64,000 bases of DNA from Alphaproteobacteria bacterium (lineage in GTDB: Bacteria > Pseudomonadota > Alphaproteobacteria > Ferrovibrionales > Ferrovibrionaceae): NCBI GenBank assembly GCA_017307375.1, contig JAFKFH010000006.1, forward strand, positions 62,001 through 126,000, read 5' to 3'. A program made the position numbers and the translations under genes. Each line of letters begins with the position of its first letter. The stretch's first letter is position 1. This document shows, in pieces, positions 1-64,000 of this stretch. The notes beneath the pieces were generated by a model. The model was not told the origin of the DNA and ran no database searches. It saw nothing but the letters and a program-made list of their open reading frames with translations.

Positions 1-64
1 CTGCTATTATTCTTCGTCGGCAATTGGACCCTAATCCAGCCAGTTTTCTCTCTCATCGAGTGCT

Positions 65-607
65 TTACGGACTTCTGTCGCATCGGCCGATCCGCGTATC
101 GTTCTGGACATGTCTTACGCCCGAGACCGCCTCGGCGATGGCTTCGGCGCGACGCCTGGCGGCGCGCGAGGCGACCGAGCCGGACAAGGTGACTTCGGTG
201 CCGCTGACCGTGACCTCGATGCAGCGGGCGTCGACTCGCGGGTCGTCGGTCAGCCGTGTGCAGACATCGTCGTGGATACGCGCGGCCGGCCGGGTGTAGC
301 CGCGCGGGCCATGGCCGCGATGTGCTTCGACTGGCTGCCGGTGCACAATATTGCGGTCGCGGAACCATGATGCGATCCGGTCTCCCGCGCGGTCGAGCAG
401 GGCACGATGCACGCCACCCAGGGCCGTGGGTCCGCTTTGGTCCTGGCCGTCGTCGGCAAACGGCGGGCCGAAGGCCAGATAGTAGCGCTCCGCCAGACGA
501 TCGGCGTGCCGTCGGCGGTGCGTCGGCGCACCACCGATGCCCGCCGATGCGTCGTGGGGCCGAGGCCGGCACCGGTCTTCTCCGCTCGCGCGGTCGTTGT
601 CGTCCAT
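65..607 (-). CDS. BON-domain protein, probable stress-induced
   Basis: A 180-residue protein. Its C-terminal part (about residues 105-175) reads as a BON domain, with alternating strand/helix pattern and the typical VTVSGTEVTLSGSV core followed by an Arg/Ala-rich helix. The N-terminal half is charged, low in complexity and has no recognised domain; no signal peptide is visible, unlike periplasmic OsmY. The ATG at 607 is preceded by GGGAG, which decides this start over longer upstream extensions. BON domains usually bind membranes or phospholipids; the exact role here is not known. A GGAAC-N16-CGTT sequence lies 36-60 bases upstream, so induction by the general stress response is inferred. Confidence 0.75.
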   Translation of the reverse strand: MDDNDRASGEDRCRPRPHDASAGIGGAPTHRRRHADRLAERYYLAFGPPFADDGQDQSGPTALGGVHRALLDRAGDRIASWFRDRNIVHRQPVEAHRGHGPRGYTRPAARIHDDVCTRLTDDPRVDARCIEVTVSGTEVTLSGSVASRAARRRAEAIAEAVSGVRHVQNDTRIGRCDRSP

Positions 608-642
608 CGTTTTCTCCCGCTCAGGTCTGCAAGCCGCCGGGG

Positions 643-667
643 AACGTCGTGCAGGCGAGGCCGTTCC
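643..667 (-). promoter_or_regulatory. Candidate sigma-EcfG promoter for the BON gene
   Basis: Reading leftward, GGAAC (667-663), 16 bases, then CGTT (646-643). This matches the alphaproteobacterial EcfG consensus exactly in both boxes and spacing. Transcription would begin near 636, about 30 bases before the ATG at 607. Function is inferred from the match only. Confidence 0.6.
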
Positions 668-798
668 GGATGTGCGGCCAGCTCTTGGTGTTGTGGCATC
701 GGTGTAGCCAGGGTCCTCGCTGGCGCGATGCCGGATCACGACATGCTCTTTGTCGTCATTCGGCGGTCGGCGCCCATGCCGGGAACGGCTTCCCGATA

Positions 799-821
799 TT
801 ACATCAATGTAAGTTGATGTA
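799..821. promoter_or_regulatory. Overlapping palindromes upstream of the sensor kinase
   Basis: Two nested inverted repeats: TTACAT-CA-ATGTAA (799-812), and TACATCAA (800-807) paired with TTGATGTA (814-821) across six bases. It lies between the divergent BON and kinase genes and ends 10 bases before the kinase ATG. It looks like an operator; the binding protein is not identifiable. The downstream Crp/Fnr-type regulator is one candidate, although the half-sites are oriented opposite to a classical FNR box. Confidence 0.45.
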
Positions 822-831
822 GGCTGATCTC

Positions 832-2991
832 ATGCCCGAAAATTCGGCACTTGAACCCCCCGGCGATTCACGACAGGCCTCCCGATTGGTGGTCGTCGGT
901 ATCGGCGCAGTCCGGGCATCGATCCCATCGGTCAGCTGGGTGCTCGCTCGGCTGCCGGCGCAGTCGCGGCTGGCGGTCCTGATCGTTGTGCAGGACCATC
1001 AGCCAGATGACCTGCCGGGGATATCGGCAACCCTCGCCCAGGCCGGGCGGCTGCCAGTCGAAGTCGCCGCTGACGGCCTGCAGCTTCAGCGTGGTCACGT
1101 CTACCTGGCGCCGGCGGGCGCGCTGCTGACCCTGGAAGGGGCACGTCTGCGGGTCGGAGGGGATGGTGACCGGGGCGCGCTCGACACATTCCTGCGGTCG
1201 TTGGCCGAGCAGCATGGGAAATATGCGATCGGCATCGCCCTGGCCGGATTGGGCGACGACGGCACTCTGGGGCTCGCCGCTGTCAGGCTCAATGGCGGGC
1301 TGGCCATGGCCGAGCTGACGATGCCGGCGGACCAGATCGGGCGCCATATCGTTGCCCATGTCGACCGTCTCGGTAGCGCCGTCAGGGCCATCGGCCTCGG
1401 CGCCGACATTCAGCCCGACCATGGGGCGGCTCATCTGCGCGATGAGCATGTCCGGCGGCTGGAGAGCGAGTTGCACCTGACCAAGGACCGGCTGGAGGCG
1501 ACGATCAAGGAACTCGAGACTGCCAATGGGGTGCTCAAGTCCTCCAACGACGGATACCGGGCAGCCAACGAGGAGCTAAGATCGGTCAACGAGGGCTTGC
1601 AGACAGTCAATGGCGAACTGGCCAAGGCCAATTCCGATCTGAAGAATCTGCTGGAGGGCACACGGATCGCGACCATCTTTCTAGACAGCGACCTGCGTGT
1701 CAAAGCCTTCACGCCCAGCGCCACCGAGATATTCCACCTGGTCGAGAATGATACCGGGCGCCCGATCACCCAGATCGCATTGCGGATTGCCTACAATGGG
1801 CTCGAGGACGATGTGCGCAACGTGCTGCGCACGCTGGCAACCGTCGAGCGCGAGGTCGACGACCCGCGCAGCGGTTCGCGCCATCTCGTTCGCGTGCTGG
1901 CCTGTCGCGGCATCGATAATTTCATCGCGGGCGCGGTGCTGACCTTCCTCGACGTGACGCCCGCCGTTCGCGCCGATGAGACCCTGCGCAAGAGCGAGCA
2001 GCGTCTGGCGCTGGCTCAAGCCGCGGGCCACATCGGGTCCTGGACTCGTGATGCCGGCACCAATGCCCAGTGGTGGTCGCCCACGATGTTCGAGCTGCAC
2101 GGCCTGCCGCCGGGCGAGGCGCCGCCCGCCGACGCCCATCTTGCCTTTGCCGAGGATTTCGACCGTGCCCGTTTCGAGCAGGCGATCGCTGCCGCGCTCT
2201 CGGGCGATGGCGACATCAATATCGAATATCGTATCCGCCATCCGCTGCGGGGCGAGCGTTGGCTGGCGACGATCGGGCAGGCCGAAGCCAGATCGAATGC
2301 CGGCCGGCCGATGCGGCTGGTCGGCGTCACGTTCGACATTTCCGATCAGAAACGGGCAGAACGACGCAGCGCGCTGATGCTGGCGGAATTGCAGCATCGC
2401 GTTCGCAACACCCTGGCCGTGGTGCGCTCGCTGGCGGCACGCAGCCTGGAGACCAGCCGCACGCTGGACGATTTCCGCAGTCATTTCGAAGGCCGCCTCG
2501 GCGCGCTCGGCCGCACGCAAAGCGTGCTTGCCCGCCTTTCAGGGGGCGAGGTCGACCTCGAGGAGCTGGTCCGCGACGAATTGCTTGCTCAGGCGGTGCC
2601 GGACGACGGGCATCTGCGGATCGTGGGGCCACGCATCAGCCTGCGCCAGAAGGCCGCGGAACTGTTCGGCCTGGCGTTGCACGAGCTGGCGACGAACGCG
2701 GTGAAGTACGGCGCGCTAGCCAGGCCACCCGGCAGCATATCCATCACCTGGCGTATTTTCGAGACCAGCGGCGGCCCGCGCCTCGGCCTCGAATGGCTGG
2801 AGAAGAACGCCCGCCCGGTGCGCCCGCGCCAGCGTCGCCGCGGCTTCGGCAGCACCTTGATCGAGCAAGGGTTGCACTACGACCTCGGTGCCGCGACTTC
2901 GCTGGAAATCGGTGCTGGCGGCGTACGCTGCACGATCGAATTGCCGCTGGGTAGCGACCTGGTCATCGCCGAGACGGCCGGGGCGGAATGA
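832..2991 (+). CDS. Degenerate CheB-PAS-PAS-HWE sensor histidine kinase
   Basis: A 719-residue cytoplasmic sensor kinase with no membrane segments. Residues 18-190 are a CheB methylesterase fold that keeps the GLGDDG Asp motif (about 139-144), but the usual SASTGG nucleophile Ser is replaced by GIGAVRA, so it is unlikely to be an active esterase. Residues 203-275 form the Glu/Asn-rich coiled coil usual in CheB-CheR-PAS chimeras, yet no CheR methyltransferase domain is present. Two PAS domains (about 276-382 and 383-505) lead into an HWE kinase: phospho-acceptor His522 in ELQHRVRN, the W-x-E motif (LEWLE) and a C-terminal GFGSTLIEQG box. It overlaps the Crp/Fnr gene by ATGA, indicating translational coupling. 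HWE kinases often feed stress or light signalling; the signal here is unknown. Confidence 0.85.
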   Translation: MPENSALEPPGDSRQASRLVVVGIGAVRASIPSVSWVLARLPAQSRLAVLIVVQDHQPDDLPGISATLAQAGRLPVEVAADGLQLQRGHVYLAPAGALLTLEGARLRVGGDGDRGALDTFLRSLAEQHGKYAIGIALAGLGDDGTLGLAAVRLNGGLAMAELTMPADQIGRHIVAHVDRLGSAVRAIGLGADIQPDHGAAHLRDEHVRRLESELHLTKDRLEATIKELETANGVLKSSNDGYRAANEELRSVNEGLQTVNGELAKANSDLKNLLEGTRIATIFLDSDLRVKAFTPSATEIFHLVENDTGRPITQIALRIAYNGLEDDVRNVLRTLATVEREVDDPRSGSRHLVRVLACRGIDNFIAGAVLTFLDVTPAVRADETLRKSEQRLALAQAAGHIGSWTRDAGTNAQWWSPTMFELHGLPPGEAPPADAHLAFAEDFDRARFEQAIAAALSGDGDINIEYRIRHPLRGERWLATIGQAEARSNAGRPMRLVGVTFDISDQKRAERRSALMLAELQHRVRNTLAVVRSLAARSLETSRTLDDFRSHFEGRLGALGRTQSVLARLSGGEVDLEELVRDELLAQAVPDDGHLRIVGPRISLRQKAAELFGLALHELATNAVKYGALARPPGSISITWRIFETSGGPRLGLEWLEKNARPVRPRQRRRGFGSTLIEQGLHYDLGAATSLEIGAGGVRCTIELPLGSDLVIAETAGAE

Positions 2992-3761
2992 AGACCAGCC
3001 GCGGGATCCCGCCTGCCGCACCGCAGGATCCGATCGATGCGGTGGTCAGGCGATTCCAGACGGCCGGAATGTGCCAGGATGACGCTGCCGGCGTTACGGC
3101 ATTGCGGGACGCCTGCATGACGCCCGAAACCTGGCCGGCCGGCAGCGACCTGATGCGGGAGGGGCATCGCGCGCGCGCGTTGATCCTGCTGGACGGCTGG
3201 GCCGCCCGCGCCTGGCATCTGCCGGATGGCCGGCGGCAGATCCTGAACTTCTACCTGCCAGGGGATGTCGCAGGCTTCACCTTCGGCGCGGCGGCGTCGG
3301 AAATGACCACCGTGACCGCCCTGACCGCGGTGCGCGTCGCGGCCTGCACCCCGCTCGAGCAGGCGATGCGCCTCGATGCCACGCTGGCCGGGATCAAGCA
3401 GGCGGTAGAGGCATGCGCGCGAACGATGGAACATCTGCTGATCGACCAGGTGGTACGGCTGGGGCGCCGGACGGCGTATGAACGGATGTGCCATCTGCTG
3501 CTGGAACTGCATGCGCGCCTTGCGGCGATCGGTCGTGCCCAGGACATGACCTTCGCGATGCCGCTGACCCAGGAGACGCTCGCCGACGCGACGGGCCTCA
3601 GCATCGTGCATGTCAATCGGACGCTGCAACAGTTGCGCCGCGACGGCCTTCTTGAACTGCGGACGGGCGAGGCCCGTCTGCTCGAACCGGAGCTGATGGC
3701 AGCCATTGCCGATTATCGCGCGCCCTCCGGCCCGAGGCCGGCAAGCCGACCGGCGACCTAG
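2988..3761 (+). CDS. Crp/Fnr-family transcriptional regulator
   Basis: A 257-residue protein with a cyclic-nucleotide-binding beta-roll (about residues 45-135) and a C-terminal HTH_Crp helix-turn-helix (about 180-225, with LTQETLADATGLSIVHVNRTL). It lacks an N-terminal FNR-type cysteine cluster; scattered Cys residues do not form the usual motif, so an oxygen-sensing Fe-S cluster is not supported. It starts inside the stop codon of the HWE kinase gene (ATGA overlap), so the two are probably co-transcribed. This architecture is common next to stress sensors in alphaproteobacteria. Its ligand is unknown, and it could act on the palindrome at 799-821. Confidence 0.85.
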   Translation: MKTSRGIPPAAPQDPIDAVVRRFQTAGMCQDDAAGVTALRDACMTPETWPAGSDLMREGHRARALILLDGWAARAWHLPDGRRQILNFYLPGDVAGFTFGAAASEMTTVTALTAVRVAACTPLEQAMRLDATLAGIKQAVEACARTMEHLLIDQVVRLGRRTAYERMCHLLLELHARLAAIGRAQDMTFAMPLTQETLADATGLSIVHVNRTLQQLRRDGLLELRTGEARLLEPELMAAIADYRAPSGPRPASRPAT

Positions 3762-3793
3762 GCTCGCGGTCCTGCCGGCAATGCGACTCTGGC

Positions 3794-3818
3794 GGAACAA
3801 CGCCGGCTGCGTGACGTT
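3794..3818 (+). promoter_or_regulatory. Candidate sigma-EcfG promoter for small stress genes
   Basis: GGAAC (3794-3798), 16 bases, CGTT (3815-3818): an exact match to the EcfG consensus. It lies 66 bases before the small ORF at 3884 and would drive it and the following gene at 4032. Inferred from motif only. Confidence 0.6.
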
Positions 3819-3883
3819 CGTGGGTACTTGGTTCTGGCCATCGCGCTGTCGGTCCTACCCGTCCCCAAGGCAGGAGTTGGCCG

Positions 3884-4018
3884 ATGTTCATGCACGACAA
3901 GCGTCTGATGCGTACCGAGATCGATCGCGTCGGCGGCGCGTGCCGGGGCAGAAGGCGCCAGTACCAAACCTGTCGTCACAGGGCCCTGATCGCTATCCGC
4001 CGGGCCACCCTTGCATAA
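3884..4018 (+). CDS. Possible 44-residue small protein, Mn-catalase-like start
   Basis: A short frame of 44 codons beginning ATG at 3884, with AGGAG at 3872-3876 at ideal spacing. The first eight residues, MFMHDKRL, resemble the usual N-terminus of manganese catalases, but the similarity stops there and the rest is Arg-rich and unrecognised. It sits between a strong EcfG-type promoter and the next gene. It may be a real small protein, a leader, or a remnant of a manganese catalase gene whose body has been lost. Evidence is the ribosome site and promoter only. Confidence 0.35.
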   Translation: MFMHDKRLMRTEIDRVGGACRGRRRQYQTCRHRALIAIRRATLA

Positions 4019-4031
4019 GGAAACGATGGTC

Positions 4032-4298
4032 ATGGCTGCGTCCAAGCCCGCCGGCTCCAGGCCCGACAGCGACGAAGCCCTGCTCAGCCGCCTGCCGGCC
4101 GCCGAGCGCATGGCCATCGACGTCCAGGTGGCGCGCCTGGTCGCGCGCCGCAGCCGTCGGGACGATCCCGACAGCCTGGAGGCGCTCGCCCGCGACCTTC
4201 TCCTCCGCCCGGAAGCCTACGGGAACGAGGGCTCGGCCTTCCTGGCCTCCGCCACGTTGCGTTGCTGGGCCGAGACCCTGCGCCGCAGGCCGCAATAA
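4032..4298 (+). CDS. Hypothetical small helical protein
   Basis: About 88 residues, no recognised family. The sequence is Arg/Ala/Leu-rich and looks helical, with no signal peptide, transmembrane segment or cysteine pair. AAGGAA at 4017-4022 gives better spacing to the ATG at 4032 than to the in-frame ATG at 4026; either is possible. It follows the small ORF at 3884 by only a few bases and would share its EcfG-like promoter, so a stress-related role is inferred from context alone. Confidence 0.55.
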   Translation: MAASKPAGSRPDSDEALLSRLPAAERMAIDVQVARLVARRSRRDDPDSLEALARDLLLRPEAYGNEGSAFLASATLRCWAETLRRRPQ

Positions 4299-4372
4299 GC
4301 GTCTCGTTGGTGCTGGATTGCACGGTATGACGGTATTTTGGTGGGATTCATCCAGGGAGCGGTGAACTGCCG

Positions 4373-4774
4373 ATGAGCTTGTTGGAAGTTTCTCGCGGCC
4401 TCATGTCGACGGACGGAACGCATCTTCCCCTCGATGGCCGCGCCGTCCTGATCGCCGAGGACAATTTCGCCATCGCCGACGACCTGCGACGGGCTTTCGC
4501 CGGCCTGGGCGCCTTTGTCGTGGGCCCGGTGCCGGATCTCGGGCGGGCCCTGCACATTGCCCGGACCGAAGACCAACTGGATGGTGCCGTCCTCGACATC
4601 AACCTGCGCGGGCTGCTGGTCTTTCCGGTCGCCGAGATTCTGTGCGCACGCGGCATCCGGTTCGTCTTTGCCACGGGCTATGACCAGACCATGGTCCCGG
4701 CGGGGTTCCGCCATGTGCCCCGCTGCGAGAAACCCATCGATCCGGTGCGGGTGGCGCTGGCCCTGTTCAACTGA
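4373..4774 (+). CDS. Single-domain response regulator
   Basis: A 133-residue receiver domain with no output domain. The acidic pocket E29-D30, phospho-acceptor D75 (VLDINLRG), switch Thr at T101 (FATGYD) and Lys120 (CEKPID) are all present, so phosphorylation is expected. The LDINLRG form is typical of receivers paired with HWE/HisKA_2 kinases in alphaproteobacteria, so the nearby HWE kinase (832-2991) is a plausible partner. The first 20 residues precede the domain; an internal ATG at 4403 is an alternative start. The 3' end overlaps the convergent gene at 4767 by 8 bases. Confidence 0.85.
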   Translation: MSLLEVSRGLMSTDGTHLPLDGRAVLIAEDNFAIADDLRRAFAGLGAFVVGPVPDLGRALHIARTEDQLDGAVLDINLRGLLVFPVAEILCARGIRFVFATGYDQTMVPAGFRHVPRCEKPIDPVRVALALFN

Positions 4775-5057
4775 CCGTATCGGGCCGATCGCCGGCGGCG
4801 ACCAGGCGCTCGGCGACGATGTCGCCGGCATGGAAGACGACCACGGCACGATACTTGGTGGCGAGATCGGCGAGGCTTTCGGCCTCGACCGCGCCGTCGG
4901 CAATGATGCTGGCGGGATGGGGGCGGACACGCCGGTCGGCGGGCAGCGCCTCCCGCGGCCGGACACCCAGATAGCGCGCGAGATATCCGCCCGCCGGCTT
5001 CTCGCTGATGACTACCTGGAACCGGCTGTCGCGGGTTTCGATGTCGACGATCGTCAC
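4767..5057 (-). CDS. Hypothetical protein
   Basis: About 96 residues from a GTG at 5057 that is preceded at 6 bases by GGAAGG. An ATG further up at 5117 would give 116 residues but has a weaker ribosome site. The N-terminal part reads as a beta-strand-rich segment (TIVDIETRDSRFQVVISE), followed by an Ala/Arg-rich half. No family was recognised and there is no signal peptide or membrane segment. It is convergent with, and overlaps by 8 bases, the response regulator gene. Confidence 0.5.
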   Translation of the reverse strand: MTIVDIETRDSRFQVVISEKPAGGYLARYLGVRPREALPADRRVRPHPASIIADGAVEAESLADLATKYRAVVVFHAGDIVAERLVAAGDRPDTVS

Positions 5058-5219
5058 GGTTTGCCTTCCACCCGGTTTCTGCCAGAAGTAGCGCGCCTGC
5101 CGGGCGCCGGCATTCACCTATGATAATGCCCTGCCGGATCCGCTGCGCAATGCCTGTCTCATTCACATAAGTTAAGTCAATAAGGATTATTTTCTTACGA
5201 ATAATTTAGCTTTGCAGCC

Positions 5220-5244
5220 GGAACGTTGCCGGCATGCGGAGGTT
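5220..5244 (+). promoter_or_regulatory. Candidate sigma-EcfG promoter for the hemerythrin gene
   Basis: GGAAC (5220-5224), 16 bases, GGTT (5241-5244): one mismatch from the EcfG -10 box CGTT. It follows an unusually AT-rich stretch (about 5161-5215) in this GC-rich region, and lies about 75 bases upstream of the GTG start at 5320. Confidence 0.5.
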
Positions 5245-5272
5245 CACCGGGGACCCAGCTGATCGGCGGGCG

Positions 5273-5294
5273 GACAGGCGGCTAGTCGCCTGTC
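5273..5294 (+). promoter_or_regulatory. 5'-UTR hairpin before the hemerythrin gene
   Basis: Perfect 8-bp stem, GACAGGCG (5273-5280) with CGCCTGTC (5287-5294), six-base loop. It lies downstream of the predicted start of transcription and 13 bases before the AAGGAGG ribosome site (5308-5314). It may stabilise the mRNA or tune translation; function is inferred. Confidence 0.4.
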
Positions 5295-5319
5295 GGGCGA
5301 GCCGAGGAAGGAGGTAACG

Positions 5320-6696
5320 GTGCCAAGCAAGCAGAAAGGCGCACAGGCCAACAGCGCTGCAAAAGCCGGCGCGGGGAAGGCCATCGCGGCGGTGGCGGCC
5401 CAGTCCATCACGACGAAGCCGCAGCAACAGCCTGCCGCCGTCAGCCAGTCCGGCGACGGGGTCTCGATGCTGAAGCAGGATCACCGCAAGGTCGATGCCC
5501 TGTTCACCCAATACGAGACCGAAGGCGCCGACAAGGCGTCGATCCGGCGTCAGATCTGCGACGAACTGATGATCCACGCGATGCTGGAGGAAGAAATCTT
5601 CTATCCCGCCTGCCGCGGCCACGTCGAGGCGGCGGACGACAAGCTCGACGAAGCCCAGGTCGAGCACGACAGCGCCAAGATGCTGATCATCGAGCTTCTG
5701 GAGGCAGAGGACGACGATGAGTATCTCGACGCGAAGGTGAAGGTCCTGGCCGAGCAGATCAGGACCCATGTGAAGGAAGAAGAAGCGGCCGATGGCGTCC
5801 TGGCAAAGGCGCAGCAGGCCGGGATCAACAACCCCGATCTAGCCCGGCGGTTGCGGGAGAGGAAGTCGGTCCTGCAGATGCAGGCTCAGTCCGGCGACCT
5901 TCCCGAACCGCAGGTGATCTCCTTCCAGCACGCATTTGGTAGCAGCAAAGAAACGGAGGACGACATGAGCCGAGGGAATTATTCGGGTCGCGACGAGCGC
6001 GGCCGCTTCACCGGCGACGATGATCGCGGCTACGGCCGCAGCCAGGGCCGCGGATCCAGCGCGAGCCGCAGCCGCTACGACGACGACGATGACCGGCGCT
6101 ATGGTCGCGGCGGTGGCAATGGCGGCAGCGGCTGGTACGGCGATTCGGAAGGCCACGCCGAGGCCGCGCGCCGCGGCTGGGAGAATCGTGACGACAACGG
6201 CTATCGCGGCCGCGGTCGCGACGACGAGGACGATCGCCGCTACTCGACCCGCGGACGCGACGACGACGATTACCGGCGGTCCAGCCGGTCGTCCGGTGAC
6301 CGGGGCCAGGGCGGCTGGTTCGGCGATCGCGAGGGTCACTCGGAAGCCTCGCGCCGCGGCTGGGAAGATCGCGATCGTGGCGGCTACAGCGCGCGCGGCC
6401 GCGACGACGACGATTACCGTCGTTCCAGCCGGTCGTCGGGTGATCGCGGTGACCGGGGCCAGGGTGGCTGGTTCGGCGATCCCGAGGGCCACTCGGAAGC
6501 CTCGCGGCGCGGCTGGGAAGACCGTGACCGTGGCGCCTACCGCTCGCGCGGGCGCGACGACGACGATGACCGCCGCTATACCCGCAGCCGCCGCGACGAC
6601 GATGACGACGGCCGTGGCCATGGCCGCGGCGGCTGGTTCGGCGACCCTGAGGGTCACTCGGAAGCCTCGCGCCGCGGCTGGGACCACCGCCGCTAA
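5320..6696 (+). CDS. Hemerythrin-domain protein fused to Gly/Asp/Arg stress-repeat tail
   Basis: A 458-residue protein from a GTG start with AAGGAGG at 5308-5314. After a Lys/Ala/Gln-rich leader, residues about 48-175 form a hemerythrin HHE domain: the di-iron ligand pattern is visible in KQDHRKV, HAMLEEEIFYP, VEHDSA and HVKEEEA. From residue 216 the protein is a charged, disordered tail with four copies of a GGWFGDPEGHSEASRRGW-type unit separated by Asp/Arg runs, similar to KGG-type stress repeats. Met216 has its own strong ribosome site (GGAGG at 5955-5959, five bases before ATG 5965), so the tail may also be made alone or reflect a recent gene fusion. A di-iron oxygen/redox role plus stress protection is inferred. 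Confidence 0.8.
   Translation: MPSKQKGAQANSAAKAGAGKAIAAVAAQSITTKPQQQPAAVSQSGDGVSMLKQDHRKVDALFTQYETEGADKASIRRQICDELMIHAMLEEEIFYPACRGHVEAADDKLDEAQVEHDSAKMLIIELLEAEDDDEYLDAKVKVLAEQIRTHVKEEEAADGVLAKAQQAGINNPDLARRLRERKSVLQMQAQSGDLPEPQVISFQHAFGSSKETEDDMSRGNYSGRDERGRFTGDDDRGYGRSQGRGSSASRSRYDDDDDRRYGRGGGNGGSGWYGDSEGHAEAARRGWENRDDNGYRGRGRDDEDDRRYSTRGRDDDDYRRSSRSSGDRGQGGWFGDREGHSEASRRGWEDRDRGGYSARGRDDDDYRRSSRSSGDRGDRGQGGWFGDPEGHSEASRRGWEDRDRGAYRSRGRDDDDDRRYTRSRRDDDDDGRGHGRGGWFGDPEGHSEASRRGWDHRR
5955..5967 (+). promoter_or_regulatory. Internal ribosome site and in-frame ATG
   Basis: GGAGG (5955-5959) lies five bases before an in-frame ATG (5965-5967) at codon 216 of the hemerythrin fusion, exactly at the junction between the HHE domain and the repeat tail. 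The residues that follow (MSRGNYSGRDERGRF) look like a natural protein start. Confidence 0.5.
6130..6681 (+). repeat. Four in-frame 51-bp coding repeats
   Basis: Copies of 51 bases at 6130-6180, 6313-6363, 6466-6516 and 6631-6681 encode the GWFGDPEGHSEASRRGW-type unit. Copies 2-4 are nearly identical; copy 1 is diverged. Spacing is 183, 153 and 165 bases, and the spacers encode Asp/Arg/Ser-rich linkers that are themselves partly repeated. They are part of the protein, not a CRISPR array. Confidence 0.85.
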
Positions 6697-6723
6697 GGCT
6701 CGACGGCAAGGCGACGGCCTGGA

Positions 6724-6749
6724 ACCCGGAGGGAGCAATCCCTCCGGGT
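6724..6749. terminator. Bidirectional hairpin terminator
   Basis: Perfect 11-bp stem ACCCGGAGGGA (6724-6734) with TCCCTCCGGGT (6739-6749) and a GCAA tetraloop, in the 70-base gap between the convergent hemerythrin and acyl-CoA ligase-hydratase genes. There is no long T-run on either side, so termination efficiency is uncertain. Confidence 0.7.
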
Positions 6750-6766
6750 ATTCCGCGTGGGCTGGG

Positions 6767-9348
6767 TCAGCCGAAGCGCGGCCGGCGTTTTTCGCGGAAC
6801 GCGGCCAGGCCCTCGACCAAGTCGCGACCGTCGACATGGATGGCAAAACGCTCGAGTTCCGCTTGCAGGCCCCGTTCGCGGCTGGGGCCACCCGTCAACA
6901 GTGCCTTTATGTGGCGCACCACTTCCGGGCTGGCGGCGCAGATGTCGCGGGCAAGCGCACGCGACCGTTCCATGACCTGCGCCGCCGGCACCACCTCATT
7001 GATCAGGCCCCAGCCCGCGAGCGTCTCGGCGGTGACGAGTTTGGCGGTATAGAGAAGTTCGCGTGCGTGCGAGGCGGACAGACGCTCGGCCAGCCGCACC
7101 GTCGAGCCGCCCGCCGGTACCACGCCGTAGCGGGCATGGCCGTCGCCGATGCGTGCGCCGGCCGCGGCGACGATCAGGTCGCAGGCCAGCATCAGTTCGA
7201 TTCCGCCGGCGACGGCGGTGCCGTTGACGGCGGCGATCACCGGTACCGGCAGTCCGGCGAGCCGGCTGATGACGCGCTGGTTGTAGGCAAGGTCGCGCAG
7301 CAGCAGTGCCTTGCCGGCGTGCAGCGTCGCCTCGAATTCGATCAGGTCCCCACCGGCACAGAACGCCCGGCCGGCGCCGGTCAAAATGACGGCCCGCAGG
7401 TCGTCCATGGTTTCCAGGGCGGCAAGCTGCGCGTCCAACCGATGCATGAGCTCGCGCGAGGCGGCGTTGAGTTGGGCCGGACGATTGAGCGTCACGATGG
7501 CGATGCCATCCTCGATGTCGAGCGTGACGGCGTCGGCCCGGGCCAGGATATAGGTCTGCGGCAAGGGTCGAAGGGCCGCGGCCAGCGCGGCGAGATGGCC
7601 GTCGGTGGCGGTCGAAAGCGTGACCTCGACAACGGGTTGCCTGCCGTCGTCCGTGCCGGTGGTGATCTCGACGGCAACGTCCGGCCCGCAGATCGCCGCT
7701 GCCTCCAGCCGTACCTTCTCGCGGATCGCGAGATCGCGTAGCGCCGGCTTGAAGATCTTGCCGACCGCGGTGACCGGCAGCGCATCGATCAGCATGACGC
7801 TGCGCGGCCGGGCCGGCGGCTCATGGACATGGTCGTCGAGAAAGCGTCGCAGCGCATCGGGATCGATCATCACGCCCGGTTGCGCCACCACGAACAGCGC
7901 GGGTACTTCGCCGGCATGCTGGTCGGGCATGCCGACCGCGGCGCTGATCTGGATTCCCGGGAAGCGGTTGGCGACATCCTCGATCGCCGCCGGATCGATA
8001 TTGTGGCCGCTACGGACGATCAGGTCTTTCTCCCGGCCGGTCAGCACCAGCCGTTCGTCGTGGGTCAGATAGCCGATATCACCCGTCGTCAGCCAGCCAT
8101 CGTCGCCGAGGGTGCCGTGGTTATGGGCCGGATCGAGATAGCCGGGGAATACCTGCGGGCCGCGCACCTGGACCAGGCCGCTTTCGCCCGGGCCGCAGGG
8201 CGCGTGTCCGCGATCGAGCGCGACGATACGGGTTTGGGCGTAGGGCGCCCTGAACCCGACGCTGCCGGGCACGCGCTCGCCCCGGCCCGGGTTGAAGGCG
8301 ATGGCCGCCGCCGTCTCGGTCATGCCGTAGGTCTCATAGAGACGGATGCCGGTCGCGGCCTCGAAGCGCTGCCCGACCGCCGCGGGCAGTACGGCACCGC
8401 CGGTGCCGGCCATGCGCACCGACGAGACGTCGGTGCCGGGCACCCAGGCCTGGGTGATCGCCGCGATCGAGGTCGGCACGCCGGTGACGACCGTGGCCCG
8501 GAATCGCTGCACGATGTCCCAGTAGCGCCGGACGACGTCGGGCGGGCGCAGGCCATAGGGCGAGGGCACCACCACATGTCCACCGGCGGCGAGCACCGCC
8601 AGCCCGGTCGTGATCGTGCCGCCGACGTGGAAGAACGGAAAGCCGTTGATGACGACATCGTTCTCGTCATAGCCGTAGACCTGCCCGAAGCCGAAGGCTG
8701 CGTGGATCTGGTTGCCGTGGGTCAGTTGCACCAGCTTCGGCCGTCCGGTGGTGCCGCCGGTGTGGAACAAGGCGCAGACCGTGTCGCGATCATTGGCGGG
8801 GGTGAAGTCGAGCGCATCGGCGCGATGCGTTCGCAGCGCGTCGTCAAGGCCTCCGCCCATGACAAGGACATGGCGCAGGCTCGGCACGTGATCCAGCACC
8901 CCCTCGGCCTTGGCCCGGCAGGCTTCGTCCAGCCGCCGGTCGGCCACGACCAGGATTTCGGCCCGCTGCGCATTGAGCAGGTCGAAGATTGCCTCGCGCG
9001 ACAGCAGGTAGTTCAGCGTGCCGGCGACACCTGCGACCTGCGCGCCGAGCAGCGTGGCGGGCAGCCCCGGCAGGGTCGGGGTCAGGAAGGCGACGCTGCC
9101 ACTGCCCGGCCGGATCCCCAGGCCATGGAACAGGTTCGCCGCCCGGGTGATCTCGGCCAGCAGGTCGCGGTGGGACAGCGTGACGTCGCTATCGCCGCCC
9201 AGCACGGTCAGGGCAGGGCGATCGCCTGCGGTCGCGAGGAACAGGTCGTAAAGATTGCGGGCGGTGACCACCTCGTCATAGGGCATCGCCTCGATCGCCA
9301 CGACATCGGCGATCGTGCGGACGGTTCGCACCGGCCGGGTCGTCCGCA

Positions 9349-9349
<1 letters not shown>
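6767..9349 (-). CDS. Acyl-CoA ligase / enoyl-CoA hydratase fusion protein
   Basis: An 860-residue bifunctional protein. Residues 1 to about 510 are an AMP-forming acyl-CoA synthetase with P-loop HTGGTTGRPK, YGMTET, the TTGDIGYLTHDERLVLTGREKD hinge region and the catalytic C-terminal Lys in VGKIFK. Residues from about 610 to the end are a complete crotonase domain (IVTLNRPAQLNAAS, AFCAGGDL, GGIELMLACDL). The crotonase keeps the Glu in GGIEL but has GHARYG where hydratases usually have PE, so one catalytic Glu is missing and a non-hydratase crotonase reaction is possible. It starts inside the stop codon of the ABC ATPase gene (ATGA). It is the last gene of the import operon, so it probably activates an imported acid to its CoA thioester and processes it. 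Confidence 0.85.
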
Positions 9350-10842
<1,493 letters not shown>

Positions 10843-10843
10843 T

Positions 10844-11872
10844 TCATGCCTCCGGCAAGGCGACGACGACATCGTCGCCACGCGCGGCCGCGAAGACGGT
10901 TCCGCCATGCGCGACGACGCTGGTGATGCCATGGGTGCGGCCATCGGCCCGGCTATGCAGGCTCGATACCGGCTGGAATGCCGCATCGAGCCGGACGCAC
11001 AGGCCGGTCGACAGGCTCGGCGCCCAGGGTTTCAGCAGGCCCAGATGCTTGACCCCGCCGCCCTGCAGCGGCTCGTAGAAGCTGCGCCCCGATCGCAGTT
11101 TCGGCGCGATCCAGTAGGGCTGCGGCACCTCGGCGATCATCCGCCTGACATAGGCGGTTTCGCGCAGCACGAATTCGACGAGCTGGCTGCGCGGCGCGAA
11201 GATCGCCAGCCAGTAATGGTCGCCGCTGCGCGACAGCCGGCCCGGATAGCCCGGGAGGTCGCCATAGAGAACTCGGGGCCGCGCCGGTTCGGCGGGATCG
11301 ATGCAGACCAGGCGGTGCTTCCAGGCCTCGGCCACGACCGGTCGGCCCTTGCCGTCGATCGCCAGGCCGCTCGGCCAGGCGAGACCGGCGGCAAGCCGGG
11401 CGGCACGGCCCGTGGCCAGGTCGATCTGCCACAGACTGCCGGTGGCGCCGCGCTGCAGCAGATCGAGCTGCCACTCGTCGGGCCGATGGCGCGCCGACCC
11501 GCAGGCGACATAGAGCGCGGTTTCCGTGATGGCCATCGCGGTGATGCACCCGCCCTCGACGCGATGGCGGCGCCCGTCGATCAGGATGGCGCCGTTTGCC
11601 AGCGCGATCGCCGGGCCTTCGATGCAGGTGATGCGATCGTCCACCTGCAGCACATGCTGCCATCGGCCCGCGGCATCGAGCGTCAGGAGGGTATCGCCGG
11701 CCGCGGCGAGCAGCCGGCCGCCATGGACCGTCAGGCAGTCGACGCCGTCGAGGCGATGTCGTGCCGCGGCCTCGTCCAAGGCCCGGTTCGGCCGCAGCGC
11801 GCCGTCAAGCGGCGGCACCGTTACGGCGGCATCGCCGCGGCCCAGGAAGTTGTCGATCGCCTTGAGGATCAT
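10844..11872 (-). CDS. Strictosidine-synthase/SMP-30-like six-bladed propeller
   Basis: A 342-residue beta-propeller of the SMP-30/strictosidine-synthase-like group, with repeated blade motifs such as WPSGLAIDGKGRPVVAEAW, LPGYPGRLSRSGDHYWLAI and a closing HGITSVVAHGG. It is a diverged paralogue of the C-terminal half of the gene upstream; LPGYP and the segment after it align. No signal peptide is visible, so it is cytoplasmic. The family includes lactonases and hydrolases, so opening of a lactone made from the imported substrate is a reasonable guess, not shown. It is joined to its neighbours by ATGA overlap upstream and a one-base gap downstream. Confidence 0.75.
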   Translation of the reverse strand: MILKAIDNFLGRGDAAVTVPPLDGALRPNRALDEAAARHRLDGVDCLTVHGGRLLAAAGDTLLTLDAAGRWQHVLQVDDRITCIEGPAIALANGAILIDGRRHRVEGGCITAMAITETALYVACGSARHRPDEWQLDLLQRGATGSLWQIDLATGRAARLAAGLAWPSGLAIDGKGRPVVAEAWKHRLVCIDPAEPARPRVLYGDLPGYPGRLSRSGDHYWLAIFAPRSQLVEFVLRETAYVRRMIAEVPQPYWIAPKLRSGRSFYEPLQGGGVKHLGLLKPWAPSLSTGLCVRLDAAFQPVSSLHSRADGRTHGITSVVAHGGTVFAAARGDDVVVALPEA

Positions 11873-13983
11873 GACCGCCCCCAATAGGCGCGCTGGCCGG
11901 TCCAGTCGGGATCGGAATCCGGCAGTTTCAGGCGCCCGATGCGGTTGTTCAGCAGCCCGCCGATATAGAGATGGCCGCGATGCTCGCGCATCGAGGTGAT
12001 CATCGGATGGTTCTCGCCGCCCTGGTCCCAGAGCACGTCGAGGATCGTGCCCCGGTCGTCGAAGCGGACGACGCAGCCGGAATTGATGTTGGGATAGAGC
12101 CATTCGTCCGGCGCTATGCGCCGGGCCATGCGCTTGCGGAACCCCGGCATCTTGAGTGCGAGGTCGAGCGACGGGGTACGCATGCCGACCAGCGCGAGCC
12201 AGTAGGTGCCGTCCGAGGCGCGATTGATGTTGTCGGGGTATCCCGGCAGGTCGGCGATGACCGTCTCGACACTGCCGGACTTTGGTCCGGCGAAGTAATA
12301 GCGGCTGACCCGGCAGCCCCAGGTCTCGGCGAACAGGAACGACTGGCCGTCATGGGTCATGCAGATCCCATTGGGGAACATCAGGTTCTTCAGCACCGTC
12401 CGCGTGCTGGCCGTGGCCGGGTCGTAGCAGACGATGCGGCCGTTGCCGCGCGCCTCGAGGCAGTCGACCGGCCATTCGTGCATTTCGTAGCGGATCGTCG
12501 CCTCGCTGAAGAATACCCGGCCGTCCGGCGCGATATCGAGGTCGTCGGCCAGGCGCAGGCGCGAATCGTCGACGATCGAGAACCACGACCGGTTGGTCTC
12601 GTCGGTCAGCTTCTCGATCCTGCGGTCGGGGGTGATGCGGTAGAGCCCCATGCCGCCGATGCAGCAGAGCAGGTTGCCGTCGCGGTCGAACGCCATGCCG
12701 AGCGGCCGGCCGCCGACATGGGCGTAGACTTCCCAGCGGCGGTAGTCGGGGGCAAGGAACCGGATGATGTCGCCGGTGCGGTTGCCTGCATAGATGTGGT
12801 CGTCGTCGTCGAGGATCACGTCCTCCGGCCCGTCGATCTCGCCCAGCCCGATCAGTTCGACCCCGCGCAGGCGGTCGTTCAGCGCGTAGGGCGAGCCCGC
12901 GTCGGTGCCCGGGGCGGGCGGCAATGCGGCGAAGACCGGGGAGACGTAGACCTTCGACAGCACCTTGTGACGGTTCTTCAGCCAGCGGACGTCGATGGCG
13001 ACGGCGCCGAGCAGCACGAGGCCGAGCAGCAGCGAGTTGGCGCCGCTGGTGACACCGAGGCGCACCAGGCTGTTGACCATGATCATCACCGTGATCGACC
13101 CGATGATCGCCTTGGCGGCCGAGCCGCGCCCGCCGCCCAGGCTGTTGCCGCCGAGCACGGCGGCGGTCAGCGCCGCGACCTCGAGCCCGATGCCGGTATC
13201 GGCGCCGGCACCGCCGAGGCGCGAGGCGAACAGCACGCCGGCCAGCGCCGCAAGGGTGCCGGAGACGACATAGGTCAGGCAGATCACCCGCCGCACCGGG
13301 ATGCCGACATTGTGGGCCGAGCGGCGCGAGCCGCCGGTGGCCAGTACGTGCCAGCCGATGCGCGAGCGGCTGAGGATCAGATGGGCCGCGATCGCGACGA
13401 CGGCGGTGACGACGACGCTGAACGGCAGGCCGGCGACCGACCCCTCGCCGAAGAAGAACCAGATGTCGGAATCGACGAAGGCGGCGGCGATCGCGACCGA
13501 GTATTTCAGCAGCAGCATGTCGACCACCGCGCGCACGATGATCAGCGTGACCAGGGTGGTGAGGAAGGCGCGCAGGCGGAGATAGCCGACCAGCAGGCCG
13601 TTGATCAGGCCGACCGCGGCGCCGCAGCCCAGGGTCGCGGCCACCACCGCGCCGACCGGCCAGCCGGCGACGTTGAGCAGGGCGAGCGCGACGATATTGC
13701 CCAGCGCAAAGGTCGAGCCGACGCTGAGGTCGATGCCGCCGGCGACCATCACGATCATCAGCGCCAACACCAGCAGGCTGAACTCGCCCCATTGGCGCAA
13801 CAGATTGCCGATGCTGCCCGCGCTGAAGAAGTCGGGGATCAGGGCGCCGAAGGTCGCGACGACCGCGATCAGGATGACAGCGGGGATGACGTTGTCGATC
13901 CAGCGCTTGGTCAGGAGTTCGCCGAGGAGATGATCGGGCACGACGCGATAGCGCCAGTACGCAACGGTATCTGACAGGGACAT
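11869..13983 (-). CDS. ABC permease fused to strictosidine-synthase-like propeller
   Basis: A 704-residue fusion. Residues 1 to about 335 are a multi-span RbsC-type permease with the family signature GGIDLSVGSTFALGNIVAL and the AAVLGGNSLGGGRGS loop. After a short linker (about 336-365), residues to the end form a complete strictosidine-synthase/SMP-30-like propeller (GPEDVILDDDDHIYAGNRTGD, MFPNGICMTHDGQSFLFAETW, LPGYPDNINRASDGTYWLAL). RbsC-type permeases normally have a cytoplasmic C-terminus, so the propeller would sit on the inner face of the membrane at the exit of the channel. There is no stop or frameshift between the two halves. ATG at 13983 gives a normal permease start. It overlaps the paralogous propeller gene by ATGA. 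Confidence 0.88.
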   Translation of the reverse strand: MSLSDTVAYWRYRVVPDHLLGELLTKRWIDNVIPAVILIAVVATFGALIPDFFSAGSIGNLLRQWGEFSLLVLALMIVMVAGGIDLSVGSTFALGNIVALALLNVAGWPVGAVVAATLGCGAAVGLINGLLVGYLRLRAFLTTLVTLIIVRAVVDMLLLKYSVAIAAAFVDSDIWFFFGEGSVAGLPFSVVVTAVVAIAAHLILSRSRIGWHVLATGGSRRSAHNVGIPVRRVICLTYVVSGTLAALAGVLFASRLGGAGADTGIGLEVAALTAAVLGGNSLGGGRGSAAKAIIGSITVMIMVNSLVRLGVTSGANSLLLGLVLLGAVAIDVRWLKNRHKVLSKVYVSPVFAALPPAPGTDAGSPYALNDRLRGVELIGLGEIDGPEDVILDDDDHIYAGNRTGDIIRFLAPDYRRWEVYAHVGGRPLGMAFDRDGNLLCCIGGMGLYRITPDRRIEKLTDETNRSWFSIVDDSRLRLADDLDIAPDGRVFFSEATIRYEMHEWPVDCLEARGNGRIVCYDPATASTRTVLKNLMFPNGICMTHDGQSFLFAETWGCRVSRYYFAGPKSGSVETVIADLPGYPDNINRASDGTYWLALVGMRTPSLDLALKMPGFRKRMARRIAPDEWLYPNINSGCVVRFDDRGTILDVLWDQGGENHPMITSMREHRGHLYIGGLLNNRIGRLKLPDSDPDWTGQRAYWGRS

Positions 13984-14009
13984 GATGCCTTGCTCTGTTC
14001 GCCTGAGGG

Positions 14010-14035
14010 GCCGGCACGGCGGTGGCCGTGCCGGC
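14010..14035 (-). promoter_or_regulatory. Post-binding-protein hairpin
   Basis: Perfect 11-bp stem GCCGGCACGGC (14010-14020) with GCCGTGCCGGC (14025-14035), four-base loop, in the 62-base gap between the binding-protein gene and the permease-propeller gene. There is no T-run, so it more likely protects the upstream mRNA or partly attenuates transcription than stops it fully. Confidence 0.6.
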
Positions 14036-14045
14036 GGCTGCGGAA

Positions 14046-15041
14046 CTACTTCTTGGCGGCGAGCGTCCAGCAGGACCCCGGGTTGATGTTGTCCTTGGTC
14101 ATGAAGGTCAGCGGCGAGAACAGCGTGGTCTTGACCGCGCCGGCCTTCTGCTTGTTCTGCAGGATCTGCTTGATCATCGTCGCCATGTCGCGGGCCTGGC
14201 CTGGCACGTCGTAGGACACGACCTCGCTGTAGGTGCCGTTGTTGAGCCCGTCGCAGGCCGCCTTGTTGCCGCCGCCCGAGGTGATCAGGTAGACGTTCTT
14301 GCCCGATTCCCGGATCGCCGCGCCGGTCCCCAGGTCCATCACGTCCCAGAAGCCGACGATACCGCAGAGGTCGGGATGCTGCTGCAGCACCGTCGCCGCG
14401 ATGTTCCGCGCCTTGGTCGCGTCCCAGTCGGCCGCCTGGTTGGAGACGACCTTCATGTCCGGGTTCTTGCCGAAGACGTTGTTGATCCCCTGCATCTGGT
14501 AAGCGGAGGCCGCGGCGGTCAGCACGCCCTGGATGATGGCGACCTTGCCGTTCCCGCCGTTCTTGGGCGAGCATTTGCCGATCAGCTTGCCGGCCATCTG
14601 CTCGCCCATGTCGACGTAGTCGGCGCCGATGAAGGCGTCGGTCGAATAGCTCGACCGCATGTTGATCTGGACGACGTGGATGCCGGCATCCTCGGCCCGC
14701 TTCAGCAGGCGGGCATAGGATTGCACATCTGGGTTATGGACGACGATGACGTCGGGTTTCTCGGAGATCAGCGAGGTGATCGCCTGGGCGCCGGCATCCG
14801 TGCTCCAGTTGGGGTCCCGCACCTCGAAGGTCATGCCGAGCGGCTCGATCGCCGAGCGGATACCGGCGGCCCAGCCCTCGGTCAGGTCGAAGCCCATGGC
14901 GACCGGCACGTAGGCGACCTTCTTGCCTTTCAGCGACGAGTAGTAGGGCGCGCGGGTCGGATCGTCGATGCCCTGCGCGAACGCGGTGCCGCCGCACGCC
15001 AGCAGCGAGACGGCGAGCAAGCCTGCCTTGATCAGCTTCAT
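14046..15041 (-). CDS. Periplasmic sugar-type solute-binding protein
   Basis: A 331-residue substrate-binding protein with a clear Sec signal peptide (MKLIKAGLLAVSLLACGGTAFA, cut near residue 22). The Peripla_BP_4 fold is visible in KKVAYVPVAMGFDLTEGW, PDVIVVHNPDV, and the hinge/ligand region of the second lobe (DLCGIVGFWDVMDLGTGAAI). A typical AGGGAGG ribosome site precedes the ATG at 15041. Ligand unknown; the operon enzymes suggest a compound that gives a carboxylic acid or lactone. It is followed by the hairpin at 14010-14035, consistent with higher expression than the permeases. Confidence 0.9.
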   Translation of the reverse strand: MKLIKAGLLAVSLLACGGTAFAQGIDDPTRAPYYSSLKGKKVAYVPVAMGFDLTEGWAAGIRSAIEPLGMTFEVRDPNWSTDAGAQAITSLISEKPDVIVVHNPDVQSYARLLKRAEDAGIHVVQINMRSSYSTDAFIGADYVDMGEQMAGKLIGKCSPKNGGNGKVAIIQGVLTAAASAYQMQGINNVFGKNPDMKVVSNQAADWDATKARNIAATVLQQHPDLCGIVGFWDVMDLGTGAAIRESGKNVYLITSGGGNKAACDGLNNGTYSEVVSYDVPGQARDMATMIKQILQNKQKAGAVKTTLFSPLTFMTKDNINPGSCWTLAAKK

Positions 15042-15052
15042 GGTAGTCCTCC

Positions 15053-16027
15053 CTAGATGTCCCCTTGTTGCGCTGTCTGCTCGTCGCGGGGGTTGAGGAT
15101 CGTGTCGATCACGATCGCGGTGAGCAGGATCACGCTCTTGATCACGTTCTGGAGCGTGTATTGGATGTCCATGATGGTCATGCCGTTGAGCAGCACGCCG
15201 ATCAGCAGCGTGCCGACGATGACGTTGCGGATGCCGCCGCGCCCGCCCGACAGGCCGATGCCGCCCAGCACCACGACCAGGATCACGTCGTAGACGAAGG
15301 TCGAGTTGGCGATACGGGTGTTCATCGAGGCGACGGAGGCAGCGGTGACGATGCCGGCGACGAAGCCGATCAGCGACGACATCATGTATTGCAGCACGAT
15401 GATCGGCCGTGCCGGCACGCCGGAGATGCGCGCGGCGGCAAGGTTGTCGCCGACCGCGCGCAGGTAGCGGCCGGCGCGTGTCTGCCTCAGGAACAGGAAG
15501 GCCAAGAGGCAGACGCCGGCAAACAGATAGATCGGCACGGGTACGCCGAGTACGGCGCCCTGACCGAGCCACAGCAGATACCGCGCGTGATCGGGAAAGT
15601 AGAGAACATCGAGGTTGAACAGGAAATAGCGACCGAAGCCGTAGACCGCAGTTCCCATGGCAAGCGTGGCGAAGATCGCGGGGATCTCGACATAGGCGAT
15701 CAGGAAGCCGTTGATCATGCCGACCGCCAGGCAGAACACGACGCCGATCACGGCGGCCTGCGCCACCGGCATGCCGGTGCCGATCAATTGCAGCGTCCAG
15801 GCGACCGAGATCGCCATGGCGGCGATCAGCGACAGGTCGATGCCGCGGCCGATCACGACCAGCGCCATCGCAACGCCGAGAATTCCCAGGATCGATACGC
15901 TGCGCAGCAGGTTCAACAGGTTGTTGGCCGTGAGGAAACCGGGAAGCGCGATCGAAAAGCCGATGCAGAGCAGTACCGCCAGACCCAGCACGATCTGTTC
16001 TTGGGTCAGCCGTCCAAAAATACTCAT
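15053..16027 (-). CDS. Sugar-type ABC transporter permease
   Basis: A 324-residue multi-span RbsC-family permease with the signature GRGIDLSLIAAMAISVAW and the VVVLGGIGLSGGRGGIRN loop. The start ATG at 16027 has GGGATGG upstream. It is the first gene of the leftward operon (permease, binding protein, permease-propeller, propeller, ATPase, ligase-hydratase). The importer would be a heterodimer of this protein and the fused permease. Transcription starts in the 200-base gap shared with the divergent AraC gene. Confidence 0.9.
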   Translation of the reverse strand: MSIFGRLTQEQIVLGLAVLLCIGFSIALPGFLTANNLLNLLRSVSILGILGVAMALVVIGRGIDLSLIAAMAISVAWTLQLIGTGMPVAQAAVIGVVFCLAVGMINGFLIAYVEIPAIFATLAMGTAVYGFGRYFLFNLDVLYFPDHARYLLWLGQGAVLGVPVPIYLFAGVCLLAFLFLRQTRAGRYLRAVGDNLAAARISGVPARPIIVLQYMMSSLIGFVAGIVTAASVASMNTRIANSTFVYDVILVVVLGGIGLSGGRGGIRNVIVGTLLIGVLLNGMTIMDIQYTLQNVIKSVILLTAIVIDTILNPRDEQTAQQGDI

Positions 16028-16141
16028 TTTCCATCCCCAGGATTTATCGCTGCCGGCTTTTGCTGCCGCGCTTTTGCAGGACGTTAGGGGCGGATCTGGC
16101 CGGAATCTTTCGCCAGGGCGCACAACTTTTTGCTGAACGTG

Positions 16142-16178
16142 CACTACCTCTTGCCGGATCGCGCGGTAGTGACATACT
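16142..16178 (+). promoter_or_regulatory. Divergent promoter region with inverted repeat
   Basis: In the gap between the permease operon and the AraC gene, CACTACC (16142-16148) pairs with GGTAGTG (16165-16171). A possible sigma70-like promoter, TTGCCG (16151-16156) and CATACT (16173-16178) with 16-base spacing, overlaps it. This would suit AraC autoregulation; both elements are weak predictions. Confidence 0.35.
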
Positions 16179-16230
16179 GGGGCGCATCAGCCTAAAGGCG
16201 GAGAAAACCGCCGGCATAAGGGGAGGGGGA

Positions 16231-17163
16231 ATGGATCTCGTTTTTTCGACGGACCAGTTCGAACCCGCGAAGCGCTATGCGGCCTGGCGCGACGCCATCT
16301 GTGACGTCTATGTCCATGTCGACGTCGCGGCCAGCGATCCCGACGACTACAAGGGCTTCATTCGCGAAACCGCCTTCGGCGAGATCATGCTGACCGACAT
16401 CCTGCTGTCCGAGCAGCGGATCATGCGGCGGGCCCACCATATCTCCAGCCTTGATAAGGATTGCTACTATCTGCAGCTGATCCAGCGCGGCCATCTGAAT
16501 GTGCTGCAGAAGGGCGAGGTCTATTCGTCCAATCCGGCACGCGGCGCGATCTTCTGCGCGACCGAGCAATACGAGCTGCAATGCCTGGGCGAGGTTCGGT
16601 CCTACTACCTGGAACTGCCGCGCGCCGCCTTTGCCCAGCGTTTCCCGCGCGAGAAGGTGCCGCTGTCGGCAGCGATCAACTCGACCCAGGGTCTCGGGCG
16701 CATCGCCACCGAATTCTGCGGGATGCTGGCGGCCGAGGGCGGCAGGCTCGACACCGAGGTGCGGGCCGGCCTCGGCGATCAGCTGATGGATATCCTGGCC
16801 CTGACGCTGCTATCGGCCGAAGACCAAGTCGGCGATGCCGACGGGGCGGTGCAGAAGGCGCGGCTGCGCTCGATCCAGAACTGGATCGAGGAGCATCTGG
16901 GCGAGCACGACCTGTCGCTCGAACGCATCGCGTTCGCCAACAACATCTCGCTGCGCTATCTGCACACGCTGTTCCGCCAGAGCGAGATGTCGGCGTCCGA
17001 ATGGCTGTGGCATCGCCGGCTGCAGCGTTGCTACGATCTGATCGCCCGGGGTGACGGCCGGTCGATCACCGCAATCGCCTTCGATCTCGGCTTCAACTCC
17101 TCGGCGCATTTCTCGACGATGTTCCGCCGCAAATACGGTCTCAGGCCGCGCGACCTGCGCTGA
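16231..17163 (+). CDS. AraC-family transcriptional regulator
   Basis: A 310-residue regulator. Residues 1-190 match the AraC-binding-like (cupin-type) ligand domain found in this subfamily (DQFEPAKRYAAWRDAI start). Residues about 205-308 are the double helix-turn-helix (LSLERIAFANNISLRYLHTLFR and ITAIAFDLGFNSSAHFSTMFRRKYG). ATG at 16231 is preceded by GGGGAGGGGG. It is transcribed away from the ribose-type import operon, so it is the likely local activator responding to the imported substrate or its CoA product. Confidence 0.88.
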   Translation: MDLVFSTDQFEPAKRYAAWRDAICDVYVHVDVAASDPDDYKGFIRETAFGEIMLTDILLSEQRIMRRAHHISSLDKDCYYLQLIQRGHLNVLQKGEVYSSNPARGAIFCATEQYELQCLGEVRSYYLELPRAAFAQRFPREKVPLSAAINSTQGLGRIATEFCGMLAAEGGRLDTEVRAGLGDQLMDILALTLLSAEDQVGDADGAVQKARLRSIQNWIEEHLGEHDLSLERIAFANNISLRYLHTLFRQSEMSASEWLWHRRLQRCYDLIARGDGRSITAIAFDLGFNSSAHFSTMFRRKYGLRPRDLR

Positions 17164-17188
17164 GCTGCCGCCGCCTGCCCATCGATCG

Positions 17189-17692
17189 TCACCGGAACTC
17201 GGCGGCGCTCGCCTCCAGCCAGCCGGCAAAGTCCGCACCGAGGCTGCGGAACACGGCGAGTTCATAGACGCCGGCCGAAAGATGACGCAGCCGCAGGTCG
17301 ATATGGCCGGCGCGGGTCAGCGCGACGGCACCGGGCGGCAGCGCCGCCGGATCGAGGTCGATCGGCAGCATCTTGGCCAGGGTGTCGCGCACCCGCAGGC
17401 CCGAAACCTCGGTCAAGTGCCAGCCATCGGACTGATCGGTGACGGCTGCCTGCCCGGCAAGCCGGCCGGCGAGGTCGCGCGCGATCGGCCGATCGGCGAT
17501 CGCCGACCACTCGCCCGGGCCGGCCCAGGCGAAGGCGATGTCGGCGCCGCCGGCCCACCGTCCGGCAGATGGCAGGTCGATGCCGTAGGCCGCGGCGATC
17601 GTTGCAGCGACTGCACCGGCCTGGCCGCGCCGCGCCTCGATCGAGGCGAGGAAGCGGTCGCGGGTGACGATCGCAATCCCGGGTTCATCCAT
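17189..17692 (-). CDS. soxG: Sarcosine oxidase gamma subunit
   Basis: A 167-residue protein of the SoxG family, related to the GcvT/folate-binding fold, with FAWAGPGEWSAI and the segment DGWHLTEVSGLRVRDTLAKMLPIDLDPAALPPG typical of the subunit. It is the last gene of the soxBDAG order and overlaps soxA by 8 bases. The gamma subunit is structural in the heterotetramer that oxidises sarcosine to glycine, passing the methyl carbon to tetrahydrofolate. No terminator is evident before the convergent AraC gene ends 25 bases away. Confidence 0.9.
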   Translation of the reverse strand: MDEPGIAIVTRDRFLASIEARRGQAGAVAATIAAAYGIDLPSAGRWAGGADIAFAWAGPGEWSAIADRPIARDLAGRLAGQAAVTDQSDGWHLTEVSGLRVRDTLAKMLPIDLDPAALPPGAVALTRAGHIDLRLRHLSAGVYELAVFRSLGADFAGWLEASAAEFR

Positions 17693-20495
17693 GCAGGCGG
17701 CTCCCCTCCGGATCGTAGAAGACCGGCGAGACCACTTCGACCGGGGTATCCCGGCCGCGCACCGGATCGTAGGCGCGCACGGTTTCGCCCAGCCGTTCGC
17801 GCCCGCGCGCCAGCAGGCCCAGCGCGATCCATGAGCCCAACTGCGGCGAATAGCCGACCGAGGTCACGTAACCCTGGTCGTTGGCGGCGGTCGCGACAGC
17901 CCCCTGCGGCAGCAGATGGGCGCCGCCGGCCAGGATCGCGCCCGGCTCGCGCGGCTTGAGGCCGACCAGGACCGGCCGTTCCGGGTCGACCAGCGCCGGG
18001 CGGCCGGCCATCACCCGGCCGATGAAATCCTTCTTCGCCGACATCATCCTGGCCAGCCCGAGGTCGCCGGCCGTGGTCTGGCCGTTGAGTTCAGATCCGA
18101 CGACATGGCCCTTTTCCAGCCGCAGCAGCCCGATCGCCTCGAGCCCGTAGGGCGTGATCCCGAAGGCGTCGCCCTCGGCCATCAGCCGGCGCACTAACGC
18201 CTCGCCATGGCGGGCCGGCACGGCAATCTCGTAGGCGCGCTCGCCGGAAAACGACAGCCGGAAAAGCCGCGCCTCGATGCCGTCCATGATCGTCGTCTCG
18301 GCCAGGCCCATATGGGGCAGGCTGACATCGGTCAGGCGGGCCAGCACGTCCGGCGCCCGGGGCCCGGCCAGCGCCACCTGGGCCCATTGCTCGGTCACCG
18401 AGGTCATCTGCACGTCGAGATCGGGCCACAGGACCTTGCGGCAGAATTCGAGATGCCGCCATACCGTGCCGGCATTCGCCGTCGTCGTCGTCATCAGGAA
18501 ATGCTCGGGTCCCAGCCGGGCCGTGGTGCCGTCGTCGAAGGCGAAGCCGTCCTCGCGCAGCATCAGGCCATAGCGGCAGCGGCCGACCGGCAGGGTCTTC
18601 CAGCCGTTGACGTAGACCCGGTCGAGAAATTCCGCGGCGTCCGCGCCCTGGATGTCGATCTTGCCCAGGGTGGTGACGTCGCACAGCCCGACGGCCTCGC
18701 GCACGGCGCGGACTTCGCGGTTGGTCGCGGTCAGCCAGTCGCTTTCGCCGGGGCGCAGGAAATACTGGGCACGCAACCACAGCCCGGTTTCGACGAAGAC
18801 CGCGCCCTGTTCCGCCGCCCAGCCGTGCATCGGCGTGCGCCGGGTCGGGCGGAAGTCGCGGCCACGGTGATGGCCGGCGAAGGCGCCGATCGCCGCCGGG
18901 GTGAAGGGAGGACGGAACGTCGTCGTCCCGGTGGCGGGAATGCCGCGGCCGGTCAGTTCGGCCATGATCGCCAGGCCGGTGACGTTCGAGGTCTTGCCCT
19001 GGTCGGTCGCCATGCCCAGCGTGGTATAGCGCTTCAGGTGCTCGACGGCGCGAAACCCCTCGCGCGCAGCCAGCGCGACATCGTCGACGGTGACGTCGTT
19101 CTGGAAGTCGACGAAGGATTTGCCGCGCGTGCCCCGCACCCGCCACAGCGGCGCGATCTCGTAGCCGCTGCCGAAATCGCCGGCTGCGGCACCGACCACC
19201 GTCATCCCCGGCGGCAGGCCGCCGGGCACGAAGCTTGCGATCTTCTCGTCCCAGCGCGGCTTGCCGCCGAGATGCGAGGTCAGATGCAGCGTCGGGTTCC
19301 AGCCGCCGGACATGGCGACAAGGTCGCAGGCGATGGTCGTGCCGTCGCTGAGCTCGACATCCCGAACGCCGAGGCGGCCGCGCGCACGCTGGATGGAGAC
19401 GCCCGCAGCCAGCCGCGCATTGGCGGCCTGCGCGGCTGCGATCGTCGCGGCGGAAGGCACCGGCCGCGGGTCGACCAGCGCCGCGACCTCGATGCCCGCG
19501 GCATGCAGGTCGGCGACCGTCCGGGCGCCGTCGTCGTTGTTGGCGAACACCACGGCACGGCTGCCCGGCGCCACGCCGAAGCGATTGACATAGGTCCGCA
19601 CGGCGCCTGCCAGCATCACGCCGGGCCGGTCGTTGTCACCGAAGGCCAGCGGTCGTTCGATCGCGCCCGCGGCCAGCACCGCGCGCCGGGCGACGAGGCG
19701 CCACAGGCGCTGGCGCGGCTGATGCTGGCCCGGGATCGCCAGATGGTCGGCTACCCGCTCGATCGCCGCGTAGGTCCCGCCGTCATAGACGCCGGTGACC
19801 GTGGTGCGCGTCATGACGCGGAGATTGGGCAGGTCGCCCAGCTCGGCGATCGGGTCCCGCCCGCGTTCGGACAGCAGCCGCCCGCCCAGGACAAAATCCT
19901 GCTCGGCCAGGATCACCCGGTCACCGGCGCGCGCCGCCACCAGCGCCGCATCCAGGCCGGCCGGTCCCGCACCGATCACCAGCACGTCGCAGAACGCCGT
20001 CGCCTTTTCGTAGTGGTCGGGATCGGCCACGGCTGCGGCACGGCCAAGGCCGGCGGCGCGGCGGATCAGCGGTTCGTAGACCTTCTCCCAGAACGCGGCC
20101 GGCCACATGAAGGTCTTGTAGTAGAAGCCGGCGGTGAAGATCGGCGACAGCAGCCCGTTCACCGCCATCACGTCGTGGCGCAGCGACGGCCAGCGATTCT
20201 GGCTGGTTGCCACCAGCCCGTCATGCAGCTCGACCGTCGTTGCCCGCGTATTGGGTTCGCGCCGGGCGCCGTCGCGCAGCTCGACCAGGGCGTTCGGTTC
20301 CTCCGGTCCGGCCGAGAGGATGCCGCGCGGGCGATGATACTTGAACGACCGCCCCACCAGCGCGACCCCCGCGCCGAGCAGGGCCGAAGCGAGGGTGTCG
20401 CCGGCAAAGCCGCGATAGGCCTGGCCGTCGAAGTGGAACGCGATCGGCCGGGCACGGTCGATCGTGCCGCCGGTGGCAAGGCGACGGCCGGTCAT
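17685..20495 (-). CDS. soxA: Sarcosine oxidase alpha subunit
   Basis: A 936-residue alpha subunit with the normal domain order: N-terminal Fer2-like fold (FHFDGQAYRGFAGDTLASALL) lacking cluster cysteines, NAD/FAD-binding region (LVIGAGPAGLDAALVAARAG; second nucleotide site near AVVFANNDDGARTVA), and a C-terminal GcvT aminomethyltransferase-like domain (about 530-930). The latter takes the oxidised methyl group to tetrahydrofolate. Length is close to the usual 950-1000. It overlaps soxD by ATGA and soxG by 8 bases. The true substrate may be another secondary amine, since the operon has extra demethylating enzymes. Confidence 0.93.
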   Translation of the reverse strand: MTGRRLATGGTIDRARPIAFHFDGQAYRGFAGDTLASALLGAGVALVGRSFKYHRPRGILSAGPEEPNALVELRDGARREPNTRATTVELHDGLVATSQNRWPSLRHDVMAVNGLLSPIFTAGFYYKTFMWPAAFWEKVYEPLIRRAAGLGRAAAVADPDHYEKATAFCDVLVIGAGPAGLDAALVAARAGDRVILAEQDFVLGGRLLSERGRDPIAELGDLPNLRVMTRTTVTGVYDGGTYAAIERVADHLAIPGQHQPRQRLWRLVARRAVLAAGAIERPLAFGDNDRPGVMLAGAVRTYVNRFGVAPGSRAVVFANNDDGARTVADLHAAGIEVAALVDPRPVPSAATIAAAQAANARLAAGVSIQRARGRLGVRDVELSDGTTIACDLVAMSGGWNPTLHLTSHLGGKPRWDEKIASFVPGGLPPGMTVVGAAAGDFGSGYEIAPLWRVRGTRGKSFVDFQNDVTVDDVALAAREGFRAVEHLKRYTTLGMATDQGKTSNVTGLAIMAELTGRGIPATGTTTFRPPFTPAAIGAFAGHHRGRDFRPTRRTPMHGWAAEQGAVFVETGLWLRAQYFLRPGESDWLTATNREVRAVREAVGLCDVTTLGKIDIQGADAAEFLDRVYVNGWKTLPVGRCRYGLMLREDGFAFDDGTTARLGPEHFLMTTTTANAGTVWRHLEFCRKVLWPDLDVQMTSVTEQWAQVALAGPRAPDVLARLTDVSLPHMGLAETTIMDGIEARLFRLSFSGERAYEIAVPARHGEALVRRLMAEGDAFGITPYGLEAIGLLRLEKGHVVGSELNGQTTAGDLGLARMMSAKKDFIGRVMAGRPALVDPERPVLVGLKPREPGAILAGGAHLLPQGAVATAANDQGYVTSVGYSPQLGSWIALGLLARGRERLGETVRAYDPVRGRDTPVEVVSPVFYDPEGSRLHG

Positions 20496-20743
20496 CGCGC
20501 CACCTCCTGCACCGAGGCGACGACATGGGTGGTCGTGTCCCGCGTGACCACGAGCCACGCCCGGCAGCCGGAGGCGTGATACCACCATTCGCGATGCGCG
20601 CCGGCCGGGTTGCGGCGCAGATAGACGTAGTCCATCCAGGCCTGGCCGAACGGTTCGCCGTCGGGGCGGCGGCGGTCGGCATCGCCGCCATAGGCGAATT
20701 CCTCGATGCCGCGATTGCCGCAATGGGGGCAGGTCAGGCGCAT
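20492..20743 (-). CDS. soxD: Sarcosine oxidase delta subunit
   Basis: An 83-residue zinc-binding subunit. The ligand pattern Cys5-x2-Cys8 (CPHCG) plus a later His and Cys (WWYHASGCRAW) is intact, as is the DYVYLRRNPAG core. ATG at 20743 is chosen because the protein then begins MRLTCPHC as in the family. It lies 40 bases after soxB and overlaps soxA by four. Confidence 0.93.
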   Translation of the reverse strand: MRLTCPHCGNRGIEEFAYGGDADRRRPDGEPFGQAWMDYVYLRRNPAGAHREWWYHASGCRAWLVVTRDTTTHVVASVQEVAR

Positions 20744-20783
20744 GGCGATCCGTCCAATGCCGCTCGGGTCAAGGCCATCTTGC

Positions 20784-22040
20784 TCAATGCAGGGCGACGT
20801 CGGCCCCGGCCCCGGCCTCGTCGAGCAGCCGGCCGGTGGCAAAACGGTCGAGGCGATAGGCGGCGGCGACGCGATGGGGTTCGTCGCGGGCGATCAGATG
20901 GGCGAAGCACCAGCCGGAGGCCGGCGTCGCCTTGAAGCCCCCGATGCACCAGCCGGCGTTGAGATAGAGGCCGCCGATATCGGTCCGGTCGATGATCGGG
21001 CTGCCGTCCATCGACATGTCCATCACCCCGCCCCAATGGCGCAGCATGCGCAGGCGTCCCAGCGCCGGCATCAGCGCCATGCCTTCCTCGCAGACATCCT
21101 CGATGATCGGCAGGTTGCCGCGCTGGGCGTAGGAGTTGTAGCCGTCGATCGAGCCGCCGAAGACCAGCCCGCCCTTGTCGGACTGGCTGATGTAGAAATG
21201 CCCGGCGCCGAAGGTCACGACGCAGTCGATCAGCGGCTTCAGGCCTTCGGAGACGAAGGCGGTCAGCACGTGGCTTTCGATCGGCAGGCGCAGCCCGGCC
21301 ATCGCCGCGACGCGACCGGAATTGCCGGCGCAGGCCAGCCCGATCTTGCCGGCGCCGATGAAGCCGCGCGACGTTTCGACGCCGGTTGCGCGGCCGCCTT
21401 CGATGCGGATGCCTGTCACTTCGCAGTTCTGCAGGATGTCGACGCCGCGCCGGTCGGCGGCGCGGGCGTATCCCCAGGCGACGGCATCGTGGCGCACCGT
21501 GCCGCCGCGCGGCTGCAGCAATCCGCCCATGATCGGGAAACGCGCATTGTCGAAGTCGAGGAACGGCAGCTTGGCGCGGACGGCATCGCGGTCGAGCAGT
21601 TCGGCATCGACGCCGTGCAGCCGCATTGCATTGCCCCGGCGGGCATAGGCATCGCGCTGGCCGTCGGAATGGTAGAGGTTGAGGACGCCGCGCTGGCTGA
21701 CCATCGCGTTGTAGTTGATGTCCTGCTCCAGCCCTTCCCACAGTTTCAGCGACCATTCGTAGAACGGTATGTTGCCGGGCAGCAGGTAATTTGAGCGCAC
21801 GATCGTCGTATTGCGCCCGACATTGCCCGACCCGATCCAGCCCTTCTCGACGACGGCGATGTTGCCGATACCGTGCTGGCTGGCCAGGTAGTAGGCGGTC
21901 GCCAGGCCGTGGCCGCCACCGCCGACGATGACGACATCGTAATGCGGCTTGGGCGCCGGGTCGCGCCATTGCGGCTTCCAGCCGCGATGGCCCGACAGCG
22001 CCTCGCCCAGCAGCGTGAAGATCGAGAAACGGTCGGTCAT
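20784..22040 (-). CDS. soxB: Sarcosine oxidase beta subunit
   Basis: A 418-residue DAO-family flavoprotein. The FAD site VVIVGGGGHGLATAYYLA starts near residue 36, and His184 in TVRHDAVAWGYARAA is the residue that carries covalent FMN in this family. This subunit oxidises the N-methyl amine. The GGVMDMSMDGSPIIDRT and GWCIGGFKATPASG motifs are characteristic. It overlaps the preceding FAD oxidoreductase by four bases. Confidence 0.94.
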   Translation of the reverse strand: MTDRFSIFTLLGEALSGHRGWKPQWRDPAPKPHYDVVIVGGGGHGLATAYYLASQHGIGNIAVVEKGWIGSGNVGRNTTIVRSNYLLPGNIPFYEWSLKLWEGLEQDINYNAMVSQRGVLNLYHSDGQRDAYARRGNAMRLHGVDAELLDRDAVRAKLPFLDFDNARFPIMGGLLQPRGGTVRHDAVAWGYARAADRRGVDILQNCEVTGIRIEGGRATGVETSRGFIGAGKIGLACAGNSGRVAAMAGLRLPIESHVLTAFVSEGLKPLIDCVVTFGAGHFYISQSDKGGLVFGGSIDGYNSYAQRGNLPIIEDVCEEGMALMPALGRLRMLRHWGGVMDMSMDGSPIIDRTDIGGLYLNAGWCIGGFKATPASGWCFAHLIARDEPHRVAAAYRLDRFATGRLLDEAGAGADVALH

Positions 22041-23185
22041 GCGGCGATCGGCACCCAGCCGCGCCGCGCCGCCCAGTCGGGATCAAGGCCGGCGAACCGG
22101 TCGAGACGCAGCTTGCCGAGATCGGTGAACCTGCAGCGGCCGTCGATCACCAGGTCGCGGATCGCATGGCCGGTCGCCGGCGACAGGCCGAAGCCGACCG
22201 AGGACATCGTCGCCACCGTCACGTTGCCCGGATCGGCCAACCGGTCGATCACCGGGCGGCCGTCGGGCGTGTTCTCGATGATGCCGGCCCAACTGCGGAT
22301 CATCCGCACATGTCCGGCCTTGGGGAACAGCTCGGCCAGCCGGCGGGCCAGGTTGCGCAACAGCGGGGTCGAGGGGCGCGCGACGGCCTGACCGTCGCCG
22401 GCCTCGACCCATTCATGCGGCCCGCCGCCATAGGCGAGGTTGCCGCGCAGCGTCTGGCGACCGTAGAGGCCGTTGCCGTCGACGCCGCCATGCGTCATCA
22501 GCGGCAGCGGCTCGGTGACGATCATCTCGGCCCGGCCCGCGGCCAGCGGCAGGTCGTGGCCGAGCAGGCGGAGTAGACGGCCGGTCTGGGGGCCGGCGGC
22601 GATGACGAGGTTGTCGAGGCCGATCTCGCCACGATTCGTCCGGACCGCGACGACCTTGCCGCCGGCGGTGGAGAAGCCGGTGACGAAGGTGTGCTGCATC
22701 AGCCGGCCGCCCAGGTCCTGCAGCGCCCAGCCATAGGCCTGGACGGTGCGCTGCGGATTGGCGTGACCGCCGAAATGGAAATGCACGGCACCGACGGCGT
22801 TGTCGCCGGCCAGCGGGACCAGTTCGCGCACCTGCCTGGGATCCAGCTCGCTGGACGGGTAGCCCATTGCGCGCGTGATCTCGGCCATGCGCCGATAGCG
22901 GGCGAACTGCAGTTCGTTGATCGCGACGATCACCCGTTCGCGCCGGTATTCGGTGGGATAGCCGAGCAACTGGTCCATCTGCGGCCACAGCCGCTGTTCC
23001 TCGTCGAACAGCTGGCTCTGGTAATGGGTGCAGCCGCCGCCGTTCCGCCCCGACGCTTCCCAGCCGATGATGCCCTTGTCGATGACGACGACATCCATGC
23101 CGTCGCGCGCCAGCCACCAGCCGGCGCTTAACCCCGTGACGCCGCCGCCGACGATCACCGTCGTCGCACCCTTTTGCCCCGTCAT
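22037..23185 (-). CDS. FAD-dependent amine/amino-acid oxidoreductase (DAO family)
   Basis: A 382-residue single-domain DAO-fold flavoprotein with the dinucleotide site TVIVGGGVTGLSAGWWLA at the N-terminus and a C-terminal FAD-contact region (SWAGIIENTPDGRPVIDRL, SVGFGLSPATGHAI). It resembles PuuB/OoxB-type oxidases or dehydrogenases of secondary amines and imino acids. It sits between a BFD-type flavoprotein and soxB in a tight operon; a pair of this kind (small DAO plus larger FAD/BFD protein) recalls the two large subunits of octopine/nopaline- or hydroxyproline-type dehydrogenases. Substrate unknown. Confidence 0.8.
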   Translation of the reverse strand: MTGQKGATTVIVGGGVTGLSAGWWLARDGMDVVVIDKGIIGWEASGRNGGGCTHYQSQLFDEEQRLWPQMDQLLGYPTEYRRERVIVAINELQFARYRRMAEITRAMGYPSSELDPRQVRELVPLAGDNAVGAVHFHFGGHANPQRTVQAYGWALQDLGGRLMQHTFVTGFSTAGGKVVAVRTNRGEIGLDNLVIAAGPQTGRLLRLLGHDLPLAAGRAEMIVTEPLPLMTHGGVDGNGLYGRQTLRGNLAYGGGPHEWVEAGDGQAVARPSTPLLRNLARRLAELFPKAGHVRMIRSWAGIIENTPDGRPVIDRLADPGNVTVATMSSVGFGLSPATGHAIRDLVIDGRCRFTDLGKLRLDRFAGLDPDWAARRGWVPIAA

Positions 23186-23196
23186 CTCCGGACCCC

Positions 23197-24642
23197 TCAG
23201 AGGTGCATGTGGTCGCCGAGGCCGGATTCGTCGTCCAGGACCTCGCGTTCGGTGCCGATATCGGCGTAAGGCGTCCATTGCCCGGGAATGCCGAACCAGA
23301 CTTCCCAGCGGTCGCGCATCACCTGCTCCTCGTCGGCATCGGCCAGCACGGTCAGCGGCAGGGGCCGGACCGGGGCACGATAGCCGGCCAGCGGTACCTC
23401 GGCCGGGTCGAGGTTCGAGGCGAGCGCCAGATGCAGCGCCACCTGTTCGCGGCAGCGACGGCCCTGGCAGTGGCCCATGGTCACGCGGGTCAGCCGCTTC
23501 ATCTGGTCGTGGCTGGGCGGGCCGTCGGCCAGCATCGAAGAGAGGTCGTGACCTTGCGGTGGCGGGCAGCCGAGATAGCGCGGCGGCTGCATCCCCAGCA
23601 GTTCGGCCCGGCTGACTTCCTCGCACAGGCAGACCAGCTCGCGCCCATCGCCGGCGCGGGTCTGGGCCCGCACCCAGTCCAGGCGATAGCCATAGCCGTC
23701 GCCCGAAGGCACGCCGGCACAATCGCCAGCGAAGCTGACGCCCGGGATGCTCGACCGGCCTTCGCCGTCGACCAGCGGCACATGCCCGCCGCTGTCGCCG
23801 CGGGCCGCGAGACGGCACCCCAGCACATCGGCCAGTTCGACCACGGGGACCAGGCCGATGGCGAGGCAGATCGTGTCGCAGGCGATCCGGGTGACGGCGC
23901 CGCCGGGACCGACCAGGTCGACCGCCTCGATGCCGGACGGACCGCCGACCGCACGCGCGACCGCATGGCCGGTCAGGACCGGCAGATCGGTGACGGACTG
24001 CGCGCTGTCGCGCACTTCGACGAGGCATGCCACCTCGAGTCCGCGCGCCTGCGCCTGCTGGGCGGTCTCTACCGCCAGGTCGCCCGAGCCGAGAATGACG
24101 ATGCGCCGGCCGTCGAAGGCGTCATAGGTGGCGATGAGCGACTGCAGCGCGCGGGCGCCGATCACCCCGGGCTGTTCGACACCAGCGAAGGAAACGACGA
24201 AGTCGCGCGCGCCGGCGGCCACCACCAGCCGGTCGAAACCGATCAGCCACGAGCGTTCGTCGTCGGCCAGCCCGACGACGCGGCCCGGCAGGGTCTGGAC
24301 GCCCGGGCCGTTGACGAAGGCGCCCCAGGCATAGACGCCCAGGCGGACGTCGACACCGGCCTCGAAGGCTTCCTCCAGTGCCGGCTTGGCCGACAGGACC
24401 TGCTCGACCATGCGCGGCTTGTTGTGCACGGCGGCGGTCATCCGCTGGCCGTAGAAGAGCGGCACGTCGAGGCCCATCAGTCCGCCGGCGACGGGGTTTT
24501 CGTCGACCAGCACCACCTTGGCACCGTCGCGGGCACCGGCGATCGCGGCGGCGATGCCGGCCGGGCCGGCACCGATCACCAGCAGTTCGGCGTGTTCGGC
24601 CGGGGCGCCGTGCTTGCCGGCGACCGATTTCGGGTCCTGCAT
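23197..24642 (-). CDS. FAD/NAD(P) oxidoreductase with BFD-type [2Fe-2S] motif
   Basis: A 481-residue pyridine-nucleotide-disulfide-type flavoprotein of the HcnB/OoxA/SoxA-like group. Two nucleotide folds are visible (LLVIGAGPAGIAAAIAGA near residue 20 and IVILGSGDLAVETAQQA near 183). The C-terminal part has the cysteines LVCLCEEV and GHCQGRRC, the BFD-like [2Fe-2S] motif. It probably forms a complex with the DAO-family protein 11 bases downstream and passes electrons to the respiratory chain. Alternatively it could act as a reductase for the Rieske enzyme, since no dedicated Rieske reductase is encoded here. It shares one base with the PLP enzyme gene. Confidence 0.8.
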   Translation of the reverse strand: MQDPKSVAGKHGAPAEHAELLVIGAGPAGIAAAIAGARDGAKVVLVDENPVAGGLMGLDVPLFYGQRMTAAVHNKPRMVEQVLSAKPALEEAFEAGVDVRLGVYAWGAFVNGPGVQTLPGRVVGLADDERSWLIGFDRLVVAAGARDFVVSFAGVEQPGVIGARALQSLIATYDAFDGRRIVILGSGDLAVETAQQAQARGLEVACLVEVRDSAQSVTDLPVLTGHAVARAVGGPSGIEAVDLVGPGGAVTRIACDTICLAIGLVPVVELADVLGCRLAARGDSGGHVPLVDGEGRSSIPGVSFAGDCAGVPSGDGYGYRLDWVRAQTRAGDGRELVCLCEEVSRAELLGMQPPRYLGCPPPQGHDLSSMLADGPPSHDQMKRLTRVTMGHCQGRRCREQVALHLALASNLDPAEVPLAGYRAPVRPLPLTVLADADEEQVMRDRWEVWFGIPGQWTPYADIGTEREVLDDESGLGDHMHL

Positions 24643-25901
24643 CAGACCGCCTCCATCGCCCGGTCGAGATCGGCGATCAGGTCCGCCTCATGCTCGACGC
24701 CGACCGAGATCCGCAGGGTGGAATCGTCGACTCCCATCGCCTCGCGCCGCTCGCGCGGCACCGCGAAATGGGTCGTGGTCGCCGAATGGCAGATCAGCGT
24801 CTCGGTGCCGCCCAGGCTGACCGCCATGCGGATCACCTGCAGGCGGTCGAGCATGCGGAAGGCGGCCGCCTCGCCGCCCCTGATCCGGAACGAGAAGGTC
24901 GAGCCCGCGCCGCGGCATTGCCGGGTGAATGCCGCGGCACCGGGGCCGCCGTCGTTGGCGATGAAGCCGAGATAGGTGACCGAGGCGACCTTGGGGTGGT
25001 CGCGCAGGAAGGCGGCGATCGCCGTCGCGTTGCGCCCGGCCCGCTCGGTGCGCAGATGCATGGTTTCGAGCGAACGCAAGAGCATCCAGCAGTCATGCGG
25101 GTTCAGATGGGTGCCGAGCAGCGTGCGCAGCTGCTTCAGGCGGCCGATCATTGCCGCGTCGCCGCTGATGCCGCCGCCCAGCAGGTCGGAATGGCCGCCG
25201 GCATATTTGGTCAGCGAGGTGACGCAGAGGTCCGCCCCGTGACGCAGCGGATTCTGCTGGAATGGACCGAGGAAGGTGTTGTCGACCACGACCGGCGGTC
25301 GGTGCCCCTGTGCCCGGCCGATCTCGGCCGCCACCTCGGCGGCCAGCGCGATGTCGCTGATGCCGCCGGTCGGGTTGGCCGGGGTCTCGATCATCACGAG
25401 GCCGACGGTGCCGGCCGCCATCGCTTCGCCCGCCGCCGCCCGCACCGATGCCGGGTCCAGCGCATCGCCGATGCCGACCGGGCGGATGCCGAAATGCGAC
25501 AGCTGCGTGTGGACCAGCGCGTCGGTCCCGCCATAGAGCGGCCGCGAATGCAGGATCACCTGGCCGGGCCGCAGGATCGACTGCATCATCGTCGAGATCG
25601 CCGCCATGCCGCTGTTGAACACCGCCGCCTCGGCCGCGCCGTCGAGCACCGCCAGTCGCTGCTCCAGCATCGTCATGTTCGGGTGGTCGAGGCGCGAATA
25701 GATGTAGCCCGATGCCTCGTCGGGACGGGCCGGCCGCGCGCCGAAATAGACCTCGTGCACGTCCTTGGCGTGCTGGGCAGTCGGGTAGACGAAGGTCGAC
25801 GTCAGGAACATCGGCGGCTTGACCGCGCCGTGATGGGCATGGGCGTCGTAGCCGGCGCCGACGGTGAGCGTATCGGGATGCAGGCCATCGCCGCCGCTCA
25901 T
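24642..25901 (-). CDS. Cystathionine gamma-synthase/lyase-family PLP enzyme
   Basis: A 419-residue Cys/Met-metabolism PLP enzyme. Lys232 in SLTKYAGGHSDLLGG forms the internal aldimine; YIYSRLDHPNMTMLE, the substrate/phosphate loop FNSGMAAIST and ETPANPTGG are all present. The family covers methionine gamma-lyase, cystathionine lyase/synthase and acyl-homoserine sulfhydrylases; the exact reaction cannot be told from motifs. Its place between a Rieske oxygenase and amine oxidases suggests it acts on an amino acid made by demethylation. It overlaps the Rieske gene by four bases. Confidence 0.85.
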   Translation of the reverse strand: MSGGDGLHPDTLTVGAGYDAHAHHGAVKPPMFLTSTFVYPTAQHAKDVHEVYFGARPARPDEASGYIYSRLDHPNMTMLEQRLAVLDGAAEAAVFNSGMAAISTMMQSILRPGQVILHSRPLYGGTDALVHTQLSHFGIRPVGIGDALDPASVRAAAGEAMAAGTVGLVMIETPANPTGGISDIALAAEVAAEIGRAQGHRPPVVVDNTFLGPFQQNPLRHGADLCVTSLTKYAGGHSDLLGGGISGDAAMIGRLKQLRTLLGTHLNPHDCWMLLRSLETMHLRTERAGRNATAIAAFLRDHPKVASVTYLGFIANDGGPGAAAFTRQCRGAGSTFSFRIRGGEAAAFRMLDRLQVIRMAVSLGGTETLICHSATTTHFAVPRERREAMGVDDSTLRISVGVEHEADLIADLDRAMEAV

Positions 25902-27109
25902 CGCGCCGTCTCCGCGATGTAGCGGCGCGCCGTGGCGCAATACCAGTCGGTGAAGCGGATCAGCAGCGCCTCGGCATCGTGCGAATAGGGGCCGGGCAGG
26001 TAGCCGGCCGAATGCACGCCGCGCTGGTTGTTCTCGGCCAGGTCGCGGTCCTGCAGGTTGGTCCGGGTCCACAGCGCGCCGAGGCGGTCGAGGTCGTAGT
26101 CGACACCTTCGACCGCGTCCTTGTGGACCAGCCATTTCGAGACGACGAGGGTTTCCTCGGGCCCGGTCGGCCAGGCGGTGAACATGAAGACGTGGTCGCC
26201 CACCGCATGGGCGAAGCTGTGCGGTTCCAATGCCCAGCGCAGCGAGCCGATGTCGCCGCCTTCGGCCGGGCACATCGGGCGGGAGACGACCGGCTGGCCG
26301 TCCAGCGTCATCGAGACGCAGCCGGGATTGAGCGGGAAACGGATGGCCTGCCACCAGTCGCCCTCGACCGGCCCGACGGGCAGGCCTGCGGCGGCCATGC
26401 GGGTATTGAAACGCTCGACCTCGCCGGCTTCGTCCGCCTCGAAATGCGCCCGGGCGCCGATCGGGAACGTAACCGACAGTTCCGGATGACGCGCCGAGCA
26501 GTGATAGCACTCGCGCGCGTTCTCCATCACCAGTTTCCAGTTCGCCCGTTCGATCAGCGTGCTTTCCAGCGCCACCTTGGCATTGGCGAGATCATGGGGC
26601 AGCAGCAGCGGCGCCAGCTTTTCGCGGAAATCGGCAAAGGGCGGCGGATCGTCGCTCAGGCAGACATAGACCGTTCCGGCCACGGTGCCGACATGGATCG
26701 GCCGCAGGCCGTGACCGGCGCGGTCGAAATCGTCGGGCATGCGGCCGGCATGCACCAGCTTGCCGGTCAGGTCGTAGGTCCACTGGTGATAGGGGCAGGT
26801 CAGGGTGCGGGCGCGGCCATGGCCGTTTTCGCAGATCTGGGCGCCGCGATGGCGGCAGGAATTGTGGAAGCCGCGCAACTGCCCGTCACGATCGCGCAGC
26901 ACGATGATCGGCGACCTGCCGACGGTCAGGCTGAGATAGCTGCCAGGTTCGGCGAATTCGACTTCGAAACCGACCATCAGCCAGGAACGAAGGAAAATCG
27001 CGTCCATGTCGAAATCATAGATGTCGCGATCGTTATAGAGATTCGACGGAAGGGAATGCCCGGGCAGGCGCTTGTCGAACAAAAGGCTGACATGGCCAAG
27101 ATCGACCAT
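25898..27109 (-). CDS. Rieske oxygenase, quaternary-ammonium type
   Basis: A 403-residue oxygenase alpha subunit. The Rieske cluster ligands are Cys85, His87, Cys105 and His108 (C-x-H-x17-C-x2-H). The mononuclear iron site has His203 and His208 in ECYHCSARH, with Glu200 in the bridging position where ring hydroxylases have Asp. That ECYHC signature is typical of glycine-betaine, carnitine and stachydrine oxygenases. An N-demethylation or C-N cleavage of a quaternary amine is therefore more likely than ring hydroxylation. ATG at 27109 has AAGGAA upstream. It is the first gene of an eight-gene overlapping operon ending with soxG, and is divergent from a LysR gene. No reductase partner gene is adjacent. 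Confidence 0.88.
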   Translation of the reverse strand: MVDLGHVSLLFDKRLPGHSLPSNLYNDRDIYDFDMDAIFLRSWLMVGFEVEFAEPGSYLSLTVGRSPIIVLRDRDGQLRGFHNSCRHRGAQICENGHGRARTLTCPYHQWTYDLTGKLVHAGRMPDDFDRAGHGLRPIHVGTVAGTVYVCLSDDPPPFADFREKLAPLLLPHDLANAKVALESTLIERANWKLVMENARECYHCSARHPELSVTFPIGARAHFEADEAGEVERFNTRMAAAGLPVGPVEGDWWQAIRFPLNPGCVSMTLDGQPVVSRPMCPAEGGDIGSLRWALEPHSFAHAVGDHVFMFTAWPTGPEETLVVSKWLVHKDAVEGVDYDLDRLGALWTRTNLQDRDLAENNQRGVHSAGYLPGPYSHDAEALLIRFTDWYCATARRYIAETAR

Positions 27110-27209
27110 TGGGGTTCCTTCGTCTTGCAATAACTTGCGATATGGTCCGAGTGGGCGATGACGATCCCGCAGATACTGAGATCGCGATTGCCGAAATGGT
27201 GGCATACGA

Positions 27210-27228
27210 GATTGCTGTAAGGGCAATC
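27210..27228. promoter_or_regulatory. Candidate LysR operator
   Basis: Inverted repeat GATTGC (27210-27215), seven bases, GCAATC (27223-27228), containing the T-N11-A pattern of LysR boxes (ATTGC-N7-GCAAT). It lies in the 237-base gap between the Rieske operon start (27109) and the LysR start (27347), about 100 bases from each. Confidence 0.55.
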
Positions 27229-27346
27229 ATAAATAGTCATGGGGTTCATCAGTTTTTGGGCGTTGTCCGGCCCATGACATAATTTGATAGTCAACAACGG
27301 CCGGCGGCGACGCCGGCCACAGCCGGTGCGGGGGCACATACGGTTC

Positions 27347-28309
27347 ATGGTCAGGTTCAATCGACATTGGTTGCCGTTGAACGCGCTCAGGGCCTTCGAG
27401 GCCGTGGGCCAGAACCTGTCCTTCACCGCCGCGGCCAGCGCGCTGCACGTGTCGCAAGGGGCGATCAGCCGCCATGTGATCAATCTCGAGAAGCTGCTCG
27501 GCCATCAGTTGCTGGCGCGCCGGCCGCAATCGCTGGCCCTGACCAAGGCCGGCACCACGCTGCTGCCGGTGGTCCGCGATGCCTTCGACCGGATCGAGGT
27601 GGCGCTCAACGACATCGTGCGCGAGGGTGTCGGGCGCAAGACGCTGAAGCTGCAGCTGCCGCCGTCCTTCGCCCAGAAGTTGGCCCTGCCGATCCTGCAG
27701 GGCTTCAAGAAGGACTTTCCCGAGATCTTCGTCGACATCTCGTCGATCGGCTTCACCGGGCTGCCGCGCAACGATTGCGACGTCGCCGTGGTCTACGACC
27801 GGCCGAAGGCGGGCGACACCATCACCGACCTCCTGTGGATGAATCGCGTCGCGCCGGCCTGCACGCCCGAACTGGCCGCACGCCACCAGAACATGCCGAT
27901 GCGCGAGATGCTGGCCGCCAACGAGCTGATCCACGTCAAGCTCGAGGGGCAGACGCCCGGCCTGCTGTGGGAGGGATACTCGCGCCACCATCAGCTCGGC
28001 CTCGACACCGACAGCGGGCTCGCCTTCGACACGGCGATGCTCGCCGCCCAATACGCGATGTGCGGCGACGGGGTCGCGCTGCTCGACGTCGATCTCTTCG
28101 CCGACGACTTCGCGGCCGGCCGGCTGGTCACGCTGGGCGAGCCGTTCGAGGACGGCTACGGCTATTTCCTCAACCTGCACCCCGAGGATCTGGCCGACCC
28201 GGTCATCGCCGTCTTCCGCTCGTGGATGATCCGGCATTTCGCCGGTATTGCCGAACAGAACGCCATAGAAGCAAACAACAGGGAAGGTAACACGACATGT
28301 CCGGACTGA
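27347..28309 (+). CDS. LysR-family regulator (GcvA-like)
   Basis: A 320-residue LTTR. The N-terminal winged helix (about residues 8-66: LNALRAFEAVGQNLSFTAAASALHVSQGAISRHV) has the GcvA-type sequence, followed by a LysR substrate domain. ATG at 27347 gives the usual MVRFNRHWLPLNALRAFE start. It overlaps the following binding-protein gene by 13 bases, so it is co-transcribed with the importer and is the likely activator of both the importer and the divergent Rieske-sox operon. Confidence 0.9.
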   Translation: MVRFNRHWLPLNALRAFEAVGQNLSFTAAASALHVSQGAISRHVINLEKLLGHQLLARRPQSLALTKAGTTLLPVVRDAFDRIEVALNDIVREGVGRKTLKLQLPPSFAQKLALPILQGFKKDFPEIFVDISSIGFTGLPRNDCDVAVVYDRPKAGDTITDLLWMNRVAPACTPELAARHQNMPMREMLAANELIHVKLEGQTPGLLWEGYSRHHQLGLDTDSGLAFDTAMLAAQYAMCGDGVALLDVDLFADDFAAGRLVTLGEPFEDGYGYFLNLHPEDLADPVIAVFRSWMIRHFAGIAEQNAIEANNREGNTTCPD

Positions 28310-29940
28310 AGCTCGGCCGCCTGCGCAGCATGCTTGGTGGCGCTCTGCATCCCGCGGTGCGGCCGCTGGCCGAACAGGCGACGCGCGGCGAGATCGGCCG
28401 CCGCGAATTCCTGCGGACCGCGGCCTTCCTCGGCGTCACCGCCGCCTCCGCCAAGGCGTTCATCGGCGATCTCGGCCTGGTCGGCGAGGCCGCCGCCCAG
28501 GGCGCGCCCAAGCAGGGCGGGACGCTGCGCTTCGCCTGCTCGGTCATGGAAATGAAGGACCCGGCGCTGGTCACCTGGGCCGAGCCGTCGAACCTCTATC
28601 GCAATTCGCTGGAATTCCTGGCCGAGGTCGATGCCGACAACGTCACCCAGCCTTACCTCGCCGAGGGCTGGAAGCCGTCGGACGACCTGAAGACCTGGAC
28701 GTTCAAGCTGCGGCCCGGCGTCAAGTGGTCGAACGGCGACGACTTCACGGTCGAGGATGTCGAGTTCAACTTCAAGCGCTGGCAGGCGCCGGATTCGAAA
28801 TCGCCCAATAAGACGTCGTTTGCGATGGTGACGAAGTTCGAGAAGCTGTCCGACCTCGAGTTCCGCCTGACGCTCGATCGCGCGGTGCTGGCGATTCCCG
28901 AGATGCTCTACGCCTACACCTGTCCGATCCTGCATCGCAAGTTCGACGAGATGGGCTCCGACTGGATCAAGAACCCGATCGGCACCGGCCCCTTCCAGAT
29001 GACCGAGTACAAGGTTTCCTCGATCGCCAAGTTCAAGCGGCGTGACGGCTATTGGGGCAAGCCGGCCTTCCTGGACGAGATCCAGTATATCGACCTCGGC
29101 ACCGACATCGCGGCGCATGTCGCGGCCCTGGCCGCGGGCCAGGTCGACGTGCTCTACCGTGTCACCATCGCCGAGATCGAGCTGGTCGAGAAGCTGCCCA
29201 ATGTCCGCCTGCTCCGCGGCAAGGCGGCGCAGACCGTGGTCATGCGCATGCAGGTCGACCAGAAGCCGTTCGACGACATCCGCGTGCGCCAGGCCGTCTG
29301 CCTCGCCGCCGATAACCAGAAGATGCTGGAACTCGCCTACCGCAACCGTGGCGTGGTCGGCGAGAATCATCACGTCGCCCCGTTCCAGCCGGAATACTTC
29401 AAGCTGCCGCCGCTGAAGCGCGATGTCGCCAAGGCCAAGGCGCTGCTGGCCGAGGCCGGCTACAAGGACGGCATCGACCTGGAACTCGTCGTCGGCAACA
29501 CCCAGGGCAAGTGGGAGCAGGACGCCTCGCAGGTCCTGCAGCAGGCGCTGGCCGAGGCCGGCATCCGCCTCAAGCTGAACGTCATGCCTGCCGCCCAGTA
29601 CTGGCCGATCTGGGACAAGGTGCCGTTCGGCGTCACCTTCTGGGCCCACCGCCCGCTGGCGGTCATGACGCTCGACCTCGCCTACCGCTCGGGCGCATCG
29701 TGGAACGAGAGCCATTTTTCCGACAAGAACTTCGACGCCGCGCTCGACAAGGCGATGGGCATCGTCAACCCGCGCGAGCGGTCGCAGGCGATGGAGCAGG
29801 TCGAGAAGATCCTGCAGGACTCCTGCGTCATCGTGCAGCCGTTCTGGGCCGACAAGTTCGCGGCCGTCTCGGCCAAGGTCAACAACCACCGGCCGCACCC
29901 GGCCGATTATTTCCGCATGGATCGCGTCTGGATGACCTAG
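28297..29940 (+). CDS. Dpp/Opp-type periplasmic solute-binding protein
   Basis: A 547-residue SBP_bac_5 protein. The N-terminus carries a twin-arginine-like signal (RREFLRTAAFLGVTAASA, about residues 35-52) preceded by an unusually long n-region, so Tat export is likely. The GWKPSDDLKTWTFKLRPGVKWSNGD motif is diagnostic of the dipeptide/nickel/opine class. In this cluster the ligand is more likely the N-methylated or betaine-like compound than a peptide. It overlaps the LysR gene by 13 bases and is followed by a strong hairpin before the permease. Confidence 0.9.
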   Translation: MSGLKLGRLRSMLGGALHPAVRPLAEQATRGEIGRREFLRTAAFLGVTAASAKAFIGDLGLVGEAAAQGAPKQGGTLRFACSVMEMKDPALVTWAEPSNLYRNSLEFLAEVDADNVTQPYLAEGWKPSDDLKTWTFKLRPGVKWSNGDDFTVEDVEFNFKRWQAPDSKSPNKTSFAMVTKFEKLSDLEFRLTLDRAVLAIPEMLYAYTCPILHRKFDEMGSDWIKNPIGTGPFQMTEYKVSSIAKFKRRDGYWGKPAFLDEIQYIDLGTDIAAHVAALAAGQVDVLYRVTIAEIELVEKLPNVRLLRGKAAQTVVMRMQVDQKPFDDIRVRQAVCLAADNQKMLELAYRNRGVVGENHHVAPFQPEYFKLPPLKRDVAKAKALLAEAGYKDGIDLELVVGNTQGKWEQDASQVLQQALAEAGIRLKLNVMPAAQYWPIWDKVPFGVTFWAHRPLAVMTLDLAYRSGASWNESHFSDKNFDAALDKAMGIVNPRERSQAMEQVEKILQDSCVIVQPFWADKFAAVSAKVNNHRPHPADYFRMDRVWMT

Positions 29941-29952
29941 TCTGTCCCCTGT

Positions 29953-29980
29953 CGTCATCCCGGCTTCGGCCGGGATGACG
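29953..29980 (+). promoter_or_regulatory. Post-binding-protein hairpin with UUCG loop
   Basis: Perfect 12-bp stem CGTCATCCCGGC (29953-29964) with GCCGGGATGACG (29969-29980) and a TTCG tetraloop, between the binding-protein and permease genes. No T-run follows. Hairpins of this GTCATCCCGGC type occur as dispersed repeats in some proteobacteria, so it may be an inserted repeat that also serves to set differential expression. Confidence 0.65.
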
Positions 29981-30022
29981 ATCGCCCCTTCCGGCCCGGG
30001 TTGACAGGGAGACGACAGCGGA

Positions 30023-30982
30023 ATGAAACGCTACATCGCCATCAAGCTCGGCGAAATGATCCTCGTCATGCTGGCGGTGTCGTTCATCGTCCATGTCGCG
30101 CTGGAACTGAATGTCGGCGATGTCGCCGCCAAGGTGCTCGGCCAGTTCTCGACCGCGGCGCAGCGCCAGGTCTGGCTGAAGGAGAACGGCTATCTCGACC
30201 CGTTCCTCGTCCGCTATTTCCGCTGGCTCGGCCATTTCATCGTCGGCGACTGGGGCCAGTCGCTGCGCTTTCGCACCGAGGTGATCAGCCTGATCGGGCC
30301 ACGGCTTGCCGCCACCGGCATTCTCGCGGCTGCGACGCTTCTCGTCACCGTGCCGATCGCGCTGCTGCTCGGCATTGCCGCCGGCGTGCGCGAAGGCTCG
30401 CTGCTCGATCGCGGCATCACCGTGTTCTCGGTTCTCACCACCTCGATCCCGGAATTCGCCTCGGCCGTCTTCCTCTCGGCGGTGTTCGTCTTCTGGCTCG
30501 GCCTGCTGCCGGGCGCGTCGACGATGACCGCCGGTTTCTCGCCGGCCGAACTCGTGTTGCCGGTGATGGTGCTGTCGCTCTATACCGCCGGCTACCTCGC
30601 GCGGATGACGCGGTCGTCGATGATCGAGGCGATGGCCTCGCCCTATGTGCGCACGGCGATGATGAAGGGCGCCTCGCTGCCCCGCATCGTCTTTCGCCAC
30701 GCCCTGCGCAACGCGCTGATCGCGCCGATCACGGTGATCATGCTGCAGATCCCCTGGCTGCTTTCGGGTGTGATCGTCGTCGAGGTGTTCTTCGCCTACA
30801 AAGGGTTCGGCACCTTGCTCTTCGAGGCTGCGCTCAATTCCGACATTTACCTGATCGAAGCCTGCGCGATGGTCGGTGTGGTCGTGGTCGTGGTCACCCA
30901 GCTGATCTCCGACATGCTCTACACTTGGCTGAACCCGCGCATCTCGTTCCGCGATGTCGGCCGGCGCGAGGGCGGGGCATGA
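30023..30982 (+). CDS. Dpp/Opp-type ABC permease (DppB-like)
   Basis: A 319-residue multi-span permease with the binding-protein-dependent transport motif (ARMTRSSMIEAMASPYVRTAMMKGAS, EAA region) and C-terminal FAYKGFGTLLFEAALNSDIYLIEAC. AGGGAGA precedes the ATG at 30023. It overlaps the DppC-like gene by ATGA. Confidence 0.9.
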   Translation: MKRYIAIKLGEMILVMLAVSFIVHVALELNVGDVAAKVLGQFSTAAQRQVWLKENGYLDPFLVRYFRWLGHFIVGDWGQSLRFRTEVISLIGPRLAATGILAAATLLVTVPIALLLGIAAGVREGSLLDRGITVFSVLTTSIPEFASAVFLSAVFVFWLGLLPGASTMTAGFSPAELVLPVMVLSLYTAGYLARMTRSSMIEAMASPYVRTAMMKGASLPRIVFRHALRNALIAPITVIMLQIPWLLSGVIVVEVFFAYKGFGTLLFEAALNSDIYLIEACAMVGVVVVVVTQLISDMLYTWLNPRISFRDVGRREGGA

Positions 30983-31827
30983 CGGTGCTGGGTGTGCTGC
31001 GCCGCTCGGGGCCGGCGCTGATCGGCGGCGCCGTCGTCGGGGTGTGGCTGGCCTGCGCGCTGTTTGCGCCGCTGCTGGCGCCGTACGACCCGCTGAAATC
31101 CTATTCGCCGCTGATCTCGCCCGGCGGGCTGTCGCCGGACGGGATGCGTTTCTGGCTCGGGACCGATCTGCTGGGGCGCGATATCCTGTCGCGCCTGATT
31201 CACGGTGCCCGCACCGTCGTGGTCTGGGCCGGGCTTGCGACGCTGTCGGCCTATGTCGTCGGCCTGGCGGCCGGCCTGCTGGCGGGCTTCTATCGCGGCT
31301 GGGTTGACACCGTGCTGTCGTTCGTCGCCAACACGGTCCTCTCGTTCCCCGTGCTGGTGCTCTATATCGTCATCATCGTCTCGATCGGCGCCTCCGCCGC
31401 CAATATCGTCATTGCGGTCACCTTCGCCTCGGCCCCGGCGATCTTCCGCATCGTCCGCGCCCTGACGATCGACCTGCGCAGCCGCGACTTCGTCGCCGCT
31501 GCGATCACGCAAGGGGAAAGCGACTGGCGCATCATGCTGGTCGAGATCCTGCCCAACGCGTCGGGCCCTCTGGTCGTCGATGTCTGCCTGCGGCTCGGCT
31601 ATACCGCCATCACCATCGGCGTGCTGGGATTCCTGGGGCTCGGCCTGCCGCCACCCACGCCCGACTGGGGCGGCATGATCAACGACGGCCGGGCCATGGC
31701 GATCGCCTTTCCGCATCTCGTGGTCTTCCCCTGCATCGCCATCTCGTCGCTGATGCTGGGCCTGAGCCTACTGGCCGACGGCCTGCGCGAAATCGCCAAT
31801 GCCGGTCCGGGCGGCGGGGAGGGTTAG
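30979..31827 (+). CDS. Dpp/Opp-type ABC permease (DppC-like)
   Basis: A 282-residue multi-span permease with the DppC features APYDPLKSY, FWLGTDLLGRDILSRLIHGAR and an EAA loop near RDFVAAAITQGESDWRIMLVEILPN. It pairs with the DppB-like protein. The ATG at 30979 overlaps the previous stop; the ATPase gene begins three bases after this gene's stop. Confidence 0.9.
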   Translation: MTVLGVLRRSGPALIGGAVVGVWLACALFAPLLAPYDPLKSYSPLISPGGLSPDGMRFWLGTDLLGRDILSRLIHGARTVVVWAGLATLSAYVVGLAAGLLAGFYRGWVDTVLSFVANTVLSFPVLVLYIVIIVSIGASAANIVIAVTFASAPAIFRIVRALTIDLRSRDFVAAAITQGESDWRIMLVEILPNASGPLVVDVCLRLGYTAITIGVLGFLGLGLPPPTPDWGGMINDGRAMAIAFPHLVVFPCIAISSLMLGLSLLADGLREIANAGPGGGEG

Positions 31828-31830
31828 GCG

Positions 31831-33426
31831 ATGGAACAGATCCTGTCGATCGAGAACCTGTCGATCGCGCTGCCCAGGGGGGCCGATCGCGGTTTTGCCG
31901 TCGACGGCGTGACGCTCCAGGTCGCCCGCGGCGAGATTCTCTGCGTGGTCGGCGAGTCCGGCTCGGGCAAGTCGGTCCTGGCTTCGGCGGCGATGGGCGC
32001 GCTGGCACCCGGCCTGCGCCGCACCGGGGGCCGGCTGACCTTCCAGGGTCAGGACGTCACCGACCTGCCGGAGAAGGCCTGGCAGAAGATCCGCGGCAAC
32101 CGCATCGCGATGATATTCCAGGAACCGATGGCGGCGCTGAACCCGGCGATCCCGGTCGGCGGGCAGGTGGCCGAGGTGCTGGAACTGCACGGTGATCTCG
32201 ATCGCGCCGGCCGCGCCGCGCGCGTCCTCGCGCTGCTGGCTGCGACCCATCTGCCCGATCCGCCGCGGATCGCCGCCTCGTTCCCCCACCAGCTGTCCGG
32301 CGGCCAGTGCCAGCGCGTGGTGATCGCGATGGCGCTGGCGATGAACCCGGCGCTGCTGATCGCCGACGAGCCGACCACGGCGCTCGACGTGACGACCCAG
32401 GCCCAGGTGCTGCGGCTGATCGGCGAACTGCGCGACAATTTCGGCCACGGCATCCTGTTCATCACCCATGATTTCGGCGTCGTCGCCGAGATCGCCGACC
32501 GGGTTGCGGTGATGCGTCATGGCCGGCTGGTCGAGATCGGTCCGGCCGATCAGGTGCTCAACCGCCCCCAGGATCCCTATACCCGCATGCTGATCGATGC
32601 GGTGCCCGACCTGCACCGCCAGGTGCAACGGCCCTCGCGCCAGGCCGAGCCGGCCTTGCGTATCGAGGGGCTGGCCAAGACTTATGGCACGCTGCAGGCC
32701 TTGAAGCCGGTGAGCCTGACGCTGCGCCGCGGCCGCACCGTCGCGATCGTCGGCGAATCCGGCTCGGGCAAGTCGACCCTGGCCAAGACGGTGATCCGGC
32801 TGCAAAGCTGCAGCGCCGGCCGCGTGCTGGTCGACGGCCAGGATTTCGCCGCGCTGAGCGGCCGGGCGCTGGCCCGCGCCCGACGGCGGATCCAGATGAT
32901 CTTTCAGGATCCGTTCGGATCGCTCAATCCGCGCCGGCGGGTCGGCGACATCGTCGGCCGCGCCGCCGTGCTGGCCGGGATGACGCGGGCCGAGGCGCGG
33001 GCGCGGGCGGCCGAGTTGATGGAACTGGTCGGGTTGAAGCGCGAGGCACTCGATCGCCGGCCCGGGCAATTTTCCGGTGGCCAGCGCCAGCGTATCGGCA
33101 TCGCCCGCGCGCTGGCGATGTCGCCTGAGATCGTCATTGCCGACGAGAGCGTGTCGGCGCTGGACGTGTCGGTGCAGAAGCAGGTGCTGGCGCTGATCGA
33201 CGACCTGCAGCAGCGTCTCGGCCTCACCGTGATGTTCATAACCCACGATCTGCGGGTCGCAGCCCAGATCGCCGACTACATCGCGGTGATGCGCCAGGGC
33301 GAGGTCGTCGAGTTCGGCGAGGCCGAGGCCTTGCTGGCCGCGCCGCGGCACGACTACACCCGGGCGCTGCTCGATGCCGCGCCCGGCCGCCACTGGTCGC
33401 CGCCGCGGCTGGCGCGCGAGGCTTAG
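31831..33426 (+). CDS. Fused DppD-DppF-type ABC ATPase
   Basis: A 531-residue ATPase with two complete ABC domains in one chain (about 1-260 and 270-525). Both have Walker A GESGSGKS, signatures LSGGQCQR and FSGGQRQR, and Walker B regions LLIADEPT and IVIADESV (Pro-less in the second). In many importers these are two proteins (DppD and DppF); the fusion is a common variant. It completes the import operon that starts with the LysR gene and is convergent with a thioesterase gene, overlapping by four bases. Confidence 0.92.
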   Translation: MEQILSIENLSIALPRGADRGFAVDGVTLQVARGEILCVVGESGSGKSVLASAAMGALAPGLRRTGGRLTFQGQDVTDLPEKAWQKIRGNRIAMIFQEPMAALNPAIPVGGQVAEVLELHGDLDRAGRAARVLALLAATHLPDPPRIAASFPHQLSGGQCQRVVIAMALAMNPALLIADEPTTALDVTTQAQVLRLIGELRDNFGHGILFITHDFGVVAEIADRVAVMRHGRLVEIGPADQVLNRPQDPYTRMLIDAVPDLHRQVQRPSRQAEPALRIEGLAKTYGTLQALKPVSLTLRRGRTVAIVGESGSGKSTLAKTVIRLQSCSAGRVLVDGQDFAALSGRALARARRRIQMIFQDPFGSLNPRRRVGDIVGRAAVLAGMTRAEARARAAELMELVGLKREALDRRPGQFSGGQRQRIGIARALAMSPEIVIADESVSALDVSVQKQVLALIDDLQQRLGLTVMFITHDLRVAAQIADYIAVMRQGEVVEFGEAEALLAAPRHDYTRALLDAAPGRHWSPPRLAREA

Positions 33427-33830
33427 GCCAAGGCTTCCCTGAAGGCTTCGGGGATCGTGCCGGCCTTGAAGCTGCCGTCCGGTCCCGGCACCACCCAGGC
33501 GCGGACCTCGTGGCCTTCCACCGCCACGGTGTCGCCGTCGCGCAGCACGGTATAGCGCAGGCGAAAGCTGCGGGTGCTCCATGACTCGATCTCGGCGACG
33601 ATCCGGATCGGGTCGTCGTAGCGGACCGGTGCGCGATAGCGGGCGCCGGTATCGACCAGCGGCGTGCCCAGCGCGCCGAACCGTTCGCGGATCGCGCGCT
33701 GGCTGACCCCCCGTTCGCGCGTGAACGCGTGAAACGTCGTGTCGAACCAATAATAGTAGTTCGGATAGAAGACGATACCCATCTCGTCGCAATCGCCCCA
33801 GGCGACCGTGACGTCGTAGTGAAATCCCAT
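33423..33830 (-). CDS. Acyl-CoA thioesterase, 4-hydroxybenzoyl-CoA type
   Basis: A 135-residue single hotdog-domain protein with the active-site motif WGDCDEMGIVFYPNYYYWFD (catalytic Asp17 region) of 4-hydroxybenzoyl-CoA thioesterases and YbgC relatives. It stands alone between two importer clusters, on the opposite strand, and its link to either is unclear. Substrate not predictable. Confidence 0.85.
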   Translation of the reverse strand: MGFHYDVTVAWGDCDEMGIVFYPNYYYWFDTTFHAFTRERGVSQRAIRERFGALGTPLVDTGARYRAPVRYDDPIRIVAEIESWSTRSFRLRYTVLRDGDTVAVEGHEVRAWVVPGPDGSFKAGTIPEAFREALA

Positions 33831-33936
33831 GACATTCCCTCTGTCGTGACCGGCCCCCGGCTGGTCCTCGCGGCATTCTGGACGGCTTCGCCGCCGGGTG
33901 ACAGCGGCAGGATGCCGCGCGGTACTTCCGCCCGCG

Positions 33937-33959
33937 AAAAGTCAAATAATATGACTTTT
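33937..33959. promoter_or_regulatory. Palindromic operator candidate upstream of ytfQ
   Basis: Perfect 8-bp inverted repeat AAAAGTCA (33937-33944) and TGACTTTT (33952-33959) with an AT-only 7-base spacer, about 85 bases before the YtfQ-like start. The AT-rich spacer may hold the -10 region. The best candidate binder is the GntR/FadR-type repressor encoded at the end of the same operon; inferred. Confidence 0.55.
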
Positions 33960-34043
33960 AAGCCGACATGGCCTGTGGCACACTCCAGCCCGAAACAAGC
34001 GGGTCAATCCGCGAAATGGTTCAAACCACGGGAGAAACGCCAA

Positions 34044-35009
34044 ATGAATTTCAAAGCTTTGCTGCTTGCTTCCGCGATGACGGCGGCGGCTGTGCCGGGG
34101 ATCGCGCTGGCCCAGGACCTGACGGTTGGGTTTTCGCAGATCGGGTCTGAATCGGGGTGGCGCGCGGCCGAGACTACCGTCTCGAAGTCGGAAGCCGCCA
34201 AGCGCAAGATCAATCTCAAGATCGCCGACGCCCAGCAGAAGCAGGAAAACCAGATCAAGGCGATCCGGTCGTTCGTCGCCCAGAATGTCGACGCGATCTT
34301 CCTGGCCCCGGTCGTGTCGACCGGCTGGGAGGCGGTGCTGAAGGAAGCCAAGGAAGCCAAGATCCCGGTCGTGCTGCTCGATCGCGACATCGACCCCTCG
34401 GGCAAGGACCTCTACCTGACCGCGGTGACCTCGGACAGCGTGCATGAGGGCAAGGTCGCCGGCGAATGGCTGGTCAAGACCGTCGGCACCAAGCCGTGCA
34501 ACGTCGTCGAACTGCAGGGCACGGTCGGCGCCTCGGTCGCCACCAACCGCAAGAAGGGTTTCGAGGCCGGGATCGCCGGCGCGCCCAACGTCAAGATCGT
34601 GCGCAGCCAGACCGGCGACTTCACCCGCGCCAAGGGCAAGGAAGTGATGGAGAGCTTCATCAAGGCCGAGGGCGGCGGGGCCTCGATCTGTGCGGTCTAC
34701 GCCCATAACGACGATATGATGGTCGGGGCGATCCAGGCGATGAAGGAAGCCGGCCTCAAGCCCGGCAAGGACATCCTCACCGCCTCGATCGACGCCGTGC
34801 CCGACATCTTCAAGGCGATGGCCGCGGGCGAGGCCAATGCGACGGTCGAACTGACGCCGAACATGGCCGGGCCGGCTTTCGATGCCATCATCGCCTACAA
34901 GACGAAGGGTACCGTGCCGCCGAAGTGGATCCAGACGGAATCCAAGCTCTATACCGCGGCCGACAATCCTCAGGCGGTCTACGACAGCAAGAAGGGCCTG
35001 GGCTACTGA
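34044..35009 (+). CDS. ytfQ: Sugar-binding protein, YtfQ type
   Basis: A 321-residue periplasmic protein with signal peptide (MNFKALLLASAMTAAAVPGIALA). It is strikingly close to E. coli YtfQ along its length as I recall that sequence: LTVGFSQIGSESGWRAAET, KPCNVVELQGTVGASVA, SGDFTRAKGKEVMESFIKAE (TGDF here) and NATVELTPNMAGPAFDA. YtfQ binds galactofuranose; the downstream enzymes suggest a pentose/hexose furanose or the derived aldonic acid. It is the first gene of the operon and is followed by a hairpin. Confidence 0.92.
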   Translation: MNFKALLLASAMTAAAVPGIALAQDLTVGFSQIGSESGWRAAETTVSKSEAAKRKINLKIADAQQKQENQIKAIRSFVAQNVDAIFLAPVVSTGWEAVLKEAKEAKIPVVLLDRDIDPSGKDLYLTAVTSDSVHEGKVAGEWLVKTVGTKPCNVVELQGTVGASVATNRKKGFEAGIAGAPNVKIVRSQTGDFTRAKGKEVMESFIKAEGGGASICAVYAHNDDMMVGAIQAMKEAGLKPGKDILTASIDAVPDIFKAMAAGEANATVELTPNMAGPAFDAIIAYKTKGTVPPKWIQTESKLYTAADNPQAVYDSKKGLGY

Positions 35010-35023
35010 ACCAGCCCGGCCCC

Positions 35024-35051
35024 GGCGCCGCGTGCCCTCCCACGCGGCGCC
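35024..35051 (+). promoter_or_regulatory. Post-binding-protein hairpin
   Basis: Perfect 11-bp GC-rich stem GGCGCCGCGTG (35024-35034) with CACGCGGCGCC (35041-35051), six-base loop, between the binding-protein and ATPase genes. No T-run follows; it probably limits read-through or stabilises the ytfQ message. Confidence 0.6.
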
Positions 35052-35091
35052 GCCCGTCCGTATCCGTCCTTTGCAGCGTCAAGATTGCCCG

Positions 35092-36627
35092 ATGGACCCG
35101 TACGAAGACCCGCCGCTTCTGTCCCTGCGCGGCTTCTCCAAGTCGTTTGCCGGCCAGGTTGCGCTCGACCGGGTCGACTTCATGCTCGAGGCCGGATCGA
35201 TCCATGCGCTGCTGGGCGAAAACGGCGCGGGCAAGTCGACGCTGATCAAGACGATGACCGGCGTGGTGCCGCGCGATGCCGGCACGCTGTGCCTCGGTGG
35301 CGTCGAGATCGCGCCCCGGTCGGCCGCGGAAGCGACCCGGGCCGGCATCGCCACCGTCTATCAGGAAGTGAACCTGGCGCCGAACCTTTCGGTGGCCCAG
35401 AACCTGTTCCTCGGCCGCCAGCCGACGCGCTTCGGTTTCGTGCGCGAACGCGAGATGCGCCGGCGGGCCCGCGCGTTGCTCGCCGAATTCGACATCGACA
35501 TCGACATCGCAGCCCCCCTCGGCAGCTATTCCGTCGCGATCCAGCACATCGTCGCCATCGCCCGCGCCGTCGACCTGTCGGCGCGCGTGCTGATCCTCGA
35601 CGAACCGACCGCCAGCCTCGATGCCCATGAGGTCGAGGTCCTGTTCGGCGTCATGCGCAAGCTTGCCGCTCGCGGCATCGGCATCGTCTTCGTCACCCAT
35701 TTCCTGGACCAGGTCTACGCCGTCTGCGACCGCATCACCGTGCTGCGCAATGGCAGGCTGGCCGGCGCGGCATCGGCCGGCGAGCTGCCGCGCCTCGATC
35801 TCGTGCGCCTGATGCTCGGCCGCGAACTGTCCGCCGCCACGGCCGTCCGTACCCCGGCCGCCGCCGGCGGCGACGTGCTGGCCACGTTCGCGGGTTTCGG
35901 CAAGGCCGGCTATGTCGCGCCATTCGATCTCACCCTGCGCGCCGGCCAGGTGATCGGCCTGGCCGGCCTGCTGGGGTCCGGGCGCACCGAGACCGCCCGG
36001 CTGGTCTTCGGGGCCGAGCGCGCCGACAGCGGAGCCGCGGTCGTCGCCGGCCGGACGGTCGAATTGTCCAGCCCGCGGGCCGCGCTCGACCTGGGCTTCG
36101 GCTATTGCCCGGAGGAGCGCAAGACCGATGGCATCGTGGCCGAGCTGACCGTCCGCGAGAACATCGTGCTGGCGCTGCAGGCGCGGCGCGGCGTGTTCAA
36201 CCCCCTCTCGCGCCGCGAACAGGACGAGATTGCCGCCAGGTTCATCCGCCTGCTCGACATCCGCCCGCCGGATCCGGAGCGGCCGATCGGCCTGCTGTCC
36301 GGCGGCAATCAGCAGAAGGCGCTGCTGGCGCGCTGGCTGGCCACGGGACCGCGCCTCCTGATCCTCGACGAGCCGACGCGCGGCATCGATGTCGGCGCCC
36401 ATGCCGAGATCATCGCGCTGATCCGCCGTCTCTGCGCCGAGGGCATGGCGCTGCTGGTCGTGTCTTCCGAACTCGAAGAGATCGTCACCTACGCCGACGA
36501 GGTGGTGGTGCTGCGCGACCGGGCCCATGTCGCGCGGCTGTCGGGCGAAGCGGTCGAGGTTTCGGCTATCCTGGCGGCGATCGCCGCCGAGTCGCCGGCC
36601 CTGCGGGCCTCCGAGGCGGCAGAATGA
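35092..36627 (+). CDS. ytfR: Sugar ABC transporter ATPase, YtfR type
   Basis: A 511-residue tandem ABC ATPase. The first domain has Walker A GENGAGKST and Walker B VLILDEPTA, but the signature is diverged (GSYSVAIQHIVAIARA in place of LSVGQQQ). The second has a degenerate Walker A (GLLGSGRTE) with LSGGNQQKALLARW and LLILDEPTRG, as is normal in this family. It overlaps the first permease by ATGA. Confidence 0.9.
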   Translation: MDPYEDPPLLSLRGFSKSFAGQVALDRVDFMLEAGSIHALLGENGAGKSTLIKTMTGVVPRDAGTLCLGGVEIAPRSAAEATRAGIATVYQEVNLAPNLSVAQNLFLGRQPTRFGFVREREMRRRARALLAEFDIDIDIAAPLGSYSVAIQHIVAIARAVDLSARVLILDEPTASLDAHEVEVLFGVMRKLAARGIGIVFVTHFLDQVYAVCDRITVLRNGRLAGAASAGELPRLDLVRLMLGRELSAATAVRTPAAAGGDVLATFAGFGKAGYVAPFDLTLRAGQVIGLAGLLGSGRTETARLVFGAERADSGAAVVAGRTVELSSPRAALDLGFGYCPEERKTDGIVAELTVRENIVLALQARRGVFNPLSRREQDEIAARFIRLLDIRPPDPERPIGLLSGGNQQKALLARWLATGPRLLILDEPTRGIDVGAHAEIIALIRRLCAEGMALLVVSSELEEIVTYADEVVVLRDRAHVARLSGEAVEVSAILAAIAAESPALRASEAAE

Positions 36628-37613
36628 GGGAGGCCGCCATGGCACTTCGCCTGCCGCGTGCCGGCCTGTCGCAGGTCGGGGCGCTCGCCGTCATCCTGCT
36701 GGTGAACTGGATCGTCTCGCCCCAGTTCTTCGATATCCGCCTGCAGGACGGACGGTTGTTCGGCAGCCTGATCGACGTGCTCAACCGCGGCGCGCCGGTG
36801 GCGCTCCTGTCGCTCGGCATGGTCCTGGTGATCGCCATGCGCGGAATCGACCTGTCGGTCGGCGCGGTGATGGCGATCTGCGGCGCCATCGCAGCCAGCC
36901 TCGCCGACAGCCACGCCCTTCCGGTCGTGCTGGCGGCAAGCCTCGGCGCCGGCCTGCTCTGCGGCCTCTGGAACGGCATCCTGGTCGCCGTCCTCGGGAT
37001 CCAGCCGATCGTTGCCACCCTGATCCTGATGGTCGCCGGCCGCGGCATCGCCCAGTTGATCACCGAAGGGCGGATCGTCACCTTCACGTCGCCGGCGCTG
37101 GCCTGGTTCGGCGGTGGATCGGTGCTCGGCCTGCCGACGCCGATCGTGCTGACCCTGGTCATGCTGGGCCTGACGGCGGCGATCGTGCGCGGCACGGCGC
37201 TCGGCCTGCTGATCGAGGCCGCCGGCGGCAATGCCAGGGCGGCGGCGCTGTCGGGCGTCGGCACCCGCGCGATCACCGTCGCCGTCTATGTCTGGTGCGG
37301 GCTGTGCGCGGGTCTGGCCGGCATCGTCGCCGCCGCCGACATCCTCGGCGCCGACGCGAACAATGCCGGGCTCTGGCTCGAACTCGACGCGATCCTCGCC
37401 GTCGTCATCGGCGGCACTTCGCTGTTCGGCGGCCGGTTCTCGATCCCGCTGGCGGTGATCGGCGCCCTGATCATCCAGGCGATGAATACCGGAATCCTGC
37501 TGTCCGGTTTCCCGCCGGAATTCAACCTGATCGTCAAGGCGGTGGTGGTGCTGGCGGTGCTGCTGCTGCAGTCGCCGCGCCTCGGCCTCAAGCTTGGCCG
37601 GAGGAAACCATGA
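36624..37613 (+). CDS. ytfT: Sugar ABC permease, YtfT type
   Basis: A 329-residue RbsC-type permease with signature MRGIDLSVGAVMAICGAIAA and the VVIGGTSLFGGRFS loop. ATG at 36624 overlaps the previous stop; ATG 36639 is an alternative with GGAGG upstream. It forms the heterodimeric channel with the YjfF-like protein. Confidence 0.88.
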   Translation: MREAAMALRLPRAGLSQVGALAVILLVNWIVSPQFFDIRLQDGRLFGSLIDVLNRGAPVALLSLGMVLVIAMRGIDLSVGAVMAICGAIAASLADSHALPVVLAASLGAGLLCGLWNGILVAVLGIQPIVATLILMVAGRGIAQLITEGRIVTFTSPALAWFGGGSVLGLPTPIVLTLVMLGLTAAIVRGTALGLLIEAAGGNARAAALSGVGTRAITVAVYVWCGLCAGLAGIVAAADILGADANNAGLWLELDAILAVVIGGTSLFGGRFSIPLAVIGALIIQAMNTGILLSGFPPEFNLIVKAVVVLAVLLLQSPRLGLKLGRRKP

Positions 37614-38593
37614 AGCGCCTGGCCCCCGTCCTGGCCACGACGGCCGTCTTCCTGATCGGCTATCTGGTCTGCACGCTGACGTTCCCGAACTTCGCCTCGT
37701 TGCGCGTGGCGATGAACCTGCTGACCGACAACGCCTTCCTCGGCATCGTCGCGGTCGGCATGACCTTCGTGATCATTTCCGGCGGCATCGATCTGTCCGT
37801 CGGTTCGGTCATCGGCTTCACCACGGTGTTCCTGGCCCTGGTGATCGAACGGGCGGGCATGCCGCCGCTTCTGGCCTTCGTCGCCATCCTGGCGATCTGC
37901 GCCGCCTTCGGCGCGCTGATGGGGTCCGTCATCCAGTATTTCGATCTGCCGCCGTTCATCGTCACGCTGGCCGGCATGTTCCTGGCCCGCGGCCTCAGCT
38001 TTCTCCTGTCGACCGAATCGATCCCGATCAATGCCGGGCTCTATTCCCATCTCGCGGACTATGCGCTGCGCCTGCCCGGCGGGGCCCGGCTGACCGTGCC
38101 GGCGATGATCATGCTGGCGACGGTGATCGGAGGCGCGCTGCTGCTGCATGGCACGCGGTTCGGCGCCAATGTCTTTGCGCTGGGCGGCGCGCGGGGGTCG
38201 GCCGCGCTGATGGGCATCAATGTCGGCCGATCGACCGTGCTGATCTACATGCTGTCGAGCCTGCTGGCCGGGTTGTCGGGGATCGTGTTCTCGCTCTATA
38301 CCTCGTCGGGCTACTCGCTGTCGGCAGTCGGCGTCGAACTCGACGCCATCGCGGCCGCGGTGATCGGCGGCACGCTTCTGTCGGGCGGCTACGGGTTTGT
38401 CCTCGGCACTTTTGTCGGCGTGCTGATCCAGGGCCTGATCCAGACCTACATCAGCTTCGACGGCTCGCTGTCCAGCTGGTGGGCCAAGATCGCCACCGGC
38501 CTGCTGCTGTTCGCGTTCATCGGCTTCCAGCAGGCGACGCTGCACATGGCCCGCCGCGGCCGGCTGCGACCGGCGGCGGGAGTTGCATCATGA
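37610..38593 (+). CDS. yjfF: Sugar ABC permease, YjfF type
   Basis: A 327-residue RbsC-type permease with SGGIDLSVGSVIGFTTVFLA, a YjfF-like segment FIVTLAGMFLARGLSFLLS, and AVIGGTLLSGGYGFVLGT. GGAGGAA precedes the ATG at 37610, which overlaps the ytfT stop by four bases. The order binding protein, ATPase, permease, permease is that of E. coli ytfQRT-yjfF. Confidence 0.88.
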   Translation: MKRLAPVLATTAVFLIGYLVCTLTFPNFASLRVAMNLLTDNAFLGIVAVGMTFVIISGGIDLSVGSVIGFTTVFLALVIERAGMPPLLAFVAILAICAAFGALMGSVIQYFDLPPFIVTLAGMFLARGLSFLLSTESIPINAGLYSHLADYALRLPGGARLTVPAMIMLATVIGGALLLHGTRFGANVFALGGARGSAALMGINVGRSTVLIYMLSSLLAGLSGIVFSLYTSSGYSLSAVGVELDAIAAAVIGGTLLSGGYGFVLGTFVGVLIQGLIQTYISFDGSLSSWWAKIATGLLLFAFIGFQQATLHMARRGRLRPAAGVAS

Positions 38594-39315
38594 CCACCAA
38601 CATCGTCATGATCCCGGCCCGGCGGGGCCATTCCAACCATGCCGAGGTGGCGCGCACCATCGCCATCGACATCATCAAGGGGCGTTACGCCGAAGGGGCC
38701 AAGCTGCCTGGCGAGCCCGAGCTGCTGGTCCTGTTCGGCGTTTCCCGGCCGGTGCTGCGCGAAAGCGTCAAGACGCTGGTGGCCAAGGGCCTGCTGTCGA
38801 CCAAGGCCCGGGTCGGCACGGTGGTGCGCGAGCGGGCGATGTGGAACATGTTCGACCCCGACGTGATGGCCTGGCATCTCGATGCCGGCATCGACAAGCG
38901 CTTCCTGCGCGATCTGGCCGACATCCGGCTGGCGGTCGAGCCGCGCGCCGCGGCCCTGGCGGCCGAGCGGCGCTCGGAAACCGATCTGGCGCAGATGCAG
39001 GCCGCGATCCGCCAGATGCACCTGGCGGTGAAGGGCGAGGGGGCCGGCTTTGCCGATGCCGACCTGCGCCTGCACCTGCTGATCGCCAAGGCATCGGGCA
39101 ACCAGTTCATGCGCTCCATCGGTGCCGTCATCGAGGCGGCCCTGCGCGCCTCGTTCGTGCTGAGCGAACCGGTCGACGACCGCGACTATCAGATCACCGT
39201 GGCGGCGCATGAACGCATCGTCGAATGTATCGCCGACCGGGATTCGGAGGCTGCCTCGGCGGCGATGACCAATGTGATTTTCAACGGTTTGCGCCGTCAT
39301 GGCGCGGTGGGTTGA
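38590..39315 (+). CDS. GntR/FadR-family repressor
   Basis: A 241-residue regulator with an N-terminal winged helix (about residues 18-82: IIKGRYAEGAKLPGEPELLVLFGVSRPVLRESVKTL) and a C-terminal FCD ligand domain with metal-binding His pattern (DLRLHLLIAKASGN, AAHERI). It overlaps the yjfF stop by ATGA and runs into the dehydratase gene. Members near aldonate enzymes usually sense an aldonic acid or keto-deoxy acid. It probably represses this operon, perhaps through the palindrome at 33937-33959. Confidence 0.9.
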   Translation: MTTNIVMIPARRGHSNHAEVARTIAIDIIKGRYAEGAKLPGEPELLVLFGVSRPVLRESVKTLVAKGLLSTKARVGTVVRERAMWNMFDPDVMAWHLDAGIDKRFLRDLADIRLAVEPRAAALAAERRSETDLAQMQAAIRQMHLAVKGEGAGFADADLRLHLLIAKASGNQFMRSIGAVIEAALRASFVLSEPVDDRDYQITVAAHERIVECIADRDSEAASAAMTNVIFNGLRRHGAVG

Positions 39316-39319
39316 GGGT

Positions 39320-41044
39320 ATGACGAAAAAGCCGCTGCGCAGCCAGGCCTGGTTCGGCCGGCAGGACAAGATGGGGTTCTATTACCGCTCGTTCCTCAAG
39401 AACAGCGGCTTCCCCCAGGACCAGTTCGACGGCCGCCCGGTCATCGGCATCTGCAACACCTGGTCCGAGCTGACGCCCTGCAACGCGCATTTCCGGGCGC
39501 TGGCCGAGCATGTGCGCGCCGGCGTGCTCGATGCCGGCGGGTTCCCGCTGGAATTCCCGGTCTCCTCGCTGGGCGAGGTGACGATGCGGCCGACGGCGAT
39601 GCTGTTCCGCAATCTCGCCTCGATGGATGTCGAGGAAGCGATCCGCGCCCATCCGCTCGACGGCGTCGTGCTGCTGATGGGCTGCGACAAGACGACCCCG
39701 GCCCTGCTGATGGGCGCGTCCTCGGCCGACCTGCCGGCGATCGGCGTCTCCGGCGGTCCGCAGTTGCGCGGGGTCTATCGCGGCCAGATCATCGGCTCGG
39801 GCACCAACATCATCTCGATGAGCGAGCAATTGCGCGCCGGCGAGATCACCCTGGCCGAATTTCACGAGGCCGAGGCCGGCATGAACCGGTCCGCCGGCAG
39901 TTGCATGACCATGGGCACCGCCTCGACGATGGCGTCGATGGTCGAGGCGCTGGGCCTCGGCCTGCCCGAGAACGCGGCGATTCCGGCGGCCGATGCGCGC
40001 CGCAACCTGCTGGCCCGGATGAGCGGCCGGCGCATCGTCGAGATGGTGCACGAGGATCTCAAGCCTTCCGACATCCTGACCCCGGCGGCCTTCGAGAACG
40101 CGATCCGCACGCTGGCCGCGATCGGCGGTTCGACCAATGCGGTCGTGCATCTGCTGGCCATCGCCGGCCGGGTCGGGGTCGATCTCGGCCTGGCCGATTT
40201 CGACCGGCTGGGCCGCGACCTGCCGTGCCTGGTCGACCTGATGCCCTCAGGCCGCTTCCTGATGGAGGATTTCTACTACGCCGGTGGCCTGCCTGCGGTG
40301 CTGCGCGCGCTGGGCGAGCAGGGGCTGCTGCATCGCGACGCAATGACGGTCAACGGCCATACGATCTGGGAGAACGTCGCGGGGGCCGCCTGCTGGAACG
40401 ACCAGGTCATCACCCCGTTCGCCGCGCCGTTCAAGCCGGATGCCGGCATGGCGATCCTGACCGGCAACCTCGCCCCCTCGGGCGCGGTGATCAAGCCCTC
40501 GGCCGCGTCGCCCGAACTGATGCGGCATACCGGGCGGGCGGTGGTGTTCGACAGCGTCGAGGCGATGCACCGCGCGGTCAACGACGACGATTTGGATATC
40601 GATGCCAGTTGCATCATGGTGCTGCAGAATTGCGGGCCGAAGGGATATCCCGGCATGGCCGAGGTCGGCAACATGCCGCTGCCTGCCAAACTGTTGCGCC
40701 AGGGCGTGCGCGACATGATCCGGATCTCGGACGCGCGGATGTCGGGTACCGCCTACGGCACCGTCGTGCTGCACGTCGCCCCGGAGGCGGCGGTCGGCGG
40801 CCCGCTCGCCCTGGTCCGGTCGGGCGACCTGATCACGCTGGACGTGCCGGCTCGCTCGCTGCATCTGCATGTCGACGAGGCTGAACTGTCGGCGCGCCGC
40901 GTCGCCTGGGCGCCGCCCGCACCGCCGGCCGATCGCGGCTATCAGCGGCTCTACGTCGACCACGTGCTGCAGGCCGATCGCGGCGCCGATTTCGATTTTC
41001 TGGTCGGGCGCTCGGGATCGCCGGTGCCGCGCGACAATCATTAG
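39320..41044 (+). CDS. Aldonate dehydratase, L-arabonate type (IlvD/Edd family)
   Basis: A 574-residue IlvD/Edd-family dehydratase. The [2Fe-2S] ligands expected in pentonate dehydratases are present as Cys54 (SELTPCN), Cys122 (GCDKT) and Cys195 (GSCMTMGTAST), with Lys124 as the candidate modified lysine. The MTKKPLRSQAWFG start and FPLEFPVSSLGE are characteristic of L-arabonate/D-fuconate dehydratases. ATG at 39320 has TTGAGGG upstream; an ATG at 39299 inside the GntR gene is less likely. Product would be 2-keto-3-deoxypentonate, the substrate of the next enzyme. Confidence 0.88.
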   Translation: MTKKPLRSQAWFGRQDKMGFYYRSFLKNSGFPQDQFDGRPVIGICNTWSELTPCNAHFRALAEHVRAGVLDAGGFPLEFPVSSLGEVTMRPTAMLFRNLASMDVEEAIRAHPLDGVVLLMGCDKTTPALLMGASSADLPAIGVSGGPQLRGVYRGQIIGSGTNIISMSEQLRAGEITLAEFHEAEAGMNRSAGSCMTMGTASTMASMVEALGLGLPENAAIPAADARRNLLARMSGRRIVEMVHEDLKPSDILTPAAFENAIRTLAAIGGSTNAVVHLLAIAGRVGVDLGLADFDRLGRDLPCLVDLMPSGRFLMEDFYYAGGLPAVLRALGEQGLLHRDAMTVNGHTIWENVAGAACWNDQVITPFAAPFKPDAGMAILTGNLAPSGAVIKPSAASPELMRHTGRAVVFDSVEAMHRAVNDDDLDIDASCIMVLQNCGPKGYPGMAEVGNMPLPAKLLRQGVRDMIRISDARMSGTAYGTVVLHVAPEAAVGGPLALVRSGDLITLDVPARSLHLHVDEAELSARRVAWAPPAPPADRGYQRLYVDHVLQADRGADFDFLVGRSGSPVPRDNH

Positions 41045-41055
41045 AGGTGAAGCCG

Positions 41056-41973
41056 ATGACTGCTCCCTACAAGGGTGTCTTCCCCGTGGTGCCGACGGTT
41101 TTCGATGCCGACGGGCGGCTCGACCTCGACGGGCAGAAGCGCGCCGTCGATTTCATGATCGACGCCGGCTCGCATGGCATCTGCATCCTGGCGAATTTTT
41201 CCGAGCAGTTCGTGCTGACCGACGAGGAGCGCGAGACCGTGATGGGTGCGGTGCTGGCGCACGTCGCCGGCCGGGTTCCGGTGATCGTCACCACGACGCA
41301 TTTCTCGACCTTCGTCTGCGCCGAACGCTCGCGCCGCGCGCAGGACATGGGCGCGGCGATGGTGATGATCATGCCGCCCTATCATGGCGCCACCTTCCGG
41401 GTGCCCGAGGCCGCGATCTACGATTTCTACCGCGCCGTGTCGGACGCGATCTCGATACCGATCATGGTGCAGGATGCGCCTGTTGCCGGCACGCCGCTGT
41501 CGGTGCCGTTCCTGGCCCGGATGGCACGGGAAATCGAGAACCTCGCCTATTTCAAGATCGAGGTGCCGCAGGCGGCCGCGAAGCTGCGCGCCCTGATCGA
41601 GACCGGCGGCGATGCCATCGTCGGTCCCTGGGACGGCGAGGAGGCGATCACCCTGATGGCCGATCTCGATGCCGGCGCGACCGGCGCGATGACCGGCGGC
41701 GGCTATCCCGACGGCATCCGCCAGATCACCGATGCCTATTTTGCCGGGCGCCGCGACGCGGCGATCGACGCCTATCAGCGCTGGTTGCCGATGATCAACT
41801 ACGAGAACCGGCAATGCGGGCTGGCCGCGTGCAAGGCGTTGATGAAGGAGGGCGGCGTCATCGCGCACGAAACGCTGCGCGCGCCGTTGCCGCCGTTGCA
41901 CCCGGCGACGCGCGCCGGGCTGATCGAGATCGCCCGCCGTCTCGATCCGCTGGTCTTGCGCTGGGGGCGGTGA
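41056..41973 (+). CDS. L-2-keto-3-deoxyarabonate dehydratase-like (DHDPS family)
   Basis: A 305-residue TIM-barrel protein of the DapA/NAL family. Lys167 (AYFKIEVPQ) is the Schiff-base residue. The usual Y-N-x-P motif is replaced by VQDAPVAGTPLS, as in L-KDA dehydratases (AraD), rather than true dihydrodipicolinate synthases. It would convert KDA to alpha-ketoglutarate semialdehyde. AGAGGTGA at 41043-41050 favours ATG 41056. It ends the operon; the semialdehyde dehydrogenase and the sugar dehydrogenase/lactonase steps are not in this window. Confidence 0.85.
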   Translation: MTAPYKGVFPVVPTVFDADGRLDLDGQKRAVDFMIDAGSHGICILANFSEQFVLTDEERETVMGAVLAHVAGRVPVIVTTTHFSTFVCAERSRRAQDMGAAMVMIMPPYHGATFRVPEAAIYDFYRAVSDAISIPIMVQDAPVAGTPLSVPFLARMAREIENLAYFKIEVPQAAAKLRALIETGGDAIVGPWDGEEAITLMADLDAGATGAMTGGGYPDGIRQITDAYFAGRRDAAIDAYQRWLPMINYENRQCGLAACKALMKEGGVIAHETLRAPLPPLHPATRAGLIEIARRLDPLVLRWGR

Positions 41974-42097
41974 TCCGGCAGGCCGGCTCCGGGATCCTGC
42001 ATCCGCCGGGAAAAATGACGACCTGGCCTGACGAGGCCGGTGCCTTACTCGCGCGTCAGTGCTATGATCGTTGTCGAAACCAGAATGGTGGACGACG

Positions 42098-43609
42098 ATG
42101 GTCCTTGGAATCGGGGACTGGCTGCGGCATCGCGTGAAGCGGGATGCGCCGGCCAAACAAGACGATGGCGTGCCCGTCTCCGTGCCGGTGCCTGGGCGCG
42201 ATCCCGATACGCTGTTGCCCGCGGAAAAGCGAGCCGAGGGGCGCGGCGTCGATGCAGCCAAGCTTGCGGCGGCGATCCGTCGCCTGGTCAAGGACCACAA
42301 GGGGCGGACGGCCGGGGCCATCCACCTGATCAACCTGCATGTCGTGCGCGAGCGGATGGGCGATCGCTGGCCGGCGGTGGCCGACCGCCTTCTGGCGGGA
42401 ATAGAAGTCATTCTCGACAATCGACTGACTGCGGCCGACCTCTACATCCGCATCGAGGGTCCCTCCTATCTGATCGTCTTCGGCGAGATTGACCACGACG
42501 CCGCCAAGCTGAAATGCGCGCTGATCGGCCGCGAGATCGAGAAGCATGTCTTCGGCGACGATGTCGACCTCGCCGAAATCTCGGTCCGGGCCTCGGTCTT
42601 CCGGCTGGACGACGGCCTTGCCGGCCAGGGCGAGGAAATCGACCTGCTCGGCATGATCAGCGCGCTGAAGCAGGGGGCGGGGCAGACCGTGCCGGGCGAG
42701 CGGCGCGAGCCCGACGGCATGGCCGCGGCGGGACGCCGACCCGAAGCCGCCGATGACGGCGACCTGCCGCCCATTCCAAACCATGAACCGCCGCACGGTC
42801 CGCAACCGCCGCGGATCAGCTATGTGCTGGTGCCGATCTTCCAGACCGCGACGACGCCGCCATCCTCGTTCGTCTATCGGCCGATCTGGCATACCCGCCA
42901 GGATGCGATCGCCACGTATCTGTGCCAGCCGATGTGGGTGAAGTCGAACGCGGTCGGTGCGGCGGGCGAAGGCACCATCGAGTACCAGTTGGCCTATTCC
43001 GGCGAAGGCGACATCGCCACGCTGGAGGAAGTCTGTCGTACCTTCCGGGCGCTGGCCGCCGAGGGGCGGCGCGTTCTGCTCAGCATGTCGGTGCATCTTG
43101 AAACCGTCGCCCGCTCGGCGACGCGCAAGGAATTCCTGGCCGTGGCGGCCGGCCTGTCGCCGGCCGAGCGCCGTTTCCTCAGCGTGGAATTCGCCGGAAT
43201 CGACGAAACCGTGCCGGTCATGCGGTTGACCGAACTGGTCAGCGTGATTCAGCCCTTCTGCCGCAGCGTCATCCTGCGCTGTCCGCTGGACCGGCGCCGC
43301 TTCGCCGGCGTGCGGGAGGCGCGCCTCTACGCGGTCGGTGTGGAAATCGGGCCGTTCCATGGTCCGGAAGCCGGGTTGCTGGCCCGCCTCGACGATTTCG
43401 CCGGCGCCGCCCAGGCCGCAGGCCTGCGCAGCTATGCCCACGGCCTGCGCAGCCGCAGCCTGATGAGCGCGGCGATCGCCGCCGGTTTCGATTATGTCGA
43501 CGGTGACCCGGTGGCGCCGTTGCGCGAACGGCCGTCGAATGCCTATCGCTTCAGCCTGACCGACCTCTACGGCGGCAGTCCGGAGACGGCTGGCAGGGCG
43601 GTGGCATGA
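42098..43609 (+). CDS. Signalling protein with degenerate EAL-like C-terminus
   Basis: A 503-residue protein without signal peptide or membrane spans. Residues 50-190 may be a diverged regulatory domain. From about 300 the pattern resembles an EAL fold (hydrophobic strands ending in FAGAAQAAGLRSYAHGLRSRSLMSAAIAAGFDYVDGDP, comparable to the late strands and helices of EAL domains), but the EAL, metal-binding and DDFG-type motifs are missing, so no c-di-GMP hydrolysis is expected. The middle (about 205-260) is Pro-rich linker. It overlaps a response regulator by ATGA, so it probably works as a signalling partner. Family assignment is tentative. Confidence 0.5.
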   Translation: MVLGIGDWLRHRVKRDAPAKQDDGVPVSVPVPGRDPDTLLPAEKRAEGRGVDAAKLAAAIRRLVKDHKGRTAGAIHLINLHVVRERMGDRWPAVADRLLAGIEVILDNRLTAADLYIRIEGPSYLIVFGEIDHDAAKLKCALIGREIEKHVFGDDVDLAEISVRASVFRLDDGLAGQGEEIDLLGMISALKQGAGQTVPGERREPDGMAAAGRRPEAADDGDLPPIPNHEPPHGPQPPRISYVLVPIFQTATTPPSSFVYRPIWHTRQDAIATYLCQPMWVKSNAVGAAGEGTIEYQLAYSGEGDIATLEEVCRTFRALAAEGRRVLLSMSVHLETVARSATRKEFLAVAAGLSPAERRFLSVEFAGIDETVPVMRLTELVSVIQPFCRSVILRCPLDRRRFAGVREARLYAVGVEIGPFHGPEAGLLARLDDFAGAAQAAGLRSYAHGLRSRSLMSAAIAAGFDYVDGDPVAPLRERPSNAYRFSLTDLYGGSPETAGRAVA

Positions 43610-44007
43610 CCAGGATCCTGCTGATCGACGACGATCCGCTGCTGCGCGTCACGCTGGCGGCGGCGCTGTCGGCTGCAGGCCATGTCGTAGTCGAGGTCGA
43701 CAACGGCATCGAGGGGGTGGCCGAGGCGCGGCGGCATCGGCCGGACCTCGTCGTCGTCGATATCATCATGCCCGAACAGGATGGCATCGAGACGCTGATC
43801 CGCCTGCGCGCAAGCGATCCCGATCTGCCGGTCCTGGCGATCGGCGGGGGGCGGGCTCGCGCGGCCGATTTCCTGTCGCTTGCCACCGGCTTCGGTGCCA
43901 CGGCGACCCTGGCAAAGCCATGCGCGCCGGAGATGCTGGTCGAAGCCGTCCGCCGCTGCCTCGCCGCGGCGCAACCGGCAGGCCCGGTCCAGGCCGAAAC
44001 GGTCTGA
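43606..44007 (+). CDS. Single-domain response regulator
   Basis: A 133-residue CheY-like receiver. D8-D9-D10, phospho-acceptor D52 (VVVDIIMPEQDG) and Lys104 (TLAKPCA) are present. The conserved Ser/Thr at the end of strand 4 is replaced by Gly (LAIGGGRAR), so its switching may be altered. It starts in the stop codon of the EAL-like gene and probably receives or relays its signal. The 3' end is 12 bases from the convergent ankyrin gene. Confidence 0.88.
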   Translation: MTRILLIDDDPLLRVTLAAALSAAGHVVVEVDNGIEGVAEARRHRPDLVVVDIIMPEQDGIETLIRLRASDPDLPVLAIGGGRARAADFLSLATGFGATATLAKPCAPEMLVEAVRRCLAAAQPAGPVQAETV

Positions 44008-44019
44008 GCGCCGATTTGC

Positions 44020-44691
44020 TCAGCGTGCGCCGGCGGCCAGCAGAATGCGCTCGATCTCGCCATAGCCGCGCGCCCGGGCATGGGCCAGCGCGGTGACGCC
44101 GTCGCGGTCGGGAATGCCGACATCGGCCTTTGCTGCCACCAGCAGTTCGACAATGCGCTGATGCGGTTCACCGCCGGTGCCGAGGATCACCGCTTCCAGC
44201 AGCGCGGTCCAGCCCAGGTTGTTGACGTGGTCGACATTCACGCCCGCCGCGATCAGCGTGCGAACGGTCTCGACATGTCCGCGCTCGGCCGCCGGGATCA
44301 GCGCAGTGCCGCCAAAGCGGTTGGTGCTGCGCAGATCGGCGCCGTGGGACAGGGTCAGGTTCAGGATCTCGATATGCCCGCGCGCGCCGGCATAGAGATA
44401 CGCGCTGTCCTGGATCAGGTCCTTGGCATTGACGTCGGCTCCCGCTTCGATCAGCAGGCGCGCCGCCGCGACATTGTTGGCATGGGTCGCGACCAGCAGG
44501 GCGGTCCGGCCATGCTTGTCGCGTGCGTCGATTGGGGGCGCATCTGCCAGCAGGCGCCGAAGGCCCGTGACGTCGGTTTCGAGCGCTGCCGCATGCAGAC
44601 GGGTATCGCTCACGGGCGTCTCCTGTGCCAGGACGGCGCGGCCCAGCAGGGCCAGGACCAGCGCCGCAACGAGGTTGAAGGTTTTCCACAT
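44020..44691 (-). CDS. Exported ankyrin-repeat protein
   Basis: A 223-residue protein with a Sec signal peptide (FNLVAALVLALLGRAVLA, cut near residue 22) and about five ankyrin repeats (for example DKHGRTALLVATHANNVAAARLLIEAGADVNAKD and DRDGVTALAHARARGYGEIERILLAAGA). Periplasmic ankyrin proteins in proteobacteria often protect against oxidative damage or act as scaffolds; nothing nearby defines its partner. It is divergent from the helicase gene. Confidence 0.88.
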   Translation of the reverse strand: MWKTFNLVAALVLALLGRAVLAQETPVSDTRLHAAALETDVTGLRRLLADAPPIDARDKHGRTALLVATHANNVAAARLLIEAGADVNAKDLIQDSAYLYAGARGHIEILNLTLSHGADLRSTNRFGGTALIPAAERGHVETVRTLIAAGVNVDHVNNLGWTALLEAVILGTGGEPHQRIVELLVAAKADVGIPDRDGVTALAHARARGYGEIERILLAAGAR

Positions 44692-44722
44692 CGGCCGATG
44701 CTAGCGCCTTGCGAACAAATTG

Positions 44723-44740
44723 GGAACCGCCTAGGGTTCC
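44723..44740. promoter_or_regulatory. Short inverted repeat between divergent genes
   Basis: GGAACC (44723-44728) and GGTTCC (44735-44740) with a 6-base spacer, midway between the ankyrin and helicase starts. It could be an operator; no regulator is implied. Confidence 0.25.
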
Positions 44741-44764
44741 GACTTTGCCCGGGAGTGCCGCGCG

Positions 44765-46831
44765 TTGCCCAGCCCCACCCCTCTCGATGAGCTGAATGCC
44801 GAGCAGCGGCAGGCGGTGCTGCACGGGGCGGGCGACCCGGCCGGCGGGCCGCCGCTGCTGGTGATCGCAGGGGCGGGGTCGGGCAAGACCAACACGCTCG
44901 CCCATCGCGTCGCGCATCTCGTCGCCGAAGGCGCCGATGCCCGGCGCATCCTGCTGCTGACCTTCAGCCGCCGTGCGGCGATCGAGATGACCCGCCGCGT
45001 CGAACGCATCAGCGGCGAACGCGCACTGCCCTGGGCTGGCACGTTCCACGGCATCGGCGCGCGGCTGCTGCGCGAATTCGCCGGGCGGGTCGGTCTCGAT
45101 GACGGGTTTTCGATCCATGATCGCGAGGATTCGGCCGACCTGATGGCGATGGTTCGCCACGACCTCGGCCTGTCGCAGGCCGAGACGCGCTTCCCGGCGA
45201 AGGCGACCTGCCTGTCGATCTATTCGCGCGCGGTCAATGCAGGCGAGGACCTGGAGGCCGTCCTGGCGCGCCATTTCCCATGGTGCGCCGGCTGGCAGGC
45301 CGAACTGCAGCAGCTGTTTGCCGACTATGTCGACGCCAAGCAGCGCCAGCAGGTCCTCGACTACGACGACCTTCTGCTCTACTGGGCCGAGATGATGACG
45401 GTCCGTGATATCGCCGATACCCTGGGCGCGCGCTTCAGCCATGTCCTGGTCGACGAATACCAGGACACCAACCGGTTGCAGGCCCGGATTCTGCTGGGGT
45501 TGCGTCCCGACGGCCGCGGGGTGACGGTGGTCGGCGACGATGCGCAGAGCATCTATGCCTTTCGTGCCGCTACGGTGCGCAACATCCTCGAGTTCCCGGC
45601 CCATTTCGACCCGCCGGCCCGGGTCGTGACGCTGGAGCGCAACTACCGCTCGACCCAGCCGATCCTGGATGCCGCCAATGCGGTGATCGGGCTGGCGGCC
45701 GAGCGCTTCACCAAGAACCTCTGGACCGACCGGGCCTCGGCGGCGAAACCGCGTCTGGTCACGGTCCGCGACGAGGTCGACCAGGCCCGCTACGTCGTCG
45801 AACAGGTGCTGGCCAATCGCGAGGCGGGCGCGGCGCTGAAGCAGCAGGCGGTGCTGTTCCGCACGTCCCACCACGCCGGCACGCTCGAGATCGAGCTGAT
45901 GCGCCACAACATTCCCTATGTGAAGTTCGGCGGCCTGAAGTTCCTCGATGCCGCGCATGTGAAGGACCTGCTGGCGTTGCTGCGCTGGGTGCAGAACCCG
46001 CGCGACCGCGTTGCGGGGTTTCGCGTACTGACGCTGATCGACGGCGTCGGCCCGGTTTCGGCGGCGCGGCTGCTCGATCACCTGGCTGCCAGCCCGGATC
46101 TGCGCTGGGCCCTTGATACCGTGGCCGTGCCGCCGCGTGGCGCCGCCGGCTGGTCCGGCCTGCGCGACCTGCTGGCCCGCCGGGCGAACTGGCCCGTCGA
46201 GATCGAGATGGCACGTGCCTGGTACGAGCCGCAGCTCGAACGCGCCCATGAGGATGCCGCCGTCCGCAAGGCCGACCTGATCCAGCTTCAGCAGATCGCC
46301 GCCGGCTATGCCTCGCGCGAGCGCTTCCTGACCGAGCTGACGCTCGACCCGCCCGACGCGACCTCCGATGAGGCCGGCGTGCCGCACAAGGATGAGGATT
46401 ACCTGATTCTCTCGACCATCCATTCGGCCAAGGGCCAGGAGTGGCGTGCGGTCTACATGCTCAACGTCGTCGATGGCTGCATGCCCTCCGATCTCGGCAC
46501 CGGCGAAACCGAGGCGCTGGAGGAGGAGCGGCGGCTGCTCTATGTCGGCATGACCCGCGCCCGCGACGATCTGCACCTGCTGGTGCCGCAGCGCTTCTTC
46601 ACCCATAATCAGGCGCCGGGCGGCGATCGCCACGTCTATGCCGCACGCACCCGCTTCATCCCGACTGGCCTGCTGCCGCTGTTCGAGCTGGCATCCTGGC
46701 CCGTTGCCGGACCGTCGGAAGGGCCGCGCGCTGCCGGCCCGGCCGTCGATATCGGGGCGCGGCTGCGACGCCGCTGGCAGGCGCCCCATTCGGTGCAGGA
46801 CGACTTCGACCTCGCTTCCCTCGGCGACTGA
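44765..46831 (+). CDS. UvrD/Rep-family DNA helicase
   Basis: A 688-residue superfamily 1A helicase starting at TTG. Motif I AGAGSGKTNT (Lys41), motif Ia LTFSRRAA, motif II VLVDEYQDTN, motif III GDDAQSIYAFRAA, motif IV LERNYRS, motif V STIHSAKGQEW and motif VI YVGMTRARDDL are all intact, so it should be an active 3'-5' helicase. It is close in length to UvrD/PcrA but lacks their long C-terminal extension. It stands as a single gene, apparently unrelated to the catabolic clusters. Confidence 0.92.
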   Translation: MPSPTPLDELNAEQRQAVLHGAGDPAGGPPLLVIAGAGSGKTNTLAHRVAHLVAEGADARRILLLTFSRRAAIEMTRRVERISGERALPWAGTFHGIGARLLREFAGRVGLDDGFSIHDREDSADLMAMVRHDLGLSQAETRFPAKATCLSIYSRAVNAGEDLEAVLARHFPWCAGWQAELQQLFADYVDAKQRQQVLDYDDLLLYWAEMMTVRDIADTLGARFSHVLVDEYQDTNRLQARILLGLRPDGRGVTVVGDDAQSIYAFRAATVRNILEFPAHFDPPARVVTLERNYRSTQPILDAANAVIGLAAERFTKNLWTDRASAAKPRLVTVRDEVDQARYVVEQVLANREAGAALKQQAVLFRTSHHAGTLEIELMRHNIPYVKFGGLKFLDAAHVKDLLALLRWVQNPRDRVAGFRVLTLIDGVGPVSAARLLDHLAASPDLRWALDTVAVPPRGAAGWSGLRDLLARRANWPVEIEMARAWYEPQLERAHEDAAVRKADLIQLQQIAAGYASRERFLTELTLDPPDATSDEAGVPHKDEDYLILSTIHSAKGQEWRAVYMLNVVDGCMPSDLGTGETEALEEERRLLYVGMTRARDDLHLLVPQRFFTHNQAPGGDRHVYAARTRFIPTGLLPLFELASWPVAGPSEGPRAAGPAVDIGARLRRRWQAPHSVQDDFDLASLGD

Positions 46832-46899
46832 CCGCGCCAGGTCCCGCGCCGACCGACGGTTGCGGCTTGACATCCGGGCGTGAAAAGCCAATCCTTTTC

Positions 46900-46917
46900 A
46901 CCAAACAAACGTTCGGT
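46900..46917. promoter_or_regulatory. Putative TetR operator, site A (P450 promoter)
   Basis: ACCAAACAAACGTTCGGT, an imperfect 18-bp palindrome 19 bases before the P450 ATG. It aligns with the 18-mers at 52451, 58455 and 63067; the right half is the most diverged of the four. Confidence 0.55.
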
Positions 46918-46936
46918 AAAAGGCTACGATTTTTCC

Positions 46937-48166
46937 ATGTCCCAGCCTGCGCCCGCCCCGCTGGTCTACGATCCCCGCGATCCGGCCGTCCGCCGCGATC
47001 CGTTCCCGCTCTATCGCCGATTGCGGACCGAAGATCCCGTGCACTGGAGTCCGGTGCTGCGCGGCTGGATCCTGACCCGGTTCGAGGATGTCCGGCGGGC
47101 GCATGCCGCCGACGAGCTGTCGTCGGACCGCATCACGCCGTTCTACGAGAAGATGCCGGCCCAGGAACGTAGCGTGCTGGCCGAGCTGGTGCACTATCTC
47201 AATCTGTGGCTGGTCTTCCGCAAGGCGCCCGAACATACCCGGCTGCGCCGGCTGCTCAATGCCGGCTTCACCACCCAGGCAGTGCAGAGCCTGCAGCCGC
47301 GGATCAACGAGGTGGTCGACGGGCTGCTCGACCAGCTCGAATACGGCCGCGAAGTCGACCTGATCGCCCGCTTCGCCACGCTGGTGCCGGCGATGGTGAT
47401 CATGCACATGCTGGGCGTGCCGGTCGGCATGCTGCACCAGGTCAAGGAATGGACCAACGAAATGGCGCTGTTCATCGGCAGCGCGCAGGGCGTGGCCGAC
47501 AAGTACGAGCGCGCCGCGGTGGGGGCGCGCGAGATGTCGGCCTATTTCCGCGACCTGATTGCCGCCCGCCGCGCCGAACCGACCGACGACATCCTGAGCC
47601 GCCTGATCGCGGCCCGAGACGACAATGATGCGTTGAGCGAGGATGAACTGGTCGCGTCCTGCATGCTGATGCTGTTCGGCGGCCACGAGACGACGACGAA
47701 CCTGATCGGCAATGCCGCCTACACGCTGTGCCGCCATCCCGACCAGCGCGCCAAGCTGCTGGAGCGACCGGAGCTGATCGGCCCGGCGATCGAGGAGGTG
47801 CTGCGCTATGACGGCCCCAGCAATTCGTCGGCCCGCATCGTCGCGGTCGATCACGAATTGGGGGGCAAGGCGCTGAAGGCGGGCGACCGGGTGTTTGCCA
47901 TGGTCAACGCCGCCAATCGCGACCCCGAGGCCTTCGAGGACCCGGAAACCTTCGATATCGAGCGTTCGCCCAACCGTCACGTCACCTTCGGCTACGGCAT
48001 CCATTTCTGCCTGGGGTCGCAGCTGGCGCGTCTCGAGGGCAAGATCGCGGTGGGCGAACTGGTCCGCCGCTTCCCGGACATGCGGCTCGGCCCCCAGGGC
48101 GAGCCGGAATGGGTAAATGCCATGATCATGCGTGGCCTGCGGGCCCTGCCGGTGGTGACGTCGTGA
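46937..48166 (+). CDS. Cytochrome P450
   Basis: A 409-residue soluble bacterial P450. Heme-ligand Cys358 lies in FGYGIHFCLGSQLAR, the I-helix oxygen motif is GGHETT (248-253), ExxR is E287-R290, and the C-helix HxxxR is EHTRLRR near residue 100. It opens a three-gene rightward operon (P450, thiolase-like, hydratase) by GTG/TGA overlaps. No ferredoxin or ferredoxin reductase is encoded in the window, so redox partners must come from elsewhere. A hydroxylation of the imported or activated carbon skeleton is inferred. Confidence 0.92.
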   Translation: MSQPAPAPLVYDPRDPAVRRDPFPLYRRLRTEDPVHWSPVLRGWILTRFEDVRRAHAADELSSDRITPFYEKMPAQERSVLAELVHYLNLWLVFRKAPEHTRLRRLLNAGFTTQAVQSLQPRINEVVDGLLDQLEYGREVDLIARFATLVPAMVIMHMLGVPVGMLHQVKEWTNEMALFIGSAQGVADKYERAAVGAREMSAYFRDLIAARRAEPTDDILSRLIAARDDNDALSEDELVASCMLMLFGGHETTTNLIGNAAYTLCRHPDQRAKLLERPELIGPAIEEVLRYDGPSNSSARIVAVDHELGGKALKAGDRVFAMVNAANRDPEAFEDPETFDIERSPNRHVTFGYGIHFCLGSQLARLEGKIAVGELVRRFPDMRLGPQGEPEWVNAMIMRGLRALPVVTS

Positions 48167-49419
48167 ACGAGGTCTATGTCGTCGGCTCGTTCTCGACGGC
48201 GTTCGGCAAGAAGCCGGAAACCGGCTTCAAGGACCTGACGCGGGAAGCCTATCTCGGCTGCCTGGCCGATGCCGGTCTGGCCCAGGGCGCCGACATCGAG
48301 CAGGCGTGGTTCGGCAATTGCGGCATGGGCGCGTTCGGGCAGAACAATATCCGCGGCCAGGTCTGCCTGACCCCGCTGGTGGGCGACGGGCTGTTTCCCG
48401 AACGCGTGCCGGTGATCAACGTCGAGGGGGGCTGCGCCACCGCCTCGATGGCCTTCCACGGCGCCTGGAAGGATATCCTCTCCGGACAGTCCCGGCTGTC
48501 GCTGGCCATCGGCGTCGAGAAGACCTTCTTTCCTGGCGACGCCGCGCGCACCCAGTCGATTTTCGAGGGCGGCATCGATCAGCTCGATCCGGCCGAGTGG
48601 CACGACTATTACCGCAGGGCCGGCGAGATTTCGGGCAAGCCGTTCGAACCCAATGCCGGCGGCGGCACCGTGTTCATGGACACCTATGCGATGCAGGCGG
48701 CCTGGCACATGCGCCGCCACGGCACCACCCAGCGCCAGATCGCCGAGGCCGCCTCCAAGAACCATCATCACGGCAGCCTAAATCCCAAGGCGCAATACCG
48801 CTTCGAGGTCAGTGTCGACGAGGTGCTGGCCGACCGCATGGTCAGCTTTCCGCTGACCCGGTCGATGTGCGCCCCGATCGGCGATGGTGCGGCGGCGGCC
48901 TTGCTGTGCTCGGCCGACTATCTGGCGGCGCTGCCCCCGGCGGTACGCGCCCGCGCCGTGCGGGTGCGGGCCTCGACGCTGTCGGGCGGCAAGTACCGCG
49001 ATCCCGCCGAACCGGGTCTCAGCCGCATCGCGGCGCAGAAGGCTTACGCGCAGGCCGGCATCGGTCCGGACGCGATCGACATCGCCGAGGTGCACGACGC
49101 CACCTCTTTCTGCGAAATCTATCAGAGCGAGATGCTCGGTTTCTGCGACGAGGGGCAGGGCGGCGCCTACATTGCCTCGGGGGCCGCGTCGCTCGGCGGC
49201 CGGCGGCCCTGCAACCTGTCGGGCGGGCTGGTTTCCAAGGGGCATCCGGTGGGCGCGACCGGCCTGTCGATGATCGACGAGCTGGTGCTGCAATTGCGCG
49301 GCGAGGCCGGCGCGCGGCAGGCCGGCGCCCCGCGCTATGCCCTGGCCGAGAACGGCGGCGGCGTCGTCGGCTTCGACGAGGCGGCCTGTTCGGTGATCAT
49401 CCTGGAGGCGGGCAAGTGA
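48163..49419 (+). CDS. Thiolase-superfamily acyltransferase/lyase
   Basis: A 418-residue thiolase-fold protein of the SCP-x/lipid-transfer thiolase type. Cys91 in VEGGCATASMAF is the nucleophile; HDATSF and the SKGHPVGATG motif give the His, but the second catalytic Cys of biosynthetic thiolases is not in its usual CxG form. Start is GTG at 48163 overlapping the P450 stop. It may cleave a 3-ketoacyl-CoA or act as a retro-aldol-type lyase, as some SCP-x-like thiolases do. Confidence 0.85.
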   Translation: MNEVYVVGSFSTAFGKKPETGFKDLTREAYLGCLADAGLAQGADIEQAWFGNCGMGAFGQNNIRGQVCLTPLVGDGLFPERVPVINVEGGCATASMAFHGAWKDILSGQSRLSLAIGVEKTFFPGDAARTQSIFEGGIDQLDPAEWHDYYRRAGEISGKPFEPNAGGGTVFMDTYAMQAAWHMRRHGTTQRQIAEAASKNHHHGSLNPKAQYRFEVSVDEVLADRMVSFPLTRSMCAPIGDGAAAALLCSADYLAALPPAVRARAVRVRASTLSGGKYRDPAEPGLSRIAAQKAYAQAGIGPDAIDIAEVHDATSFCEIYQSEMLGFCDEGQGGAYIASGAASLGGRRPCNLSGGLVSKGHPVGATGLSMIDELVLQLRGEAGARQAGAPRYALAENGGGVVGFDEAACSVIILEAGK

Positions 49420-50213
49420 CCGCGGCGCCCCAGATCGCCGTCGCCATCCATGGACCGGTCGTGCTGGCGACGATCACCCCGCCCGACGGCTTCATGAACG
49501 ACGATACGGCGGCCGAACTGGACGCGCTGCTCGACCGGGTCGACGGCGATGCGGCACTGCGTGCCGTCGTCTTCACCGGCGGGCTGCCCGATGTGTTCAT
49601 CCGCCATTTCGATGTCTGCGTGTTGGAACGCCGCGGCCGCGCGATGGCGGCGCGGGGCCTGACGTTCGATCCGGCGCGGCCGGTGCCGGAATCGGTCTAT
49701 CTGCGCTGCCTGCGGCGCATCGAAACATCCGATCGCGCCTTCATCGCCGCGATCAACGGCACGGCGATGGGCGGCGGGTTCGAACTGGGCCTGGCCTGCG
49801 ACATCCGGATCGCGCGGGCCGGGAATTACCTGCTGGGCCTGCCCGAGATCAATATCGGGCTGCTGCCCGGTGCCGGGGGCACCCAGCGCCTGACGCGGCT
49901 GATCGGTGAAGGCCGCGCCCTCGAACTCGCCTTGTTCGGCCGCACCTTCCCGCCGGAACGGGCCCTGGCGCTCGGCATTCTCTCCGAGTGCGTCGACGAT
50001 GTCGTCGCCCGCGGCCTCGAACTGGCCGGTGAACTGGCGGCGAAGCCGCCGCGCGCCTTCGCCCATATCAAGGGCCTCATCCGCGGCGCCGGCGCCGGCC
50101 ATGCCCATGCCGACGAACGCACGCTGTTCTGCGACCTGATGGTCGACGAAACGTCGCTCGGGCTGATGGCCGGCATGAATGCCGGGCGCTACGACATCCG
50201 TGGCCCGCGCTGA
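49416..50213 (+). CDS. Enoyl-CoA hydratase/isomerase
   Basis: A 265-residue crotonase. Both candidate catalytic glutamates are present, in GGGFELGLACDI and LPEINIGLLPGAGG, and the oxyanion loop is intact, so hydration of an enoyl-CoA is plausible. GTG at 49416 overlaps the thiolase stop. The gene ends three bases before the convergent TetR gene. Confidence 0.88.
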   Translation: MTAAPQIAVAIHGPVVLATITPPDGFMNDDTAAELDALLDRVDGDAALRAVVFTGGLPDVFIRHFDVCVLERRGRAMAARGLTFDPARPVPESVYLRCLRRIETSDRAFIAAINGTAMGGGFELGLACDIRIARAGNYLLGLPEINIGLLPGAGGTQRLTRLIGEGRALELALFGRTFPPERALALGILSECVDDVVARGLELAGELAAKPPRAFAHIKGLIRGAGAGHAHADERTLFCDLMVDETSLGLMAGMNAGRYDIRGPR

Positions 50214-50216
50214 ACC

Positions 50217-50813
50217 TTAGCGATAGCGAGCCTTCAGCACGCCGACCATCTCGCCGGCGATCTGGGACGGCGTCTGGCGCCCGGGCCGATACCAGGTCAG
50301 CGTCCAGTTCAGGGCGCCGAGCAGGGTGAGGCGGAAGATGCGGCGGTCCTGCGACCGCACCTCGGGCAACGCCTTGACCAGGTCGCGGAAGATCGCCTCG
50401 TAGCGGTCGCGCTCGCCGATCAGGTGCGGGCGGGTGTCGGCCGCCTCGGACGGCCAGTCGGCGATGATCGCCGCGACATAGCCTTCATTGCCCAGCAGCG
50501 TGTCCAGATGGGCGGCACAGGCCGCTTCTAGCCTTGTCCACGGCTCGGACACACCGTCCAGCGCCCGGGCCTGCGCGGCGAGGATCTGGTCGATGCCGAT
50601 GGTGTAGATCGCCGTCAGGATCTCGTCCTTCGACGGGAAGTGATAGTAGATCGAACCCGGCAGCATGCCGACCGCGGCAGCGATGTCGCGCATCGACGTG
50701 CTTTCGTAGCCGCGCGTCGAGAACAGCCGCGCCGCCTCGTCGAGGATCATCGCACGGCGGTTGTCGGGGCGGGTGGCATCCTTCTCGGGACGCGGTCGGG
50801 GCATCTTCGCCAT
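50217..50813 (-). CDS. TetR-family repressor
   Basis: A 198-residue regulator with N-terminal helix-turn-helix (about residues 18-65: MILDEAARLFSTRGYESTSMRDIAAAVGMLPGSIYYHFPSKDEIL) and an all-helical ligand domain. It lies 26 bases downstream of an acyl-CoA ligase gene, on the same strand, and so is likely made from the ligase promoter that carries operator site B. It is the only TetR gene in the window and the natural candidate for the four 18-bp sites. The ligand is probably an acyl-CoA of the pathway. Confidence 0.9.
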   Translation of the reverse strand: MAKMPRPRPEKDATRPDNRRAMILDEAARLFSTRGYESTSMRDIAAAVGMLPGSIYYHFPSKDEILTAIYTIGIDQILAAQARALDGVSEPWTRLEAACAAHLDTLLGNEGYVAAIIADWPSEAADTRPHLIGERDRYEAIFRDLVKALPEVRSQDRRIFRLTLLGALNWTLTWYRPGRQTPSQIAGEMVGVLKARYR

Positions 50814-50839
50814 GCGGCCACCTTATGGAATGCCCGCGC

Positions 50840-52426
50840 CTAGGACGCAAGCTTGCGCTTTTTCAGGTCGCGGCAATCGATCGCCCGCTCGCGCGGATCG
50901 CCCTGGCCGTCGAAGATCCGGTTCTTCTGGATCTTGTTGGTCGAGGTGACCGGCAGTTCGTCGCGGAAGGCGATCCAGCCGGGGGCCTTGTAGTAGGCAA
51001 GTTGCGCCAGCGCATGGGTGACCAGTGCGGCCGCGGTCTCGGCGCTAGCGGCCGCGCCGGGGGCGGGTACGACACAGGCCATCACCTCCTCGTCCCGCAT
51101 TTCGTCCTTGACCGCCAGGACAGCGACACGGGCGACCGCCGGGTGGGCCGCCAGCACCGCCTCGACCTCCGAGGCCGAGATGTTCTCGCCCGACCGGCGG
51201 ATCATGTCCTTGCGGCGATCGACGAAGTAGAACATCCCGGTCCGGTCCCGCCGCACCACGTCGCCGGTATGGAACCATCCGCCGCGCCAGGCTTCGGCCG
51301 TCGCCTCGGGATTGTCGAGATAGCAGCGAAAGAAGCCGCGCCGCGGATCGGGACCGGCGCAGCGCACCAGCAGCTCGCCCGGCGTGCCGTCGGGCACGGG
51401 CCGGCCTTCGTCGTCGGCGACCATCGCCTCCAACGCACCGGACTGGCGGCCGAAGGCCCGCGTATCGGTCTGCCGCGGCTCGAAATTGTTGGCGAGGAAG
51501 CGGCCGGTCTCGGTCATGCCCCAGACCTCGACCAGCGGCAGGCCGAAGCGTTCCTCGAACGCGGCGTGCAGCGTCGGGTCGCAGCCGGCGCCCAGGCCGA
51601 AGCGGACGCGATGGGCGCGATCCCATGGGCCCGGCGGCTGCTTCAGCAGGGCGGGCGGCATGATGCCGAGATAGTGGATGGCGGTTGCCCGCGAGCCGGC
51701 GACATCCTGCCACCAGGTCGAGGCATGGAAGCGATCGGGCAGGATCAGGCAGTTGCGGGTCAGGATCGCCGTGGTCACGCTGGTCACGCCGCAATTCATG
51801 TGGAACGCGGGCAGCGGATTGAGAAGGCGCTCCTCGCCTCGCCGCATCGTGAACAACCCGCCGAGATCGCGGTACCAGCGCCCGACGGTCAGGACGTATT
51901 CGTTGGTCAGCACGCAGCCCTTGGGCGCACCCGACGTGCCGGAGGTGTACAGGATCAGCGCCTCGGCCTGCTGCCCCGGCGGATTGGCGCGCGGGGCGGG
52001 CGGGGCCTGCGGCAGGTCCATGTCGTCGGCAAGCGCCACCGGCGGGCCGCCGGCCGCCAGGGCCGGCCCGACGATCGCCGCGGCTGCGGCCGTTGCCACC
52101 ACGAGGTCGGCAGCGGCATGGCCGAGCTGGTAGCGGATCTCGGCGGCCCGGTGGTCAGGGTTCATCGGCACGATCGATGCGCCCAGGCGGTTCAGGGCGA
52201 GAAAATGCAGGAAATGCAGCGGCTGGCTGCCGAGGTTGAGGGCGATGCGATGGCCCGCGCCCCAACCGCATGCCCGGTAGCGGGCCGACAGCGCCTCGAC
52301 CCGGGCGGCGGCCTCGCCATAGGTCAGCACCGTGCCGCCGCAGGACGGCGTCGTGGCCAGAAAGTCGAGGTCGGGGGTGTCGGCGCTGGCTTCGGCGAAG
52401 GCGTCGTACAGGGATGCGATGGTCAT
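50840..52426 (-). CDS. AMP-forming acyl-CoA synthetase
   Basis: A 528-residue ligase with P-loop YTSGTSGAPKG, WGMTET, FHTGDVVRRDRTGMFYFVDRRKDM and the C-terminal catalytic Lys region TSTNKIQKNR. It is complete in length and motifs. It is divergent from the enoyl reductase, sharing the promoter region with operator site B. Probably activates the imported acid or a P450 product. Confidence 0.88.
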   Translation of the reverse strand: MTIASLYDAFAEASADTPDLDFLATTPSCGGTVLTYGEAAARVEALSARYRACGWGAGHRIALNLGSQPLHFLHFLALNRLGASIVPMNPDHRAAEIRYQLGHAAADLVVATAAAAAIVGPALAAGGPPVALADDMDLPQAPPAPRANPPGQQAEALILYTSGTSGAPKGCVLTNEYVLTVGRWYRDLGGLFTMRRGEERLLNPLPAFHMNCGVTSVTTAILTRNCLILPDRFHASTWWQDVAGSRATAIHYLGIMPPALLKQPPGPWDRAHRVRFGLGAGCDPTLHAAFEERFGLPLVEVWGMTETGRFLANNFEPRQTDTRAFGRQSGALEAMVADDEGRPVPDGTPGELLVRCAGPDPRRGFFRCYLDNPEATAEAWRGGWFHTGDVVRRDRTGMFYFVDRRKDMIRRSGENISASEVEAVLAAHPAVARVAVLAVKDEMRDEEVMACVVPAPGAAASAETAAALVTHALAQLAYYKAPGWIAFRDELPVTSTNKIQKNRIFDGQGDPRERAIDCRDLKKRKLAS

Positions 52427-52450
52427 TGCACCGGCTGCCTCTCTATGACA

Positions 52451-52468
52451 AACAACTGACTGTTTGGT
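52451..52468. promoter_or_regulatory. Putative TetR operator, site B (ligase/reductase)
   Basis: AACAACTGACTGTTTGGT in the 67-base gap between the divergent ligase and enoyl-reductase starts. The right half TGTTTGGT is identical to site D; an extra left-half match, GACAAACA, begins at 52447. It could control both genes and the TetR gene itself. Confidence 0.55.
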
Positions 52469-52493
52469 ATATCAGCCCCGGAGCCCGCGTTCC

Positions 52494-53483
52494 ATGAAAG
52501 TGATCGAGTTTGCCGCGTTCGGCCGCCCGGCCGAAATGGCCCGGCTGGTCGAACGGCCCGACCCGCCGCCGCCCGGCCCGGGCGAGGTCCTGGTCGAAAC
52601 CCTGCTCGCCACGATCAACCCGGCCGACCTGCTGACGATCGAGGGCCGTTACGGCGTGCGTCCACGCCTGCCGGCGATACCGGGGGCGGAGGCGGTCGGC
52701 CGCATCGGCGCGCTGGGCGAGGGCGTCGCGGGGCTCGCTGTCGGTGACGCCGTGCTCATCCTGAGCGGGGCGACCTGGCGCGATCGCACGGTGCTCAAGG
52801 CGGGGGCGGTCGTTCGCCTGCCGCCCGGCATCGATCTCGAACAGGCAGCGATGATCAAGGCCAACCCGGCGACCGCCGCCGCGATGATTACCGGCATCCT
52901 GCCGCTCGCCGGGGGCGACTGGCTGATCCAGAACGCGGCCAATTCCGCGGCCGGCCGCTTCGTCGTCCAGCTGTCCCGCCGCCGCGGCATCCGCACCGTC
53001 AATGTCGTCCGGCGCCTGGAGGCGGTTGCCGACCTGCAGCGGCTGGGTGCCGACGTGGTCCTGGTCGATGACGGTCGCGATGCCGCCCGGCTCGCCCGCG
53101 ACGTCGTGGCGGCGACCGGCGGGGCGCCGATCCGTCTGGCGCTCGACGCGGTCGGCGGCGGCGCGACCGACGGGCTTGCCGCCAGCCTGGCCGATGGCGG
53201 CGTCATCGCCAATTACGGCCTGCTGTCGGGTGCGCCCTGCCAGGTCGATCCCTTCCATCTCGTCTTCCGCGGCATCCGCCTGCAGGGCTTCTGGCTGGCG
53301 CAGTACGCCAAGGCGCAGGGCGCGCCAGCGATGCAGGCGCTGTTTGCCGAGCTGATCGAACTGGTCGCCCGCGGCGAGATTCGTGCCGAGGTCGAGGCGC
53401 GCTATCCCTTTGCGCGCATCGCCGAGGCACTGGATCATGCCGCCCGGCCGGGCCGGTCGGGCAAGATCCTGCTCACACCCTGA
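52494..53483 (+). CDS. MDR-family 2-enoyl thioester reductase
   Basis: A 329-residue zinc-independent medium-chain reductase of the ETR/MECR type: NPADLLTIEGRYG, the substrate loop PGAEAVGRIG, the NADPH fold motif LIQNAANSAAGRFVVQLSRRRGIRTVNVVRR and an FHLVFRGIRLQGFWL segment. It should reduce an enoyl-CoA with NADPH. It overlaps the convergent degenerate ligase gene by 11 bases. Confidence 0.85.
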   Translation: MKVIEFAAFGRPAEMARLVERPDPPPPGPGEVLVETLLATINPADLLTIEGRYGVRPRLPAIPGAEAVGRIGALGEGVAGLAVGDAVLILSGATWRDRTVLKAGAVVRLPPGIDLEQAAMIKANPATAAAMITGILPLAGGDWLIQNAANSAAGRFVVQLSRRRGIRTVNVVRRLEAVADLQRLGADVVLVDDGRDAARLARDVVAATGGAPIRLALDAVGGGATDGLAASLADGGVIANYGLLSGAPCQVDPFHLVFRGIRLQGFWLAQYAKAQGAPAMQALFAELIELVARGEIRAEVEARYPFARIAEALDHAARPGRSGKILLTP

Positions 53484-54837
53484 GGATGCTGGCGTCATCC
53501 CCGGAAACCCGGCCGGCGAGATGCCGCGCCAGCCGGGCATCCGGGCCGGCCAGCGCGTGATCGAGGCTGATCGCCGTGCGCAACAGGCGCAGTTCGCCGA
53601 TCCGCTGGTCGGCCGGCAGCCCGGCGTTGATCTGTCGAACCTCGTCGACGATCAGGGCGTGAACGGCGGGGGCGTCGAACGCCGCCTGGTCGGTTACCGC
53701 GTCGACCCCGGCCCGGCGCACGAAGCGGGCGATCGGCTCGGCCTCGGCCGCGACCAGTGCGACGCCGGGGGCCAGCAGCAGCGCGTCGTTGATCATCAGG
53801 CTGTCGCGCAGCGCGGCCTCGGCCGGCATGACCGGCGATGCCAGGATGGCGCCGTCGGTGACCGGTCGCCCGATCGCCCGATACCAGCCGGCGAGCTGCG
53901 GGCCGAGCGGGTCGCCGAGGTTGATCAGGGCGCGGGTGCGATCCAGCCCGAGCCGGGCGCGGACGCGGCCGAGCAGCCAGCCGCGCAGCGGCATCGCGCC
54001 GGCGCCCATCGCGCGGTCGAGCATCCAGCGCTGGAACGGTGTCGCATCCTCGGCGGCCAGGGCGATCGCCAGCCGCAGGCGCTTCCACAGACGGGCCGGC
54101 CCGACCACGACGGTCGGGCGCAGTTCGACGAGGTCGTCGCCGACCGTTTCGCGATTCTCGGCGAAGCTGACGGTCGCGCCGCTGGCGATCGGCCAATAGC
54201 CGACCGCGATCCGCTCGGCCAGGTAGGACGGCGCCAGAGCGGACATGAGATCGTCGCCCGCGCGCAACGGGCTGGCCTCGGCCAGCGCGGCAAGCTTGCC
54301 GTGGGTGATCGTGGTCACCGCGCCGCCGGCGACATCGAGCAGGGCAGGGACGTCGGCGGCGATCGCGGCGGCCGGCGCGGCGGCGGGGACCAGCGCGCCG
54401 ACATGCTCGATCCCGGCCGCTGTCGCTTCGGGCCTGGCCGTCGGGCCGGAGGCGTCGAACAGCAGCGGCGGACGCGGTTCGGGCAGGGCTGCCAGCAGTT
54501 CCAGCGCCGCTGCGTCGCAGGCGAGCACCGCGCGGGTGGCAGTCCGATGAAGGATATCGGCCGCGCCGGCGGGTTCCAGGTCACTCGGCAGCGCCAGCAC
54601 GGCGACCCCGAGTGACAACGCCGCATGTTCGGTGACCAGCCATTCCACCCGGCCGTCACCGATGACCGTCAGCACGTCGCCTCGGCGCAGGCCGCGCGCA
54701 GCCAGTGCCCCGGCCCGGCCCCGCGCCGCCTCGGCAAATTCGGTCCATGTCCATTGGCGCCACAGCCCGCCCTGCTTCTCGCGCAGGGCGACTGCCCGGC
54801 CATGACGCGGGGCGGCGGCGAAAAGATCTGCGGTCAT
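53473..54837 (-). CDS. Degenerate AMP-ligase-like protein of the Liv operon
   Basis: A 454-residue protein related to long-chain acyl-CoA ligases (FAA1-like), shown by MTADLFAAAPRHGRAVALREKQGG, WRQWTWTEFAEAARGRAGAL and the region RMAVGYWPIASGATVSFAEN-like segment with RPTVVVGPARLWKRL. The adenylate-forming P-loop, the YG-x-TE motif and the C-terminal TGD and Lys motifs are all absent; the P-loop region reads LDVAGGAVTTITHGKL. It is not frameshifted. It is also shorter than normal (about 600). It is probably a non-catalytic homologue, translationally coupled to livF by ATGA. In many alphaproteobacteria this slot holds an intact ligase. Confidence 0.75.
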   Translation of the reverse strand: MTADLFAAAPRHGRAVALREKQGGLWRQWTWTEFAEAARGRAGALAARGLRRGDVLTVIGDGRVEWLVTEHAALSLGVAVLALPSDLEPAGAADILHRTATRAVLACDAAALELLAALPEPRPPLLFDASGPTARPEATAAGIEHVGALVPAAAPAAAIAADVPALLDVAGGAVTTITHGKLAALAEASPLRAGDDLMSALAPSYLAERIAVGYWPIASGATVSFAENRETVGDDLVELRPTVVVGPARLWKRLRLAIALAAEDATPFQRWMLDRAMGAGAMPLRGWLLGRVRARLGLDRTRALINLGDPLGPQLAGWYRAIGRPVTDGAILASPVMPAEAALRDSLMINDALLLAPGVALVAAEAEPIARFVRRAGVDAVTDQAAFDAPAVHALIVDEVRQINAGLPADQRIGELRLLRTAISLDHALAGPDARLARHLAGRVSGDDASILRV

Positions 54838-55600
54838 AGCCAGCTCCGTCGCAGCCGCTGCACCGGTGCGCCGATGCCGTCGTCATGCTGGGCGAGGTAG
54901 TATTTCTGGATGTCGGCGCGCTCGCGCAGCACCGCCGCCCGGTCGCCGGCAACGATGCGGCCGTTCTCCAGCGCATAGGCATAGTCGCTGACCGCGAGGG
55001 CCACGGCGGCGTTCTGCTCGACGAGCAGGATCGTCGTGCCCTGTTCGCGGTTGATGCGCACGACGATGGCGAAGATTTCCTTGACCAGCCGGGGCGACAG
55101 GCCGAGCGAGGGTTCGTCGAGCAGCAGGAGGCGCGGGCGGGCCATGACCGCGCGCGACAGGGCCAGCATCTGCTGCTCGCCGCCCGACAGCAGGCCGGCG
55201 CGCTGCGAGCGCCGCTCGCGCAGGATCGGGAAATAGTCGAAGACGACCTCCAGGTCGGCGGCCACCCCGGCCTTGTCGCGGCGGAAGAAGGCGCCCATGC
55301 GCAAGTTCTCCTGCACCGACAGGTGGGGAAAGACCTGGCGCCCTTCCGGCACGTGCGACAGGCCGGATTGCGCGATGGCGTCGGGCTCCGACCCCTGGAT
55401 CTCGCGCCCGTCGAACACGACGCGGCCGGCCCGCGGCACCAGCGTGCCCGAGATCGTGCGCATGATCGTGGTCTTGCCGGCCCCGTTGGCGCCGAGGATC
55501 GCCACGATCGAGCCGGCCTCGACCGCGAACGACACGCCGCGCACGGCGGCGACCGGGCCGTGATAAGTCTCGATGTTCTGGAGATCGAGCAGGGCCATGG

Positions 55601-55604
<4 letters not shown>
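54834..55604 (-). CDS. livF: Branched-chain-type ABC ATPase LivF
   Basis: A 256-residue ATPase with Walker A GANGAGKTT, signature LSGGEQQ, Walker B LLLLDEPS and switch His region LLVEQNA, plus the LivF-type LSHVPEGRQVFPHLSVQENL. Overlaps livG and the degenerate ligase by ATGA on both sides. Substrate is likely an organic acid of the island rather than leucine. Confidence 0.9.
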
Positions 55605-56358
<754 letters not shown>

Positions 56359-56359
<1 letters not shown>

Positions 56360-57435
56360 CACCACCGCTCCGACTTCAGGAAGCTGCGCTGACGCTTGAA
56401 GCTGCCGGCCTTGCAGAACGGGAATTCCGACCAGTAGCGGCGCAACGACTGCCAGCGGCCATAGATGCCGCCCGGTTCGACGATGATGAACAGGATCAGG
56501 ATGATGCCGAAGGCCGCGGTCTCGATGCCGGTCTGGTTGGCGATGGCGTCGGGCAACAGGCCGCGCAGGCCGGCGATCACTTGCGGCAGCAGGATGATGA
56601 AGGCGGCACCGAACACGACGCCATGCAGCGATCCCAGCCCGCCGACGACGACCAGCGTCAGCATTTCGATGGAGACGTTGATGCCGAACTGCTCGGGCGT
56701 GATGAAGGTCAGCTTGTGGGCCAGCAGCGCGCCGGCAAAGCCGGTCAGCGCCGCCCCGATGGCAAACGACAGCGTCTGGTAGATCGCGAGGTTGACGCCC
56801 ATGCTTTGTGCGGCGATGCGGCTGTCGCGGATGGCGATGAAGGCGCGCCCGATCGGCGAGCGCAGCAGGTTGGCGACGCCGAGCAGGCAGAGCACGAGGA
56901 TACCGAGGCAGAGCAGGTAGAACTTCCGCTCGCTGTCGATCGCCCAGCCGAACAGCGTGGCATCCGGCATGATCAGCCCCAGGCTGCCGCGGGTCACCGA
57001 GGTCCAGCGGGTGATCACCTCCTCGACGATGAAGGCGAAGGAGAGGGTGGCGATCGCCAGGAACAGGCCGGTCATCCGCAACGCCGGCAGGCCGATCATG
57101 ACGCCGGCCCCGGCTGCGACCAGTCCGGCGGCCGGGAGGGCGACGACGAACGGGACGCCGGCCGTCTCCAGCGCGCCGGCGGTATAGGCGCCGATCGCCA
57201 GGAAAGCCGCCTGGCCGAACGAGACCAGTCCGGTATAGCCGAGCAGCACCATCATGCCGAGGCCGGCGATGGCATAGATGCAGATGAAGGTGAACTGGCT
57301 GAGGAAGTACTCGTCGATCAGCCACGGCAGCGCGACGAACAGGGCGCCGATCAGCAGCCAGCGCAGGGCGGCCGCGCGGCCCGGGACCAGCACGAGATCC
57401 TGGCCGTGGTCGATACGCAGGTCGTTCGATGCCAT
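56359..57435 (-). CDS. livM: Branched-chain-type ABC permease LivM
   Basis: A 358-residue multi-span permease with GYTGLVSFGQAAFLAIGAYTAG, the EAA-like GRAFIAIRDSRIAAQSMGVN and VVGGLGSLHGVVFGA. Starts two bases after the livH stop. Confidence 0.9.
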
Positions 57436-57437
57436 CG

Positions 57438-58313
57438 TTACACCTTCTTGCGCACGGATTGGCCGAACAGGCCCTGCGGCCAGAAGACCAGCGCGGCAAG
57501 CAGCAGGATATAGGCGGTCACATCCTTGAAGCCTTCCGGCAGGTAGAAGCCGGCAAGCGATTCGCAGATGCCGAGAATCAGCCCGCCGACGATGGCGCCG
57601 GGCATGCTGCCGAAGCCGCCGAGCACCGCGGCCGGAAATGCCTTGATGCCGATCAGCCCGACCTGGGCATGCACGAAAGTGAGCGGCGCCAGCAAGATGC
57701 CGGCGATCGCGGCGACCGCGGCACTCATCGCCCAGATCAAGGTCGACAGGCGGCGGATCGGGATGCCCATGTAGCCGGCGGCCATCTGGTTCTGCGAGGC
57801 GGCCTGCATCGCGATGCCGGTGCGGGTGCCGCGGAAGAACAGGTAGAGGCCGGCGATCAGCACGACGGTGACGGCGATGATCACCACATGCTCCTGGCTG
57901 ACGACGAGGTCGCCCAGGCGCAGCACCTGACCGGTATAGGGTGTCGTCAGCTTGTGGCTGTCGGTGCCCCAGCCCGGCACCATGGTGACGAGCGAGCGCA
58001 GCAGGTAACCCAGGCCCAGCGTGACCATGACGATGGCAAAGGCCGGTAGCCCGATCATCGGCCGCATCAGCACGCGTTCGATGACCACGCCCAGCACCGC
58101 TGTCCCGGCCACGGCGACGATGACGCCCTGCCAGTAGGGCAGGCCCCAGAGATCGACGGCGGTGAAGCCGAAATACGCGCCGACCATCATCAGGTCGCCC
58201 TGGGCGAAATTGATGGTCTCGGTCGCCTTGTAGATCAGGATGAACCCGAGCGCGACCATCGCGTAGATGCAACCGATGGCGGCGCCGCTGACGACTTGCT
58301 GCAGGAAAATCAC
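57438..58313 (-). CDS. livH: Branched-chain-type ABC permease LivH
   Basis: A 291-residue multi-span permease with the LivH start (IFLQQVVSGAAIGCIYAMVALGFILIYKATETINFAQGDLMM) and AAVLGGFGSMPGAIVGG. First gene of the leftward liv operon, divergent from the binding-protein gene; operator site C lies between them. Confidence 0.9.
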   Translation of the reverse strand: MIFLQQVVSGAAIGCIYAMVALGFILIYKATETINFAQGDLMMVGAYFGFTAVDLWGLPYWQGVIVAVAGTAVLGVVIERVLMRPMIGLPAFAIVMVTLGLGYLLRSLVTMVPGWGTDSHKLTTPYTGQVLRLGDLVVSQEHVVIIAVTVVLIAGLYLFFRGTRTGIAMQAASQNQMAAGYMGIPIRRLSTLIWAMSAAVAAIAGILLAPLTFVHAQVGLIGIKAFPAAVLGGFGSMPGAIVGGLILGICESLAGFYLPEGFKDVTAYILLLAALVFWPQGLFGQSVRKKV

Positions 58314-58454
58314 CGGCTGCCCCGGCCCGGCGCGTCAGCGCGCATTCCTTGTTTCCTCCGGATCAGCGGTCCTGATCAATTCTCGCTCCCGTCGTCGGTC
58401 GGCGCGGCGGGTGTCTTGCCTAAATGCCTTTCCGCGGATACGCTGTCAATCAAT

Positions 58455-58472
58455 AACAAACAATTGTTTGGC
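58455..58472. promoter_or_regulatory. Putative TetR operator, site C (liv promoters)
   Basis: AACAAACAATTGTTTGGC, with an inner perfect palindrome CAAACAATTGTTTG (58457-58470): the best of the four sites. It lies in the 218-base gap between divergent livH and the binding-protein gene. Confidence 0.65.
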
Positions 58473-58531
58473 AGATGTTCGGTTCTCCCGTCGGAGCGGC
58501 CGGACAATCAACCCGAGGGGGAAACGCGCCT

Positions 58532-59686
58532 ATGAAATCACTGATCGTCGCAGCCGTCGCCGCGGTGCTGGGCCTGGCCATGCCGGCCCTGGCCGAGGCA
58601 CCGGGCGTCACCGACAAGGAAATCGTCATCGGGACCCATCAGGACCTGTCGGGCCCGGTGGTCAGCTGGGGCCAGCCGGTCACCAACGGCATGCGCATGG
58701 CGGTGGACGAGATCAACGCGCGCGGCGGCATCAACGGCCGCCAGCTGAAGCTGCTGGTCGAGGACGACGGCTACGACCCGAAGAAGACGATGCTGGTGAC
58801 GCAGAAGCTGATCACCCGCGACAAGATCCTGGCCCTGGTCGGACCGATGGGCGCCGCGACCTCCGGCCCGGCGATGCCTTACGTGCTGAAGCAGGGGGTG
58901 CCCCACCTGTTCCCGGTGGCGTCGTCGGAAATTTTCTTCGATCCTTATGACCGGCTCAAGTTCTCGATCTTCACGCCGTGGTCGGCCCAGACCTACCAGG
59001 GCGTCAAGTGGTTCAACGCCACCAAGGGGCGGAAGGCGATCGGCGCCCTGGTCCAGGACGACGAGTTCGGCGCCAGCGTGCAGAAGGGCGTCGAGGAAGC
59101 GGTCAAGGAGTTGAAGCTGCCGCTCACGGTGGTGACCTACAAGCGCGGCACGACCGACTTCTCCAGCCAGATCGCCAAGTTGAAGAACGAAGGCGTCGAC
59201 GTCGTCATCCTGGGCACGCCGATCCGCGAATCGGTCGCCGCGGTGGCCGAGGCCCGCAAGGCCGGCTGGAACGTCGACATGATGGTGACCACGTCGGGCT
59301 ATGCGCCGGAAGTCGTCAAGCTCGGCGGCGACACCGTCGAGGGCCTCTACGGTACGGCCCAGACGCCGATCCCGTACTACGAGACCGCCTCGCCCGAACT
59401 GAAGGCCTGGATCGAGTCCTACAAGAAGCAGTTCAACGTCGATCCCAATCCCCAGGCGGTGATCGGCTACCAGATCATCACGCTGTTCGCCGAAGGGGCG
59501 AAGAACGCGGGCAGGGACCTGACCGTCGACAGCCTGATCAAGGGCCTGGAAGCGGTGCATGACTACAAGGACATCTTCGGCACCGCGCCGATGTCGTTCG
59601 GCCCGAGCCGCCGGCTGGCCACCAACACGCCGATCCTGTTCGAAGTCAAGGGTGGCCGCTGGGTGCAGATCCAGTCGCTGCAGTAA
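58532..59686 (+). CDS. Liv-type periplasmic binding protein
   Basis: A 384-residue Peripla_BP_6 protein with signal peptide (MKSLIVAAVAAVLGLAMPALA) and the family start VTDKEIVIGTHQDLSGPVVSWGQPVTNGMRMAVDEINARGGINGRQLKL. The ligand-binding hinge region (VGPMGAATSGPAMPYV) fits organic-acid or aromatic-acid binders as well as amino-acid binders. GAGGGG precedes the ATG. It is followed by a terminator-like hairpin before the acyl-CoA ligase gene. Confidence 0.9.
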   Translation: MKSLIVAAVAAVLGLAMPALAEAPGVTDKEIVIGTHQDLSGPVVSWGQPVTNGMRMAVDEINARGGINGRQLKLLVEDDGYDPKKTMLVTQKLITRDKILALVGPMGAATSGPAMPYVLKQGVPHLFPVASSEIFFDPYDRLKFSIFTPWSAQTYQGVKWFNATKGRKAIGALVQDDEFGASVQKGVEEAVKELKLPLTVVTYKRGTTDFSSQIAKLKNEGVDVVILGTPIRESVAAVAEARKAGWNVDMMVTTSGYAPEVVKLGGDTVEGLYGTAQTPIPYYETASPELKAWIESYKKQFNVDPNPQAVIGYQIITLFAEGAKNAGRDLTVDSLIKGLEAVHDYKDIFGTAPMSFGPSRRLATNTPILFEVKGGRWVQIQSLQ

Positions 59687-59699
59687 CGGTTTCTCCCCG

Positions 59700-59722
59700 G
59701 AGGGCGCGCCGGCCGCGCCCTC
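59700..59722 (+). terminator. Hairpin terminator after the Liv binding protein
   Basis: Perfect 9-bp stem GAGGGCGCG (59700-59708) with CGCGCCCTC (59714-59722), five-base loop, followed by TTCTTTT. This is the only post-binding-protein hairpin with a T-rich tail, so it may terminate part of the transcripts before the ligase gene. Confidence 0.7.
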
Positions 59723-59740
59723 TTCTTTTCCGACCCATGG

Positions 59741-61315
59741 ATGGCGCGTTTACCGATGGACAGGCTCGACGATCCGCAGCTCTTCATTCCCGACATTCTG
59801 GCCAGCCACGCCAAGTGGTATCCGCAGAAGGAGGCGGTGATCTGCGGCGCGCGCCGGGCGACCTGGGCGGAATTCAACGCCGGCATCACCCGCGTGGCGA
59901 ACGGACTTCTCGCCCTGGGAATCGGCCGGGGCCACAAGGTCGCCATCGCGATGACCAACAGCGTCGAGATGCTCGAGGTGATGTTCGGCATCGTCAAGGC
60001 GGGGGCCTGCGCCGTGCCGCTGTCGTCGCTGCTGTCGCCGGAGGCGATCGCCACGCTGATCGACGATTCCGACGCCTGCGCGATCTTCGTTTCCGCCCCG
60101 CTCGACAAGCTTGTCCTGCCGGGCGAGGCGAAACTCGGCAAGCTTCGTCCCGATGCGCGCTTCGCGCATGGCTTCGTGGCACCGGGCTGGCGGAACCTCG
60201 GCGACTGGGCCGCGGGGCAGTCGGTGGCCGATCCGGGTGTCAGGTACCGGATGGCCGACGACTTCAACATCATCTATTCGTCGGGCACCACTGGCATTCC
60301 CAAGGGCATCGTGCAGAGCCACAAGGCACGCCAGCACTGGGCCTATTCGAACGCGCTGGAACTGCGCGTCGACCGCACCGCGAAGGCGCTGACGACCACC
60401 TCGCTCTGCTCGAACGGCACCTTCCTCGTCATGCTGCCCGCGCTGTTCATGGGGGCGACGCTGGTCGTGATGGAAGCCTTCGATCCGCGCAGCTTCCTCG
60501 AAACCCTGCAGCGCGAGCGCTGCACCCATACCTTCATGGTGCCGACGCAGTGGATCGTCACCATGGCGCTGCCCGATTTCGACGCCTACGACACGTCGTC
60601 GCTGCAGATGATGCTGTGCGCCGGCTCGCCGCTGCGCGGCGACACCAAGCTCGAGATCGCGCGGCGCTTCGGTCCGAACATCACCGAGCTCTACGGGTGC
60701 AGCGAGGGGCTTGCCACCATGCTGCGCCCGGCGCAGATGGCCGGCAAGATCGGTTCGGTCGGCACGCCGGTCCTGGGTTTCGAGCTGGCGATCATCGGCA
60801 ACGACGATCGTGAAGTGCCGCGTGGCGAGATCGGCGAGATCGTCGGTTACGGCCCCGGGCTGATGACCGAGTACTACAAGCGGCCCGAGGCGACCGCCGA
60901 CACGATCTGGCGCGATGCCCATGGCCGCAGCTTCCTGCGGACCGGTGATATCGGCCGGCTGGACGAGGACGGCTTCCTCTACATCCTCGACCGCAAGAAG
61001 GACATGATCATCTCCGGTGGCTTCAACGTCTTCGCCATCGATATCGAGACGGTGCTGGGCAGGCATCCCGACGTGCTGGACGTGACCGTCATCGCCGTGC
61101 CGCACGAAAAATGGGGCGAGACGCCGCTCGGCATCGTCATCCCGCGTGACGGCGCCGCGACCCCGGCCGACGAGATCTGCGCCTGGGCCAACGAGCTGTT
61201 GTCCAAGCACCAGCGGCTGTCGGGCGTCGTCTTCCGAACGGAGTTGCCCCGCAACGCCCTGGGCAAGGTGCTGAAGCGCGAATTGCGCAACGAGTTCTGG
61301 CCGGCGGCGTCCTGA
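59741..61315 (+). CDS. AMP-forming acyl-CoA synthetase
   Basis: A 524-residue complete ligase: P-loop YSSGTTGIPKG, LYGCSEG, LRTGDIGRLDEDGFLYILDRKKDMIISGG and C-terminal Lys in NALGKVLKREL. An internal ATG at 59756 is an alternative start. It follows the binding-protein gene after the terminator and overlaps nothing; the PanE-like gene begins two bases after its stop. Together with the ligase at 50840 it suggests that two different acids, or two stages, need CoA activation. Confidence 0.88.
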   Translation: MARLPMDRLDDPQLFIPDILASHAKWYPQKEAVICGARRATWAEFNAGITRVANGLLALGIGRGHKVAIAMTNSVEMLEVMFGIVKAGACAVPLSSLLSPEAIATLIDDSDACAIFVSAPLDKLVLPGEAKLGKLRPDARFAHGFVAPGWRNLGDWAAGQSVADPGVRYRMADDFNIIYSSGTTGIPKGIVQSHKARQHWAYSNALELRVDRTAKALTTTSLCSNGTFLVMLPALFMGATLVVMEAFDPRSFLETLQRERCTHTFMVPTQWIVTMALPDFDAYDTSSLQMMLCAGSPLRGDTKLEIARRFGPNITELYGCSEGLATMLRPAQMAGKIGSVGTPVLGFELAIIGNDDREVPRGEIGEIVGYGPGLMTEYYKRPEATADTIWRDAHGRSFLRTGDIGRLDEDGFLYILDRKKDMIISGGFNVFAIDIETVLGRHPDVLDVTVIAVPHEKWGETPLGIVIPRDGAATPADEICAWANELLSKHQRLSGVVFRTELPRNALGKVLKRELRNEFWPAAS

Positions 61316-61317
61316 CC

Positions 61318-62247
61318 GTGCGGGTGGTGATCTGGGGCGCCGGCGGCGTCGGCGGCTATCTCGGCGCGCGCCTGGCACAGGGCGGCGCGCAGGTCGCCTT
61401 CGTCGCTCGCGGCGCCCATCTCGCCGCGATGCGCAGCCACGGCTTGCGCATCGAAAGCCCTTTGGGGGACGCGCGTATCGCGCCGGTCGAGGCGAGCGAC
61501 GATCCCGCCGATCTGGCGCCGGCCGACGTGATCGCGGTGACGGTCAAGGGCCGTGATCTCGCCGAAGCGGCCGGGCGGCTGGCGCTGCTGCTGAAGCCCG
61601 GCACGGCGGTCATTTCATTTCTCAACGGCGTCGAAAGCGTCGGCATCCTCGGCGATGCCGTCGGCGCCGCGCGGGTGATGGGCGGTATCTGCTACATGCC
61701 GCTGGTGGTATCGGCGCCCGGCGTGATCGGTCATACCGGCCGGGTCAATCGCTATGTCTTCGGCGAGGTCGGCGGCCAGCGCAGCGCGCGCGCGCTGGCG
61801 TTCGAGGCGGCATGCCGGGCCGGCGGTCTCGATGCCGTGCTGTCGGAGGATATCGAGCGCGATCTGTGGCTGAAATTCATCATGCTGGCCCCGTTCAGCG
61901 CGATGACCTGCCTGACGCGCGCGCCGCTCGGCGTCTTCCTGGCGGATGCCGCTGCGCGCGCGCAGTACGAGGCCGGCATGGTCGAGGTCGCCGCGGTCGG
62001 CCGCGCCCTGGGCGCTCGCCTGCCCGACGATGCCGTGGCCCGCAACATGGCGTTCGCCCTGAACCGGGCCGATCCCGCGACCCGGTCGTCGATGCTGGAA
62101 GACCTCGAGCGCGGCCGGCCGCTGGAACTCGACTCACTGGTCGGGTCGGTGGTGCGCCTGGCGGCCCGTGCCGGGGTGGATGTCCCGTTTCACCGCATGG
62201 CGCATGCGGTGCTGGGGGTGCACCGCGACGGGCATCAGTCGCGATAG
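61318..62247 (+). CDS. PanE/ApbA-family ketopantoate reductase-like
   Basis: A 309-residue NADP-dependent dehydrogenase from a GTG start. The N-terminal fold VVIWGAGGVGGYLGARLA and the catalytic Lys region LWLKFIMLAPFSAM in the C-terminal domain are intact. In this context it more likely reduces a 2-keto acid of the catabolic route than makes pantoate. It overlaps the convergent class II aldolase by 13 bases. Confidence 0.85.
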   Translation: MRVVIWGAGGVGGYLGARLAQGGAQVAFVARGAHLAAMRSHGLRIESPLGDARIAPVEASDDPADLAPADVIAVTVKGRDLAEAAGRLALLLKPGTAVISFLNGVESVGILGDAVGAARVMGGICYMPLVVSAPGVIGHTGRVNRYVFGEVGGQRSARALAFEAACRAGGLDAVLSEDIERDLWLKFIMLAPFSAMTCLTRAPLGVFLADAAARAQYEAGMVEVAAVGRALGARLPDDAVARNMAFALNRADPATRSSMLEDLERGRPLELDSLVGSVVRLAARAGVDVPFHRMAHAVLGVHRDGHQSR

Positions 62248-63002
62248 CCGGGATCGAGCCGGTCGAGCTTGCGGGTGAGTGCCGCGAATTCGCGTTCGCC
62301 GGGGGCCCAGCCGAACCCGGCCTTGGCCTGGGCGGCCGCCAGGTCCTGCACCTCGGGCGAGGGCATTTCCAGGGGCTGGTTGCCGGCCAGGGCGGCGACC
62401 TGCATGCGGCAGGCGCGGTCCAGGTAGAACATGTAGATGAAGGCTTCCGGGATGGTGCGGCCGACGGTCAGCGTGCCGTGATTGCGCAGGATCATCAGGT
62501 TCCTGTCGCCGAGATCGGCGACCAGCCGGGCCTTCTCGCCCTCGCGCAGCGCCAGGCCCTCATAGGCATGATAGGCAATCCTGCCCCAGTACAGCATCGC
62601 CGTCTGCGTCAGCGGCAGCAGGCCGTGCTTCTGTGCCGATACCGCCGAACCGGCAATGGTATGCAGGTGGATCACGCAGTGTACGTCCGGCCGCCCGGCG
62701 TGAACCGCCGAATGGATGACAAAACCCGCCGGGTTGATCGGGCCTGCGCCCTCGTCGACGATATGGCCGGCCAGATCGACCTTGACGAGGTTCGACGCCG
62801 TCACCTCCTCGTAGAGCAGCCCGAAGGGATTGAGCAGGAAATGATCCTCGGGCCCCGGGACGCGGGCGGAGATATGGGTGTAGATCAGGTCGTCCAGCCC
62901 CAGCATGGCGAAGATGCGATAGCAGGCGGCGAGTTGCACCCGTACCTGCCATTCCTCGGCACTGATCCCCGCGCGCCGGGTTGCCGTTGCCGTCTGGGCC
63001 AT
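62235..63002 (-). CDS. Class II aldolase/adducin-family protein
   Basis: A 255-residue zinc aldolase-type protein. Zn ligands His112 and His114 (VIHLHTIAGS) and a later His in RNHGTL are present. GGAAG upstream supports the ATG at 63002 rather than one further out. The FCHPFG-like NPFGLLYEEVTASNLVKVDL segment is typical of the fuculose-phosphate-aldolase-like group of unknown substrate. It is divergent from the PhyH gene with operator site D between them. Confidence 0.85.
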   Translation of the reverse strand: MAQTATATRRAGISAEEWQVRVQLAACYRIFAMLGLDDLIYTHISARVPGPEDHFLLNPFGLLYEEVTASNLVKVDLAGHIVDEGAGPINPAGFVIHSAVHAGRPDVHCVIHLHTIAGSAVSAQKHGLLPLTQTAMLYWGRIAYHAYEGLALREGEKARLVADLGDRNLMILRNHGTLTVGRTIPEAFIYMFYLDRACRMQVAALAGNQPLEMPSPEVQDLAAAQAKAGFGWAPGEREFAALTRKLDRLDPGYRD

Positions 63003-63066
63003 CTGCGCTTCCTTTCCCCGTCTCTTCCGGCCAGGGTCGTACCGTCCCGCTCGATGGTCAACAAAA

Positions 63067-63084
63067 AACAAATACTTGTTTGGT
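63067..63084. promoter_or_regulatory. Putative TetR operator, site D (aldolase/PhyH)
   Basis: AACAAATACTTGTTTGGT in the 133-base gap between the divergent aldolase and PhyH genes. The right half is identical to site B and differs from site C at one base. Confidence 0.58.
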
Positions 63085-63135
63085 AAATGGAGCGGCCTAG
63101 ACTGGCCGCCGAGATTTCCATGGGAGGAAATGCCG

Positions 63136-63942
63136 ATGCTGACCGAAACCCAGGTTTCAGCCTACCGCGATCGCGGTTTCGTGCTGATCCCAGGCCTTTT
63201 CGACGCTGCCGAGCTCAGCGTCTTGAACGATGCGGTCGCCGATCTCGGCCGGCATGACGGGCCCGAGGTGATGCGCGAGGCCGATGGGCGGCCGCATGTC
63301 GTCTATGGTATGCACCGCCTGGACGACCGGCTCGCCGCGCTGGCGCGGCACCCGCGGATCGTCGCGATCGCGCAGGCGCTGATCGGCAAGCCGATCTACG
63401 TCCACCAGTCGCGGGTCAACGTGAAGCAGTATCGCGGCGCCGTCGTCGATTGGCATCAGGATTTCGGCACCTACCATCGGGTCGACGGGGTGCCACGGCC
63501 GGACGGCATCATGATCTCGATCTTCCTCGACGACATCTCCGATCTGAACGCGCCGCTGCTGGTGGTACCGGGCACGCATCATTCCGGCATCGTCAGCGAG
63601 GCGCGCATCAACCCGGAAGCCGAGGATGCCGGCCGCGCGGCGAAGTATCGCTACGACATCAGCGAGGAAACGCTCGGCGGCCTGGTCAGGCAGCACGGGC
63701 TGGAATCGGTGACCGGGCCGCGCGGGTCGGTGCTGTTCCTGCACATGAACGTCGTGCACGGCTCGACCGTGAACATCACGCCGTTCCGTCGGATCATCCT
63801 CTATCTCAACGTCTGCGCGACCGACAATCGCGGCGAGACCTTTGCCCGGCCCGAATATCTCGCCGCCCGCGATTTCGGCGCGATCGAACCGCTGGGGCCC
63901 GACTGCCTGACCCGCTTTGCCCGGAGTGGTGCCAATGCGTGA
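63136..63942 (+). CDS. PhyH/EctD-family Fe(II)/2-oxoglutarate dioxygenase
   Basis: A 268-residue dioxygenase. The iron triad is His107, Asp109 (DWHQDFGTYH) and His208 (NVVHGS), with an Arg in FRRIILYLN to bind 2-oxoglutarate. The run VHQSRVNVKQYRGAVVDWHQ recalls ectoine hydroxylase and phytanoyl-CoA hydroxylase. GGAGG at 63123-63127 spaces best to ATG 63136; ATG 63130 is an alternative. It would hydroxylate a pathway intermediate and overlaps the next gene by 8 bases. Confidence 0.88.
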   Translation: MLTETQVSAYRDRGFVLIPGLFDAAELSVLNDAVADLGRHDGPEVMREADGRPHVVYGMHRLDDRLAALARHPRIVAIAQALIGKPIYVHQSRVNVKQYRGAVVDWHQDFGTYHRVDGVPRPDGIMISIFLDDISDLNAPLLVVPGTHHSGIVSEARINPEAEDAGRAAKYRYDISEETLGGLVRQHGLESVTGPRGSVLFLHMNVVHGSTVNITPFRRIILYLNVCATDNRGETFARPEYLAARDFGAIEPLGPDCLTRFARSGANA

Positions 63943-64000
63943 CAATCCGGTCAAGACCCGGCTTGCCGCCGGCGAGGTGGTGCTGGGCACCATGGTGTTC
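63935..64000 (+). CDS. HpcH/HpaI-family aldolase, N-terminal fragment
   Basis: The first 22 codons of a gene cut by the window end. MRDNPVKTRLAAGEVVLG followed by TMVF matches the usual start of HpcH/HpaI aldolases (class II pyruvate aldolases). It starts within the PhyH gene end, so it belongs to that operon and would cleave a hydroxy-keto acid. Confidence 0.7.
   Translation, partial: MRDNPVKTRLAAGEVVLGTMVF

Follow-up and report, generated by a model that had tools for sequence, protein, structure and literature searches.

A predicted propeller hydrolase fused to one permease of an RbsABC-type importer in a conserved proteobacterial operon

Can the permease of an ABC importer carry an enzyme for its own cargo? 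The question is raised by a 704-residue protein encoded in a 64,000-nt stretch of contig JAFKFH010000006.1 (the window) from Alphaproteobacteria bacterium (Ferrovibrionaceae; assembly GCA_017307375.1), within which all coordinates are given (Table 1). The favored answer, with a probability of roughly 0.55, is that an ABC importer of the RbsABC type has two permeases, one of which bears a putative metal-dependent propeller hydrolase, a lactonase or esterase, at its cytoplasmic end.

The first-pass annotation described an uninterrupted frame joining a complete RbsC-type permease to a complete strictosidine-synthase-like propeller, and the stop-free translation and Pfam domains bear this out. BPD_transp_2 is full-length (profile positions 2–268 of 269, 124.2 bits against a cut-off of 26.8), and is followed by SSL_N (residues 365–409), SGL (424–600), and Str_synth (480–566, 75.5 bits against a cut-off of 25). 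In an AlphaFold2 model of the whole fusion (pLDDT 85.9, pTM 0.65), we read ten membrane helices between residues 27 and 335. The predicted propeller is six-bladed and matches known six-bladed propellers. The permease half had no PDB sequence match at the thresholds used, and the structure-match lists were taken up by the propeller and are uninformative on the permease fold.

Table 1. Operon genes, their flanking genes, and the domains of the fusion (positions within the window).
Feature	Coordinates	Strand	Basis
Acyl-CoA synthetase–enoyl-CoA hydratase fusion, overlaps ATPase gene end	6767..9349	-	AMP-binding 215 bits, ECH_1 180 bits, one frame
RbsA-like double ATP-binding subunit	9349..10842	-	ABC_tran, two stretches (Pfam)
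Unfused propeller paralogue (342 aa) lacking most metal-ligand positions; no signal peptide seen by eye	10844..11872	-	AlphaFold2; fold matches; profile; alignment
Fusion gene, 704 aa, RbsC-type permease + SSL-type propeller	11869..13983	-	Open frame; Pfam; AlphaFold2
Fused propeller (residues 365–704), E387/D480/N538/N585 invariant in family	11872..12891	-	Pfam; alignment; structure matches
Last helix (residues 313–346), membrane to positively charged linker	12946..13047	-	Model helix
Permease domain (BPD_transp_2, residues 58–327)	13003..13812	-	Pfam; AlphaFold2
Peripla_BP_4 binding protein (periplasmic), with a signal sequence seen by eye	14046..15041	-	Pfam; PDB sequence search
Second RbsC-type permease, unfused	15053..16027	-	Pfam
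AraC-type regulator on the divergent side; start assigned by eye	16231..17163	+	First-upstream gene scan

The fusion belongs to a five-gene operon with the rigid order permease, binding protein, fusion, paralogue, and ATPase. A genome scan ranked loci by likeness to the window's fused propeller, and among the 79 best the order is complete in 69 by our count, while the remaining 10 end at contig borders. The Peripla_BP_4 binding protein and the ATPase with two ABC_tran domains identify the operon as CUT2/RbsC-type, and the binding protein shows remote likeness to ribose/allose-type binders in the PDB (best E 1.6e-17). An AraC-type gene lies first upstream in 16 of the 69 loci scanned on that side.

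Permease and propeller are fused in frame in 78 of the 79 best loci, the last of which ends at a contig border, and in all 12 plasmid loci viewed; full-length matches occur in 15 plasmid records. Every high-scoring propeller in 398 sampled genomes (17/17) is fused, and these 17 stand side by side with 17 paralogues in the same 11 genomes. The operon is distributed over alpha-, beta-, and gammaproteobacteria, and the fused propellers form a single group in a tree of 25 rows (support 100/96). Thus the search for the same fusion elsewhere, which the first-pass annotation had proposed as a check, succeeded, and such recurrence across genomes and plasmids rules out chance as well as a frameshift or sequencing error at the junction of the two domains. 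In the 12 plasmid loci viewed, databases name the fusion an SMP-30 protein in 10 and a permease in two, and label the paralogue "hypothetical" in 10. No account of a permease–propeller fusion was found in the open-access literature searched, judged by titles and the starts of abstracts.

The permease loops carry 13 Lys and Arg residues on the inner side against none on the outer side, which places the C-terminus and the propeller in the cytoplasm by prediction. The same bias holds over 65 fusion-family members, the helix count is even, and the loop at residues 207–229 shares a side with the C-terminus. A periplasmic C-terminus had been named at the outset as a refuting outcome. A propeller on that side, processing cargo before uptake, is disfavored by the charge bias and highly improbable, even though secretion is common among SMP-30/strictosidine-like propellers. 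The linker (residues 336–360) contains four Lys and Arg residues and no Asp or Glu. Because pLDDT falls to 64–71 around residues 331–350, the orientation of the two domains is not fixed. The first-pass annotation had set the propeller at the cytoplasmic mouth of the channel; the cytoplasmic side stands, but with a pTM of 0.65 and low linker confidence the propeller need not face the exit.

The fused propeller looks catalytically competent from its alignment. Calcium-dependent propeller lactonases and esterases have four ligand positions with at least two acidic site residues, as worded in the available text of PMC10958001. The fused propeller has this set in E387, D480, N538, and N585, each kept in all 83 fused rows; these positions were mapped by sequence alignment, without site geometry from coordinates. 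Eleven free propellers retain these positions as well (N585 in 10 of 11), so they mark a wider family and not the fusion.

The name "strictosidine-synthase-like" holds for fold and family, as the Str_synth score and a structure match to strictosidine synthase (Z 33.8) indicate. However, the site is closer to the calcium lactonase/DFPase/paraoxonase type than to true strictosidine synthase. The catalytic glutamate of strictosidine synthase is Glu309 in the Rauvolfia enzyme, which by numbering we take to be the glutamate of the HFEQ motif in the alignment. In the fused propeller this glutamate faces T663, which is invariant in 65 rows, although this stretch of the alignment is low-scoring (9.5 bits). 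Strictosidine-type condensation is unlikely because T663 occupies the catalytic glutamate position. The best PDB sequence match is rice TGW6 (8kg3, E 7.8e-30), and structure matches include TGW6 (Z 34.5), DFPase (about 30), lactonase RPA3624 (29.9), and PON1 (27.6).

The paralogue gene shares four bases (ATGA) with the end of the fusion gene. Its product has no match in Pfam (E up to 0.001) or NCBIfam (E up to 0.01). That it is a second, related propeller, as previously claimed, was upheld by a match of its family profile to the fused propeller (106.8 bits) and by an AlphaFold2 model with a propeller fold (pLDDT 92.4) that fold matches support. Its target TM to strictosidine-type propellers is 0.63–0.70, against 0.80–0.84 for the fused propeller. 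Among 24 paralogue rows of the alignment, D480 is replaced by Thr in 20, D481 by Ala in 24, D584 by Gly, Ala, or Ser in 24, N585 by Arg in 20, and E387 by Asp in 19, and N538 is retained in seven. The free paralogue does not keep the ligand set of the calcium propeller lactonases and esterases. Because most of these active-site positions are gone, the paralogue resembles a pseudo-enzyme that partners the fused propeller, and a role as a second active lactonase is unlikely. Of the two propellers that the first-pass annotation proposed to assay, activity would be expected mainly from the fused one.

The neighboring genes point to CoA-dependent acid catabolism. An AMP-ligase is the first downstream gene in 14 of 67 fusion loci scanned and the first upstream gene in 7 of 69, and in the window's strain the acyl-CoA synthetase–enoyl-CoA hydratase fusion is a possible first catabolic step. 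No single catabolic neighbor is common to all lineages; the contexts are clade-specific sets. Degradative HMG-CoA reductase, an enzyme of mevalonate catabolism, accompanies the operon in two lineages or more. The reductase gene, above its NCBIfam cut-off, lies beside the operon in L040, L049, L054, L055, and L056 of the 79 loci and in plasmid L016, and in genome G110 it is encoded on the propeller's strand at a distance of 5.4 kb. This link is not general: the reductase is absent from 10 of 11 sampled fusion genomes, and 13 of 14 reductase genomes lack the fusion. A lyase-like gene of L040 was found upstream. As HMG-CoA lyase candidates, L040:13821-14618 was rejected for want of an NCBIfam match at E 1e-30, and L056:16468-17244 is a 5-oxoprolinase subunit. 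For lineages with the reductase, the predicted cargo is mevalonate or mevalonolactone. The latter opens readily in water, according to the available text of PMC13064465, and HMG-CoA reductase could equally use free mevalonate, so these lineages need no lactonase for this purpose. Labels such as "sugar ABC transporter" may be misleading.

Two other readings accept a cytoplasmic propeller and give it a different task. C-terminal domains act as regulators, trans-inhibition substrate sensors, or docks in some other ABC importers, and the fused propeller could likewise be a non-catalytic domain that regulates, senses substrate, or docks the ATPase and the paralogue. It is predicted to lie on the side where the ATPase binds, and, as the paralogue shows, at least one of the two propellers can dispense with the ligand set. 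A pure dock, however, would have no need of four ligand positions that are invariant in the fused rows, unlike those of the paralogue, and this reading is improbable. Marginally less probable still is an ordinary cytoplasmic enzyme of the pathway, whose tether to the permease would serve co-expression or membrane anchoring and which would act on a later intermediate rather than on incoming cargo. Tethering needs no channeling and catabolic genes adjoin the operon, but these genes vary by lineage while fusion and paralogue stay constant, so the propeller goes with the transporter and not with any one pathway.

In the favored importer–hydrolase reading, which would amount to the vectorial metabolism suggested by the first-pass annotation, the binding protein would deliver a lactone or ester rather than a plain sugar, and ATP-driven transport would free it next to the fused propeller. 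The propeller would open the cargo to a hydroxy acid, or to an acid and an alcohol, and the ionized product would be unable to leak back out. Co-encoded CoA ligases, CoA transferases, or dehydrogenases could then take the product further, with substrates that vary by lineage. The paralogue may be a non-catalytic partner, probably beside the fused propeller, with a structural, gating, or product-binding role. No measurement of activity, ligand, or complex for this system was found in the literature searched. A more tentative extension, which we consider doubtful, is a new class of ABC importer in which the catalytic propeller and an obligate pseudo-enzyme propeller form a cytoplasmic exit chamber that opens and traps the lactone or ester, serving mevalonolactone or mevalonate uptake in the reductase lineages.

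Group translocation couples uptake to chemical conversion, with phosphotransferase systems and acyl-CoA ligases as its classic cases. If the favored reading is true, a hydrolase built into an importer permease brings such coupling to the largest transporter family, and the HMG-CoA reductase link offers one concrete candidate substrate.

The operon has all three subunit kinds of the RbsABC/CUT2 importers above Pfam cut-offs: the PF02653 permease, the PF13407 binding protein, and the double ABC_tran ATPase. Unlike these importers, it encodes two permeases that differ from each other, one of them ending in a propeller, and the paralogue as a fifth subunit, and its neighbors, mostly of acid/CoA catabolism, lean away from plain sugars. 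The fused propeller shares its fold (Z 27–30) and ligand-position pattern with DFPase, PON1, and lactonase RPA3624; the putative gluconolactonase 3e5z, a fold match in the Foldseek list, shares the pattern as well. Identity to these four is only 12–20%. To our knowledge, no calcium propeller hydrolase of this kind is known as part of a transporter.

TGW6 is identical to the fused propeller at three of the four ligand positions (E, N, N), its counterparts being E59, N167, N226, and N272 in our numbering of the alignment. The available text of PMC10958001 describes TGW6 as a rice IAA-glucose hydrolase with one acidic site residue, against two or more in other calcium propellers, and with no calcium in its structure. 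The lack of calcium in this nearest solved relative weighs against the metal-dependent reading. TGW6 is a free protein. Acidic site residues number two in the fused family, E387 and D480. DrSOD, as presented in the available text of PMC12362111, likewise unites a propeller lactonase with an unrelated domain in one natural protein, but the partner there is an enzyme, a Cu/Zn superoxide dismutase, and not a membrane transporter.

The fusion lies in a compact operon of six genes on the minus strand of the window, running from 16027 to 6767. The uninterrupted permease-propeller frame described in the first-pass annotation is borne out, with Pfam placing BPD_transp_2 at residues 58-327 and SSL_N and Str_synth/SGL from residue 365 onward in the same frame. 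An ATGA overlap joins the fusion gene to that of the free propeller paralogue. The observation of the fusion thus stands, and the fusion belongs to a conserved five-gene system that had been overlooked.

Genes of the operon and its divergent regulator
Feature	Position	Strand	Remark
Permease	16027..15053	-	operon gene
Periplasmic binding protein	15041..14046	-	operon gene
Fusion	13983..11869	-	single clean frame, 704 residues
Free propeller	11872..10844	-	operon gene
Double ATPase	10842..9349	-	operon gene
Acyl-CoA synthetase fused to enoyl-CoA hydratase	9349..6767	-	one 860-residue frame
AraC-type regulator	16231..17163	+	divergent from operon

The same fusion, sought in other genomes as the earlier reading had proposed, recurs widely. 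In a set of 61 genomes that comprises 60 relatives and the window's own, G058, G014, G012, G003, G005, and G054 carry full-length fusions at 55-80% identity, and G002 and G005 carry partial ones. At least 508 relatives came from a scan that covered bacterial and archaeal genomes. In the best 79 loci kept, permease and propeller share one frame in 78, a proportion that is no estimate for all relatives because likeness to the fused propeller decided which loci ranked highest; the exception, L076, begins within the propeller at a contig end. All five genes are complete and in the same order in 69 of the 79, and the remaining 10 are cut by contig ends (counted from the table of loci). Some loci hold more than one copy. 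L052 (1-21077), a single Dongia MAG contig, has three fusion gene copies in tandem, whose clearly different sequences suggest substrate diversification.

Of 72,556 records in a plasmid collection, 15 match at least 80% of the query at a single place. The 12 loci viewed from these records share one gene order, from permease through binding protein and one-frame fusion to paralogue, and the ATPase is seen in 11; the twelfth, L101, runs to the record end. Their fusions are annotated as SMP-30/gluconolactonase/LRE (10/12) or permease (2/12), and their paralogues as "hypothetical" (10/12) or "strictosidine synthase" (2/12). The operon is found on plasmids as well as in alpha-, beta-, and gammaproteobacteria, which makes its horizontal spread likely.

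The two propellers are tightly paired. A search of 398 Pseudomonadota genomes with the propeller profile, scoring no more than 5 candidates in each at E up to 1e-30, gives 17 matches of at least 532 bits, all in frames of at least 707 residues; the other matches listed reach at most 270.1 bits in frames of at most 520, two weak cross-matches at paralogues aside. The paralogue profile gives 17 matches, every one adjoining a fused propeller in the same 11 genomes; the remaining 387 have no match at E 1e-40. In a 60-row tree, whose bootstrap is incompletely settled, the fused propellers (25 rows, 100/96), paralogues (24, 100/100), and free propellers (11, 100/95) each fall on one side of a branch, and end branches of paralogues tend to be longer. 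This separation, together with the constant adjacency of the pair, indicates that the fusion probably arose once and the two propellers have been co-inherited since.

Genes adjoining the operon tend toward CoA and alcohol/acid metabolism. First-downstream genes (n=67) include AMP-binding (14), zinc alcohol dehydrogenase (6), thiolase (6), and enoyl-CoA hydratase (6); first-upstream genes (n=69) include AraC (16), AMP-binding (7), and hydratase (6); and second-position genes (n=110) include aldehyde dehydrogenase (7), CoA-transferase (7), hydratase (6), and acyl-CoA dehydrogenase (5), counts that cover fusion operons alone and are interdependent, as many downstream AMP-ligases sit in close relatives of the window operon. 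By comparison, AMP-binding matches number 67 in the whole genome of the window (7.54 Mb). The BLAST cluster around the ligase-hydratase frame occurs, by cluster membership, within six genes in 30 loci. Ligase and hydratase share one frame in the window and at L019, with a frame of like length at L022; L020 and L026 instead have a shorter downstream frame, followed by a short separate gene. This frame is possibly a second fusion at the same locus. A DUF7064/DUF7065 gene lies just upstream of the operon at L065 (5491-6687), its BLAST cluster appearing in four loci (L058, L061, L065, L079).

Degradative HMG-CoA reductase (TIGR00532, cut-off 260) adjoins the operon in five of the 79 loci (L040, L049, L054, L055, L056) and on plasmid L016, at 428-442 bits overall; the L016 reductase (434 bits) ends where the first permease gene starts. 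HMG-CoA lyase exceeds its cut-off in the same run at L049, L054, and L055, L040 has an HMGL-like gene, L056 has a gene of the same BLAST cluster, and the L016 annotation contains no HMG-CoA lyase. On one strand, L055 runs through reductase, CoA-transferase-like and hydratase-like genes (both below NCBIfam cut-offs), permease, binding protein, fusion, paralogue, ATPase, and lyase. The reductase is the sharpest clue to the substrate: mevalonate or its lactone is most likely what these lineages take up. The lactone counts for less as cargo, because PMC13064465 describes mevalonolactone as opening easily in water. The reductase occurs in 14 of the 398 sampled genomes, 13 of which lack the fusion, and 10 of the 11 fusion genomes lack the reductase. 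Only G110 has both; there the two share a strand and are separated by 5.4 kb, and the frames between and after them match in size. On a FastTree fusion tree, with rows labelled "other" taken at their label, three changes are required to account for the five reductase-linked rows, and strongly supported branches force two of them.

The window holds further genes around the operon. Behind the AraC gene, 17189-27226 (-) carries SoxG, SoxA-like, and DAO oxidoreductase genes (sarcosine-oxidase-type) and a Rieske oxygenase; Rieske oxygenase and sarcosine oxidase genes also lie downstream of the operon at the Celeribacter plasmid locus L100. A motif like GGWFGDPEGHSEASRRGWE recurs several times in the C-terminal half of a hemerythrin-domain protein at 5320-6696 (+), whose Pfam match is confined to the hemerythrin part. 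By eye, the frames at 33900-38600 (+) form another RbsABC-like system, of the ordinary kind, with a binding protein, a double ATPase, and two permeases; genes for a GntR-like regulator, a dehydratase, and a DapA-like protein come after it.

The AlphaFold2 model of the fusion (65 input sequences; pLDDT 85.9, pTM 0.65) contains, by our reading, ten membrane helices, one of them short (267-277) and the last extending to residue 346. With the N-terminus taken as inside, inner loops hold 13 Lys and Arg residues and outer loops 0, and the same bias holds across 65 family members. The model leaves the orientation of the propeller toward the channel unfixed, because pLDDT is 64-71 around residues 331-350. 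The fused alignment has 83 rows, one from the window and 82 that are frames from 78 loci; E387, D480, N538, and N585 are invariant in all of them, and D584 is kept in 82. The proposal that the propeller processes substrate on the cytoplasmic side is plausible and is strengthened by these invariant ligand positions; activity and hand-over of cargo are inferred.

The first-pass annotation rightly placed a second, related propeller in the next gene, but overlooked that it looks like an obligate pseudo-enzyme with its ligand positions mostly replaced. Among 24 paralogue rows, D480 is Thr in 20, D481 is Ala in 24, D584 is Gly, Ala, or Ser in 24, N585 is Arg in 20, and E387 is Asp in 19, while N538 is retained in 7. 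The paralogue itself is modelled with confidence (pLDDT 92.4); it has invariant residues of its own, and so is selected for something other than the ligand set.

In structure comparison, model residues 363-704 match rice TGW6 (Z 34.5), strictosidine synthase (33.8), DFPase (about 30), lactonase RPA3624 (29.9), and PON1 (27.6). Aligned strictosidine synthases have Gly at N538 and D584 and retain N585, in an alignment that stops short of E387 and D480. TGW6 is also the top PDB sequence match (E 7.8e-30), and its E59, N167, N226, and N272, which PMC10958001 gives as partly conserved calcium positions, face E387, D480, N538, and N585 in sequence alignment (own numbering). The same paper reports only one acidic residue in the TGW6 site and no calcium found. 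By alignment, invariant E387 and D480 give the fused family two, the minimum that the paper states for other calcium propellers, and the 11 free propellers of the family have two as well, so that two acidic residues mark the wider family rather than the fusion and set the fused family apart from TGW6, its nearest solved relative.
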